Of a stretch of DNA of 42,476 nt, positions 1 through 42,476 are shown piece by piece. The translations under genes were made by a program, and so were the position numbers. The DNA is from a virus, in the IMG/VR virus record IMGVR_UViG_3300036770_004850, positions 1-42,476 of that record, one strand, 5' to 3'. The stretch's first letter is position 1. Every line of letters begins with the position of its first letter. The notes beneath the pieces are model-generated. The model had not been told where the DNA came from. It did not search any database and saw nothing but the letters and a program-made list of their open reading frames with translations.

Positions 1-250
1 CCAGCGAGGCCCATATCTTTCCGTCCCAGTCATAGCCAAGCTCACGCAGTTTGGACGCGGCGCAGTAGGCGACTGTGCGGTTCATCTCGCTCATACTTAC
101 AAGCGGCTCCGTCTGCTCCAGCGCGGCGCGGAGGGCGGCGATAGTGTTTTCAACCTCGTCCATGACACGCTGCGGGGCCAGTGACTGCCAACCAGTTACT
201 TCGTTCAGTACATCCAGTGCCTGCTGGACGACTTCGCGTGGTGCGGTCAT
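1..250 (-). CDS. Hypothetical phage protein, 3' end cut by window edge
   Basis: An open frame starts with ATG at 250 and reads off the left edge without a stop, giving at least 83 residues. Its start overlaps the stop of the upstream gene in an ATGA, a sign of translational coupling in the same operon. The visible part is helical and polar. It contains the segment KLRELGYDWDGKIW, a style common in small accessory proteins of phages from Gram-negative hosts. No catalytic motif is visible and I assign no function. The missing C-terminus shows that the left boundary is not a natural genome end at a gene boundary. Confidence 0.7.
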   Translation of the reverse strand, partial: MTAPREVVQQALDVLNEVTGWQSLAPQRVMDEVENTIAALRAALEQTEPLVSMSEMNRTVAYCAASKLRELGYDWDGKIWASL

Positions 251-576
251 TGTATCCCCTTCCCAATCTCAGCCGCAGCCCTAACGATGGCGCGGCGGGT
301 TAGTGTCCCAACATCGCAAAGCTCGTCAAGCCAGATGTGATGTTGCTTCCACGGCTCCCCCGCTGATGGTCTGCTGCAATCAACGACCAAACCAAGTGTC
401 ACCGCCAGCCGCAACGCATCGCCGTCGTCGGTGAGGGGGTTCCACTCAACGGTTTCCCCATTCAAGGTGCGATGGCAAGGCTCAAGAACTCCGCCTTTCC
501 CATCGGCCATGCGCGGGAACCAAACATCAAGCCCCGCCGCCTTCGCAGCGAATTCAAGTAATTCGCGGTCAATCAT
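247..576 (-). CDS. Conserved phage accessory protein (WNPLTDDGDAL family)
   Basis: This 109-residue protein starts at an ATG preceded by a good Shine-Dalgarno (AGGGGAGAAACAAA). It overlaps both neighbours by ATGA. The central segment EWNPLTDDGDALRLAVTLGL is a recurrent signature of small phage proteins in the early or accessory regions of proteobacterial phages. Their function is unknown to me. No membrane segment or metal motif is visible. It is one of a run of six overlapping small genes downstream of the nucleotide-metabolism cluster, so it is probably expressed early and may act in host takeover. That role is inference from position only. Confidence 0.8.
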   Translation of the reverse strand: MIDRELLEFAAKAAGLDVWFPRMADGKGGVLEPCHRTLNGETVEWNPLTDDGDALRLAVTLGLVVDCSRPSAGEPWKQHHIWLDELCDVGTLTRRAIVRAAAEIGKGIQ

Positions 577-854
577 TTTGTTTCTCCCCTTGCGCGGATG
601 GCAAGTGCAGCGTTGAACAACCCTCGCTGATATTCGGCCCGCAGTTCGTTGTTGCGCAAATTCATGTCATCACACACCTTCGCACACGCCTCGCGTTCAC
701 TGGCAGCGACAAGGGCGGCAAAGCGTTCAATCCTCCGCAGTTCGTCTTGCTCTGAGTCTGTCAGAGCCGCTTCTTTTCCCTCGTAGATATGCAGCAGCAC
801 TGCGCTGTGCAGCCCAACCTCCCGCGCCATGCGGATGATGTCATCCCTGTTCAT
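573..854 (-). CDS. Small phage protein, EREACAKVCD type
   Basis: A longer frame exists upstream, but I choose the ATG at 854 (MNRDDIIRMAREVGL) because it is preceded by AAGGAG with a 5-base spacer. The resulting 93-residue protein is typical of a family common in proteobacterial phages. It has an N-terminal helix with MAREVGL, then RIERFAALVAASEREACAK, and an R-rich C-terminus. Cys residues in EREACAKVCD are conserved in the style I recall. The protein to the right (841-1158) has the same plan, so the two look like tandem paralogues. Function is unknown. It overlaps the upstream gene by 14 bp and the downstream gene by ATGA. Confidence 0.8.
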   Translation of the reverse strand: MNRDDIIRMAREVGLHSAVLLHIYEGKEAALTDSEQDELRRIERFAALVAASEREACAKVCDDMNLRNNELRAEYQRGLFNAALAIRARGETK

Positions 855-1158
855 GATTGCTCCTTGCCCTAATACTGCGTGCAATGCACCCGCCGAAGTT
901 CGTGCTCGGATGCTCCTTGTCCCATTGTTGAGCAATTTGTGCACAGGCTTCGCGTTCCACGGCAATAGATGCTTCAATGACCGCTCGAATTTGTTCGTCT
1001 TTAATATCTAATTGTTTCCACAGATCTTCGCAAGCTTCGCGTTCAACAGCCGCTACAAGGTTAGCGAATCGGGTTAGCGCGACAGGGTGGCTTGTATGGC
1101 AAGCGGGCAGTCGTGCTTCTCGCGCGAGACGTTCAATCTTTTCCAAATCCAGAGACAT
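841..1158 (-). CDS. Small phage protein, paralogue of the 573-854 product
   Basis: I place the start at the ATG at 1158 (MSLDLEKIERLAREARLP, 105 residues) because it aligns with the start of the neighbouring paralogue and has TGGGGAAC just upstream. In-frame ATGs at 1170 and 1230 are possible alternatives. The body repeats the plan of the next gene: LAREARLP, LTRFANLVAAVEREACED, then a second VEREACAQIAQQW block and an R-rich end. The EREAC module therefore occurs twice inside this protein. Function is unknown. It overlaps its upstream neighbour by 26 bp in another frame. Confidence 0.75.
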   Translation of the reverse strand: MSLDLEKIERLAREARLPACHTSHPVALTRFANLVAAVEREACEDLWKQLDIKDEQIRAVIEASIAVEREACAQIAQQWDKEHPSTNFGGCIARSIRARSNHEQG

Positions 1159-1324
1159 ATTGTTCCCCATTCGCTTCATTCCATCGCCGCACTGCTTCTT
1201 TATATTCATCAAGCAATTTGATTGCTTCATTCCAATTAGACACCGGGTTTAGCAACATGCATTCCAACATTATCGCCAGACGGTGCGCGTAATCAATACC
1301 CGGGTCATCACTTATTGAGTACAT
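1133..1324 (-). CDS. Small phage protein, MLECMLLNP type
   Basis: This 63-residue protein contains DYAHRLAIMLECMLLNP followed by WNEAIKLLDEYKEAVRRW. I recognise that combination from many small phage proteins of Betaproteobacteria phages, but no function is known to me. It appears all-helical with no membrane segment. It overlaps the gene upstream by 17 bp and the gene downstream by 26 bp, in keeping with the compact operon. The family resemblance makes this a real gene despite its small size. Confidence 0.75.
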   Translation of the reverse strand: MYSISDDPGIDYAHRLAIMLECMLLNPVSNWNEAIKLLDEYKEAVRRWNEANGEQYVSGFGKD

Positions 1325-1511
1325 TCTTCAAATTCTGGTAGTAATTGTGTTCACCATTGGCGCGTTCGTGCCAAAGATCGAGGAGGTTTAGCATGCGTTC
1401 ACGCATCAACGCTTCCGATTTGCGGATCAGTCGTCTCGCGTCCGTTTCGGTCAACCCCGGTATCTTGGATTCAAACCAGATTCGACCGATGTCATCATCG
1501 TTCAATTTCAT
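1308..1511 (-). CDS. Hypothetical protein, 67 aa
   Basis: A 67-residue frame starts at ATG 1511, whose first base is also the last base of the stop of the upstream gene, and overlaps the next gene by 17 bp. The sequence (MKLNDDDIGRIWFESKIPG, then TETDARRLIRKSEALMRERM) resembles short phage proteins that begin with a D/E-rich helix followed by a basic helix. I cannot name the family. Reading-frame continuity, the overlaps and the codon use match its neighbours, so I treat it as coding. Confidence 0.65.
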   Translation of the reverse strand: MKLNDDDIGRIWFESKIPGLTETDARRLIRKSEALMRERMLNLLDLWHERANGEHNYYQNLKNVLNK

Positions 1512-1921
1512 TACAATACCCCCGTGTATGCTGTTAGATGACTAAATGGTGTGATCGGTTTACCGACACTCAAATTGTACCTATTCCTTCTTTTTGCATT
1601 TATCATTGCTCGGTGTCTTTCGCGATATGCAGCTTGTTTCTCCTTCTCGGTCATTGGTTTTGGTTTTTTGATGTCTTTCGTGTTTGGCGCCGGTTTAATC
1701 CCGTACACCGGTACCCAATCACCACTTTTGCTTTCGGGCCTACGCCATCCGCAAATATAAACTTCGTTCTCATTTCGCCAGAGCGTCAAATATGCGTTTA
1801 CGTTGCGTTTAGCAATCCCGATTTCTTCAGCCAACTCCATCGCCGTTAACCCCTCTACGTTCGCCTTCAACAAACGTAGACCGAGATAATACGGCGGCTG
1901 AGCATTGCGCATTCTAGGCAT
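1511..1921 (-). CDS. Helix-turn-helix protein, probable DNA-binding regulator
   Basis: This 136-residue basic protein has an N-terminal winged-helix-like segment. The part LTAMELAEEIGIAKRNVNAY (about residues 25-44) fits a helix-turn-helix of the MarR/GntR type used in phage regulators. A Lys/Arg-rich C-terminal half follows (KKPKPMTEKEKQAAYRERHR and RRNRYNL), plausible for DNA or RNA contact. It sits directly downstream of the DatZ-like gene with an 8-bp overlap, at the boundary between nucleotide metabolism and the small accessory genes. It might regulate phage or host transcription. That role is inference; only the HTH pattern is visible. Confidence 0.65.
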   Translation of the reverse strand: MPRMRNAQPPYYLGLRLLKANVEGLTAMELAEEIGIAKRNVNAYLTLWRNENEVYICGWRRPESKSGDWVPVYGIKPAPNTKDIKKPKPMTEKEKQAAYRERHRAMINAKRRNRYNLSVGKPITPFSHLTAYTGVL

Positions 1922-2462
1922 CTATCACTTCCTTTGCTATCTCTTGTACTCTATCCCAGTCGTATTCAGGATAACCAAGCGCTGCTAGTTTGGTTTGTTC
2001 CCGTATCGAATTACTGAGTATGTCTTTTACCGCCATGGCATGTTTACCCATACCCTCGACCGCCAAGAATTCAACGGCTTCGATAAGGTCGGAAATCTTG
2101 ACTATCGTGAGAACTACCGGGTAATTCTTCTCGATAAATTGATGCAGATTCTTGTACTGGTCGTCTACTGAGTATTCGATCGATTTGATTACATCCGCAT
2201 TGCCGGTCACCCTGTAGATACCGGCTTTCGTCGGCGTCGCGATGTCGCCCATGATCACCTCGGGGAGATCATGGATCAATGCCCATTCATTGACATAGGC
2301 AAGTTGAGTCTCCGGTAACCCAATTCGCATTGACAATTCGTTAGCGATCAGATTCACCTTGTACATATGTTCCGCGATCGTCTGTTCCCTCGCCACCCGT
2401 ACGATCTGCCACCGTTTTACATGTCCCGCCCTCAGCTTTTGTCTGAGTGTTAGTTTATTCAT
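1914..2462 (-). CDS. datZ: HD-domain dATP triphosphohydrolase, DatZ-like
   Basis: The frame can be extended upstream, but the ATG at 2462 (MNKLTLRQKLRAGHVKRWQI, 182 residues) matches the length and N-terminus of YfbR/DatZ-type HD hydrolases. Visible catalytic residues are R17-W18, H32 in IAEHMYKV, H64-D65 in LIHDLPEV, E68 and probably D125 in KISDLIEA. Isoleucine 20 and proline 77 fall where the S-2L phage DatZ, as I recall its structure, uses Ile and Pro to exclude purines bearing a 2-amino group. DatZ strips triphosphate from dATP so that adenine is not incorporated. PurZ and MazZ genes lie just upstream in the same operon, which favours DatZ over a generic 5'-deoxynucleotidase. Activity here is inferred. 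Confidence 0.85.
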   Translation of the reverse strand: MNKLTLRQKLRAGHVKRWQIVRVAREQTIAEHMYKVNLIANELSMRIGLPETQLAYVNEWALIHDLPEVIMGDIATPTKAGIYRVTGNADVIKSIEYSVDDQYKNLHQFIEKNYPVVLTIVKISDLIEAVEFLAVEGMGKHAMAVKDILSNSIREQTKLAALGYPEYDWDRVQEIAKEVIDA

Positions 2463-2763
2463 TTTCTTTAACAAAAGTGCCGTCTTCCGTGAGGTGCCCC
2501 TTCCTGTCCTTAATCTCATTATATGCCCTATACAAACACCTTGTCATGTCTAGATCTCTGATGGCACAATAATTAATCATGCACACGAGCACATCGCCAA
2601 TCGCATCTTCAATGGCGTCTCGGTCGCCTTTCAATTCGGCATCCGCGAGTTCACCCATCTCGGATATTGCCTTCATAATTTGGGTATGTGGCTTTGCATT
2701 TTTAATAATGCCACGATCCTCGCTCCACCCAAGCACCAACAATTCAGCCTCGTTCCAATTCAT
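2455..2763 (-). CDS. MazG-like nucleotide pyrophosphohydrolase
   Basis: This 102-residue protein has the all-alpha NTP pyrophosphohydrolase signature: E35-M-G-E38 in ISEMGELADAE, then E52-D-A-I-G-D57, whose acidic residues bind Mg2+ in MazG and dUTPase-2 type enzymes. Such enzymes hydrolyse (d)NTPs to monophosphate and pyrophosphate. It overlaps the DatZ-like gene by 8 bp and the upstream gene by ATGA. It is a different branch from the DUF550-type MazZ encoded two genes upstream, so the phage carries two MazG-fold enzymes in one cluster. Its substrate cannot be read from sequence. A role in the Z-nucleotide pool or in ppGpp or dNTP control is possible. Confidence 0.8.
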   Translation of the reverse strand: MNWNEAELLVLGWSEDRGIIKNAKPHTQIMKAISEMGELADAELKGDRDAIEDAIGDVLVCMINYCAIRDLDMTRCLYRAYNEIKDRKGHLTEDGTFVKENE

Positions 2764-2963
2764 ATTTCACCCCCTTCACTCTCGACTGCTGCATTGTTAA
2801 GGATTTCATACGCCATTGCTTCGTATTCTTCCCAAATTGCCTCTTCCTCGTCATCTTCATAATCATCGACATCGGGGAATCCCCCCGGGTCGAACATCCC
2901 ATTATTGTTGACTATGACCCAATCGGCCAACTCACGCAGTGTCATCCCGGAAAAGGTTTTCAT
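2760..2963 (-). CDS. Very acidic hypothetical protein, 67 aa
   Basis: The 67-residue product overlaps both neighbours through ATGA junctions and lies between the two MazG-fold genes. It begins MKTFSGMTLRELADWVI and continues into a strongly acidic stretch (VDDYEDDEEEAIWEEYE). I count about 19 Asp/Glu against 2 basic residues. The charge distribution is reminiscent of DNA-mimic anti-restriction proteins or of acidic partner proteins, but nothing beyond composition supports that. The family is not recognised. Confidence 0.7.
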   Translation of the reverse strand: MKTFSGMTLRELADWVIVNNNGMFDPGGFPDVDDYEDDEEEAIWEEYEAMAYEILNNAAVESEGGEI

Positions 2964-3385
2964 AGCGCAGACATCCCAAGTGCCAGAATTATGAAAATCA
3001 CCACGCCGACCACGAAGGAGATGAACCAGACAGATACATCGGGATCAGCCTTCCCGCGAATTGGCTCCGACTCGGGTACGCCATCGTAGAGCTTGGACTG
3101 ATCCAAGTGCTGAAGAGTCCCGGTGTCCGTGATCCGCCAAGTTCGAGCCCGATTCACAGCCATTTTCTCGCGGATTGCCTCACCGAGGTCGATATCGTGC
3201 ATATGCGCCAAGTCGAACAACATGATCGCAATATCGGCGTATTCACCCGGAGACGTTGGATCTCGCACCAACTCCCCGACTTCCTCGAATAGTTTAAGGA
3301 GTGCTGACGAGGGTGTCCGGTCCGGGAATACCGAGTCGGCCCAATCAACAATGTTGTCGGTCAGATCTTTGATCTCTTCAGACAC
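2960..3385 (-). CDS. mazZ: MazZ-like dGTP/dATP pyrophosphohydrolase with C-terminal membrane segment
   Basis: Residues 1-95 match the DUF550-type branch of MazG enzymes, in which MazZ of Z-genome phages falls. The metal motif is E34-E35-x2-E38 followed by E48-Y-A-D51, then LFDLAHMHDIDL and KMAVNRARTW. MazZ makes dGMP from dGTP (and cleaves dATP), supplying the PurZ substrate. Its gene overlaps purZ by 8 bp. Unusually, after a short linker the last 24 residues (118-141) form a hydrophobic segment (FISFVVGVVIFIILALG) that looks like a single membrane helix. That tail is not part of the enzyme fold, and I do not recall it in characterised MazZ proteins. Enzyme class is confident; membrane anchoring is inference. 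Confidence 0.85.
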   Translation of the reverse strand: MSEEIKDLTDNIVDWADSVFPDRTPSSALLKLFEEVGELVRDPTSPGEYADIAIMLFDLAHMHDIDLGEAIREKMAVNRARTWRITDTGTLQHLDQSKLYDGVPESEPIRGKADPDVSVWFISFVVGVVIFIILALGMSAL

Positions 3386-4427
3386 CGGTCAATACCTCCA
3401 CAACATCGTTAACGGTGGGGCCCTTACCGATCCATCGGACCCGGGCACCAGACATGATGTTGATCCGATTAATCAGCTTCGCCGCGTCATAATCCTTCAT
3501 ATAGTTGACGAAATTCAAAAAGATGAAATCGACACCATTCATCCGCACCGCTTCGGTGATCTGCTCCATCGAGAAGGTGAAAATGCGGCGGGGCAATTTA
3601 GTGACCGTCGTCAATTCCGTAGTCTGCCCGATCGCTTCAAACGTCGTCTCTTCCTGGTCCGGGTAATGTGGACCACTCCACCCTACTTGATTACCCTGTT
3701 CATCATACCGGTTAGCAACACGGATAGGGTAGGTGCGAGCGGTGCCATAAACATTGACACGGGCAAATTTATCGCCAGCAGGGATACCACAATCAGCGAG
3801 CGTTTGGTGTGCCGAAACATCACGTGATGTGCAATAAGGATAAAACCCATGGTACATCGACAAGCTGTGGCCCTGGGCACCCTCAACTTGGATCTCGCGA
3901 CCCTCGTCAAGCGCCTTGGCGTACTGTTGAGGGTTAACCACTTCTACCTTCTCGAACACTGGGAATCGATCGAGAATCGCCCCCGCTGTGTTCATATCGT
4001 TAGGGTCGCGACGGATTCGCTGGATCGCAGCAGCACCGACACCCTTCTTGGTCGACCCGATCTTGGTCATCGGACCAGCTTCTTCATCCCGGTGCCGTTG
4101 CTCGATAATCGCAGCGTTAGAATGCACAAGGATGCGGCACCCATCGAGCAAATCGCTGCATTCACCAATCTCTTTTTCCAGGTTCACTGGGTCGATGATT
4201 GATCCGGGACCAATCAAGATCTGCCGCAGATTGTTCGATACAACACCATTGGCGAGCATGGTGTGCACGAATTTTCGCCCCTCAGCATTGACGTAGGTGT
4301 GCCCCGCATTGGCTGCCCATGCGGTCACCAAAGTGTCGGGTTGATTCTGCTCAGCGAGACAGCCAGCTAGCAACCCCTTGCCGGTCGACCCAAATTGCAG
4401 ATCCATGATCAAGTTGATTTTGCGCAT
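3378..4427 (-). CDS. purZ: PurZ, 2-aminoadenylosuccinate synthetase-like
   Basis: This 349-residue protein is a short adenylosuccinate-synthetase homologue; bacterial PurA is about 430 residues. The P-loop region reads DLQFGSTGKGLLAG. Ser14 stands where PurA has its catalytic Asp in QWGDEGKGK, the hallmark substitution of phage PurZ. The catalytic His is kept (H43 in NAGHTYV), as are GSTKKGVGAAAIQRIRRD, VEGAQGHSLSMYHGFYPY and an Arg-containing YGTARTYPIRV loop. PurZ condenses dGMP with aspartate to give the precursor that host PurB turns into dZMP. AGAGGA lies just upstream of the ATG. It begins the compact cluster with mazZ and datZ. The assignment is strong on motif and context; biochemistry is inferred. 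Confidence 0.93.
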   Translation of the reverse strand: MRKINLIMDLQFGSTGKGLLAGCLAEQNQPDTLVTAWAANAGHTYVNAEGRKFVHTMLANGVVSNNLRQILIGPGSIIDPVNLEKEIGECSDLLDGCRILVHSNAAIIEQRHRDEEAGPMTKIGSTKKGVGAAAIQRIRRDPNDMNTAGAILDRFPVFEKVEVVNPQQYAKALDEGREIQVEGAQGHSLSMYHGFYPYCTSRDVSAHQTLADCGIPAGDKFARVNVYGTARTYPIRVANRYDEQGNQVGWSGPHYPDQEETTFEAIGQTTELTTVTKLPRRIFTFSMEQITEAVRMNGVDFIFLNFVNYMKDYDAAKLINRINIMSGARVRWIGKGPTVNDVVEVLTGV

Positions 4428-4452
4428 ATATCCTCTTTAAATGAAAACCCAT

Positions 4453-4458
4453 ATTCTA
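4453..4458 (-). promoter_or_regulatory. Candidate extended -10 promoter element upstream of purZ
   Basis: Read on the minus strand, the 36-bp gap before purZ contains TGATAGAAT, an extended -10 (TGn-TAGAAT), 25 bp before the start codon. No convincing -35 is visible. TAGAAT with an upstream TG also occurs in the candidate promoters at 28970 and 40092, which supports it as a phage promoter element. Confidence 0.45.
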
Positions 4459-4463
4459 TCACA

Positions 4464-4715
4464 TCACTGACCGCGATGGGAGATGTCTGATTCCCATTGG
4501 CTTACAAGATGATCAAATCTACCATTGCCGATTATCACATTTTTGTCGAAGATGTCGTATTGCGCTATTATGATCTCTCCTTTCTTGTGGTTAATTAGCC
4601 TAAATGCCTCAGACGCTCGGTCTGATCCCCCGGCTATATACCCTTTCGATATAGCCCAGTCCATGAATTCTTTTCTCTTGTAGGCTTTGATTGACTTACG
4701 CTTCGATTTAGTCAT
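4464..4715 (-). CDS. Hypothetical basic protein, 83 aa
   Basis: The frame opens slightly further upstream, but the ATG at 4715 (MTKSKRKSIKAYKRKEF) has a fitting AGAGGA six bases ahead, so I use it. The N-terminus is strongly basic. The middle (FMDWAISKGYIAGGSDRASE) and the C-terminus (GNGRFDHLVSQWESDI) match no family I know. It overlaps the dCMP deaminase gene by 8 bp and precedes purZ across a 36-bp gap that may hold a promoter. A nucleic-acid-binding role is possible from charge alone. Confidence 0.65.
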   Translation of the reverse strand: MTKSKRKSIKAYKRKEFMDWAISKGYIAGGSDRASEAFRLINHKKGEIIIAQYDIFDKNVIIGNGRFDHLVSQWESDISHRGQ

Positions 4716-5121
4716 TTGCGATCCTCTCACAAACAATTCCGCCCTTATTCAGGAATTGAATACCATCATCATTTCTGTAAATATCCCGATAATAAACTTT
4801 GTTTATTTTCGCACCCAAAATCCGCTTAGCACATTCAATACAAGGGGCTGTCGTGACGAACATATCAGCTCCCACGCTGGATGTCGTACTTCTAACGATT
4901 TTGTCCAACGCGTTTTGCTCCGCATGGATCACTTCAGGTTTCGTTTTGTTCCATTCATCTTCGCAATCATTATCCCACCCAGTCGGTGTGCCATTGTAGC
5001 CAAGTGCAATAATGGTGTCGTCTTTCACCACGACACACCCCACTTTACGTCTTTCTGCATAGCTTAATTCAGCAAAGACGTCCGCCACCCGCATATAAGT
5101 ATCGATGTACTTTTGCTTCAT
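4708..5121 (-). CDS. Deoxycytidylate (dCMP) deaminase
   Basis: The 137-residue protein carries the complete zinc-dependent deaminase signature: H66-A-E68 in VIHAEQNAL, with Glu68 as the proton shuttle, and C94-x2-C97 in TTAPCIECAK. The upstream strand LGYNGTPTGWDNDC and the YNG motif are typical of dCMP deaminases (ComEB/Dcd type). The enzyme converts dCMP to dUMP, feeding thymidylate synthesis. No thymidylate synthase or dUTPase is seen in this window, so the host enzyme would complete the path. Its start overlaps the stop of the small gene upstream in ATGA. It stands next to the Z-nucleotide genes, as expected for a nucleotide-pool module. Confidence 0.93.
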   Translation of the reverse strand: MKQKYIDTYMRVADVFAELSYAERRKVGCVVVKDDTIIALGYNGTPTGWDNDCEDEWNKTKPEVIHAEQNALDKIVRSTTSSVGADMFVTTAPCIECAKRILGAKINKVYYRDIYRNDDGIQFLNKGGIVCERIAND

Positions 5122-5252
5122 AATAATGCCTCACCAACTGATCTTTTGGATTCTTTGTATTTAGACTCCCGCACGTTGGGATTCAAATACATCTTTCCTT
5201 TGATCTCGTACATCAAAAAAGGCCAATTAGGCCTTCTCTTGACTTCGATCAT
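5118..5252 (-). CDS. Small hypothetical protein, 44 aa
   Basis: A 44-codon frame fits exactly between the polymerase and dCMP deaminase genes, sharing ATGA overlaps with both (ATG at 5252, TGA at 5118-5120). It begins MIEVKRRPNWPFLMYEIKGK and is basic. The tandem ATGA junctions are the main evidence that it is translated, since its length alone proves nothing. A terminator-like hairpin lies inside its 5' part. No family is recognised. Confidence 0.6.
   Translation of the reverse strand: MIEVKRRPNWPFLMYEIKGKMYLNPNVRESKYKESKRSVGEALL
5215..5235 (-). terminator. Candidate intrinsic terminator after the polymerase gene
   Basis: On the minus strand a 6-bp stem AAGGCC/GGCCTT with a 5-base loop is followed directly by a T run (TTTTTT overlapping the stem end). 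It begins about 14 bp downstream of the polymerase stop and lies within the 44-codon gene. It could attenuate read-through from the replication genes into the nucleotide genes. The stem is short, so efficiency is uncertain. Confidence 0.55.
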
Positions 5253-7084
5253 TTGCTCGCTTCCCACCAATTTGCGCCGCATCCTTGGTCCGTCCTTACT
5301 GGTACTCTAAATTTAATGGGGGTGCTGATTCCATCGAATGTGGTCACGATTCGACTGATATTTTCTTTGATATCCGGTCGACCTTCCGGCACATTGCAAT
5401 CAAATTCATCGTGCACGTTCAGCAGCAACCGCGCACCCTCACCCTCCGAGCGCAGATAATCGTGCAGTTCGATCAATTTGACCTTCAACGCGTCGGCGGC
5501 CGAGCCTTGGAAAATCAAGCCCCCTGCTTTGTGTGTGAATTGCCCACCCGGGAATCTGATGTGGCGACCCATCACAGTGCGCACATACCCGCGCGATTTC
5601 GCTATACTTGAGGCATTCCGCAGCAGATCCTGGACACCTGGGATAGCGCTGTGGTATTTATTGAACACCTCAATCGCTTGGTCACCCGGCTTGAGCCACT
5701 GTTTCTTTCCACTCTCGTCGGTTTCCACCGTATATGGTAGCCCCATTTCCGCTGCTAGCTTCCCCTGTCCCATCCCAAACACAAGGCCAAGATTAATCTG
5801 CTTTGCATTCGCATCCCCCGCGAATCGGGGGGACCGAGGTAAACCGGTGAGATCTGCCGCCAATTTGTGGAAATCCGTGTCCGGATTGTCCGAGTACATC
5901 TTCAAAATCCGCTCATCATTCACGTAGTGCGCGAACACCCGGAAGTCCATCTGCGCCCAGTCATTACATACCCACTCGGACCGTGAATCGTCGGGTATAA
6001 ACAATGAACGCACTACCGACGCGATATCTTCGTCCCGTTTGTGGATCTGCTGCAGCGCTGGTGAATTCACGGACAATCGACCCGTGCCCGTACCTAGATC
6101 ATTATCCGATTTCGTCTGGTTGAAATTCGCATGGATCACCCCATCATGGTGATGCCCCAGTAGGTGACCTTTCAGGAATGTGTCCCTGGTCTTGATCAGT
6201 TTGCGAAGTTTCAGAATGAGCGCCGCTGCTGGATCCCGCATCGATCGCAGCGCTGCAGCGTCGATGCTCGGAGCCCCTGCCGGTGTGGTGCTGACGACCG
6301 TACCATCACGCACCACCCAATTGCCGTTGTGGTCGCGCTTAGGCTTAAACAATTCTTTGATCGAATTGGATGGGTTGGGGTTCACTTCGAAACCGGCGAG
6401 CTGGTTTAGTTCAACCTGTGCTACCCTCGATTTCTTATCGATGTCGTAAACCGCTTCCTCCGCTCTTTCGACATCGATCCGGACACCACCATATTCCATG
6501 TCGACCATTACCGGCAATAAGCGTCGCTCAAGCTCCGCTACCTCGCTTATGTTCTGCCGCTCAATCTCCTTGGACTGCCACTGCCAAAGATCAAGGGTCA
6601 CCCGGGTGTCCTGTTTAGCATATCGACCAGCCAGTGAAGCTGGTGCCCTCGGCAGGTTCGCGATCTGCGCATTCTTGGTGGGCCGCCCACCAAACAACTC
6701 AGCGAGTTCCTGCCAGATGTCACTATCTTTACCGATTTTGAGATATTTCTTGCCCAGCGAATCGAGGTCGTACGACATCAAATGTTCATCGATTAACGCT
6801 GCTCTAATCATCGTGTCATCCACCCGATCACGCGGGAAAATGATCCCAGATTCGCGGCACATATGCCAATCAAATTTAGAGTTGTGGCAAATGATCAATT
6901 TACACTTAGGGATTTCATCCTTCAAGAAATCCAGAGCCCCCGAGGTGCGTCTGATATCCCAATACCAGTCGTTACCATCGGGGGCTGAGATCGCCACTCC
7001 AAACACCTTGTCCGACCACCATTTAAGGCCTGTAGTCTCGGTGTCCAGCGCAATGAACGGATAGTCGGACAGTCTTGGAAACAT
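5249..7084 (-). CDS. dpoZ: Family A DNA polymerase with 3'-5' exonuclease, DpoZ-like
   Basis: This 611-residue replicative polymerase has an N-terminal proofreading domain: Exo I D14-T-E16 in LDTETTGL, Exo II N68-x3-D72, Exo III Y155-x3-D159. The polymerase domain shows motif A DWAQMDFR (D375; D380 where the family usually has Glu), motif B with K428 in KQINLGLVFG, and motif C H558-D559-E560. In motif B, Leu432 and Phe436 occupy the positions of the usual Phe/Tyr762 and Tyr766 (E. coli Pol I numbering). Clustering with purZ, mazZ and datZ marks it as a DpoZ candidate, a family reported to favour diaminopurine over adenine. That preference is inferred from context. No clear Shine-Dalgarno precedes it; coupling to the upstream gene six bases away is likely. 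Confidence 0.92.
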   Translation of the reverse strand: MFPRLSDYPFIALDTETTGLKWWSDKVFGVAISAPDGNDWYWDIRRTSGALDFLKDEIPKCKLIICHNSKFDWHMCRESGIIFPRDRVDDTMIRAALIDEHLMSYDLDSLGKKYLKIGKDSDIWQELAELFGGRPTKNAQIANLPRAPASLAGRYAKQDTRVTLDLWQWQSKEIERQNISEVAELERRLLPVMVDMEYGGVRIDVERAEEAVYDIDKKSRVAQVELNQLAGFEVNPNPSNSIKELFKPKRDHNGNWVVRDGTVVSTTPAGAPSIDAAALRSMRDPAAALILKLRKLIKTRDTFLKGHLLGHHHDGVIHANFNQTKSDNDLGTGTGRLSVNSPALQQIHKRDEDIASVVRSLFIPDDSRSEWVCNDWAQMDFRVFAHYVNDERILKMYSDNPDTDFHKLAADLTGLPRSPRFAGDANAKQINLGLVFGMGQGKLAAEMGLPYTVETDESGKKQWLKPGDQAIEVFNKYHSAIPGVQDLLRNASSIAKSRGYVRTVMGRHIRFPGGQFTHKAGGLIFQGSAADALKVKLIELHDYLRSEGEGARLLLNVHDEFDCNVPEGRPDIKENISRIVTTFDGISTPIKFRVPVRTDQGCGANWWEASK

Positions 7085-7090
7085 GGCGAT

Positions 7091-7330
7091 TTAGAATGGG
7101 ACGTCTTCGTCGATTACGTTTGCATCAGCCTCGCGAACGTAGGTGCTATCTTCCTTGCGTTGGAAACTCAACGAAAAGAATTTCCCATTAGCACCTTCTT
7201 TGATCCAGGCACCGATCCAGTATTCCACACCATCAATAATACACTGTCCACGATGGTCGGGATGATTGGGCTTCAGCTTCCGATCATTGCGATTCAGAGT
7301 GCCGGAATTGTTACGCTTCTCATATGCCAT
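7091..7330 (-). CDS. Small replication-region protein with SSB-like acidic tail
   Basis: This 79-residue protein begins MAYEKRNNSGTLNRNDRK and contains YWIGAWIKEGANGKFFSLSF, a pattern I know from small conserved phage proteins. It ends in NVIDEDVPF, which closely resembles the acidic C-terminal tip of bacterial SSB (DDDIPF type) that recruits replication proteins. It is encoded between the helicase (11-bp overlap) and the DNA polymerase (6-bp gap), a location suited to a single-strand-binding or polymerase-accessory role. The body is shorter than a full OB-fold SSB. The function is therefore a hypothesis resting on tail and position. Confidence 0.75.
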   Translation of the reverse strand: MAYEKRNNSGTLNRNDRKLKPNHPDHRGQCIIDGVEYWIGAWIKEGANGKFFSLSFQRKEDSTYVREADANVIDEDVPF

Positions 7331-8741
7331 AATTCATATCCCCTTCAAGGATTTCTAAAGTCTGTCTTGCTCGGGTGACACCAACATACCAAACGCGAGC
7401 TTCGGCGTCTGGATTCTTGTCCATGTCATTTAAAGTCTTCATTGTTAATCCGGTGTGCAACACTACATGGTCGGCTTCTCTTCCTTTCGATGCGTGGATG
7501 GTGGAAAGTCTGATATTCGGTTCTGTTTCCAGATCCGCTTCGCGATAAAAATCAATCAATGTCGGTGGGATCACCAAAGATCTAATGAACCCGCGCTTTA
7601 ACATCGGTGTGAATTCTTTGACATCGATCTCGTTTCTGGTCCGATCGTCAGCTGAGTTATAAATTTTAGTCAATTCAGCCGCAGTGATAGGCTCACCTGA
7701 CTGCATCTTCTTGAACGCCCTGATCGCATTGGCGATCTTCGAATTGAACAACCCCGGCATACCTCCTTCGTTACGATAGGGGATCCGACGTCTGATCAAT
7801 TCGTCTTCCACCTCTTTTCGGGTCACATAATTACGGCACAACACCAATACGTCATCCTTGGTGGATTTGTATTTAGACGGCTCGAAATACGAGGTGCGGA
7901 TTAAAGAACCCATTTCGTCACGCGGTTTGTACTCTTTAATGACTCTGTTCTCTATCGTATCCGTGATTTGCATCGCCTTTTTGTGGATTAGGCGCGGGAC
8001 TCTCCAGGACTGGCTGAGTATCATTCTATCAGAGTCGTGCCTGTCCTCGAATTGCTGCATTCCGTGCGTGTTCGCGCCAGACCATTCATAAATCGCTTGG
8101 TCGTCATCCCCGGCGATGTGAATTTCCTTAACCCGGCTGTATTGCGCCATCCTCTCGATCGCTGTCCACTGCAAATTCGAAAGATCTTGCGCCTCGTCAA
8201 TAAAAATCACCGACGCTCCATGGTCGCAAGGATCATTGACATACCTGAGCAGCATGTCATTGAAATCAATGTACCCGTTTTGCTTTTTAAAGTCTTCGTA
8301 CGACTCGCAAAAAAATTGAAATTCAGCCCAATTCCCCGGTCGATCCGATTCATAATATTCCTCGTGCAGTTTAGATCTGCGGTTGACACATTTGGAATAT
8401 AAATACAGATACTTGTCCCCAAGTTCCATCTGCTCCCCGGTGTCGTTGCTCATCCCACGAAACACGAAACCGATCTTGTCACCGAACTTCTTCAATTTCG
8501 TTGTGTCGACCACCGATGGTGCCGTACACCCAGTCAATTTAAACATCAACGAGTGGATCGTCGAAATTCGGTCCGATTTAACTAACCCAAGACGAGACAA
8601 AGCTTCACTGGCGGCTGCCTTAGTGAACGACAGAAAGCTGATTTCCTTTGGGTCATACCTCTCCCTAGCTTCACTCACACGACGAAGCATTTCGGTGGTC
8701 TTGCCACACCCAGGGGGACCATATACGGAAAATGTTTTCAT
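7320..8741 (-). CDS. UvrD/PcrA-like superfamily 1 DNA helicase
   Basis: A longer open frame runs upstream, but the ATG at 8741 starts MKTFSVYGPPGCGKTTEML, placing Walker A (GPPGCGKTT, residues 8-16) at the usual position and leaving AGAGAA upstream. The 473-residue protein has helicase motif Ia (FLSFTKAAA), motif II FIDEAQDL, motif III AGDDDQAIYEWSGA, motif IV around LSQSWRVP, motif V STIHASKGREADHVVL and motif VI VGVTRARQTL. It would unwind DNA 3'-5' at phage replication forks or in recombination. It overlaps the small SSB-tailed gene downstream by 11 bp. The 73-bp gap ahead of it holds a strong hairpin. Confidence 0.92.
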   Translation of the reverse strand: MKTFSVYGPPGCGKTTEMLRRVSEARERYDPKEISFLSFTKAAASEALSRLGLVKSDRISTIHSLMFKLTGCTAPSVVDTTKLKKFGDKIGFVFRGMSNDTGEQMELGDKYLYLYSKCVNRRSKLHEEYYESDRPGNWAEFQFFCESYEDFKKQNGYIDFNDMLLRYVNDPCDHGASVIFIDEAQDLSNLQWTAIERMAQYSRVKEIHIAGDDDQAIYEWSGANTHGMQQFEDRHDSDRMILSQSWRVPRLIHKKAMQITDTIENRVIKEYKPRDEMGSLIRTSYFEPSKYKSTKDDVLVLCRNYVTRKEVEDELIRRRIPYRNEGGMPGLFNSKIANAIRAFKKMQSGEPITAAELTKIYNSADDRTRNEIDVKEFTPMLKRGFIRSLVIPPTLIDFYREADLETEPNIRLSTIHASKGREADHVVLHTGLTMKTLNDMDKNPDAEARVWYVGVTRARQTLEILEGDMNYGI

Positions 8742-8773
8742 ATATTCTCTAATCGGTGTTCGTGGGCGGGGGC

Positions 8774-8804
8774 GGGGGCTGCCGCCACTGGGACGACAGC
8801 CCCC
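8774..8804. other. GC-rich hairpin between genes
   Basis: An 8-bp perfect inverted repeat (GGGGGCTG / CAGCCCCC) with a 15-base loop lies between the stop at 8815 and the helicase start at 8741. No T run follows on the minus strand, so it is not a standard intrinsic terminator. It could be an RNA-stability or processing structure. I see no other signal in this 73-bp gap. Confidence 0.55.
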
Positions 8805-8814
8805 TAAACCCGCA

Positions 8815-9549
8815 TCAATACTCGGATTCTGCCGCCGCATCGACCTTGCGATCGATCGAGACTGCGCCCTCACGGATTGCATTGTACAGGTTTTCGGCCC
8901 TGCTGTACAGTTCCTTGCTCGGGAACCCAGCAGCAGCAACAGTCAGGTTGAAATAATCCTGATTCTTGCTGTTCTTCTCGGATGTAGTGCCAAGACGATA
9001 TACGCGGCTAAAAGAATCGCCACCATTCATTCGAATGAGGCTGTTCAGCTTGCGAGATACCTTCATCTTCGACCGGCTCATGGAGACCACAATCTCCTCA
9101 ACCTTGTCGCCCGACACTGCGAGGCAAAAATGCTGCGCCGTATCGGTGATATCGCACTTGTCACCATCCTCAAGTGCTTCTCGTGCGTCCTCTGCTTCCG
9201 CTTCGCTCCCGAAAGCACCACGGAAACCACCGCCGTCGTTGCGCTTCTTCCAGATCAACCATTCCTTTTTGTAATAAACCGGAACGATAAACAAAGAATC
9301 GCCGTATAACTGGCGGGTCACATTGTTGTACATCATCCCTTCTTCACAACCCTCGATGTAGCTGGGGTCGGACTTCTTGCGGCAAGGCGAGAGGTCCTGC
9401 ACCAACTCAAGGCGAGGGATGATCAGATCATTGGCACCTACGTTCTCGGATCCACGATTACCAGCGTTACCCTTCAAAAAATCGGGGATTTCGTCCGACA
9501 TCATCAAAGAAGACTGTTGAACGACTGCTACTTGTTGACTCTTAGCCAT
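8815..9549 (-). CDS. Conserved phage replication-region protein
   Basis: The 244-residue protein starts at an ATG with AAGGAAG seven bases ahead. The segment LIIPRLELVQDLSPCRKKSD, then a YIEGCEEGM stretch and PVYYKKEWLIWKKR, identify a family I know from replication/recombination clusters of many siphoviruses. Some members have been labelled as putative single-strand-binding or recombination factors. I see no catalytic motif. It has a mixed alpha/beta body with a disordered N-terminus and C-terminus. Position between helicases and the coiled-coil protein supports a DNA metabolism role, but the biochemical function is unassigned. Confidence 0.75.
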   Translation of the reverse strand: MAKSQQVAVVQQSSLMMSDEIPDFLKGNAGNRGSENVGANDLIIPRLELVQDLSPCRKKSDPSYIEGCEEGMMYNNVTRQLYGDSLFIVPVYYKKEWLIWKKRNDGGGFRGAFGSEAEAEDAREALEDGDKCDITDTAQHFCLAVSGDKVEEIVVSMSRSKMKVSRKLNSLIRMNGGDSFSRVYRLGTTSEKNSKNQDYFNLTVAAAGFPSKELYSRAENLYNAIREGAVSIDRKVDAAAESEY

Positions 9550-9594
9550 GATTAACTTCCTTCAGATCTAGCCCAGACGCAGGGACCACGCGAT

Positions 9595-10044
9595 TCAGCG
9601 CTTCGTGATAGAAGCACGTGTGAATGGGGTTATCTTGATCAGATCCTCGGGAATTTCTTCACCCGACCTGATCATCGATTTAACTACTGCCTTCAAAGTC
9701 GAGGCGTTGATGGTCTCGGTAATGATGCTCGATTTGCCGATATCATTGAAGAATTGGTGCACTCGTTCCCGATTGTCGGCATTGACACGAACATACATAT
9801 CGGAGGTCAGACTAACGCGACCGATCCCGTCCACTTTGACGTTATCGATGCCCATATCTTCCATCTTTTTCGGGACTAGATTGAGCCGCAGGAAATCATA
9901 TTCCTTGTTGATCTTGGTCAACTCGCTCTCAAGTTCCTCTTTTCTCTTTGATAATTCATCCATCGCACGAATTGTGTCAATGGTTGAAGTATTTTCGTAT
10001 TTATTTTCAAGTGATTGATTCTCTTCTGCAGTCATTCTTGACAC
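9595..10044 (-). CDS. Coiled-coil phage protein with conserved VDGIGRVSL core
   Basis: This 149-residue protein has a charged N-terminal coiled coil (about residues 25-55, KRKEELESELTKINKEYDF). A small domain with DNVKVDGIGRVSLTSDMYV and a C-terminal helix (INASTLKAVVKSMIRSG) follow. This architecture recurs in replication regions of tailed phages as a protein of unknown function. It starts two bases after the stop of the upstream gene and is followed by a 45-bp gap. No enzymatic motif is seen. A structural adaptor role is possible from the coiled coil. Confidence 0.75.
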   Translation of the reverse strand: MSRMTAEENQSLENKYENTSTIDTIRAMDELSKRKEELESELTKINKEYDFLRLNLVPKKMEDMGIDNVKVDGIGRVSLTSDMYVRVNADNRERVHQFFNDIGKSSIITETINASTLKAVVKSMIRSGEEIPEDLIKITPFTRASITKR

Positions 10045-10046
10045 CT

Positions 10047-10373
10047 TTAAAATTTCTTGATAGACACCACCAAATGTTGGTAAAGCCTATCGCGGTTGCT
10101 CCACCTGAGAATGTTCACTGTGTCGGTGATCTCCCGCACTATCATGAACACTGCGGCGCTGACTACCGGTGAACCACTGATCACCAAATAATCATCTACC
10201 GGGTGGAATTTCTTTAATTTCGTCCTGATTTCTTCAATCAGTTTATCATTGTTGAGGCTATTCTTCATGGGGCTGAAATCACCCCTCGTCAAAAAGATAA
10301 CCTCACCAAACTCTTCCGCTGGAATATAGTTCAAATTGGGGTTTTCTTGGGTTATGTATACTTTACGGTCCAT
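10047..10373 (-). CDS. Conserved phage hypothetical protein, 108 aa
   Basis: The protein opens with a strand (KVYITQEN), then a segment (IPAEEFGEVIFLTRGDFSP) and DDYLVISGSPVVSAAVFMIV, ending in NILRWSNRDRLYQHLVV. I recall the same order in short phage proteins encoded near replication genes (type I / PAEEFG / DYLVISG / NILRW), whose function is unknown to me. A good sigma70-like promoter lies immediately upstream at 10403-10431, so this gene may begin a sub-operon leading into the helicase and polymerase genes. Confidence 0.75.
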   Translation of the reverse strand: MDRKVYITQENPNLNYIPAEEFGEVIFLTRGDFSPMKNSLNNDKLIEEIRTKLKKFHPVDDYLVISGSPVVSAAVFMIVREITDTVNILRWSNRDRLYQHLVVSIKKF

Positions 10374-10402
10374 AGGATTCTATCCTCTATCAAAAAATCC
10401 AT

Positions 10403-10431
10403 AGTGTACCACAGACCGGGATACGGGTCAA
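10403..10431 (-). promoter_or_regulatory. Candidate sigma70 promoter (TTGACC-17-TACACT)
   Basis: On the minus strand TTGACC is followed after 17 bp by TACACT, with TGG immediately ahead forming an extended -10. The -35 overlaps the TGA stop of the SNF2 helicase gene. The predicted start lies about 25 bp before the 10373 start codon. The arrangement repeats that at 28970-28999, where a TTGACA overlaps a stop codon. Confidence 0.65.
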
Positions 10432-12188
10432 TTTCCCGGCTTCCCATAGATCTTGTCTTTGAGATCGTCGATACTGCCACGAACGAACTCGGATACGTCC
10501 TTTTTCTGGGTCAGTGCCTCCAGGATATGCTCGTCTACTGTGCTTTCCGCTATTATGTCGATGATTAGTGTTCCATTTTTCTTGTCTGGCCCAAACGCTC
10601 GCTCTTCCGATTGTTCCCGGTCGATGTAATTAAATGTGTTGGAAAAGTATATTTCGATCTCCGCTGCCGACATTGTGAGACCCATACCACCAGTCGCCGC
10701 GTTTCCTACCAAGAATCTCGCTTTCTTGCCTTGGAAAAGTACATTGACATTGATGTCGCGTTGAGTCTCGTCGATCTCGCCGTGCAATTCGACCACCTGA
10801 TCGTCGCCGTACTTCATCCGCAGCGCTTTAGCCACCAACTGTATTTCTTCCTTGTAGGCGCACCACACAATAGTCGGGCCCGGGTCATATTCTTCAGTGC
10901 AAAAGATCAATTCTTGCAATTTCGGATTGTCGCCCTCGATAAACTCTCGGTAATATTTCGGTCCCTTTTCTTCTCGGTCTTCTTCAGCAACAGCGTACGA
11001 GATGATTCCGCCCGTGATTTCCTGTAACCTGAGCATCTTCTCAAGTGTGTTCTTTATCATTATCGACTTGTTATCAGTCTCTGCTTTCTTCTGATTTTTC
11101 ACCTGATCATATAATCGCCGTTGTTCTTTGTTGAGCGTCACCTCTCGCTTCACATATACTTTTGGCGGTGCATCCTTGAACACCTCATCTTTTCGCACCT
11201 GGAAGACGAACGGTTCGATTATCTCGGTCAATTCCTCCAGGTTATTGTACCCGATGATTTGCTTATCTTCATACCCACCCATCACTGCGTAACGATTCCG
11301 GAACGAATAGAAATCCCCCAGTCCAATGATGTTCGGATCTAGGAATTCGAACTGCATGAACACATCCATCGGACCATTGGCGATCGGAGTGCCGGTCATC
11401 GCGATCCTGGTTTCAGCGAGTTTCCCAAGATTCACACAATTCTGAGACCGAATCGCTGCGTGGTTTTTGATTTTCGACGATTCATCAACTGCCATCACCG
11501 CTTTAGTAGACGACATCAAGAAACGTTCAGCATATCGATACGCGGATCCTGCTGCTAATGATTCAACGCCGACGATCAAACATTTGAAATCATGTTTTGA
11601 ATAAATCCACTCATCAAACTGCTTTGGTTTCGAGGTGTCTAACAACAATATATCTACATCGAATGGCGCATGGATTGCGAACTCCCGCACCCAATTCTTT
11701 CTGATAGACTTTGGACACACAATCAACATCTTGTCCGCGAATCCTTGCATCCGCATCGCACAAGAAAGATCAATAACGACTTTCGTTTTGCCAGTGCGCA
11801 TATCCATGAAAAGAGCTATGGCTTTGTTACCATACACCTTGTTCAACGCCTCCATTTGCTTAGCGCGCGGCTTAGTCTTAAACTCGTACCAAGTAGGGAA
11901 TTTCGGCGAGGTGTCGGCAGCTTTATTTCTGTCTTGTCTGTACTTTTTAAGCGCAGTTTCAATATAACTCAACGCGTCCTCTGTATATTCAGTTTTACTA
12001 CGGGTGAAACTCTGGTGGATATACTCCACATTGCTGCGGATAGCGGGCGCGCTCCAATATTTATTGCGGGTTTCCCATCTGCGGTTGGGGATATTCTTCG
12101 CTAATTCATTCATTGAAAATGGGCACATTATGATGAAACGCCCCTTGTACTTGTCATAATGAACTTTGGGCTTTGGTAGTGCTATCAT
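10428..12188 (-). CDS. SNF2-family helicase/ATPase
   Basis: I start it at ATG 12188 (MIALPKPKVHYDKYKGRF), which has GGAG nine bases ahead and follows the upstream stop by one base. That gives 586 residues. The N-terminus (RWETRNKYWSAPAI) resembles the HARP-like domain of phage SNF2 proteins. The motor shows motif I DMRTGKT (about 129-135), motif II VDESSKIKN in place of DEAH, motif III MTGTPIANG, motif V GGMGLTMSAA and motif VI around EQSEERAFGPDKKNG. Such proteins translocate on dsDNA and accompany phage primases and polymerases. Located directly after the primase-like gene, it is probably part of the replisome. Confidence 0.9.
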   Translation of the reverse strand: MIALPKPKVHYDKYKGRFIIMCPFSMNELAKNIPNRRWETRNKYWSAPAIRSNVEYIHQSFTRSKTEYTEDALSYIETALKKYRQDRNKAADTSPKFPTWYEFKTKPRAKQMEALNKVYGNKAIALFMDMRTGKTKVVIDLSCAMRMQGFADKMLIVCPKSIRKNWVREFAIHAPFDVDILLLDTSKPKQFDEWIYSKHDFKCLIVGVESLAAGSAYRYAERFLMSSTKAVMAVDESSKIKNHAAIRSQNCVNLGKLAETRIAMTGTPIANGPMDVFMQFEFLDPNIIGLGDFYSFRNRYAVMGGYEDKQIIGYNNLEELTEIIEPFVFQVRKDEVFKDAPPKVYVKREVTLNKEQRRLYDQVKNQKKAETDNKSIMIKNTLEKMLRLQEITGGIISYAVAEEDREEKGPKYYREFIEGDNPKLQELIFCTEEYDPGPTIVWCAYKEEIQLVAKALRMKYGDDQVVELHGEIDETQRDINVNVLFQGKKARFLVGNAATGGMGLTMSAAEIEIYFSNTFNYIDREQSEERAFGPDKKNGTLIIDIIAESTVDEHILEALTQKKDVSEFVRGSIDDLKDKIYGKPGN

Positions 12189-12189
12189 C

Positions 12190-13755
12190 TCAATACTCCG
12201 GGGTAAAGTCAGGTGCGTCAAACTTGATATGTGCTAAACGTTCGTAATCGACGAACCAAACCGATATCACCTGCTGTTTCACTCGTACTCGATCAAAATT
12301 CACACCCATATCTTTGTGTGCTCGGTGCCACAAACTCTTATTCCTGGGTATATCAGTCCGAGTTCTGCGCAGATAATCTTCATAGTCGATCGCTCGGAAC
12401 ATGATCACCCGGCGACCCTGGAGAATCTGCACCACTGGCATACCACGCAGAAGAGACTCGCGATCTTTGATGTCGGTGCCGTCCGAGGTGAGATCCGCTT
12501 TCCGCAGGAACTCATCCAGTCGAATCGCCAGATTTCCGTTGGGGCTGGATTCCGCTGGTGCCTCTTCAATCTCGAGCTTCGTCATCAAATCCGCTAGGAT
12601 CTCGTCCGTCCACTGGGCACTCTTAATCTGCGACGGCAACACCACATGCAACCGCTCCATCGCCTTCAATCGTACCTGCTTAAAATCCATCAATTCGTCT
12701 GTCGTCATTGTGATCGGGACACCATTCATCTTGAGTTCCCACATGACGGGCTCAGTATTCATATACTTGACCAGATCACTAAATACCGGTAGCTTATTGT
12801 CCGCGGTCAATAAATCGTATTCGGATTCAGAGATTCCGTATTTAACTTTTCTACAAGCTTCTCGATCACACCAATCCTTCCACGGCTCTTTCTTGCATAA
12901 ATACCCGTAGGTCTTGCGGGCTGCACTCTTGATCGTTTTATCGGCTTCTTGGAACGGCAGGGGCTCTGCAAAAAATTGCCCCTGCATTGAGTGAGACATC
13001 TCGCGTGCACCCTCAGGATTCCGCTTGCGGTTGTAGATTGTGATATGGAACAATGCTTCATTTCTCGACCCTTCCGATATGCCCTCTTTAAGTGCCTTTC
13101 GAATGCATGGTGGTGCCTCGGTGTGCTCAGACCCAAAATAATCCTCTAACTGCTCCTGGGTTATCGACCTCGTTTCGGCGTTCGTCAGGAATAGATCCAG
13201 GGGGCTGGGTTTACCGTTCTCCAGCGCGTATCGATCAGTTTCGTACGCATTGAAATATGGTAAATTAATCCAATTGCCGAGCGCTTTATTACCATAGCTG
13301 TCGAGTACTAGCTTGGTTTGCTTCGGAAAGACACAATCAGATCCCTCAAGGCTGAGATCCGACATCCAGCGAGTGAGGATCGTCTTCAACATGTCCGCCC
13401 TGAGAGGCTCAGAACCGAACACGTAAAGGTGTGCACCGCCCGATTTGGAGCGACACACGACCAGAGGCAATTCCTGGGATTTGACCCTGTTCTCGATCGC
13501 CACCAAATCGAGATCGAAATCCTGTCCATGGTTATCGATATCAATCGCACCCCAATAGCACATCCCATCATCGCGGATTGGGACAATACCGATACCCTTC
13601 TTACCCTCTAAATGCGCTATGATCTCTTTCTCAGTATATGCTTTCTTTATGGTCTGCATCGTCCTCCCTTTTGGACGATACGGGTCAAATTCACCGAAAG
13701 ATCTACTGTTACCCCGAAACAGGGCCATAAACCTCTTTACCTGCATCAACTCCAT
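12190..13755 (-). CDS. Primase-polymerase-like (AEP/TOTE-type) protein
   Basis: I choose ATG 13755 (MELMQVKRFMALFRGNSRSFG) because GAGGTGA lies just ahead; a GTG two codons upstream is less well placed. The 521-residue protein has the archaeo-eukaryotic primase core: D72-x-D74 in WGAIDIDNHG, then S103-K-S-G-G-A-H109 in CRSKSGGAHLYVF, and a downstream PKQTK. This is the pattern of TOTE-type primases found beside SNF2 helicases in phages. The C-terminal half (about 300-521) is uncharacterised. It is the first gene after the promoter region at 13797 and would prime replication. It coexists with a family A polymerase, whereas cyanophage S-2L, as I recall, relies on a PrimPol. Confidence 0.85.
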   Translation of the reverse strand: MELMQVKRFMALFRGNSRSFGEFDPYRPKGRTMQTIKKAYTEKEIIAHLEGKKGIGIVPIRDDGMCYWGAIDIDNHGQDFDLDLVAIENRVKSQELPLVVCRSKSGGAHLYVFGSEPLRADMLKTILTRWMSDLSLEGSDCVFPKQTKLVLDSYGNKALGNWINLPYFNAYETDRYALENGKPSPLDLFLTNAETRSITQEQLEDYFGSEHTEAPPCIRKALKEGISEGSRNEALFHITIYNRKRNPEGAREMSHSMQGQFFAEPLPFQEADKTIKSAARKTYGYLCKKEPWKDWCDREACRKVKYGISESEYDLLTADNKLPVFSDLVKYMNTEPVMWELKMNGVPITMTTDELMDFKQVRLKAMERLHVVLPSQIKSAQWTDEILADLMTKLEIEEAPAESSPNGNLAIRLDEFLRKADLTSDGTDIKDRESLLRGMPVVQILQGRRVIMFRAIDYEDYLRRTRTDIPRNKSLWHRAHKDMGVNFDRVRVKQQVISVWFVDYERLAHIKFDAPDFTPEY

Positions 13756-13796
13756 GGTCACCTCGTGTGGTTGACTATACTCTATAGGGGGTGCAT

Positions 13797-13826
13797 ATCA
13801 TACCACACCACGCCTACGGGGGTCAA
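13797..13826 (-). promoter_or_regulatory. Strong sigma70 promoter for the early/replication block (TTGACC-18-TATGAT)
   Basis: Minus-strand TTGACC, an 18-bp spacer, and TATGAT preceded by TGG (extended -10). The predicted transcript starts near 13790, about 35 bp before the primase-like ATG at 13755. It is the best promoter match in the window and lies at the head of the early block. Three tandem GTACGG repeats sit upstream of the -35. Confidence 0.78.
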
Positions 13827-13838
13827 CTATATGCATTG

Positions 13839-13871
13839 CTGTACGGGCTCTGTACGGGCTCTGTACGGTCA
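13839..13871. repeat. Three tandem 11-bp repeats (CTGTACGGGCT)
   Basis: Copies start at 13839, 13850 and 13861; the third ends in a variant (CTGTACGGTCA). The period of 11 bp is about one helical turn, so a protein bound to each would sit on one face of the DNA, 13 bp upstream of the -35. They may be activator sites or origin iterons. More GTACGG copies occur at 13885 and 14024. Confidence 0.7.
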
Positions 13872-13963
13872 CCAGATAGTCAGCGTACGGAAAAATACCT
13901 TTCTAGAATATGTCGAGAGGGTATCGTACAAAGAGAGACCACCTAGCGACCGTACACGGAGAC

Positions 13964-14008
13964 ATACTGTATAGACACGTCCTCTTTCCCCGTGAGCACA
14001 TACTGTAT
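13964..14008. promoter_or_regulatory. Pair of ATACTGTAT palindromic sites
   Basis: The odd palindrome ATACTGTAT occurs at 13964-13972 and 14000-14008, 36 bp apart start to start, both preceded by AC. The half-site resembles the TACTGTAT half of the E. coli LexA box, but no full LexA palindrome is present. They may bind a phage or host repressor. Confidence 0.4.
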
Positions 14009-14173
14009 GTCGTCACCACAGTTGTACGGTCTGTCCGTCCGTCCGGTCTGCCGATAGAGCTGTCACGCTACAACTGCCTCGCGCGTATACGCGAGATGCA
14101 CAGCCTGGAGATAACCTATGTGTCGTGTCGGACTGGGGATCCCGTATACTCCCCGATGGCCAGCCGAGACCAC

Positions 14174-14223
14174 GGATGGCATCTCCGTTGCGCTCGCGGG
14201 ATCGGGTGGCTATATAGGTAGCC
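14174..14223. repeat. Duplicated intergenic element, copy A
   Basis: About 50 bp immediately past the endolysin stop match the element at 40488-40535 upstream of the terminase genes, in the same orientation. They share an exact 17-base core (TCTCCGTTGCGCTCGCG) and GGGTGG. The element ends in a small hairpin (GGCTA-6-TAGCC here). Possible roles are a packaging or terminus site, a regulatory leader or a transcription end signal. Confidence 0.65.
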
Positions 14224-14254
14224 CAGCGCACTCAGAAACGCTTCCGGAGACGGC

Positions 14255-14635
14255 TCAATAAGACCAAATCGCCGGGGATTCTCTGATATCTAGGTGCAGG
14301 AATCGTCCGTTGCCCTTTTGCTGTACCCCGATACCCGTGAAATTATTATCAAGCGCTAATCTTAACAGGCTGATTGCTTCAGCGCCGCTTATTCCGATAT
14401 CGGCTGCAATGCCTTGTGAATGTGTCCCAGTGCCCGGGAATTGTTTGCCGCGTTCCGATGGGTGATTCGGACAGCGATAACCGCTAGTAATTACCATAGG
14501 TTTACCCCAAATCATTCGGAGCGATTGCAATCGACCCATGAATTCAGTCTGCATTAATGTTTTACTGCAGCCACATTTACAAGCGAATTCACTGCGGCTG
14601 AAATGTTTATAAACCGACCAATCCTCAACTATCAT
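14255..14635 (-). CDS. Endolysin, M15-type peptidase
   Basis: The 126-residue protein is a single Peptidase M15_3 domain. SGYRCPNHPS (51-60), H72 and D79 in THSQGIAADI and H114 in FLHLDI provide the zinc ligands (H, D, H) of D-Ala-D-Ala/L,D-endopeptidase enzymes. An N-terminal CKCGC cluster is typical of the family. It would cleave the peptide part of peptidoglycan at lysis. It has no signal peptide and lies directly downstream of the holin gene with an ATGA overlap, so holin-controlled release is expected. It is the last gene of the late block. A virion-associated M15 role is possible but less likely. Confidence 0.9.
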   Translation of the reverse strand: MIVEDWSVYKHFSRSEFACKCGCSKTLMQTEFMGRLQSLRMIWGKPMVITSGYRCPNHPSERGKQFPGTGTHSQGIAADIGISGAEAISLLRLALDNNFTGIGVQQKGNGRFLHLDIRESPAIWSY

Positions 14636-15036
14636 TTCGCAGCTACTCCTTTAGACTTCTCGTAGGTCCGCAAACCGCCAATACCTAACATGCCGCTTAG
14701 CACGACCCACAACAGGTCAACATCTACAGTTGGTGGGGCGGGCCAACCCTGTACGGCGGCAATCCAGGTCAACAACGGCTGGAGAAACACCGAGTAGGCG
14801 AAGCCTGCTACGCCCACCCAACCCGCCCCCGGACGCCATCCCGCCACCCAGATGCTCGGGTGTGCAGCCTCTTTAGCGTTTATTTCAAGTTGAGCGATAA
14901 CTTGTTTTAATTCCCCCTGCATCGCCATAGCAAGGAATTGGGCTTCTGCTTCTCGTTTCTTTTCCGGATCGGGCACGAAACGATCAAGAAGCGTTTTTCC
15001 GACGTCCAGCAGGGGGGCGAGGAATAGGGGGTTCAT
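14632..15036 (-). CDS. Holin, 3-TM family
   Basis: This 134-residue protein matches the phage/GTA 3-transmembrane holin family. It has a charged N-terminal coil (DPEKKREAEAQFLAMAMQGE), then the hallmark HPSIWVAGWRPGAGWVG leading into a first membrane segment (about 72-93). A second hydrophobic stretch lies around VDLLWVVLSGMLGIGG, with a basic C-terminus (RTYEKSKGVAAK). It would form membrane lesions that let the M15 endolysin reach the wall. It overlaps both neighbours through ATGA. I see no separate Rz/Rz1 spanin pair in the window. Confidence 0.88.
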   Translation of the reverse strand: MNPLFLAPLLDVGKTLLDRFVPDPEKKREAEAQFLAMAMQGELKQVIAQLEINAKEAAHPSIWVAGWRPGAGWVGVAGFAYSVFLQPLLTWIAAVQGWPAPPTVDVDLLWVVLSGMLGIGGLRTYEKSKGVAAK

Positions 15037-18000
15037 GGTAATGATGATCCTTCTCTGACATAAAGCAATGAATAGGTTGGTGACTCTGTTGCCGTTGAAC
15101 TTGTCCCTTTTACTATAACCCCCGTGTTGTAATAAGATATCACTGTGCCATTTTCAAAATTCGATGCACCCGTAGGATCATATTTTAGTTGTATGCTGCC
15201 TGGAGGAGACCCAGGGAAACCAGATGCTTGTACATATGAGAAACCACCGCCAACTCTCGCCAGTGATGCGTTTGCTTCATCTATCTCGGTGTCGGGGTCA
15301 TCTGGGGTAGTACCAATAATGTTTAGTGAATAACCATTTTGTTGTTCCACTATATATGTTATATACCTACCTGCAGCATTGGTGGTTGACGCATCCACAG
15401 CGAAACTATAATAAGTCGCTGCGTTAACTCCAGAATAAGTTTGTGATGGGTTCGATGGGTTTTGGTTAACTGCATTAATTGCCTCATTAACTATACTCAA
15501 AGTCGATGGGCCGTTATAAACTTGTCGTTTAAGAATGTAATACGGCCTGTCCACTTGTGTTCCATCAGTTCCGATGGGTTGATAAAAAGTATTTGGTGTT
15601 GTGAATGTACTAAATGACCCACCAGTGCCCAATTCATTTGGTGGATTAGATGCTGAAAAGAATGACAAAATTCCACGGATTTCTACAGTGCCGGGTATAT
15701 TAAAAAATGGATAAGTCGTTGCTGGACCATTCGGTGCTAGTGGTAAAGTGGTGCCTTCAACGTCCACCAAACCCGGAAACGCGCTTGCTGATTCAATAAC
15801 ACGAGCATCAACATAAAAAGAACCACCATTGAAAATAGTAGAAAATCCAAAGGTACCTACAATTTGAACAGCGATACCGGTGCTTCCACCCACACCGGAG
15901 ATAAATTCGACACCTATGACAATGTTTTGAGTAACATTTTCAATCACAATGTCTTTAAGTGAACCAGAGTAATTCGTGAATTTAACGGCAGCAGTTGGAT
16001 CGGTAAACACAACACTTACTGGTGAGGTGCTTTGACCAAAATACACTTCTTGTATTATGGTACCGACAATAGTACCTCCGGTCCCTGTGATGTTGAAAGT
16101 GACGGTAAATTTGGTGCATGGTCTAGGATTGTTAACGAATCCTATTAGTTTAGGGTTATTCCAATTTTGTCCTTGAAACTCGATCACGCAATCGTCACCG
16201 ACTTTAAAAGCAAAAGCGTTGCAATCGAGATACACAATGGGTACATTAGACAGTGTATTGGTTTGGTTTATGACAAGTCCCACCCCACTAAAATTAGCAG
16301 CGGTCGATCTGTCGTCATATAAAGTCAGATTCGCTGTATTGTTTTCGGTGTTTATTGATGTGATGGTGCCGCGACGATAAGTCGGCTTAAATTTTTGCCA
16401 CCCTGGCAGTATAGCTGCATTGAAGTAGGCTTGTGGCCCGGTCATGAAACTGCGCGACCTGAGTTTACCATCGGTCAAACTGGGCGCCCTGCCACCAGCA
16501 GCTATATTTATCGGTCGGGACGGTTCACCGGGGATTTCTATGGTAGCAACATTCCCGGTAGCATTCTCCGTATAATCGACACACCAAGCATCCGTATCAT
16601 AAATCGCTGGTATATTGTTTATTCTAACGATTTCTTTCAAAAGACTCAAAGATTTCAGTTTCAAATAACTTAATGCGTTAAATATAAAAGCATAAACTTC
16701 CGACAATCTAGCGCTTTCGACTTCTATAGCTAACAATCTATCGGATAAATTTTGCGGTAATTTTTCAATTTGAATTAAGGCTATGTCCTGTTGGAATACT
16801 TGTATTGTTGCATAGCCCTGATTCAGGAAGAATGTTTCGGTTTTAATAATCTCTAATGCGTCTTTATATTCATTTTGTGCTGGAGTTAATATGTCATTTC
16901 TAAATGTAGTAATTTCGCTTTCTTTGTCGGTCAGTAATGGCTTGGATATGTCGTATTCAAGAAATGTAGCGTTTAGTGTGTCTATGTTAAAGTCTATCTT
17001 CGTTTTAAGATCTATTAGTTCTTTATAAAAAGTACGAAGATACAAAAAATTCGTAGAATAGGCGACTTTAGCATCCGACATGTTTGACAAGCCGGGAGCG
17101 AAAACTTCTGGGTATATTGCGACACCAGTACCAGTCCCAAATGTGGTTTCTATAGCTGCTGGTAATCCATAACCTTTAAGTTGGGCCAAAGCTTCCAAAT
17201 GGTTAACTATCCTTAATCTATTTTCAAATATCGAGAAAGCACACTTATAAAGCAACCCACTGTTGGCATAAAATTCTTTTTCGTTCGTGCTCAAATAGTT
17301 ATTCAGGTCGTCTATGAATGCATCCACTACCTCTACATCACTTATGACACCCGACCTGATGTCGTTCAGCGTAGCTAAAAGCGGGATGTCACACAATGAA
17401 GAAAGTACGGTATATTCAGGATCAGTAAAATCATTAATTAGGCTATCGGCAACGATGCTCGCTTGTGTCGTGCCGTTATAAACTTCTATCAGAGCGGTTA
17501 GATTGGCAGGTGTACCGAGACCGTACAATTCGTAAATATAATTGGTGGCTGCGTCTTGTATATCTGCTTCGAGAGCAAATTGATTCGTATTAAACTGACT
17601 GAATTTCAGGGCTAAAGATTTGCTAGAAATTAATTCGACTATTTCGTCTATGTCGACACCAACTGGATAACCTAACGCCTCAGAAATGGCGCTCTTTAAA
17701 TTAACTGGAGCATTCTGAACATAAAGTACAGAATCTGTTACTATTGATTCATATGTATCTATATCTTCTTCGGCTTTATCCCAAGTGGTTTTATCAAGTT
17801 CTAAAGCGCTTTCAAAAATCGCGATTTGTTCTTCTAAATTTTGTATATTTTGTAGAAGTATATCTCGTTGGACCACCAAAGCGTCATATTCTACCTTTTT
17901 CTGATTAAGAAAAGTTTGTAAAAGAAAAGCGTTTGCTCCAGCCTGTTGAACTATATCATTCTGAGCATCTACTGCAGCTATCACACCATCCAATGTGGAT

Positions 18001-18260
18001 TGAAGTGCGGCTATTCTAGACTTTCGGTCTTCTTCATAAATTTGAATTTCTGCTAACAACAGATTCAACTCGAATGCTACGGCATCTATGTCTGCTTGGA
18101 CTGGGACTAATTGGTTCTCTAATACTGTTATTTCTGCTAGTAGCTTGGAACGTTCTACCTCTAGGGCGGCTATTTTAGATGCTTTAATTTGTGAGCCGAC
18201 ATCGACTTCGATTCGGTATTTACCTGCACCATAATTACCAATTATTTTTGCCTTACCCAT
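15033..18260 (-). CDS. Large tail protein (tail tip/fibre), 1075 aa
   Basis: The N-terminus (MGKAKIIGNYGAGKYRIEVD) is a short beta element followed by long helical coiled-coil segments to about residue 560. A conserved central part follows. The stretches GNVATIEIPGEPSRPINIA, LPGWQKFKPTYRRGTITSI and VPIVYLDCNAFAFKVGDD recall a family of siphovirus tail proteins encoded after the tape measure. From about 740 the sequence becomes Gly/Thr/Asn-rich beta structure, as in receptor-binding fibres. It probably forms part of the tail tip and contacts the host. It overlaps the LamG-containing protein by one base and the holin by ATGA. The exact role is inferred from size and place. Confidence 0.75.
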   Translation of the reverse strand: MGKAKIIGNYGAGKYRIEVDVGSQIKASKIAALEVERSKLLAEITVLENQLVPVQADIDAVAFELNLLLAEIQIYEEDRKSRIAALQSTLDGVIAAVDAQNDIVQQAGANAFLLQTFLNQKKVEYDALVVQRDILLQNIQNLEEQIAIFESALELDKTTWDKAEEDIDTYESIVTDSVLYVQNAPVNLKSAISEALGYPVGVDIDEIVELISSKSLALKFSQFNTNQFALEADIQDAATNYIYELYGLGTPANLTALIEVYNGTTQASIVADSLINDFTDPEYTVLSSLCDIPLLATLNDIRSGVISDVEVVDAFIDDLNNYLSTNEKEFYANSGLLYKCAFSIFENRLRIVNHLEALAQLKGYGLPAAIETTFGTGTGVAIYPEVFAPGLSNMSDAKVAYSTNFLYLRTFYKELIDLKTKIDFNIDTLNATFLEYDISKPLLTDKESEITTFRNDILTPAQNEYKDALEIIKTETFFLNQGYATIQVFQQDIALIQIEKLPQNLSDRLLAIEVESARLSEVYAFIFNALSYLKLKSLSLLKEIVRINNIPAIYDTDAWCVDYTENATGNVATIEIPGEPSRPINIAAGGRAPSLTDGKLRSRSFMTGPQAYFNAAILPGWQKFKPTYRRGTITSINTENNTANLTLYDDRSTAANFSGVGLVINQTNTLSNVPIVYLDCNAFAFKVGDDCVIEFQGQNWNNPKLIGFVNNPRPCTKFTVTFNITGTGGTIVGTIIQEVYFGQSTSPVSVVFTDPTAAVKFTNYSGSLKDIVIENVTQNIVIGVEFISGVGGSTGIAVQIVGTFGFSTIFNGGSFYVDARVIESASAFPGLVDVEGTTLPLAPNGPATTYPFFNIPGTVEIRGILSFFSASNPPNELGTGGSFSTFTTPNTFYQPIGTDGTQVDRPYYILKRQVYNGPSTLSIVNEAINAVNQNPSNPSQTYSGVNAATYYSFAVDASTTNAAGRYITYIVEQQNGYSLNIIGTTPDDPDTEIDEANASLARVGGGFSYVQASGFPGSPPGSIQLKYDPTGASNFENGTVISYYNTGVIVKGTSSTATESPTYSLLYVREGSSLP

Positions 18261-19513
18261 TACACCCTCTCGCCGACTTCCATAAAACTATCTTCGATTG
18301 ATACATAATAATTGATATAAGAAACAACAAAATTCCTGTTATCAGCGATCGCTCTCTGTGCTGGTCTCAAAAGCCAATCTATTGAACAACGCACCCGGAC
18401 ACCACCAGTCGTAACTGAAATGGACCGTATTTCTTGTAATGTTCTATTGAAAGCTGCATCTGGTTCTTCATTTTCCGCGAACCCAGTCAAGTACCCACTT
18501 AAGGTAGCCGTATATCTAAATGGACCTTGATCGAATGTAATTGATTCGAGCGGTGCTCGAGCCATTTCATATTCAAAATCATCACCAGACAACGTTTTAC
18601 TAGTACGGTATATAACAAACTCAGTAGCAGCTTCTATTTCTTCTACGTAATTAGTTACCGCTGGTACGACACATTGAACATAATTGGATTGTATAGTTTG
18701 AAGGGTAGCTTGCCAAGAGGATATAGGCACCCTAACAGGACCGCTTGGCGTTATTAAATCCATTACATAATATATTGTGGAATCGGGTTTTAATAAACTA
18801 GTAAAATCAAATAAATTAATAAGAGAGGGGGCACCCAGAGGCCCAGGAACATCCAAATAAGATGTTATAGGTGGACCTGCGGTATCATAAGGAGCAGTCG
18901 GCGGCGTGAAATCCGCAGTCCAAACAGCCCCGCTAACAACTCTTATTTCATCTAAATAACCATTAAATGCTTCACCAGCGTTAGCGGAGTTATAACCTAT
19001 ATATAATGGGGTGGTTGCATTAATGTTTTGGGTACTAGCGCCGTTTCCGGAAGTTACTCCGTTTAAGCGCATCACCAAATTACCGCTGGCACGAACTACA
19101 CTAATATGATGCCAAGTATTTAAAGCTATACTTGGAATTTGGAAAAATTCGGCACCACCTAACAATAATTCAATACCACCAATTCCGGGGTGCATCCGTA
19201 TATTTATACGCCCGTCACTGAAAAAACCGTCAAACCGCCCTATAATCACGTCATAATTATCAATAACGGATACGCGCAACCAAAAATCGATAGTAAAGTC
19301 ACCAGTACCGAAATTAAAATCGGTAGAACTTGGAACAGTTAGGTAATCACCATCACCGTCGAATTGAATACTGGTAGCACCAAATTTGGCTGTTGTGTTT
19401 TCGTGATGTACGTTACCAAATGCTGAGATCGTGCGAGCGGAATCAGACGAATCTACAAATGTAGTTGACCCATCTGTAGTGTCAGAATGAATTAAAAGTA
19501 AAGTGGTGGTCAC
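18260..19513 (-). CDS. Tail protein with LamG/concanavalin-like domain
   Basis: Residues about 30-205 form a LamG-like lectin domain. Recognisable pieces are SIQFDGDGDYLTVP, FTIDFWLRV, NTWHHISVVRASGNLVMRLN, PLYIGYNSANAGEAFNGYLD and DEIRVVSGAVWTADFTPP. These domains bind carbohydrate and occur in phage tail proteins. The C-terminal half (about 215-417) is a different module ending in VSYINYYVSIEDSFMEVGER, probably the part docking to the tail. The first residues MTTTLLLIHSDTTDGSTTF belong to the lectin start. It lies between a small tail protein and the large tail-tip gene, suggesting a role in adsorption to a surface glycan. Confidence 0.85.
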   Translation of the reverse strand: MTTTLLLIHSDTTDGSTTFVDSSDSARTISAFGNVHHENTTAKFGATSIQFDGDGDYLTVPSSTDFNFGTGDFTIDFWLRVSVIDNYDVIIGRFDGFFSDGRINIRMHPGIGGIELLLGGAEFFQIPSIALNTWHHISVVRASGNLVMRLNGVTSGNGASTQNINATTPLYIGYNSANAGEAFNGYLDEIRVVSGAVWTADFTPPTAPYDTAGPPITSYLDVPGPLGAPSLINLFDFTSLLKPDSTIYYVMDLITPSGPVRVPISSWQATLQTIQSNYVQCVVPAVTNYVEEIEAATEFVIYRTSKTLSGDDFEYEMARAPLESITFDQGPFRYTATLSGYLTGFAENEEPDAAFNRTLQEIRSISVTTGGVRVRCSIDWLLRPAQRAIADNRNFVVSYINYYVSIEDSFMEVGERV

Positions 19514-19533
19514 ACCTATTCCCCGCCGCGTTG

Positions 19534-19920
19534 TTACCCAATAGTAGCACTAACTATAGTTATTTCTGAATTGATTAAAACATTTAATGAATTTAACACC
19601 AATTTACCGCTAACTGATGATGTCCCAGCGACTGCAGGTATAGATAGATGAACAGTACCAGTACTGTCACATAATTCACCATAAGCTGCCGTTCCTGTAG
19701 CTATTGTGGTAGCAACTTGGGCTGTAATAGTCAAAATACCCGTAACTGCAGACACTGTGCCACAGGGATCAGCTAATGGAACTGTAACTAATAATACATC
19801 GGAAGCATCACGTATCTTTAAAGTACCGTTTGAAGCACCAGCGTCGATTAAATCACGAAAAGAAAGATGCGCGGCTTCTTTGGCGGCGACTGAATAAGTA
19901 GCGATGGTCGGGACTGCCAT
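19534..19920 (-). CDS. Small conserved tail-region protein, 128 aa
   Basis: The 128-residue protein is rich in Ala, Thr, Ser and Val and predicted mostly beta. The plan SFRDLIDAGASNGTLKIRD, then VTVPLADPCGTVSAVTGILT and an end with LVLNSLNVLINSEITI, recurs in small phage proteins encoded among tail and fibre genes. I know no function for it. A virion decoration or fibre-accessory role fits the place. It is separated from the neighbours by short gaps (20 bp and 26 bp), unlike most genes here. Confidence 0.7.
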   Translation of the reverse strand: MAVPTIATYSVAAKEAAHLSFRDLIDAGASNGTLKIRDASDVLLVTVPLADPCGTVSAVTGILTITAQVATTIATGTAAYGELCDSTGTVHLSIPAVAGTSSVSGKLVLNSLNVLINSEITIVSATIG

Positions 19921-19946
19921 TTCGGAAACCTTTGTAGATGGGTGCG

Positions 19947-20309
19947 TTAGATCGAAATTTTGGCTTTAACTAATAGTGATAGAACACCAGTTGTTTGATT
20001 GCTCGTATACTTTTCGGGAACGGCAGTGAAAACACCATCAACAATAGAAACATTTAAGAGACTGTTCAACCTGACAATTTTTTCGATTTTCTTTTCTAAT
20101 TCGGTCGACTCGTTCAACCAAGACAAACTTATTGTTCTATCCGAGTAACTAAAACCGAAATCATTAAAAACAGAACTGCCATCTAAAGTGGCAATTCTAG
20201 TAACCCGTCTTGAATACCCACCATAATCAGTATCCGCGTTGAGTAGATTTATTACCAACGGTTCGTCACCATTATATACAACTGGAGATAAAATGGCCAA
20301 CATGCTCAA
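19947..20309 (-). CDS. Tail-region protein directly downstream of the tape measure
   Basis: The 120-residue protein overlaps the end of the tape-measure gene by ATGA. It contains SPVVYNGDEPLVINLLNADT and YGGYSRRVTRIATLDGSSVF, a start I recognise from proteins found after the tape measure in related siphoviruses. The remainder is beta-rich, with a short helix TELEKKIEKIVRL. By position it may correspond to a distal-tail or tape-measure-interacting protein. That is inference; no characterised homologue comes to mind. Confidence 0.7.
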   Translation of the reverse strand: MSMLAILSPVVYNGDEPLVINLLNADTDYGGYSRRVTRIATLDGSSVFNDFGFSYSDRTISLSWLNESTELEKKIEKIVRLNSLLNVSIVDGVFTAVPEKYTSNQTTGVLSLLVKAKISI

Positions 20310-23044
20310 GTACCACCCAATAATAAATCAAGACCATCAGCGGCAACGCGAACTTGGATAGTTCTGAGTATTTCCCACATAAAAGCTTCGAGATGCGGCT
20401 GAAGTCCAGCACCATCAATTTTGATCAGAGAAGCACCAGACTGTATTGCAGCGGTTTTTGCAGTGATACTCGCTATCTGGGCTTCAGTCAAAGATTTTTG
20501 TAAATCAAATGCGTCTTGTCGCAGTTTGTTTTCTTTATCTACTTGTTCTTTCAGGATGTCGAAACCAGCGTCAGTCCGATCACGGACACCAGAAGCGAAC
20601 GCACCGCCAGCACCGAAAATCGAGGAAAGAACGTTTCCAGTTGATTCAATGGTCCCTTTTAAGGAATCGAAAATCCCCTCTAGAATTTTAGCATTCGCTT
20701 CTGCCTCAGCTATTTTAAGCTTAACAGTGGCTTCAATTAATTTAATTGACTGATCTTTGGATAAAGCTTGAAGCTTTTTCTGGTAGCTATCGGCTTTTCC
20801 TTTTAACTCATCAAGAACACTGCCTTTCTTTTTTAGACCGGCATTGTCTTGTGATTTAGTGTTAAGATTCTTAAATTCGTCTTGAAGTTTAAATACTTTT
20901 GTAAGAACACCATCTTGCGCTAGTTGAAGAGTACCATAAGCACTAGTCGCTTCTTCAGCTGTGATTTTACCATTAGAGTAGGCAGTGGATATGGCTCCTG
21001 AAAGAATGTTGATGCCTTCAGGATTGTCGACGAATTTTCGAAGATTCGTATTCCAAACTGTGAAGAAGTCGTCGCTGTTTACAGCTGGATTAGTGGCTAA
21101 TTCGTTGAAGGCGTCTTTTATCTTGCCGAGGTCATCCAGGCGTTGTTTAGATCCCAACACCTGGAAAGCTGAATTCGCATCCTTAACATTATCACTTAAT
21201 TCTTTAGCTTTTTCACCAGCTTTTTTAAGAGCGTCTTCGGTTTTCTGAATCTCAATGGCTACATCAAGACCCTCGAATTCGTTAAGATATTGGAAAGCGG
21301 GACTAAGTAAATCTTCAGGTGCGGTGCCAGTACCGCCGGATGAAATTCCGTTTGCCAGAGCATCTACAATGTCGCCGCCTAAATTTTCAGCTGCGGTGGT
21401 TGCTTGATTCGCTGCGGATCCACTATCACTAAATAAATCAGAGATCGCGGTCGATATTGTGTTTTTTAAAGGCTGTAAATTACCATCTGTAAAAGCGACT
21501 TTTATCGCATTACTGAAATCCCCCTGAAAAAGACCAGCAAAACTATTTAAAACATCTTTTATTTCTTGTGTCGGGGAAAGGTTGGTAAGAGCGTTTTCAA
21601 GAGCTGTGGATATAGCACTAGCTGCACCCGAAAAATCACCGTCTGTGATCTTTTTAACTATGTCACCAATTAATCCATTGGATATACTCTCGCCAATAGA
21701 AGTTATCGTTGACAAAACTGGGATTAAATTGATGTCTTTAAATGCCGATTCAAGTTCTGTGACTATTAAATCAATGGCTGTGCCGAAATCGCCTTTGGAC
21801 AGAGCGTCAGCAATGTCAGGTAAAACACTATTAGCCACACGGTCACCGAGATCCTTAGCTGCTTGCAAAAGATCGGAACCAGGGCCATAATTACTAAAGA
21901 AATCACCGACCTGCTTAAGAGCACCTTCAAAATCACCAGCGGCTAGTTTCGTAGCTAATTGACCTATGAAAGAATCAGCGATCCCTTCACCTATGTCAGC
22001 CACCGTCTGGATCAGTGGCGATAAATTAACGATTTCAAAAGCTCTATTAACAAAGTCAACTAATGTTTCAATAGAAGCTAGCCAATCTTTGTCTTTTATG
22101 TACCCAATTAAATCGGGTATTAATTCAAGTGCAATTAAATCAGAAAGAGTAGAAATTGCATCGATCAGTGAAGATCCGGGGCCGTAATTCTTGAATACAT
22201 CCGGGAGTTTATCCAGAGCATTTTTTAGGCCATCGCTGATGGTACTGAATAAAAGCTCGTAATTTTCCTTTTCAATTAAATCTGAAATGTCAGTTATGAA
22301 ATCTTTGAAATCTATTATATTTTCATTGGCTGTTTTGATCGCGCCAGAGGCAGCATCGAATATCCCAACTAAAACATCTTTTACACCAAGGTCACCGATA
22401 TTACCTAATAACAAAGTTAATTCGTTATCGAGGCGACCTATAGCCGCAGTTAAAGTCTTTACTTCTTCCGAGCCATCACCGTATCTACTAATCAGAATAT
22501 CAGCTACACCATCGAGAACCTCAGATGTGATTTTGCCCTGTTCTACTAATTTAAAAAATTCATCAACAGTAACGCCCGCTGCTTGGGCGAAAATCGGAAC
22601 AGCTCCTGGGATCGCATCACCCAACTGACCACGAACTTCTTCAAGCGATACTTTACCTTTAGACGCTATCTGTTCAACAGCTTTTAATGCCCGCTCAGCT
22701 ACGACACCATCTAAACCTAACTTACTGGCGGCTGAGGCTATACCTAAAAACAGTTTGTCAGTGGTAGCACCCTCAATATTGGTACCTTTAACCGCTTCTA
22801 GTAATTTCGCGTACGCCCCACCGAGTGGGATAATATCTAAACCTAGATTGTAAGAAGATTTTTTTAATAAATCAAACTTCTCACTAGCTTCAAACGAACT
22901 TGAAGTAACTAAGTCTAATTTGAATTTTAGACTATCTACTTGTTTGTTAACATCAACAAAAGTGTTGATGAACTCAGAAGCTTGGCTGCTGGCAAAAGTA
23001 ATCTCTATTATTCTAGATATGGCTCCTGCCGCTACCGTTACCAT
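20306..23044 (-). CDS. Tail tape measure protein
   Basis: This is a 912-residue, almost all-helical protein. The N-terminal 200 residues carry the tape-measure domain (for example KAVEQIASKGKVSLEEVRGQ, LGDAIPGAVPIFAQAAGVTV, EFFKLVEQGKITSEV), which recurs in siphovirus tape measures. Residues about 285-495 contain four related blocks with motifs such as GEGIADSFIGQLATKLAAGD, SVLPDIADALSKGDF and NGLIGDIVKKITDGDF. At about 1.5 Å per residue the tail would be roughly 140 nm long. The gene follows the two tail assembly chaperone frames, which overlap its start, exactly the order expected. The C-terminus is helical with amphipathic stretches. Confidence 0.92.
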   Translation of the reverse strand: MVTVAAGAISRIIEITFASSQASEFINTFVDVNKQVDSLKFKLDLVTSSSFEASEKFDLLKKSSYNLGLDIIPLGGAYAKLLEAVKGTNIEGATTDKLFLGIASAASKLGLDGVVAERALKAVEQIASKGKVSLEEVRGQLGDAIPGAVPIFAQAAGVTVDEFFKLVEQGKITSEVLDGVADILISRYGDGSEEVKTLTAAIGRLDNELTLLLGNIGDLGVKDVLVGIFDAASGAIKTANENIIDFKDFITDISDLIEKENYELLFSTISDGLKNALDKLPDVFKNYGPGSSLIDAISTLSDLIALELIPDLIGYIKDKDWLASIETLVDFVNRAFEIVNLSPLIQTVADIGEGIADSFIGQLATKLAAGDFEGALKQVGDFFSNYGPGSDLLQAAKDLGDRVANSVLPDIADALSKGDFGTAIDLIVTELESAFKDINLIPVLSTITSIGESISNGLIGDIVKKITDGDFSGAASAISTALENALTNLSPTQEIKDVLNSFAGLFQGDFSNAIKVAFTDGNLQPLKNTISTAISDLFSDSGSAANQATTAAENLGGDIVDALANGISSGGTGTAPEDLLSPAFQYLNEFEGLDVAIEIQKTEDALKKAGEKAKELSDNVKDANSAFQVLGSKQRLDDLGKIKDAFNELATNPAVNSDDFFTVWNTNLRKFVDNPEGINILSGAISTAYSNGKITAEEATSAYGTLQLAQDGVLTKVFKLQDEFKNLNTKSQDNAGLKKKGSVLDELKGKADSYQKKLQALSKDQSIKLIEATVKLKIAEAEANAKILEGIFDSLKGTIESTGNVLSSIFGAGGAFASGVRDRTDAGFDILKEQVDKENKLRQDAFDLQKSLTEAQIASITAKTAAIQSGASLIKIDGAGLQPHLEAFMWEILRTIQVRVAADGLDLLLGGT

Positions 23045-23650
23045 CGCTTAGGTCCTTCTTTCTTTCGTAATATAACAACCAAAGTGCTATTTCGTCAGGA
23101 GTTAAGAACCCTTGCGGGAACAAATCCGGTCTAATTTGATAAAGGAACCCTCCCCGCAATTCGCACAATTGCAAAGAACCCATTAACCAGGGTTCTTTTG
23201 CGAGGAGGGTTGCTGCTTTACCAAGGATCCACCGGTTCCCGTTAGATTGGCGATTTTATTTGTGATGTCATAAAATTCCATGGGGAAATTCTCAGCGAAT
23301 TTCACAGCCACAGCATGATCGATCTTTGGGTTAACACACCCGAAAACCATCATCTCGATTCTTTTCGCCAATTCTGACGGGACATCGGAAGAAATACCGA
23401 GAGTCTTGCGAATACCAGCAACTTGATCACTATTCTTGGATAACGCTTTGATTACATTATCGATGCTTTTGTTTTTTAATTCGGCTTCGATCGATATGTT
23501 CAATTCCGCAGCATTAAGATTTTGTATAATGAAAACGGGTTCTTGATCTTTTTCGAAGAATTCTTTAAGCGTCTCATTGTCAATTTTGACAATTTCAGTC
23601 CTTCTTTCGAATTTAGCCCTCGAAAACTTGTCGATCAAGAACCCACTCAT
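23013..23650 (-). CDS. Tail assembly chaperone, long form by probable -1 frameshift (G-T type)
   Basis: The short chaperone frame (stop at 23183) overlaps a -1 frame that continues to a TAG at 23013-23015. Read in the -1 frame after the AAG at 23197, it gives 60 residues beginning EPWLMGSLQLCELRGGFLYQ and containing PQGFLTPDEIALWLLYYERK. That is the typical C-terminal module of siphovirus chaperone fusions. Slippage near CAAAAG (about 23195-23200) would give a product of about 212 residues. A 9-bp hairpin straddles this point and holds the zero-frame stop in its loop. The extension overlaps the tape measure start by 32 bp. The exact slip bases are uncertain because no textbook heptamer is present. 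Confidence 0.78.
23173..23198 (-). promoter_or_regulatory. Hairpin at the chaperone frameshift site
   Basis: On the minus-strand RNA a perfect 9-bp stem AAAGAACCC / GGGTTCTTT encloses an 8-base loop containing the zero-frame TAA. One bulged A would extend it through flanking GC pairs. It begins within the A run where the -1 shift is expected. A second small stem (GCAATT/AATTGC) follows directly. Probably a frameshift stimulator. Confidence 0.6.
23183..23650 (-). CDS. Tail assembly chaperone, short form (G type)
   Basis: The 155-residue product sits between the major tail protein and the tape measure, the standard position for gpG-type chaperones. It is acidic-to-neutral and helical: MSGFLIDKFSRAKFERRTE, then ELNISIEAELKNKSIDNVIK, LAKRIEMMVFGCVNPKI and HAVAVKFAENFPMEFYDITN. 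The last pattern (residue counting of Lys/Asp and AENFP) is usual for the family. It would coat the tape measure during tail assembly and is not part of the virion. It overlaps the major tail protein stop by one base. A minor share of ribosomes is expected to shift to the longer form. Confidence 0.88.
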   Translation of the reverse strand: MSGFLIDKFSRAKFERRTEIVKIDNETLKEFFEKDQEPVFIIQNLNAAELNISIEAELKNKSIDNVIKALSKNSDQVAGIRKTLGISSDVPSELAKRIEMMVFGCVNPKIDHAVAVKFAENFPMEFYDITNKIANLTGTGGSLVKQQPSSQKNPG

Positions 23651-24633
23651 TACGCCACCTCAATAGCTGCTTTGACAGCGTTAATGGTACAGGCAGCTTG
23701 GATATCAGCGCCAGCAGGGAAAGTACGAGCAACACCCAACTTGCCTTGGCACAACAGATATGAAGTCTTGTAGCGATCGGGGTAGAAACGGAACCACAGC
23801 ACGAAATCCTTCTGTTGAACCAGAGGATCACTGATGCCATCTTCCAGATACGCCGTGAAGCTACCTTGACCTAAGCTGCTGCTCGTGCTGCCGAGGGTGG
23901 TACCGTAAATCTGAGTCGATGTGATGCTGTGCGTCGTCTCGGGGGCCACAAAATCAGTAGCCAATGACACCTGAGCAAAAATCGGAGCAGCATAAGAAGC
24001 GTAAACCGCCTTAGGCTCGTTACCAGTGTGGATAGCCGGAAGAGCCGCCAAGAAAGTCACAGACCCCTCAGCATAATTCGACTCGTACAGCGGGAAACTG
24101 GCAGTCTCAGTATGCAGACCAACCACAGAATAAATTTCAGTGGCGGTAATTGGGGCGGACGTAGAAGAAGTCACGCGCACCTGGGCCACCTCGATACTGC
24201 TGACCGGGATGAACGGCGGACCGCCCGCAGCACCACGAGTCTCGACGAAAGCAGCCGTCGAACCGTCAGTACCAGGAATCACAACGACAGCACCAGAAGA
24301 ATTGATGGTGATCGAGTTGACCTTGGAAACGTTCGTCGCGGGACGAGTGATGGCTGTGTCCGGTGCGGCAGCCACAGTGGTGACAATACCGTTAAGGTTG
24401 CAACTAAGAGTAGCAACATCAACGTCATCATTACCAGCTGCTGCAGCAGGGGTGACAGCTCCACCGGTCAAAATGCCGTTGGGTCGAATAACCGGGGCGA
24501 AACCGGCTTTGTTGGACCAGATGCTGGCCGAAGAGGTGAAAGTAGTCGAATCACCACTGTCGGTCAAAGCCGACATGGTATAAGACTGCTGACCACTCTC
24601 GTACTCAAGTTTAGCGTTTTCTGCGGTAGCCAT
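23650..24633 (-). CDS. Major tail protein
   Basis: This 327-residue protein is beta-rich and Ala/Thr/Ser-rich, as expected for a tail tube subunit. It starts MATAENAKLEYESGQQSYTM and includes YAEGSVTFLAALPAIHTGNE and the C-terminal FVLWFRFYPDRYKTSYLLCQ. Its place directly before the chaperone pair and tape measure is the strongest evidence. Codon use is richer in GC than the surrounding tail genes, as for the major capsid gene, which fits high expression. The middle region (about 80-160) could be an Ig-like insertion, but I cannot confirm this. Confidence 0.85.
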   Translation of the reverse strand: MATAENAKLEYESGQQSYTMSALTDSGDSTTFTSSASIWSNKAGFAPVIRPNGILTGGAVTPAAAAGNDDVDVATLSCNLNGIVTTVAAAPDTAITRPATNVSKVNSITINSSGAVVVIPGTDGSTAAFVETRGAAGGPPFIPVSSIEVAQVRVTSSTSAPITATEIYSVVGLHTETASFPLYESNYAEGSVTFLAALPAIHTGNEPKAVYASYAAPIFAQVSLATDFVAPETTHSITSTQIYGTTLGSTSSSLGQGSFTAYLEDGISDPLVQQKDFVLWFRFYPDRYKTSYLLCQGKLGVARTFPAGADIQAACTINAVKAAIEVA

Positions 24634-24648
24634 TTCATGGACTCCTTA

Positions 24649-25131
24649 TCAAATCAGAGTTAAAGGGTTGCTTGACGACACTCTATATTCCAAAGAATAA
24701 TTAAGTACAACTGCGCACCATGGGCTTTGTCCTTCACCAATCTGAGGAGTAATGGTCGTCAATTGGGAACTTCTTACAAGGCCACCTAAAGTCAAATCTG
24801 GATCGCTGTTAACTAAAGGTGATGTTGGTGATCTTAACATGGCGATGGCCACATCGTTTGCCATCTCGAAGGCGAGATCCGTAAAATTACGATCTCTCGT
24901 CCTGTCGTAATATTCTATCACAATTGAAAACGAACGGTCAACCCAGCCATGGCCCTTGGTAATCTGCTCATCGGATTCAGGCCAATAATTGATAGCTGGA
25001 AGATCGTCTTCAATGAATGGTTTGAGGGTGGCGCGTTTCACCCTGTTGACTGTGGACGAATATCCATTAGTCGTTTTGATTAATTTCAATCTAGACTCTA
25101 CAGCATTCAAGATAGATAATTGAACAGTCAT
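24649..25131 (-). CDS. Tail terminator / tail completion protein
   Basis: The 160-residue protein starts MTVQLSILNAVESRLKLI and has an alpha/beta arrangement with SIVIEYYDRTRDRNFTDLAF and FEMANDVAIAMLRSP. Its size, fold pattern and position (between the HK97 gp10-like protein and the major tail protein) match the tail terminators of siphoviruses (lambda gpU / HK97 gp10-gp11 neighbourhood). They cap the tail tube and join it to the head. No enzymatic motif is visible. The identification is by position and general pattern. Confidence 0.75.
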   Translation of the reverse strand: MTVQLSILNAVESRLKLIKTTNGYSSTVNRVKRATLKPFIEDDLPAINYWPESDEQITKGHGWVDRSFSIVIEYYDRTRDRNFTDLAFEMANDVAIAMLRSPTSPLVNSDPDLTLGGLVRSSQLTTITPQIGEGQSPWCAVVLNYSLEYRVSSSNPLTLI

Positions 25132-25133
25132 AA

Positions 25134-25730
25134 TTAATCTTGATGCTTAGGGGACGACAGTAATTTTTCAAGTCTTCCGATGAGAACAGGGATATACTTA
25201 TTGGTAGTGTCTCTAAATTTGAGCCTAGCAGGGATATTAACAGTCCTGGCTAGATGCATCATTTTAACGCCACCTAAATATAAACCCATACCTTGACCAC
25301 CAGACTTAACAACAGCGCCTGAAGAAAAGAGATTACGGGCATCTCTTAATGGTTTACCATTCGCACCGTAATTAACGGCTGTCGGGAAATTCATATACGG
25401 CCCACCACGGAGCCATAAATATTTATTTCTAGCCTGTATTCTTTGTCCGTATTCGTGTACTTTAGCGTTTCCGGATATGGACAAACTGCCTTTTAAGGTT
25501 TTCAGACTGTCGCCGGAAACTTTTTTAGTCAGAGTTTTTCTTAAAGACCCTGATCTTTGTTTTAAAGCCTTACCACTGAGACGTTGATCCATCTCACTGT
25601 AGGCCTCGTTTATAGTATCACTGAAAGCTTGTTTAGCCTCTACAAAAACGTCTTCAGGTAGCTCCCTCAAATATTGCTTTACAGCGTTATAACTGGAAAG
25701 TCTAAAAAGTATCCAGGGAGCAGCAGCCAT
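25134..25730 (-). CDS. HK97 gp10-like neck/tail protein
   Basis: The 198-residue basic protein has an N-terminal helix (LREL PEDV EAKQAFSDTINEAY) followed by the family mark RSGSLRKTLTKKVSG and VHEYGQRIQARNKYLWLRGG, where the HEYG and aromatic run are typical of HK97 gp10-like/minor tail proteins. Such proteins act in joining heads and tails. It begins two bases after the stop of the connector gene and two bases separate it from the tail terminator, as in other HK97-like morphogenesis clusters. The C-terminus (LIGRLEKLLSSP) is helical. Confidence 0.85.
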   Translation of the reverse strand: MAAAPWILFRLSSYNAVKQYLRELPEDVFVEAKQAFSDTINEAYSEMDQRLSGKALKQRSGSLRKTLTKKVSGDSLKTLKGSLSISGNAKVHEYGQRIQARNKYLWLRGGPYMNFPTAVNYGANGKPLRDARNLFSSGAVVKSGGQGMGLYLGGVKMMHLARTVNIPARLKFRDTTNKYIPVLIGRLEKLLSSPKHQD

Positions 25731-25731
25731 A

Positions 25732-26262
25732 TTAGATCACTGATGCTGGGTGAACATATGTGCTAAGCAAACGTTTAACTTCTTTCAACATCCCAAGTTC
25801 TGGCCAGTTGATATTACCACCTTCGTTGCTAACCAACTCAGCACCGATATGATCTTTACGCTGCCACTCATGGGCAGTCTGCAACAATGCAGCGCGCTTA
25901 ATCGCATCCGGTGCCTCTTCGAAACCACCGGTATAAGCTACCTGTACAACGCCCTCAAAACTGTTTGGCAACACAATATGGCAATTACGGATTTTGCAAT
26001 TAATTGCTATATTGGTGTTGGGATCAGAATCAAGATAAACAGAAATAAGATTAGACACCGGGAAAGCTTTCACCGGAACCAAAGTTCCATATGAAAAAAT
26101 TTCCTCGGTGTAAGTATCTAACTCAAGAGTCCGACCAAGATAAGACTCAATCGCCGCATAAACCGAAGACACTAACACTTTCAACGATGGGTAATCGTCA
26201 ATGGACTCTTTACCCAAATCTAGCAGCGATGCAAGATCTGTGAATTTAGTTAGTGTCAACAT
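25732..26262 (-). CDS. Head-tail connector (gp6-like)
   Basis: The 176-residue protein resembles the gp6-like head-tail connectors of HK97-type phages. It has helices at the N-terminus (SSVYAAIESYLGRTLEL), a beta section with TYTEEIFSYGTLVPVKAFPV, and the C-terminal VQVAYTGGFEEAPDAIKRAA and LLQTAHEWQRKDHIG. It would form a ring under the portal. Position between the capsid-region genes and the gp10-like gene supports this. The Gly-Gly-Phe turn followed by PDAIKRAAL is the most telling family feature. Confidence 0.87.
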   Translation of the reverse strand: MLTLTKFTDLASLLDLGKESIDDYPSLKVLVSSVYAAIESYLGRTLELDTYTEEIFSYGTLVPVKAFPVSNLISVYLDSDPNTNIAINCKIRNCHIVLPNSFEGVVQVAYTGGFEEAPDAIKRAALLQTAHEWQRKDHIGAELVSNEGGNINWPELGMLKEVKRLLSTYVHPASVI

Positions 26263-26286
26263 GTTTATGCGGCGAAATTGCGCTTA

Positions 26287-26676
26287 TCAGCCAGCGTCAA
26301 CGCTGTTCAACGGACCGTGGACGCCCACGACAGCCGCCACAACCGCGTCGGTGCCGACAGCAGCGGCAACACGGTAGTAACGACGACGGGGGTTAACCAC
26401 GTTCAGTTGGGCGGTGCCAGCGGCGGTAAGTTGCGTGATGGCGGTGTCGTTTCCGGCTCCCGCCACCTCGTCCGTCCAGTCGGTCGAGCCGTCCGCGCTA
26501 TGTTGGAGCTTAGCGTCCAGAGTAGCACCGGCAGCGAAAGTACCAGCAGAAACAAAATAGCTGACACTACGACCAAGAGACATGTCAGCAGCAGCAGTGT
26601 TGTGAGCACCAACTGAGTGACTTTGCGCAGCAAGGCCTTCAACCAGGACGTAATTGGATTTAACATCTTGTCGCAT
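26287..26676 (-). CDS. Small head-region protein, possible decoration protein
   Basis: I use the ATG at 26676 (MRQDVKSNYVLVEGLAAQSH), preceded by AGGA seven bases ahead, rather than an upstream TTG. The 129-residue product is Ala/Val/Thr-rich and beta-type, with GRSVSYFVSAGTFAAGATLD and LQHSADGSTDWTDEV. Proteins of this kind lie directly after the major capsid gene in many phages and are sometimes decoration proteins. The gene shares high GC with the capsid gene, consistent with high expression. No direct homologue with known function comes to mind. Confidence 0.7.
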   Translation of the reverse strand: MRQDVKSNYVLVEGLAAQSHSVGAHNTAAADMSLGRSVSYFVSAGTFAAGATLDAKLQHSADGSTDWTDEVAGAGNDTAITQLTAAGTAQLNVVNPRRRYYRVAAAVGTDAVVAAVVGVHGPLNSVDAG

Positions 26677-26698
26677 GATCAATTCCTTTCATTGAAAA

Positions 26699-27901
26699 TT
26701 AGGCCGCGACCTTGAGCGTCACGAAGGCTTCGGCCATAGCGACCTTACCACCAGTGCGACGCTTGATCAGGAAACCGGTCTGGTCGTATTCGGCGTAACG
26801 CTCGACGAGACGCTGCACGGAAATACCAGAACGATCGCGGATGTAATACCCAGCACGGAAATCACCCAGCACAACCGGGAACTTATTCGCGGCGATGTCG
26901 GGCATGCCTTCCGGATTGATCACCGGACGACCCAACAGCGTAGCCGGGGTACCAGCTTGCACCGGAGGTTGCCACAGGTACTGGCCGTCCTTGTCCTTCA
27001 GCTTACGAACTTCACCCTCGGTGGTGCTGTTCATAGCCCAGGTCGAATTGCGGCGATACACCTTCTTCAGGGAATGCAGCATCTCGATCAAGGGATCCAC
27101 GCCGTTGAAGGTGGCATCGGACAGCGCGCCCGCCACACCAGTCTTCTTGAAGTTGGCAGTGATGCCAGAAATCATCAGACCCTGGGGGGCGTTGGTGCCG
27201 TCACCAGACACGAAAGCATCGTCCTCAGCCTGGGCAATGGCGCGGCTGAAAGCCCTCGACATTTCACCCCAGACATCAGCGGCAGCGTCGTCAAGCGTGT
27301 TGTTGTGGATCAGGACCAGAGCGCGCAGATCGTGGATCTGGAGCGTCTCGCCACCGGCAGTGATGTCCTGCGGGCTGACTGCCACATTCGTGACACCCCA
27401 AGCGACCGAGGGCTTCTTCAGCGAGGGCATAAACACCTTGTCGCGGCTGGTGGAACCAGTGTTCGCGACCGGGCGGATAGCCGACTCGTTGTACGCATCC
27501 ATCAGGACGACGTTTTGGAAGTCCACCGGCACGAGGTAACCACCTTCGGCATCACTGGCGCTCGACAGAGCACGAAGCTCTTCCGGGCTCATCGAACCAC
27601 GAGCCGTTTCGCCCATGCCTTGACGCAGGAACTTGACGAAAGCGCTCTTGCGCAGTTCGGTTTCCTTGTCGGTCTTCTCGCCAGTAGCACCGCCGACTTG
27701 CGGACGCTGCGAAGCCTTCATCAGGTCTTCATACTGAGCGCGCAGTTCGGTGATGGCCGAGTTGGCCTTGTCAATGGCGGCTTGGACCAGAGGATCGTCC
27801 TTGCCCTTGGCGGCTTCGTCGATCTTGCGATCAACGTAAGAGCGCATCTCAACGGTAGCTTTGTTGATCTCGTCAACGACCGTTTGCAATTCCTTAGACA
27901 T
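26699..27901 (-). CDS. Major capsid protein, HK97 fold
   Basis: The 400-residue protein has the HK97 plan. An N-terminal delta/scaffold domain of about 100 residues is helical (VDEINKATVEMRSYVDRKID to the AQYEDLMKASQRP region). The mature coat follows, with AEGGYLVPVDFQNVVLMDAY, RPVANTGSTSRDKVFMPSLK, ISGITANFK and the end motif LIKRRTGGKVAMAEAFVTLK. Protease cleavage probably occurs near residues 95-115 (SMSPEELRALSS). It forms the icosahedral shell. It is directly downstream of the prohead protease across two bases. Higher GC and well-used codons fit its role as the most abundant protein. Confidence 0.95.
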   Translation of the reverse strand: MSKELQTVVDEINKATVEMRSYVDRKIDEAAKGKDDPLVQAAIDKANSAITELRAQYEDLMKASQRPQVGGATGEKTDKETELRKSAFVKFLRQGMGETARGSMSPEELRALSSASDAEGGYLVPVDFQNVVLMDAYNESAIRPVANTGSTSRDKVFMPSLKKPSVAWGVTNVAVSPQDITAGGETLQIHDLRALVLIHNNTLDDAAADVWGEMSRAFSRAIAQAEDDAFVSGDGTNAPQGLMISGITANFKKTGVAGALSDATFNGVDPLIEMLHSLKKVYRRNSTWAMNSTTEGEVRKLKDKDGQYLWQPPVQAGTPATLLGRPVINPEGMPDIAANKFPVVLGDFRAGYYIRDRSGISVQRLVERYAEYDQTGFLIKRRTGGKVAMAEAFVTLKVAA

Positions 27902-27903
27902 AA

Positions 27904-28947
27904 TTACTCCTTGATGGATTGAAGGCTGGCCCTAAATTTGGCCAAATGTTCGACAATCGGTGCATACTCAGGCTCGTCCTTTGGCAGAAGGCCGCGAATG
28001 CGGTCGACTTCTGCAGGATCGAGTTGGCCACGCAACTCGTCGCATAAGAAATCCACATAGGAAGAACGCTGAAGCTTGATAGCTTTGCGGACTTCTTCTG
28101 GGAGTTCTTCAACTTTGGACAAATCGACTTTAGGACTACCTCCCAAAAGTGACCTGACCTCATCAACAGTGAAAGAAGTCGATGCTGCGAATTCTTCCGC
28201 TGATTGCTTGTTTTCCGCTAGATGCTTGCGGAAAGAAATCTGGATTTGATTGCCGCGCGTGTTACGCTCATTCATGGCAATCATTTCATCGGTGTATGCC
28301 GAATACATTTCGTTGAATTCTAAAAGGGCATTAGCTATGTTACTCCGGAGTTCATCTCCGGTGGAACCGCCGTACCAAATGTCGTCAAGTGTACGATAAA
28401 GAGCAGACATGATCAGATCGCCACGACGACCCAATTCATATTTTTCGTAGGTCGCCTTATAGTGTTGATCGCGCTTTTCGGTGGGCATATTCCTAACTCC
28501 TGTGATAACAGCCGATTCGTTGGCTTCAAAGATAACTGGGGATACTTCCATGAGCATCACTTCGGTGATTACTCGAATCCCATTCGACCATTTATCTTTA
28601 ACAGTCCGGAATCCGAAACTAAATGTGTCAATGGCCCCAGCTTTGATCAGCTCGTAAACCTCACGAGCTTTAGTGGTATTGAGGAGTAATTGAGCCCGTA
28701 CGAACAACCCCTTATCGTCTTCTCTGATTTCGACAGGTTTACCGATTACAGTATCCTCGTGGTTCCACAGGATTTTCACCCTGTGTCCGCGCTCTTTCAG
28801 AGTTTTAGCAAAGGCACCCCTCTGGAAAGTGCTCTCATATGAATCAATGGTGTCCCATACAGCAGCATATCCTTCGATGATGCCTTCTTCACCATCATGG
28901 GCGGCACGAAGTTCGCCCGGGTAACTTCTGTAATTGGTTTTGCTCAT
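27904..28947 (-). CDS. Prohead protease, S78 family, with long C-terminal extension
   Basis: The first 150 residues are the HK97 gp4-like Ser protease: IIEGYAAVWDTIDSYESTFQ, catalytic H63 in ILWNHEDTVIG and S110 in AIDTFSFGF, and LMEVSPVIFEANESA. It would cleave scaffold segments from capsid and portal-associated proteins. The whole protein is 347 residues, much longer than the usual about 200. The extra C-terminal part is helical and charged (for example SNIANALLEFNEMYSAYTDE and EELPEEVRKAIKLQ) and may serve as an internal scaffold. That is inference. A strong promoter lies in the 48 bp before the gene. Confidence 0.92.
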   Translation of the reverse strand: MSKTNYRSYPGELRAAHDGEEGIIEGYAAVWDTIDSYESTFQRGAFAKTLKERGHRVKILWNHEDTVIGKPVEIREDDKGLFVRAQLLLNTTKAREVYELIKAGAIDTFSFGFRTVKDKWSNGIRVITEVMLMEVSPVIFEANESAVITGVRNMPTEKRDQHYKATYEKYELGRRGDLIMSALYRTLDDIWYGGSTGDELRSNIANALLEFNEMYSAYTDEMIAMNERNTRGNQIQISFRKHLAENKQSAEEFAASTSFTVDEVRSLLGGSPKVDLSKVEELPEEVRKAIKLQRSSYVDFLCDELRGQLDPAEVDRIRGLLPKDEPEYAPIVEHLAKFRASLQSIKE

Positions 28948-28969
28948 AATATACTTTGCAAGTAAGGGG

Positions 28970-28999
28970 ATTCTAACACGGGAACAATTAAAGTGTCAA
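28970..28999 (-). promoter_or_regulatory. Promoter before protease/capsid genes (TTGACA-18-TAGAAT)
   Basis: Minus-strand TTGACA, an 18-bp spacer and TAGAAT preceded by TGT. The -35 overlaps the TGA stop of the portal gene, and transcription should start near 28963, 16 bp before the protease ATG. The 12-base string CGTGTTAGAATC at the -10 is identical to the one ahead of the small terminase gene at 40091. Confidence 0.72.
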
Positions 29000-30501
29000 T
29001 TAATGATCGAGAAAATCCCAGTATCATATATTGATTGCTTGAGCTTGGCGATGTCGTGGTTCAAAGACACCCCATAAGCCACCTGAGTATTGACTGAGTG
29101 TTCCACTTTGCTCCTGAGTTCGATGAGACGAGTCAATGAATCACGATCTGTGATTCCATTGATCAAATCATCGCCAAAAGCACGAACTGCTTTGTCCAAA
29201 TTATCGACATTTTGGGACGAATCGACTTTATTCTTAAGGCTAGCGAAAGCCTTACGCACATTGGAATCAACATTATCCTCTAACTGCGGATTGTTCGCTT
29301 CTGCTTCCTTAGCTGGTTGCAATTGCGCCGCACCAGCTTCATCGGGCATAATAACGCGACTCACGACATCCCAGCCTTCATAAGCCGGGAGGCCGAGAGA
29401 GAGCTTCTCGTTAGTAACTGAAACTGGTACACCAATCTCGTAATAAGTTTTAGCGATCTTGGCTTTCTCGTCCTCATTGTTCCGCAGCGCTGCCACTTCG
29501 CTGATGTCGTAGCCTATGCTGTAACCGCCTTCGAGTTGGAAATGATGATTAAACGCGTCTTTGATCATATCTAGCAGCGGTAGGACGGTGGTTTCCCAGA
29601 AAATCCGCATACTTATAGCATAATTGTTATAAGTGCTGGAATCCTGAATACCGATTAATTGTGGCGGAACACCGAAAACACTCAAAATTTCTTCCCGGTT
29701 ATGCTTGCGAGAATTTTGAAAATCTAACTCAATAGGGTTTAGAGACAACCGAGTGTACGTCGCGTCGTCCCCAATAACCAATGGCTTACGGGCGTTCTTA
29801 CGTCCACTAAACTTATCGACAATCCGTTCCATGATGCTCTGTGCTTGAGCACCATCAATAGGGCGTTTAAAAGTGAAAACACCATCCACCACACCACGGT
29901 TTTGCATGGTGGAAGTATTCCATTCCAATTGAGCGTTATCCAGGTCTACTGATTTGGACGCCGCTTGTAGAGGGCTGATCCCAAGATATGGATTGCTGGG
30001 ATCAAAAAGCTTAATGTGGAGGATGTTTTCGTCGTTGAAATCCGGATCGATTACCTCTGCCCCACCATCACGAACAACTTTATAGCCATCGATAAATTTG
30101 CTCGGATCCGTACTTGGAACAGGACTGATTCGGTCAGGGCTGATCGGCCAGATCTCTTTGACTTGCCCGTTGACGAAAATCAGTTTAAGATATGCATTTC
30201 CGGACAGTTCGAGCCAAGAAACGACTAACTCCATCAATTTCTGGCGGCTGAAATGAGGATTAGGCCGTTTGAAAAGTAGTGAAATAGGATGTTCCCAAAC
30301 TGGGGACATTTTGTCGTCGTAGACGACCCAAGGCACCCCACTAGCATTTTGAGATATGAGTTGGATAGCCCGGAAAACCCAAGGATTTATCTTGTAGCCA
30401 TTTTTTACCGCGTTATCGATCCTCCATTCAGTCCAGGTTGTGGGTTTGGATTGAACGAAAAAAGCATCACTCGATGCCATCGAACGCTTTAAGAATTCCA
30501 T
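28996..30501 (-). CDS. Portal protein, HK97 family
   Basis: The 501-residue protein matches phage_portal of the HK97 type. It has NPWVFRAIQLISQNASGVPW near the start, then HFSRQKLMELVVSWLELSGN, an ILHIKLFDPSNPYLGISPLQ stretch, EEILSVFGVPPQLIGIQDSS and VLPLLDMIKDAFNHHF. It forms the dodecameric ring for DNA entry and exit at one capsid vertex. A helical C-terminal extension (about 390-501, ending in IFSIIN) is more variable. It lies upstream of the protease and capsid genes as usual, but unusually about 7.7 kb of other virion genes separate it from the terminase. Confidence 0.93.
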   Translation of the reverse strand: MEFLKRSMASSDAFFVQSKPTTWTEWRIDNAVKNGYKINPWVFRAIQLISQNASGVPWVVYDDKMSPVWEHPISLLFKRPNPHFSRQKLMELVVSWLELSGNAYLKLIFVNGQVKEIWPISPDRISPVPSTDPSKFIDGYKVVRDGGAEVIDPDFNDENILHIKLFDPSNPYLGISPLQAASKSVDLDNAQLEWNTSTMQNRGVVDGVFTFKRPIDGAQAQSIMERIVDKFSGRKNARKPLVIGDDATYTRLSLNPIELDFQNSRKHNREEILSVFGVPPQLIGIQDSSTYNNYAISMRIFWETTVLPLLDMIKDAFNHHFQLEGGYSIGYDISEVAALRNNEDEKAKIAKTYYEIGVPVSVTNEKLSLGLPAYEGWDVVSRVIMPDEAGAAQLQPAKEAEANNPQLEDNVDSNVRKAFASLKNKVDSSQNVDNLDKAVRAFGDDLINGITDRDSLTRLIELRSKVEHSVNTQVAYGVSLNHDIAKLKQSIYDTGIFSIIN

Positions 30502-30514
30502 CTTAGGTTCCGCC

Positions 30515-30721
30515 TTATACGACTATTCTGACCGTTGATTTTATCTCATAAACCACATTTTTATCAATTGTACGATAAATAATGTTTTTAGGGTTTAATT
30601 GATAAATGGTAGAAATATACTTTTGATATAACTCGGATACCAGAGCACCCAAGAATCCCTGTGAAGCCAAGGATAATGGACCAAATCCAACACCCTGCAG
30701 GGCTACAGCCAACGGATTCAT
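30515..30721 (-). CDS. Small hydrophobic phage protein, 68 aa
   Basis: The 68-residue frame overlaps the upstream gene through ATGA and ends 14 bp before the portal gene start. The opening MNPLAVALQGVGFGPLSLAS is a pattern I know from small proteins beside portal or head genes in other phages. It is followed by GFLGALVSELYQKYISTIY and a polar tail. The N-terminus is hydrophobic enough to contact membrane or another protein, but it is not a clear transmembrane helix. Function is unknown. Confidence 0.65.
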   Translation of the reverse strand: MNPLAVALQGVGFGPLSLASQGFLGALVSELYQKYISTIYQLNPKNIIYRTIDKNVVYEIKSTVRIVV

Positions 30722-31449
30722 ACTCGTTGTACTGTCGTAGTTGTGTTGACGGTCGTGATCGTTTGTTGGATGTCACCAGCTTCACGAGTTGTCGGGGTGA
30801 CGACCAACGGCGATTCAACCATGAGACCATGCAACTTAGCGATTTCGAGAATTTTGGCAAGTTCTGCCGCGATTTCGATCCTTATTTGATTAGCGATATC
30901 TTCTTTTGTTGGAGCGTCAATCGCAGTGAGAGTCCGGGTCGGGTTTTGCCAGACAACCTCTGCATCGGTCAGGGTGCGATCAACCGCTTGCCAAACAGCG
31001 TTAGCAGTCTGTTGTTCAGTAAGGGCGGTACCGGAAATAACGTTTTGAATGGTAACTGCAGTATTGACGAGCGCTGAAACCGTAGCTGGATATATAGGCT
31101 TGTCGACAATGCTCCAAAAGGGCGTATCGAAATCATCGCTATATAAAACACCATCAATTCTAACTATATTCGCGTCGTAAATTAATTTCCAACCGTTCGT
31201 CAAGAAAAATGTAACCCCAGTCTCCCCACCCGGGATTGGGTCAGCACCAGAAAAGCGCATTGCGACCCTGTATTTGGTATTATCGTCAATCTCTAACCAC
31301 CTGATCCAAGCCGAATAAATATCATCTCTAACAGACAATGCGGTTACGTTCTCGTTAACGATGATCCGCCTATTAGGACCATCGAACGAGACTTTTTCGA
31401 ACAGCTCCCACTGTTCGCCGTAAGTCTGCCAAAGAAACAGCAAGCTCAC
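30718..31449 (-). CDS. Virion structural protein, 243 aa
   Basis: The N-terminal half (VSFDGPNRRIIVNENVTALS, DIYSAWIRWLEIDDNTKY, then ADPIPGGETGVTFFLTNGWK) recurs in a structural protein family of siphoviruses encoded near portal genes. The C-terminal half holds a helical segment (DIANQIRIEIAAELAKILE) and a Thr-rich end. I expect a minor virion or tail-spike-related component. It overlaps the larger virion gene upstream by ATGA. The biochemical role is unknown. Confidence 0.72.
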   Translation of the reverse strand: MSLLFLWQTYGEQWELFEKVSFDGPNRRIIVNENVTALSVRDDIYSAWIRWLEIDDNTKYRVAMRFSGADPIPGGETGVTFFLTNGWKLIYDANIVRIDGVLYSDDFDTPFWSIVDKPIYPATVSALVNTAVTIQNVISGTALTEQQTANAVWQAVDRTLTDAEVVWQNPTRTLTAIDAPTKEDIANQIRIEIAAELAKILEIAKLHGLMVESPLVVTPTTREAGDIQQTITTVNTTTTVQRV

Positions 31450-33359
31450 TGAGCGATTTCCTTCCAGCTAGTTTTGATTATAACTCGTGATTCATTACCA
31501 CGATACTTTTTCAAAATAACCGTCCAAAGGAACCGGGAACCAAAAAGACCTCGAACATTACCACCACTAGCGTACGCCGAGAATCCTGTAGTATCTAGTG
31601 GGATGGTCAAAGCCGCATCTGTGTATAATTCAGCAGTCTGAAGACCGGTTATCTTCATGTAAATCGTTTGACCATTGATTTCGGTCATCCCTGCAACATC
31701 ATTTATAGTGGCGGAATACCCCTCCCGCAGCATATGTTGCGGTTCGTCTATTGTGATCACAGCTGGTGAAGCTTGAGTAATATTCGCGATCATACAGACG
31801 CGAGTGCCACCTATCTCAGAATAATTTTTAATAGCGCCGTTTTGCGTATTATTAAAAACCGTTGTTAAATCAATTTGTTCGTGGCCACGGACCAAGGATT
31901 TCAAAACAGCTTGACCACCGCCGTACCAAGTGGCTGCCATGTCCATTTCGACTGTCGGAGAATCAGTGGACTGCCAAACGGCACCTGAAATTACAGGTTC
32001 CGCAATGACTTCAACCTCAACTAAAGCTTCATCACCTGTTGCGATATCAAAGGCCAGAACTTCTAATTCCGTAGGAATATACAAAACACGATTGGTTCGG
32101 CCATTGGAAAGGAGTTCAACGGGAGCAAGAGTCCCAACGTATTCATAAACGTCGTTTGCAGTTATTGTGGTGTTTAACGCTTGTAGACCAGGACGGCCTA
32201 CTCGAAGCACATCAAAATTGTGTTCAGTCCACACCGAGCAGCAAAAGACCCGCATCTCGCTTGAACTTCCGGTGGCCGAGAAATTGCGCTGAGCGAAACA
32301 GGCGGGCAAGGAACCGGTAGCGCAGAACGGGTAAGGCGCGGTGTTGCCATGCATGTATTCGTGACAGACGACCCGCTGGCCCTCGTGATAGACGCCGAAG
32401 CGGACACGACCTGCGCCGAGCCACTGCATGTCGATCCAGTACAGGTTATCTTGAGTAAGATCAATGAGCATCTGGCTCGGACCAGTGCCGTCTAGGCGAT
32501 CACGATTCCAATCATCTTGCCAAATGTAATTATCGACAACAGTCCCAGTAACGTCAGATTTAATAACAAAACCTAGACGGATTTGGCCGGGATTGCTGGG
32601 GTCTTCACGGTGAACGAAATGGACGCCGTTTTGGAAATCGAATAATCCCCATGAACGACCAAGCCCCACTTTGCCAACATCACCAAGAGCCAATGTAGCC
32701 ATGAATAAATGACTAGCACCGGGGGTGTAATGATGATAAGTGTTCGTAGTATGCGCTACTATATCACCGGACGCGGTGGAAGTGCTGATCAAAGCAGCTC
32801 GTTTATTCTGGTCCCAAGAAATAGAACCAGAACCGTTCAAACGGGTGCTAAAAGCATCCGGCATCACGGAATTAGCAAATACATACTCACCAAGCACCGT
32901 ACCTTGGCTAGTACGAAGCTTACCAAAAGCGTCTAATTGAGGTTGCCCTTCGGCGAAAGTTATTTGTGCAGATCCGAATTTATCTACCCAAAGACCATAA
33001 TCAGGATTGTCCCAACTGGTGATGTGGTTAGTATTTACAAATAAATCACGAATTTCCAGAGTCGGATGAACTTGCGCGATCGTCACCCCATCGAAAATGA
33101 TGTTTTCATTGGGTTGAGGCGACAGGTCGTTAAATACAGCCGACCTGGAATAATGAACTAAAATATACCCCGTGGTTGATGTTAGCGGATCAACACCATG
33201 AACATGCATCATGAACCCAGAAGTTCCAAGCGATACATGTTCACCAATGATGAATTCACCCGTGCGATTGGTATAAGGTACCGCCGCAGTATGTTTATAA
33301 TTAATCCTCGGCCCCGTTGAGGCCGGGGGGATTCGAGTGAAAAGACGTTCGCCAGCCAC
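31446..33359 (-). CDS. Virion structural protein with FCCH-like C-terminal domain
   Basis: The 637-residue protein is beta-rich and has a conserved feel of non-tape virion proteins: IIGEHVSLGTSGFMMHVHGV, FDAFGKLRTSQG-like AFGKLRTSQGTVLGEYVF, YWIDMQWLGAGRVRFGVYHE, and QRNFSATGSSSEMRVFCCSV. Near the C-terminus, SPAVITIDEPQHMLREGYSA followed by EINGQTIYMKITGL resembles the small FCCH-type beta domain found in phage structural proteins. It could be a receptor-binding or internal virion protein. It lies in the insert between terminase and portal, upstream of the 243-residue protein. Confidence 0.75.
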   Translation of the reverse strand: MAGERLFTRIPPASTGPRINYKHTAAVPYTNRTGEFIIGEHVSLGTSGFMMHVHGVDPLTSTTGYILVHYSRSAVFNDLSPQPNENIIFDGVTIAQVHPTLEIRDLFVNTNHITSWDNPDYGLWVDKFGSAQITFAEGQPQLDAFGKLRTSQGTVLGEYVFANSVMPDAFSTRLNGSGSISWDQNKRAALISTSTASGDIVAHTTNTYHHYTPGASHLFMATLALGDVGKVGLGRSWGLFDFQNGVHFVHREDPSNPGQIRLGFVIKSDVTGTVVDNYIWQDDWNRDRLDGTGPSQMLIDLTQDNLYWIDMQWLGAGRVRFGVYHEGQRVVCHEYMHGNTAPYPFCATGSLPACFAQRNFSATGSSSEMRVFCCSVWTEHNFDVLRVGRPGLQALNTTITANDVYEYVGTLAPVELLSNGRTNRVLYIPTELEVLAFDIATGDEALVEVEVIAEPVISGAVWQSTDSPTVEMDMAATWYGGGQAVLKSLVRGHEQIDLTTVFNNTQNGAIKNYSEIGGTRVCMIANITQASPAVITIDEPQHMLREGYSATINDVAGMTEINGQTIYMKITGLQTAELYTDAALTIPLDTTGFSAYASGGNVRGLFGSRFLWTVILKKYRGNESRVIIKTSWKEIAQ

Positions 33360-33373
33360 GGGTAAATCTCCTA

Positions 33374-34771
33374 TTAATCAACGTAAGCGCGGTCTTGTTC
33401 CGCCACTAGAGCGATCGAAATGCCCTTAGAGCGACTGATTACGCCAGTAGCCACCACGGGTTTAGCAATGCCCTTATTGCCTGCGACCACAGTCACCGGC
33501 ACATCATCCGTTGGACTTGTAACCGGCAAGGTCCGACCACCTTGGGTGTTGGTGTCATAAGCGAATGTGAAAGGCTTCACAGCGGCATCAATGACACCAG
33601 CGATCGGGTTTCCATCCTTGTCGTTAACGGTGATGGCGGTTGAGGTGCCATAATCATCAGTACCGACCACCGAGTCGGTGATATACATCCGGTAATAACC
33701 AGTGCCGCCCGAGGTCAGAAAACTGTTGAAGTTGAGATTACCGGCAGAAGCGTAGTTGTATTGACGTGCTACGCCATTGTCATCAATAAAATAAATATTG
33801 TTCAGGAAGTTAGGGTCAAGGTTCTGAACGAACACACCCTGACGACAGAACAAATCAGGACCGACGAAGAACATCAAATCATCTTGGACTTTACCGATTT
33901 TAGTACCAGCACTATCAACCGCTGCGCTGTTAATATCGGTACCCTGGCGCAGTAGATACTGCACCTTCGTATAAATTGCCTGAAGCGTACCCCCATTCCC
34001 CTCGACAATAATCGAGAACGGGAAATTATCCGCCACATCGTTAAGATCAATCGATCGCGCGATCGAGTAATAACTGACGTTGATGCCGGTATAAGGCGCT
34101 ACAGCGATACCAGCGTCGGCTACAAGAGTGTTTAAATCATCAGCGTTCGAAAGCAGAACGTTGACGGTGTAAGCACCGGTAGCGGTTTGACCAGTATCGG
34201 CCAGTGTTGAACTGGAATAAGTCTTTTGCTCTTCGCGGGCATAAGCCTTGAAGAATGTGCGCTTGTCGAAAGTAGTGGTGGTCGGATCAGCGGTAGCATT
34301 ACCGAAAACCTGGATACCCTCGTTAACCTCATCAGTGAAAGTGAAGTTAGTGGGGCCATCGGCGGCATCACGCTGGTAATAAAGTTGAGCACCCGCGTTC
34401 ACTTCACCCAGGGAGACGATACCGACATACTGACGAGCGAGAGCGCCGGTAACAGTATATTCGTTCCAACCGCCGTCGCGAAGCGCTTGACGCGTGATGT
34501 CGTCGGCGGGTTTCCACCCGGAAAATGAACTACCATCGGTACCAAATTGGAACTGACCCGACTTCGCGTCAATCGCGTACATCGGAAACGGGAATTGGTT
34601 GTAAGCCGCCGTTTCCCAGAGTTTAATGAACTTAGAATACAAAGCTTGGAGCGTTACCCCGTCCTTGTATATCAAATTACCAGCCTCCAACAAAGTAAAG
34701 GTCTTAGCGGTGGTGTCAATCGTGATTTCGGTTCCGACGACCAGTAAATCACCATCAGTGATCTTTGCCAT
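33374..34771 (-). CDS. Virion structural protein, 465 aa
   Basis: The 465-residue protein starts MAKITDGDLLVVGTEITIDT and is predicted mainly beta. It has repeated segments around LQALYSKFIKLWETAAYNQF and LQAIYTKVQYLLRQGTDINS, which look like an internal duplication of one domain (about residues 39-60 and 257-280). No enzyme motif is present. Similar proteins are known to me as virion components of large lytic phages. It sits in the same tightly spaced run as its neighbours (15 bp before the 637-residue gene) and is probably part of the adsorption apparatus. Confidence 0.72.
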   Translation of the reverse strand: MAKITDGDLLVVGTEITIDTTAKTFTLLEAGNLIYKDGVTLQALYSKFIKLWETAAYNQFPFPMYAIDAKSGQFQFGTDGSSFSGWKPADDITRQALRDGGWNEYTVTGALARQYVGIVSLGEVNAGAQLYYQRDAADGPTNFTFTDEVNEGIQVFGNATADPTTTTFDKRTFFKAYAREEQKTYSSSTLADTGQTATGAYTVNVLLSNADDLNTLVADAGIAVAPYTGINVSYYSIARSIDLNDVADNFPFSIIVEGNGGTLQAIYTKVQYLLRQGTDINSAAVDSAGTKIGKVQDDLMFFVGPDLFCRQGVFVQNLDPNFLNNIYFIDDNGVARQYNYASAGNLNFNSFLTSGGTGYYRMYITDSVVGTDDYGTSTAITVNDKDGNPIAGVIDAAVKPFTFAYDTNTQGGRTLPVTSPTDDVPVTVVAGNKGIAKPVVATGVISRSKGISIALVAEQDRAYVD

Positions 34772-34954
34772 TTAGGATTTCTCCTCAAAAGGTGATAAAA
34801 CGATTATATAATTACTGTTAGCCAGAACAGTATCATTATACAATCGCAAAACTACTTGCATCTTGTCGCCGTTAGCGAACACCACCGGATTAGATTTTTC
34901 GTCAATTACCTCACCGACATGCTTTTTGTCGGTAGTATCCAAAATCTTTCTCAT
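34772..34954 (-). CDS. Small protein in virion cluster, 60 aa
   Basis: The 60-residue frame abuts the next gene (stop at 34772, next start at 34771) and overlaps the beta-helix gene by ATGA. The sequence MRKILDTTDKKHVGEVIDEK then NPVVFANGDKMQVVLRLYND is beta-type and not obviously membrane-linked. The exact fit between two structural genes is the main evidence for a real gene. Function is unknown; it may be an accessory or chaperone of a neighbouring fibre protein. Confidence 0.65.
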   Translation of the reverse strand: MRKILDTTDKKHVGEVIDEKSNPVVFANGDKMQVVLRLYNDTVLANSNYIIVLSPFEEKS

Positions 34955-36516
34955 GGTGTGTAATTCCTGTCCACTACTTGCGCGATTTTAACCGATCCGT
35001 CGTTTTCCGGTAAGGGGAAATTCCTCACGATATAGGGAACATAACCAGCTAAATAAACGCAGATGTCGACGAACGTACCGGGTGTATAGGTGTAGCTGTA
35101 ATCGAAAGTCGATACTGGGTTAGTAGCGCCATCATTTGAAGCGAGAACTGTGCTAGTACCAGCGCTGAGAACCACAACATCAGAGCCGACAACAACATCG
35201 GTTACACTGAGCGTTCTCTGGCCTACAACCACGTTGACCGTGGCCCCAGCAGAACGAACCGAGATCGGGGTATCAGCGTTTATTGTTACAGTTGTTCCAG
35301 AACCGATATTAACATAAATCGCTTCGTTTCCGGTGTTCGTCGGTGTTATCGGTGAGCCACTCACCCCTGCGTCGTAACCGCTGAACGTCAGTCCGTTCAG
35401 TGTGTGGTCAGTCCCACCGGTTATTTCGATTGCGTGACCAGTACCTGACGAACTAAAGATCGTGTTGCTCAGCGTCGATACAGAAGATCCGACTAACAGG
35501 GCTACCGGCGCTGTACTTGCAGCAATGGTGCAACCACTCAGGGTAGCACCGCCGAGCGTAACTTGGTTACAACGCCTAAATGTAGTGGCGAGGATGCTAC
35601 TGTTGGACTGGAACACGAAAGTGTCCATGTCCGTGAACGTGCAAGAATCAATATTAACGTCGGCATTGGCCAGAACGTTTAAATAACCCCTCGATACCGT
35701 GCCAAGCGAAGTGATCGAAATGCTAGTCCAGTCGACACGACTACCCGCTTGGTCTATCTCGAAACCGTTGAAATTACTCTGGACGTATTCGGTATTCGCG
35801 ATATTGATAACGCGGTTTGAATCCCGGAAATCAACAATCGTACTAGGTGTGCCCAGCTGTATAAGACTCTGCGCGAGGTATACACCGCCACCAAACTGGA
35901 TTTGGCCGTATTGTCGGGCAATGGTACCTTGAAAATCAGCAGCGCCCTGAAAAGTAGCGTAATTACCTAGTTCGCCTCCCGTTATCGTGAAGGTGCGGCC
36001 ATAACGAATCGCGTCGATTTTAAACGGGAAACCTTTAGATGGCCCATCGCCCGGAACGTTCCAGCGAACGCCAAATATACTGGTCGTTCCATTGGGCGCA
36101 CCTACCGTAGTACTCGGTGTTATGGTCGGGTCAATCGGGACACACTTCCAACCACCGAAAGTATAGGTATCGGATCCGTCTACATACCAACCTTCAAAAT
36201 CCGCTGTGGTGTTTCCGATCAGGAGTTGCACACCGCCGGCTGCTTTGGTAGCTAGTGCCTGTGCGACGTCAGCTTTCCACCAAATGAATACTGCATCGCC
36301 CGCTGGTATAGTCTGTGCGGAACTATAAACCATCCCGCGAATAGAAGTAGACCAAGGGTTACGGCTGATGCACTGCACCCCTTGAACGAAGTCATCGATT
36401 TCTGGTACAGTTAAAGCGTTCTGACCACCACCACCAGAACTGATCAAAGTCCAACCGGTAGCCGTTGGATCTTCAATGATCGGTAACAAACCGGTCGAAT
36501 ATACTGGAATGGCCAT
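34951..36516 (-). CDS. Virion protein with parallel beta-helix
   Basis: The 521-residue protein contains an apparent right-handed beta-helix between about residues 170 and 430. It shows repeated short strands rich in Thr/Ser/Asn/Ile, for example NVLANADVNIDSCTFTDM, SILATTFRRCNQVTLGGATL and SGCTIAASTAPVALLVG. Such helices are common in phage tailspikes and can bind or cleave host polysaccharide, but I see no clear catalytic residues. An N-terminal domain (about 1-165) and a C-terminal beta domain flank it. It lies in the virion-gene insert between terminase and portal. Confidence 0.72.
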   Translation of the reverse strand: MAIPVYSTGLLPIIEDPTATGWTLISSGGGGQNALTVPEIDDFVQGVQCISRNPWSTSIRGMVYSSAQTIPAGDAVFIWWKADVAQALATKAAGGVQLLIGNTTADFEGWYVDGSDTYTFGGWKCVPIDPTITPSTTVGAPNGTTSIFGVRWNVPGDGPSKGFPFKIDAIRYGRTFTITGGELGNYATFQGAADFQGTIARQYGQIQFGGGVYLAQSLIQLGTPSTIVDFRDSNRVINIANTEYVQSNFNGFEIDQAGSRVDWTSISITSLGTVSRGYLNVLANADVNIDSCTFTDMDTFVFQSNSSILATTFRRCNQVTLGGATLSGCTIAASTAPVALLVGSSVSTLSNTIFSSSGTGHAIEITGGTDHTLNGLTFSGYDAGVSGSPITPTNTGNEAIYVNIGSGTTVTINADTPISVRSAGATVNVVVGQRTLSVTDVVVGSDVVVLSAGTSTVLASNDGATNPVSTFDYSYTYTPGTFVDICVYLAGYVPYIVRNFPLPENDGSVKIAQVVDRNYTP

Positions 36517-36747
36517 TTATATCGGTGTGACTATGTGGTCAACTAGAGTTCGATTTATCGGCCTGTAAGCGATTATCGACTCAATGTCTTCGTACACCGC
36601 ATCGACATCGATCATTCGGTACACGACTATTAGATCACGCTCTTTGTAAACTGTCAATCTCTCTATCTTTACCGCACCTGGGGGCGCGGGTTCACTCTCG
36701 AAGTAACCCGGTTCTACATACCCAGTCTCGACATAAAAGTTAAGCAT
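36517..36747 (-). CDS. Small conserved phage protein, 76 aa
   Basis: The start is placed at ATG 36747 (MLNFYVETGYVEPGYFESEP), giving 76 residues and an 8-bp overlap with the upstream gene; an upstream in-frame ATG would lengthen the overlap greatly. YVExGYVEPGYxE repeats at the N-terminus are frequent in small proteins beside phage structural genes. The rest is beta-type (AVKIERLTVYKERDLIVVYR). It ends directly before the beta-helix protein start. Function is unknown. Confidence 0.68.
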   Translation of the reverse strand: MLNFYVETGYVEPGYFESEPAPPGAVKIERLTVYKERDLIVVYRMIDVDAVYEDIESIIAYRPINRTLVDHIVTPI

Positions 36748-37369
36748 AGAAGTCCGGAGACTTATTCGGAGTGGTTGCGCGATCAGCTTGGTAATGCATA
36801 TCCAGGCACAACCCAAACACCGAAGCGTCTAGCGTATCGTTCGGATGCGTCGGGTCGCGAAACACACGGGCGATAATCAACGAATCGGGTTCGACGAGTG
36901 AACCGGAAATCGCTTGAGCGTCACTAAATTCGGCGACGTAGTGCATATATTGAATACCGAGTGAAGCCTGCTCAACATAAGTTGTGGTGGTCGGGCTGAA
37001 CGCTTGCTGTTGATGGCCCTTCGCGACCGTGTACTCGAATCCCCAACGTACTGTGCCGACATTCGGAGTAGCTACCGACCAATGGATATGTGGGTAAAGA
37101 TCCGTACCCATTGCGTAGTCGTGGTCAATGTGCCAGATCGCGACCGCTTGGGTCATCTTGTTCGTCGGGAAAGCGTAAAGCTTGATAGCCCCGAGAAAAA
37201 CCGCGAGTGTGGGCGCGTTGTTATCGCCTACTTCAACGCCGAATTGGATAATGTTGTCCCGCCAGCCCTGCTTAGTACGAGTATTAAAGGAACTCAAATT
37301 CCCATCCATTTCCGGATGGGTGAGCGGTAAACCCTTTACACTTCTGAGCAGAATATCTGGGGTGCTCAT
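36740..37369 (-). CDS. Conserved virion-associated protein, 209 aa
   Basis: The 209-residue protein begins MSTPDILLRSVKGLPLTHPE, a start shared by a family of phage structural proteins (LRSVKGSPLTHAE type). Further family marks are WRDNIIQFGVEVGDNNAPTL and IWHIDHDYAMGTDLYPHIHW. The His/Asp-rich HIDHDY...HIHW segment could bind metal, perhaps stabilising a fibre tip, but this is only a pattern. It overlaps both neighbours by a few bases and lies in the terminase-portal insert. It is probably a tail fibre or whisker component. Confidence 0.72.
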   Translation of the reverse strand: MSTPDILLRSVKGLPLTHPEMDGNLSSFNTRTKQGWRDNIIQFGVEVGDNNAPTLAVFLGAIKLYAFPTNKMTQAVAIWHIDHDYAMGTDLYPHIHWSVATPNVGTVRWGFEYTVAKGHQQQAFSPTTTTYVEQASLGIQYMHYVAEFSDAQAISGSLVEPDSLIIARVFRDPTHPNDTLDASVFGLCLDMHYQADRATTPNKSPDFYA

Positions 37370-37689
37370 AAAAGTCCTGATTTCTTAAGTACTAGCATTG
37401 CAAGCAAGCCCATGCCGGCCCAGGTAGCGCGATCAAGCCAAACGCTAACCCTTTTGTTCGCCGGAACATAAGATTCTAACTGGTAAACCCGTTCTTCGAG
37501 TTTGTTAAGTAGACTAAAAGCTCGTTCCATAGCAGCTGCAGCATTTGATTGCCGCTCTTCAATTAAAGCTAGTTTTGTAATTGCAGCCGCGAGATCCTTC
37601 ATCGCGACTTTCATTTCAGTCACATCTTGGTGTAGATCTCCTAACCGATGATCCAACACTGAAACATCGCCCGCCGTCAACCCCGTCAT
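37366..37689 (-). CDS. Coiled-coil protein with C-terminal membrane anchor
   Basis: Residues about 10-75 form a heptad-rich coiled coil (DHRLGDLHQDVTEMKVAMKD then ERAFSLLNKLEERVYQLESY). It is followed by a basic stretch and a single hydrophobic helix (about 90-101, TWAGMGLLAMLVL) with a KKSGLL end. The plan resembles XhlA/hemolysin-like phage proteins that associate with the inner membrane during lysis or infection. It lies far from the holin/endolysin pair, so a lysis role is uncertain. It overlaps both neighbours by ATGA. Confidence 0.7.
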   Translation of the reverse strand: MTGLTAGDVSVLDHRLGDLHQDVTEMKVAMKDLAAAITKLALIEERQSNAAAAMERAFSLLNKLEERVYQLESYVPANKRVSVWLDRATWAGMGLLAMLVLKKSGLL

Positions 37690-38039
37690 CGCGTAACCTC
37701 CCGATCCAACAAGACTGTTCCTTTCACCAGCCTTGTCACCACTCCGCCAGCCGACTCGATTTCAAGGTCAAACACTGCTTTCTTGAATGTAAATGCTGTC
37801 GTCGTCACCGCTGGGATCGTGAGTACGACAAGGCCCGATGCGCCGATAATCGTTATATCATCGTCAGTGGTGCCTGAATAAAGCGTCGAAGTGCTTTCGA
37901 CTTTTTCTCGGATTTGTAACCGCGCCGTATACCCAGTCAAGTTGATAGGCAGATCGGTATCGGGGTCCTTGTAGGTGACTTCGTAAACGAACGTCGCCCC
38001 CTGAGGCAGGATGAGTTCAACTTCCTTGACCGCTGCCAT
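37686..38039 (-). CDS. Conserved virion protein, BppU-like beta domain
   Basis: The 117-residue protein has the pattern LILPQGATFVYEVTYKDPDT, then PINLTGYTARLQIREKVE, GLVVLTIPAVTT and AVFDLEIESAGGVVTRLVKG, shared by a widespread phage family with an Ig-like or baseplate-upper-protein fold. I recall it near structural genes in very many phages; the exact role is unclear. It overlaps the upstream small gene by 23 bp and the coiled-coil gene by ATGA. A structural scaffold or fibre-attachment role is plausible. Confidence 0.78.
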   Translation of the reverse strand: MAAVKEVELILPQGATFVYEVTYKDPDTDLPINLTGYTARLQIREKVESTSTLYSGTTDDDITIIGASGLVVLTIPAVTTTAFTFKKAVFDLEIESAGGVVTRLVKGTVLLDREVTR

Positions 38040-38187
38040 TTCGTTTATTCCTGTGGGTGTATTTGTAATTGCACACCGCGTATCGTTGTGCAGTATCCTT
38101 GTACTCTTTCTTCATGGTCTCGTCCGACATACACCGTTCGAGAAACTTCGTTTTCGTCTCGTCCGATTTTGGTGTTGGGATCGGCAT
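38017..38187 (-). CDS. Small phage protein, MPIPxP-CMxD type, 56 aa
   Basis: A 56-codon frame starts at ATG 38187, six bases after the terminase stop, and runs into the next gene by 23 bp in another frame. The sequence MPIPTPKSDETKTKFLERCM and then ATMKKEY-like KKEYKDTAQRYAVC follow a family I know well from phage head-gene clusters (MPIPKP / F-x2-RCM / M-x2-E / R-x-AVC). Its two cysteines (C19 and C39) are conserved in that family. Function is not known to me. Family resemblance, not length, supports it as a real gene. Confidence 0.75.
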   Translation of the reverse strand: MPIPTPKSDETKTKFLERCMSDETMKKEYKDTAQRYAVCNYKYTHRNKRNGSGQGS

Positions 38188-38193
38188 ACGGCG

Positions 38194-39435
38194 CTAACCT
38201 ATGAAGATGTCAGCGGGTTCGCGGACACGATTTAAATATTGCGACATCGCGTCAACTTGGTCGTCGTGGAATTCTGGCAGTGGGAAATTCTCGATTTCCT
38301 GCTCAAAATCGTACAACCAGGGGGCGGATTCGGGGAGATACACAGTGCCCGATTCGATCGCCGGAGCCACGCGGGAAGCGCGAATGATTTTGTCCAGCCC
38401 CTTATGACTGACCGGGATTATAGGGTAAGGCCCCTCTCTGCGCAAGTCCTCGATCAACGCTTGACCCGATGCGGCATCTTCGATCAGGATTTCGTGTGGG
38501 TTCCACTTGTCGCACAACATCTTCGTCATGTGTCGCAAGTCGGGGTACACCACCCGGTCGCGCCATACGTCGAGCAGGTAATGCCCCGTCTTCGTTTGTG
38601 CCCACACCTCGCACACACTCGGGTCGTTGATCTGACCCGGCTTGAACGCCGTGTCGAAGCTGAGTCGAATCATCGACACCTCACGGTCCGGCGGCGTTTT
38701 GTACCGTTGGAACCATTTTAGCTTGATCAGCCCTTCTTCGTTGAAATCCACGATCTCCGCGTGGATCTCCTGCTGACCAAGCCGCGTCCCCTCGTATTGC
38801 AAAATTGCTTTGCGGAATGGCGCGGCGAGGTTCGCCATGTTGTCGTAGGTGCTGCCCTTCGTGATCACCACGCCTGGGTCATCCGATTTCAACAAATCCT
38901 TGATGAATTTGATCGGTTTCGGTGTCGTGGTAAGTACCTTCTGCGGCATCTTGCCAAGTCGCAGACCAAAGTTCAGCATGTCCATCACGAGTTGCGGGTC
39001 TGGCCACGCCGCCACCTCGTCGCACCATGCATTGTCGTGCTGTGGGCCCCGCAACCGTTCTGGCTCCTCGGCTGAAAACAGGGTCACCATTGCCCCATTT
39101 TCCCAAGTCACCCGACGTTTCGAGGGTTCGTACGTGGGCTTCATCCAGGGTGGCGAAATCGCCAAAATCCCCGATTCACCCTCCACGATAACGTCCCGCA
39201 AGTCCGCACTCGTCGGCGCAATTATCGCCATCCGCCCCGACTCGCCCGATTCGATCTTGCTTCGTACCCACTCCGCCCCGGTTCGCGTTTTGCCGAAACC
39301 CCGGCCCGCGAGCACGAGCCAAGTGTGCCAATCCCTCTTCGGCGCTAACTGTTCCGGTCTCGCCCAAGTCGGCCAATCATAAAGCAGCGCTGCCGCTTGC
39401 CGATCGGTTAGAGCACTGACGAAATCACTTTTCAT
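38194..39435 (-). CDS. Terminase large subunit
   Basis: I start at ATG 39435 (MKSDFVSALTDRQAAALLYD, 413 residues); a TTG five codons upstream is less likely. The ATPase shows Walker A AGRGFGKT (43-50), Walker B AWCDEVAAW (about 140) and the coupling TTTPKP. The RNase H-like nuclease has Asp in RLSFDTAF, Asp in LIEDAASG and HDDQVDAM near the C-terminus. It powers DNA packaging and cuts concatemers. Sequence style fits the terminase_6 / gp2-like group of headful or cos phages, which I cannot separate. It overlaps the small subunit gene by 11 bp. Confidence 0.93.
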   Translation of the reverse strand: MKSDFVSALTDRQAAALLYDWPTWARPEQLAPKRDWHTWLVLAGRGFGKTRTGAEWVRSKIESGESGRMAIIAPTSADLRDVIVEGESGILAISPPWMKPTYEPSKRRVTWENGAMVTLFSAEEPERLRGPQHDNAWCDEVAAWPDPQLVMDMLNFGLRLGKMPQKVLTTTPKPIKFIKDLLKSDDPGVVITKGSTYDNMANLAAPFRKAILQYEGTRLGQQEIHAEIVDFNEEGLIKLKWFQRYKTPPDREVSMIRLSFDTAFKPGQINDPSVCEVWAQTKTGHYLLDVWRDRVVYPDLRHMTKMLCDKWNPHEILIEDAASGQALIEDLRREGPYPIIPVSHKGLDKIIRASRVAPAIESGTVYLPESAPWLYDFEQEIENFPLPEFHDDQVDAMSQYLNRVREPADIFIG

Positions 39436-40084
39436 TTTCCGGCGCGGCAACCCGACGAGACATCATTTCGGCGAGCCGCTCCTTGGCCCACCCTAAATCC
39501 TCAGTCTGAATTGGCGCACCATTCGGACCGCTCAATTCGTTTGCAGTCCGGCTCTTGTACACATTACCCCGGCGACCCTGGAGCATCATCGAAAGCACCG
39601 CGTCCGAATACACCTTCTTCTGGCCAACTTCGACACCCCGCCAATACACCGGTTCGAGCACACCATTAATTGCGCGCTTCAAACCCGCTTCTTCCAGGTC
39701 GTCCGTCACCGCCTCGTAAGTGTCGTCCCACATCCGTGCAAACGCTTCAATACGCAATTTCAACGCATCGGCTTGCATCTTCGTGAAACCCGCCATCGTG
39801 CAGGCACGGGACACATTACAACCCGTGGATCGAAGAGCCTTGATAAATTTCGTCAGCTTGTCGATCAGGGCGAGCCGGTAATCATTCTCCTTTACCGCCC
39901 GCTCCTTCCAATCCCCAAGCTTCCCCGGCATGAAATGCGGTGAGCCCTTCAAGAACTCTTCCGCCTCTTCCTTGCTCTCAGTGGGTACAAAACCACCAAG
40001 CGCAAACATGGTGAAATTGCCGTCTTCGTCAAACGGTTCCTCAGCATAAATATGCTGCCACTGCTTATTGATTATCGCGTCCAT
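39425..40084 (-). CDS. Terminase small subunit
   Basis: The open frame extends upstream through repetitive GC-rich DNA, but the first sensible start is ATG 40084 (MDAIINKQWQHIYAEEPFDE), giving 219 residues. The mid-section ALRSTGCNVSRACTMAGFTK is a helix-turn-helix typical of small terminases. It is followed by RMWDDTYEAVTDDLEEAGLK and RGVEVGQKKVYSDAVLSMML, the oligomerisation region of the family. It recognises the packaging site on phage DNA and loads the large subunit. No good Shine-Dalgarno is seen. The promoter at 40092-40120 would begin the transcript at or next to the ATG. Confidence 0.85.
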   Translation of the reverse strand: MDAIINKQWQHIYAEEPFDEDGNFTMFALGGFVPTESKEEAEEFLKGSPHFMPGKLGDWKERAVKENDYRLALIDKLTKFIKALRSTGCNVSRACTMAGFTKMQADALKLRIEAFARMWDDTYEAVTDDLEEAGLKRAINGVLEPVYWRGVEVGQKKVYSDAVLSMMLQGRRGNVYKSRTANELSGPNGAPIQTEDLGWAKERLAEMMSRRVAAPENEK

Positions 40085-40091
40085 AGGCGCG

Positions 40092-40120
40092 ATTCTAACA
40101 CGACACAAAATATTTCGCAA
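40092..40120 (-). promoter_or_regulatory. Promoter before terminase genes (TTGCGA-17-TAGAAT)
   Basis: Minus-strand TTGCGA, 17 bp, TAGAAT with TGT ahead. The -10 and flanks (CGTGTTAGAATC) are identical to the element before the protease gene. The expected transcription start falls at or within a base or two of the ATG at 40084, so the mRNA may be leaderless. It probably starts the late block. Confidence 0.6.
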
Positions 40121-40348
40121 TATACCCCCATATATCGCTCTCGAAAAATATACTCCCCCTCGCCGAAAAAATATATACGTATATATACCAGGGCTGATCG
40201 AAAATCGACCGACGATCATGGCCGATGGTAAATCGACAAAAGATGATCGACAAATATGGTAGGATCTGGGACTTCTCTCGAACGCGGAGAAACCAAATGT
40301 CATCCGTCGGCGCGTCAGAGTTCTGGGGGGTTGACCCCCTCGGCGCGT

Positions 40349-40455
40349 GGCGCGGCGACGCGGCTGGGCGACGCGTGGCGCGGCGACGGCTGGCGCGGCG
40401 ACGGCTGGCGCGGCTGGGCAGCTCGCTCGCGGCTGGCGCGGTGGCGACGCGTGGC
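40349..40455. repeat. GC-rich imperfect repeats (TGGCGCGGCGACGGC unit)
   Basis: Copies begin near 40349, 40377, 40392, 40407 and 40435. The ones at 40377 and 40392 are perfect 15-bp tandem copies; others diverge after TGGCGCGG. The array lies upstream of the terminase genes, where packaging sites are often found, but no function is shown by sequence. Confidence 0.6.
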
Positions 40456-40487
40456 GCAGCGTGGCGGTGTGCCCGTCGTGGCGCACG

Positions 40488-40535
40488 GGAGGCTCTCCGT
40501 TGCGCTCGCGAGGGGTGGCAGCTACTAGGGTAGCG
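40488..40535. repeat. Duplicated intergenic element, copy B
   Basis: This copy matches 14174-14223 over about 48 bp with small gaps, including an exact 17-base core, and ends in a hairpin GCTAC-TAGG-GTAGC. Its presence links this end of the sequence to the phage body. Confidence 0.65.
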
Positions 40536-40633
40536 TGGCTGTGCGCGAGCGCAAGGGAGAGGCTCGGAGAGGTTCGGAGGGGTCGGTAGGCGACGGCTAA
40601 GAGCAGACAAAGGGCGATAGGCGACGACTAATG

Positions 40634-40652
40634 ACCCTACGACTCGTAGGGT
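40634..40652. promoter_or_regulatory. Perfect palindrome, operator-like, copy C
   Basis: ACCCTACGA and TCGTAGGGT are 9-bp inverted arms separated by a single C. It ends 15 bp before the -35 of the plus-strand promoter at 40668-40696. A related palindrome lies at the same distance ahead of the promoter at 42081, so the pair looks like a binding site for a dimeric regulator. Confidence 0.6.
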
Positions 40653-40667
40653 GATTTGAGGGGGGAA

Positions 40668-40696
40668 TTACGAGAGTTTGTCTGGTGTGGTCAAAT
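40668..40696 (+). promoter_or_regulatory. Plus-strand promoter candidate (TTACGA-17-TCAAAT)
   Basis: TTACGA, a 17-bp spacer and TCAAAT, followed by ACGT. It aligns with the better promoter at 42081-42109 (GTGGTCWAATACGT around the -10). A leader of about 45 bp contains the hairpin GGTGGC-AGTAGG-GCCACC at 40706-40723 and then a GCAGAGAGGA ribosome-binding stretch before the GTG start at 40748. Confidence 0.5.
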
Positions 40697-40747
40697 ACGT
40701 CTCACGGTGGCAGTAGGGCCACCGCCTAGAGCAGAGAGGATACCCCC

Positions 40748-40990
40748 GTGACACACACCCCCACCCCCCTCGCGTACGACCTCGCCGCCCAGCTCGTAGC
40801 CGAGCTACACGCCCTCGCCCCCCAGCTCACCCCCTGGGAGCGTGAGGCTGGTGCCCGTGCGTGGCGCGCCTACCAGCTGGGCGAGCTGGCAGATATGGCC
40901 ACCGAGCTGGCCCAGGTCCCGGGTCTCAGCCCCGAGCTGGCCGACGGTCTCGAGCTGTGGCTCCTGAGCCTCGGCGTGGACCTCAGCTGA
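40748..40990 (+). CDS. Hypothetical GC-rich cassette protein, 80 aa
   Basis: This is the first gene of the plus-strand cassette, starting at GTG 40748 with AGAGAGGA ahead. The 80-residue protein is helical and acidic (YDLAAQLVAELHALAPQLTP, WEREAGARAWRAYQLGELAD, LADGLELWLLSLGVDLS). Codons are strongly C/G-ending (GCC, CTC, CTG, GAG), unlike the phage genes at 47% or so GC. It is followed by a strong hairpin. I do not recognise the family. The promoter, ribosome site and codon bias support it as coding. Confidence 0.65.
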   Translation: MTHTPTPLAYDLAAQLVAELHALAPQLTPWEREAGARAWRAYQLGELADMATELAQVPGLSPELADGLELWLLSLGVDLS

Positions 40991-40995
40991 GCCCA

Positions 40996-41013
40996 GGCCC
41001 CCGGCAGGGGGCC
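40996..41013 (+). terminator. GC hairpin after the 80-aa gene
   Basis: GGCCCCC-GGCA-GGGGGCC forms a 7-bp stem with a tetraloop, five bases past the stop. No T run follows, so it may stabilise or separate mRNA rather than terminate. Similar hairpins follow the next two gene units of the cassette. Confidence 0.5.
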
Positions 41014-41091
41014 CAGCGGAGAGGGCCTGATACCCGGGTCCTCCCCGCTGGGCAGCCGCCCAGCTTCAACCTGACCTTAACGGAGAGAGAT

Positions 41092-41667
41092 ATGTCCCAG
41101 ACCCTGACCACCGGCACCAAGCGTGCCACCCGTGCCGCCCGTACCCAGGCCCCCGCCCTCCCCGCCCCCGAGGCTCCCCGGGTCCTCGACGCCCAGGCCG
41201 CCCAGGCCGCCCGTGCCGAGGCCGAGCGTGCCGCCTGGGTCGAGGCGATGCGTGTCGACCACGCCGCCGAGACCTCTGCCGGCACCTTCACCGGCACCTT
41301 CGAAGCCTACCTCGAGCATCAAGCCGTCGAGCCGGAGCGCCAGCGCTACCAGGGTCGGATGCTGGCCCTGGTCCGTGCCCGTAAGGCCTACGTGCGGGGT
41401 GCTAACGGGCACCAGCACAGCGGGGACTGGCTCGCGAGCCAGATGGAAAGCCTGCCGCGTGAGCGGGTCGTCGAGGCCTGCATGAGGCTCCTGAAGCTGG
41501 ACGCCAACCCGTACCGGCACCTCAACCCGGGCCAGCAGAGCATGAACCTGCGTAACAAGGTCCGTGGGGCCTGTGGGCGCGGCGAGATCAGCGTCAGCGA
41601 GGTCCAGACCCTCGTGGCCGCGTACGTCGACGCCGCCCGCGTGACCACCACCGCCCTCGTAGCCTGA
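41092..41667 (+). CDS. Hypothetical protein of plus-strand cassette, 191 aa
   Basis: A longer frame runs upstream through the previous gene, but the ATG at 41092 (MSQTLTTGTKRATRAARTQA) has GGAGAGAGAT just ahead. The N-terminal 60 residues are an Ala/Arg/Pro-rich low-complexity region. The C-terminal half looks like a folded helical domain: RYQGRMLALVRARKAYVRGA, then SGDWLASQMESLPRERVVEA and HLNPGQQSMNLRNKVRGACG. I have a faint memory of similar LNxGQQSMNLRNKxRGA segments in small phage proteins, but no function. Codon use is the GC-rich type of the cassette. Confidence 0.7.
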   Translation: MSQTLTTGTKRATRAARTQAPALPAPEAPRVLDAQAAQAARAEAERAAWVEAMRVDHAAETSAGTFTGTFEAYLEHQAVEPERQRYQGRMLALVRARKAYVRGANGHQHSGDWLASQMESLPRERVVEACMRLLKLDANPYRHLNPGQQSMNLRNKVRGACGRGEISVSEVQTLVAAYVDAARVTTTALVA

Positions 41668-41674
41668 TCCCCCA

Positions 41675-41696
41675 GGGGCCCCGACACCGGGGCCCC
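41675..41696 (+). terminator. GC hairpin after the 191-aa gene
   Basis: GGGGCCCC-GACACC-GGGGCCCC forms an 8-bp stem just past the stop at 41667. No T run follows. It resembles the hairpins at 40996 and 41937, suggesting one gene-spacer design in this cassette. Confidence 0.5.
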
Positions 41697-41716
41697 GCTC
41701 ACCAAAGGAGAGAAGC

Positions 41717-41839
41717 ATGTTTGAAGCCCTGGTCCCCCTGCTCGAAGCTGCGACCCCGCTGCTCGACCACCTTGCCAACCTCGCACCCGAGGAAGCCCTC
41801 GTGGCCTTGGCTTTCGTCCTGAAGATCCTGGAGGCCTGA
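41717..41839 (+). CDS. Tiny hydrophobic protein, 40 aa
   Basis: A 40-codon frame starts at ATG 41717 with a very good Shine-Dalgarno (AAAGGAGAGAAGC). The sequence MFEALVPLLEAATPLLDHLA continues to ALVALAFVLKILEA and forms an amphipathic or membrane-leaning helix. Its stop is one base before the GTG of the next tiny gene. The strong ribosome site and GC-rich codons support translation, yet the small size leaves doubt. No family is recognised. Confidence 0.55.
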   Translation: MFEALVPLLEAATPLLDHLANLAPEEALVALAFVLKILEA

Positions 41840-41840
41840 C

Positions 41841-41930
41841 GTGGAAGGCACACCCATCACCCTCCTGGACGTCCTCGCAGCTGTGGTCCTGGGCGTAAGC
41901 CTGGGGCTGCTGGTGGCCCTCGGCCTGTGA
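41841..41930 (+). CDS. Tiny single-pass membrane protein, 29 aa
   Basis: Starting at GTG 41841, one base after the previous stop, this 29-residue peptide (MEGTPITLLDVLAAVVLGVS then LGLLVALGL) is almost entirely one membrane helix with a short acidic N-terminus. Coupled translation with the 40-residue protein is likely. Small membrane peptides of this kind can be holin-like, toxin-like or partner subunits. None of these can be chosen from sequence. The following hairpin at 41937 ends the unit. Confidence 0.45.
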   Translation: MEGTPITLLDVLAAVVLGVSLGLLVALGL

Positions 41931-41936
41931 CACCTC

Positions 41937-41954
41937 GACCCCCACGCGGGGGTC
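41937..41954 (+). terminator. GC hairpin ending the cassette transcription unit
   Basis: GACCCCC-ACGC-GGGGGTC forms a 7-bp stem six bases after the last stop. It is followed by a C run, not T, so true termination is uncertain. Confidence 0.5.
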
Positions 41955-41975
41955 CCCCCAGCTTACAACTTCACA

Positions 41976-42040
<65 letters not shown>

Positions 42041-42047
42041 ACAAATC

Positions 42048-42066
42048 ACCCTACGAACAGTAGGGT
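42048..42066. promoter_or_regulatory. Operator-like palindrome, copy D
   Basis: ACCCTAC and GTAGGGT arms (7 bp) enclose GAACA. It corresponds to the palindrome at 40634 and ends 14 bp before the -35 of the promoter at 42081. Confidence 0.6.
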
Positions 42067-42080
42067 CATTTACAAAGTAC

Positions 42081-42109
42081 TTGACAAAGGTCGTAAGCTG
42101 TGGTCTAAT
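42081..42109 (+). promoter_or_regulatory. Plus-strand sigma70 promoter (TTGACA-17-TCTAAT)
   Basis: A perfect TTGACA is followed after 17 bp by TCTAAT and ACGTTT. A purine-rich stretch like a ribosome site (GAGGGAGG) follows at about 42129-42136, but only repeats and no gene are seen downstream in the window. It may drive a non-coding transcript or a gene beyond the right edge. Confidence 0.65.
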
Positions 42110-42146
42110 ACGTTTACGGTAGAGCAAAGAGGGAGGTAAGAGACGG

Positions 42147-42245
42147 AGCCAGCGAAGGTTCCACGTGAAACAGGAAGCCAGCGAAGGTTCCACGTGAAAC
42201 AGGAAGCCAGCGAAGGTTCCACGTGAAACAGGAAGCCAGCGAAGG
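42147..42245. repeat. 29-bp tandem repeat with three parS-like sites
   Basis: Three full copies of a 29-bp unit start at 42147, 42176 and 42205, followed by 12 bp of a fourth. Each copy holds GTTCCACGTGAAAC (42158-42171, 42187-42200, 42216-42229), which agrees with the bacterial parS core (TGTTTCACGTGAAACA) at 14 of 16 positions of the full site; the inner 14 bases differ only at one T/C position that is variable among bacteria. ParB proteins bind and spread from such sites. No parA or parB gene is in the window. A host ParB could be used. Confidence 0.7.
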
Positions 42246-42300
42246 GAAAAGCGGACAAACCCCCAGCTTACCAGTTCACGCCACAAACCGCAAGTTGCAA

Positions 42301-42377
42301 CCCGCTTCCCGCTTCCCGCTTCCCGCTTCCCGCTTCCCGCTTCCCGCTTCCCGCTTCCCGCTTCCCGCTTCCCGCTT
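42301..42377. repeat. Tandem 7-bp repeats (CCCGCTT), eleven copies
   Basis: Eleven perfect copies of CCCGCTT run without interruption from 42301, the last ending at 42377. On the opposite strand the unit contains GGAAGC, similar to the GTAAGC of the array at 41978, so the two heptamer arrays are roughly inverted around the parS-like repeats. Confidence 0.85.
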
Positions 42378-42379
42378 CC

Positions 42380-42476
42380 AAGCCGAACCTTACCGAAGCC
42401 GAACCCGGAAGCCGAACCTTACCGAAGCCGAACCTTACCGAAGCCGAACCCGGAAGCCGAACCCGGAAGCCGAACC
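42380..42476. repeat. Mixed 13/16-bp repeats to the right edge
   Basis: Units beginning AAGCCGAACC alternate between a 13-bp form (ending CGG) and a 16-bp form (ending TTACCG) up to the last base of the window, where the array is cut. Low complexity of this kind often stops assembly, which may explain why the sequence ends here. Confidence 0.8.

Follow-up and report, generated by a model that had tools for sequence, protein, structure and literature searches.

Gene content and phylogeny strongly indicate that an uncultured tailed phage carries a MazZ-1/DpoZ-type Z-cluster

Does a block of nucleotide-metabolism and polymerase genes in an uncultured virus equip it to build its DNA with 2-aminoadenine (Z) in place of adenine? 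This question is raised by IMG/VR record IMGVR_UViG_3300036770_004850, a contig of 42,476 nt taken from its first to its last position (hereafter, the window). An initial annotation had assigned genes for PurZ, a DUF550-type MazZ, a DatZ-like HD enzyme, and a candidate DpoZ to this region and had predicted phage DNA in which Z replaces A. Family models, PDB matches (the best solved relatives are characterized Z enzymes), and active-site residues uphold all four assignments at the positions given (for MazZ through a match to PF04447, which is DUF550 in Pfam), and a chance origin of this four-gene assignment is ruled out. DpoZ, PurZ, MazZ, and DatZ are encoded on the minus strand of the 42.5 kb contig, in a stretch that additionally contains a dCMP deaminase gene, a second MazG gene, a 67-aa ORF, and an ORF of 83-90 aa. 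We conclude with high confidence that this uncultured tailed phage carries a MazZ-1/DpoZ-type Z-cluster. The relevant features are as follows, with each enzyme activity predicted from characterized homologs.

1511..1921, minus strand: protein with an HTH-like N-terminus (sub-threshold Pfam HTH matches), overlapping the DatZ stop
1914..2462, minus strand: DatZ, predicted HD-domain dATP triphosphohydrolase, 182 aa (phrog_7076, 3e-29; PDB 6zpa, 2.5e-18)
2455..2763, minus strand: second MazG-like, putative NTP pyrophosphohydrolase, 102 aa (phrog_1992, 2e-30; PF03819)
2760..2963, minus strand: acidic ORF of 67 aa, overlapping the MazZ stop and the MazG start
2960..3385, minus strand: MazZ (MazZ-1, DUF550 type), predicted dGTP pyrophosphohydrolase, 141 aa (PF04447; PDB 7ody)
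3378..4427, minus strand: PurZ, predicted N6-succino-2-amino-2′-deoxyadenylate synthase, 349 aa (NF038379; PDB 7odx; residues; tree)
4464..4736, minus strand: small protein upstream of PurZ, 90 aa from a TTG in the ORF list
4708..5121, minus strand: predicted dCMP deaminase, 137 aa (phrog_174, 4.7e-49; PF00383, 1.5e-21)
5249..7084, minus strand: DpoZ, predicted family A DNA polymerase with 3′-5′ exonuclease, 611 aa (phiVC8-like clade)
7091..7330, minus strand: predicted single-strand DNA-binding protein (SSB), 79 aa, near DpoZ (phrog_18154, 1.2e-13; homolog in most related loci)
7320..13761, minus strand: replication cassette with UvrD-like helicase, Pam3 gp34-like and gp33-like proteins, a 108-aa protein, SF2 helicase, and AEP-type primase

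The central issue is whether the PurA-like protein is indeed PurZ, or whether it is an ordinary PurA or a PurZ0 that serves purine supply or the other Z pathway. PF00709 scores above its cut-off in this protein, as it does in any PurA relative. However, the PurA models fall far below their cut-offs (TIGR00184 gives 123 bits against a cut-off of 395.55), whereas NCBI's curated PurZ model NF038379 passes with 359.2 bits (cut-off 300), and PDB 7odx is matched at 1.5e-83. The serine reported in the initial annotation is present as Ser14 at the position of the catalytic Asp of PurA, within a GSTGK motif that is neither the GDEGK of PurA nor the GSEAK of PurZ0. Residues of the dGMP pocket and the TTVT loop are also present (N40, A41, T126, R140, Q185, R236, V237, T273-T276, and R280). 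A phylogeny had been proposed as a check, with grouping among ordinary PurA proteins counting against the prediction. In a tree of 38 rows, the protein instead groups with characterized PurZ, at the level of the PurZ group as a whole, and the split from PurA plus PurZ0, which form separate and well-supported groups, is supported at 99/97. Its motif and its place outside the PurZ0 group count against membership in the PurZ0 pathway (DutZ/DmtZ). An identity as PurA or PurZ0 is therefore extremely improbable.

The other Z enzymes likewise retain nearly all of the published active-site residues. MazZ matches the solved S-2L enzyme (PDB 7ody) at 1.7e-18 and keeps the metal residues E34, E35, E38, E48, and D51, along with the guanine-specificity residues I54 and D58 plus R81, which correspond to I56, D60, and R83 of S-2L. 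An AlphaFold model of its core has block-mean pLDDT values of 89-97 and two C-terminal strands, and a Foldseek search with the model returned 7ody as the best match (41% identity). Near the base, MazZ differs from the S-2L enzyme by I16 to A, N20 to F, A92 to T, M93 to L, and R94 to Q, of which I16, N20, and A92 are described as S-2L peculiarities. DatZ also matches the solved S-2L enzyme. This protein, whose start is likely the ATG at 2462 (an upstream ATG at 2519 is also open), has R17, W18, I20, Q27, A30, H32, H64, D65, E68, G72, D73, P77, K79, E96, K122, and D125, such that the metal ligands and the equivalents of R19, K81, K116, and the 2-amino-excluding I22 that mark membership are all present. 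DpoZ scores 844 bits against NCBI's curated model NF038380 (cut-off 500), matches PDB 7pbk at 2.8e-140, and carries the exonuclease residues D14, E16, and D72. Phe436 occupies the steric-gate Tyr position, L432 and G522 are the equivalents of phiVC8 L455 and G548, and E560 is found where phiVC8 has S583.

Gene order provides further context. The purZ-mazZ-datZ order is kept here, although two additional ORFs separate mazZ from datZ, and the overlapping gene starts and stops fit the proposal of one operon to that extent. The same PurZ-MazZ-DatZ order occurs in roughly 60 loci from IMG/VR, most often accompanied by DpoZ and a shared replication cassette; the cassette at 7320..13761 has PHROG and Pfam matches, and its order is kept in most related loci that are sufficiently long. 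Acinetobacter phage SH-Ab 15497 and Salmonella phage PMBT28 share the DpoZ-PurZ-MazZ-DatZ order, with UvrD/PcrA-like and SF2 helicases upstream, at about 49-52% identity for PurZ and about 50% for DpoZ. Thus, this type of Z-cluster is already known and, with 212 phage records containing PurZ, PurZ0, or PurA-like relatives, the locus is less exceptional than it was first rated. The MazZ of these two isolates has an additional N-terminal domain, dGTP_diPhyd_N (DUF5664), fused to it, whereas the MazZ described here lacks that domain and has instead a hydrophobic C-terminal helix, followed by a separate generic MazG. The SSB gene precedes DpoZ here, but lies between DpoZ and PurZ in those two phages.

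Cyanophage S-2L has the same MazZ-1 type, gene order (datZ-mazZ-purZ), and active-site residues, but it has no DpoZ and relies on an unselective PrimPol as polymerase (PMC8065100). Vibrio phage phiVC8 has a DatZ, a PurZ with 44% identity, and a DpoZ from the clade to which the window's enzyme (with F436, L432, and G522 kept) belongs, but carries MazZ-2 (PMC8342488) rather than MazZ-1. The nearest relative found is IMG/VR contig 3300042468_001294 (L006; 52 kb), with identities of 80% for DpoZ, 71% for PurZ, 76% for MazZ, and 88% for TerL. The two contigs have in common the replication cassette, the dCMP deaminase (75% identity, at an equivalent place), the small ORF, and the HTH-like protein. 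Unlike the window, L006 lacks the second MazG, the 67-aa ORF, and the hydrophobic MazZ tail, and it carries a D12-class DNA methyltransferase downstream. With the window, the 2-aminoadenine phages gain a distant branch that is well supported. The DpoZ-PurZ-MazZ-DatZ block and its replication cassette are widespread among uncultured phages whose packaging genes differ.

Based on characterized homologs, MazZ would convert dGTP to dGMP, which PurZ would join to aspartate, using ATP or dATP, to give N6-succino-2-amino-dAMP. Host enzymes would then complete dZTP. PurB and a dZMP kinase were not seen among the scanned proteins of the 42.5 kb stretch, and these steps are host-supplied in known Z phages too. 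DatZ would degrade dATP to deoxyadenosine and DpoZ would favor dZTP over dATP, with a predicted outcome of DNA containing 2-aminoadenine:T pairs that have three hydrogen bonds. The enzyme matches, residues, PurZ tree, and conserved order give good support to the predicted Z-DNA, and it is very likely that the virion DNA contains 2-aminoadenine. One possibility is that the genes function but substitution is partial, giving mixed A and Z, either because DpoZ discriminates imperfectly or because conversion of the host pool is incomplete. At physiological dATP, phiVC8 DpoZ is reported in the literature to still insert 1-6 successive A nucleotides, and S-2L genes expressed in E. coli altered about one-quarter of plasmid A. 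However, DatZ, whose role is dATP removal, is intact at all tested residues, and full substitution is described for known Z phages (PMC12884076). We therefore regard partial substitution as quite unlikely.

The second MazG raises a separate question of whether it participates in Z synthesis at all. Somewhat favored is the explanation that it serves general house-cleaning of phage nucleotides, came to lie within the operon, and takes no part in Z synthesis. Its family is common in phages (489 related viral stretches) and frequent in viral contigs without adjoining Z genes: PurZ, DatZ, and DpoZ were not found beside the best 80 of these 489 relatives, and PurZ was absent from 7/7 tested contigs. 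BLAST searches also show the protein to be missing from other Z loci and, by BLAST comparison only, it gives no alignment with phiVC8 gp26 (MazZ-2; E = 25). Assignment to DUF5664 was rejected for want of a Pfam match. Conversely, the start and stop of the gene overlap the adjoining genes, and SH-Ab 15497 and PMBT28 have a MazZ that is joined to a second dATP/dGTP domain, which suggests that a second activity may be useful.

The hydrophobic helix of MazZ lies within residues 115-140 (tail hydropathy 2.86) and is absent from the other related loci compared. Possibly, it anchors MazZ in the membrane. A more elaborate scheme, in which MazZ tethers the dGTP-to-dGMP step to the membrane, this step is split over two MazG enzymes, and the small protein upstream of PurZ is an additional, so far undescribed component of Z-DNA synthesis, appears doubtful. 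The MazZ tail, second MazG, and small ORF are concrete candidates for steering the nucleotide pool.

Broad resistance to restriction enzymes and to Cas nucleases that need A had also been predicted. Published work supports the first part for enzymes with A-containing sites: one paper describes S-2L DNA as “almost completely resistant” (PMC8342488), and a later one states that Z “partially prevents cleavage” (PMC12884076). No support for the Cas part was found in the literature searched. Among 21 dereplicated, GC-matched (45-62%) Z contigs, six-base palindromes without A are under-represented and A-containing ones are not, with observed/expected ratios of 0.41/0.81/0.85/0.95 for 0 to 3 A/T pairs, compared to 0.66/0.65/0.71/0.72 for 30 viral stretches chosen at random regardless of host (permutation p 4e-4). 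This skew is suggestive, matching the expectation for protection by Z, but is partly shared by the non-Z phages lambda (0.19/0.60/0.71/0.82) and P22 (0.33/0.45/0.79/0.84), and the proven Z phage S-2L does not avoid GC-only palindromes (0.99). Thus, palindrome avoidance was dropped as proof of Z. Of 23 TerL-related contigs, 6 contain PurZ and most others are short, which leaves no clean TerL-matched non-Z control set. Given control for host effects, such a skew of restriction-like palindromes may hint at protected DNA from sequence alone.

Searches of the window found no RNA families or tRNAs, no defense-related families appeared among ten proteins scanned, and a DNA-level search with the first 20 kb gave no close known phage. 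The relatives of TerL and of the capsid protein are too heterogeneous to predict a host. The 67-aa ORF has no family match (PHROG, Pfam, or NCBIfam) and no relative in related loci. The small protein encoded upstream of PurZ probably starts at the ATG at 4715, giving 83 aa. Searches of PHROG, Pfam, NCBIfam, and PADLOC returned no match for it, and 50,697 phage records contain no relative; its relatives occur only in L006 and a second contig, L007 (three contigs in total), in both cases upstream of PurZ. The protein at 1511..1921 has one match among phage isolates, a 29% match in contig L111, and clear relatives immediately after DatZ in L006 and L007.

The Z genes of the window and their neighbors lie on the minus strand at 1511-7330, in the following order.

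7091-7330, minus strand: SSB gene
5249-7084, minus strand: DpoZ
minus strand: dCMP deaminase
4464-4736, minus strand: uncharacterized protein of 83-90 aa
3378-4427, minus strand: PurZ
2960-3385, minus strand: MazZ
minus strand: 67-aa ORF
2455-2763, minus strand: second MazG
1914-2462, minus strand: DatZ
minus strand: protein with an HTH-like N terminus

The claim in the initial annotation that this gene set is complete is borne out by sequence models and structural matches. PurZ scores 359 bits with the NCBI PurZ model (cut-off 300) and falls far under the PurA model cut-offs, and DpoZ scores 844 bits with the DpoZ_1 model (cut-off 500). The nearest solved structures are those of PurZ for PurZ, S-2L DatZ for DatZ, and S-2L MazZ for MazZ. 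For the polymerase, the nearest is 7pbk, named DNA polymerase I in the PDB list, which we take to be phiVC8 DpoZ.

Functional residues were mapped onto the window proteins from S-2L PurZ and MazZ (PMC8342488), S-2L DatZ (PMC8065100), and phiVC8 DpoZ (PMC8599892). In PurZ, S14 and the dGMP pocket are intact, as are the T273-T276 loop and F306, the stacking residue; N308 is shared with phiVC8, whereas S-2L carries Gln there. MazZ retains its metal ligands, I54, D58, and R81, and DatZ retains all residues checked, including I20, which excludes the 2-amino group. In DpoZ, the acidic exonuclease residues are conserved and Phe436 occupies the steric gate, where Phe is the sole change common to both DpoZ clades (PMC8599892). 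The Z-cluster is complete and apparently functional, and it is a new representative of an already known type, with accessory variations.

The grouping with ordinary PurA that would have spoken against the initial annotation was tested for and did not appear. In a 38-row tree that included PurA, PurZ0, S-2L, phiVC8, and SH-Ab 15497, PurA forms one strongly supported group and PurZ0 another. The window PurZ lies across a 99/97 branch from both, together with S-2L, phiVC8, and SH-Ab 15497; the tree gives it no fixed position within PurZ.

From PurZ to the HTH-like gene, every start overlaps the preceding stop by a few bases, and we therefore infer that these genes may form one transcription unit. 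This arrangement fits the single operon proposed initially. Upstream of the 1511-7330 stretch are genes for a UvrD-like helicase, Pam3 gp34/gp33-like proteins, an SF2 helicase, and an AEP-type primase. The remainder of the window (42,476 bases; an IMG/VR virus record classed as linear) carries lysis, tail (tape measure, baseplate-like), capsid, protease, portal, and terminase genes. A 1075-aa protein (15033-18260), which has no PHROG match and only a sub-threshold Pfam match, is suggested by its position to be a tail protein.

No phage record gave a close DNA match to the first 20 kb of the window. PurZ relatives are encoded at 62 IMG/VR loci. By BLAST, nearly all of the sufficiently long loci carry DpoZ on the upstream side of PurZ, with MazZ and DatZ following it, ordered as in the window; L052 gave no MazZ match. 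The helicase-primase cassette is likewise common to related Z loci. TerL identity to the window is 88% in L006, the closest relative found, and ~46% in three further Z contigs, while in the other tested Z contigs TerL is weak or unseen, the unseen cases perhaps reflecting incomplete contigs. The pattern fits a replication/Z block that stays stable while the structural genes around it are exchanged. Horizontal transfer of Z machinery has likewise been inferred elsewhere (NAR 2026, PMC12884076). In GenBank phages, PurZ matches occur in 212 records, a set that takes in PurZ0 as well as a few PurA-like proteins that are only distantly related. PurZ-like genes also occur in genome_contigs loci (L081-L086) on contigs that are binned with diverse bacterial MAGs (Verrucomicrobia, Deltaproteobacteria, Gottesmanbacteria, and others) but are probably of phage origin; beyond the PurZ-like gene, L083 and L084 gave no match to the window Z genes.

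Relatives of the 83-90 aa protein occur solely in L006 and L007, upstream of PurZ in both, and three contigs are too few to name it a Z-cluster component. Members of the second MazG's family are present in 489 viral stretches. Within up to 3 kb on each side of the best 80 of these, no PurZ, DatZ, or DpoZ was found, and two weak MazZ matches are the MazG gene itself; seven contigs with second-MazG relatives gave no PurZ match. The simplest explanation is that the second MazG gene was inserted into the Z-cluster. In SH-Ab 15497 and PMBT28, MazZ is instead fused to a DUF5664 domain, which in SH-Ab 15497 is reported to act on dATP and dGTP (PMC12884076). By analogy, the second MazG could possibly provide a similar activity.

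At its C terminus (2960-3120), the window MazZ is extended by nearly 50 residues, the last part of which forms a hydrophobic helix with a mean hydropathy of 2.86 across 19 residues; no other MazZ examined carries such a tail. In the AlphaFold model, whose top Foldseek match is 7ody, the core has block-mean pLDDT values of 89 to 97, and helix 115-140 is of lower confidence. As judged from this one sequence, the helix is possibly a membrane anchor.

Under the published pathway, with phage enzyme activities taken from homologues, MazZ would convert dGTP to dGMP, PurZ would join dGMP and Asp to yield dSMP, host enzymes would carry dSMP onward to dZTP, DatZ would remove dATP, and DpoZ would polymerize selectively. 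By analogy with S-2L, restriction resistance would be a reasonable expectation for this phage; the Cas resistance proposed alongside it is unsupported in this analysis.

If Z protects A-containing sites, selection should remain only on palindromes lacking A. In the window, GC-only six-base palindromes are under-represented, with an observed/expected value of 0.59; those with one, two, and three A/T pairs lie near expectation, at 0.96, 0.90, and 0.96. The values for 21 GC-matched, dereplicated Z contigs are 0.41 versus 0.81-0.95 for A-containing sites, and those for 30 random viral stretches are 0.66 versus 0.65-0.72. This difference (permutation p 4e-4) compares Z contigs that are related to each other with controls chosen without host matching, and host background is a serious confounder. 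SH-Ab 15497, PMBT28, phiVC8, and ZP6 agree with the Z contigs. However, GC-only values are low too in the non-Z phages lambda and P22, and not low in S-2L. The skew was noticed post hoc, with no advance prediction on independent data, and we regard it as a lead toward a possible restriction footprint.

Several related contigs encode, shortly after DatZ, a family with a 'KGEEY...DDQLANFKR'-like motif (L007 4523-4864, L008 12173-12877, L013 10996-11328, L045 12194-12838, and L080 2961-3371); the two members scanned have no Pfam match. L007 also carries a DNA methylase (PF01555, N6/N4 class) between PurZ and MazZ (1950-2672). Downstream of its Z-cluster, L006 encodes a D12-class DNA adenine methyltransferase (12545-13672), which is odd if, as predicted, adenine is missing from the genome.
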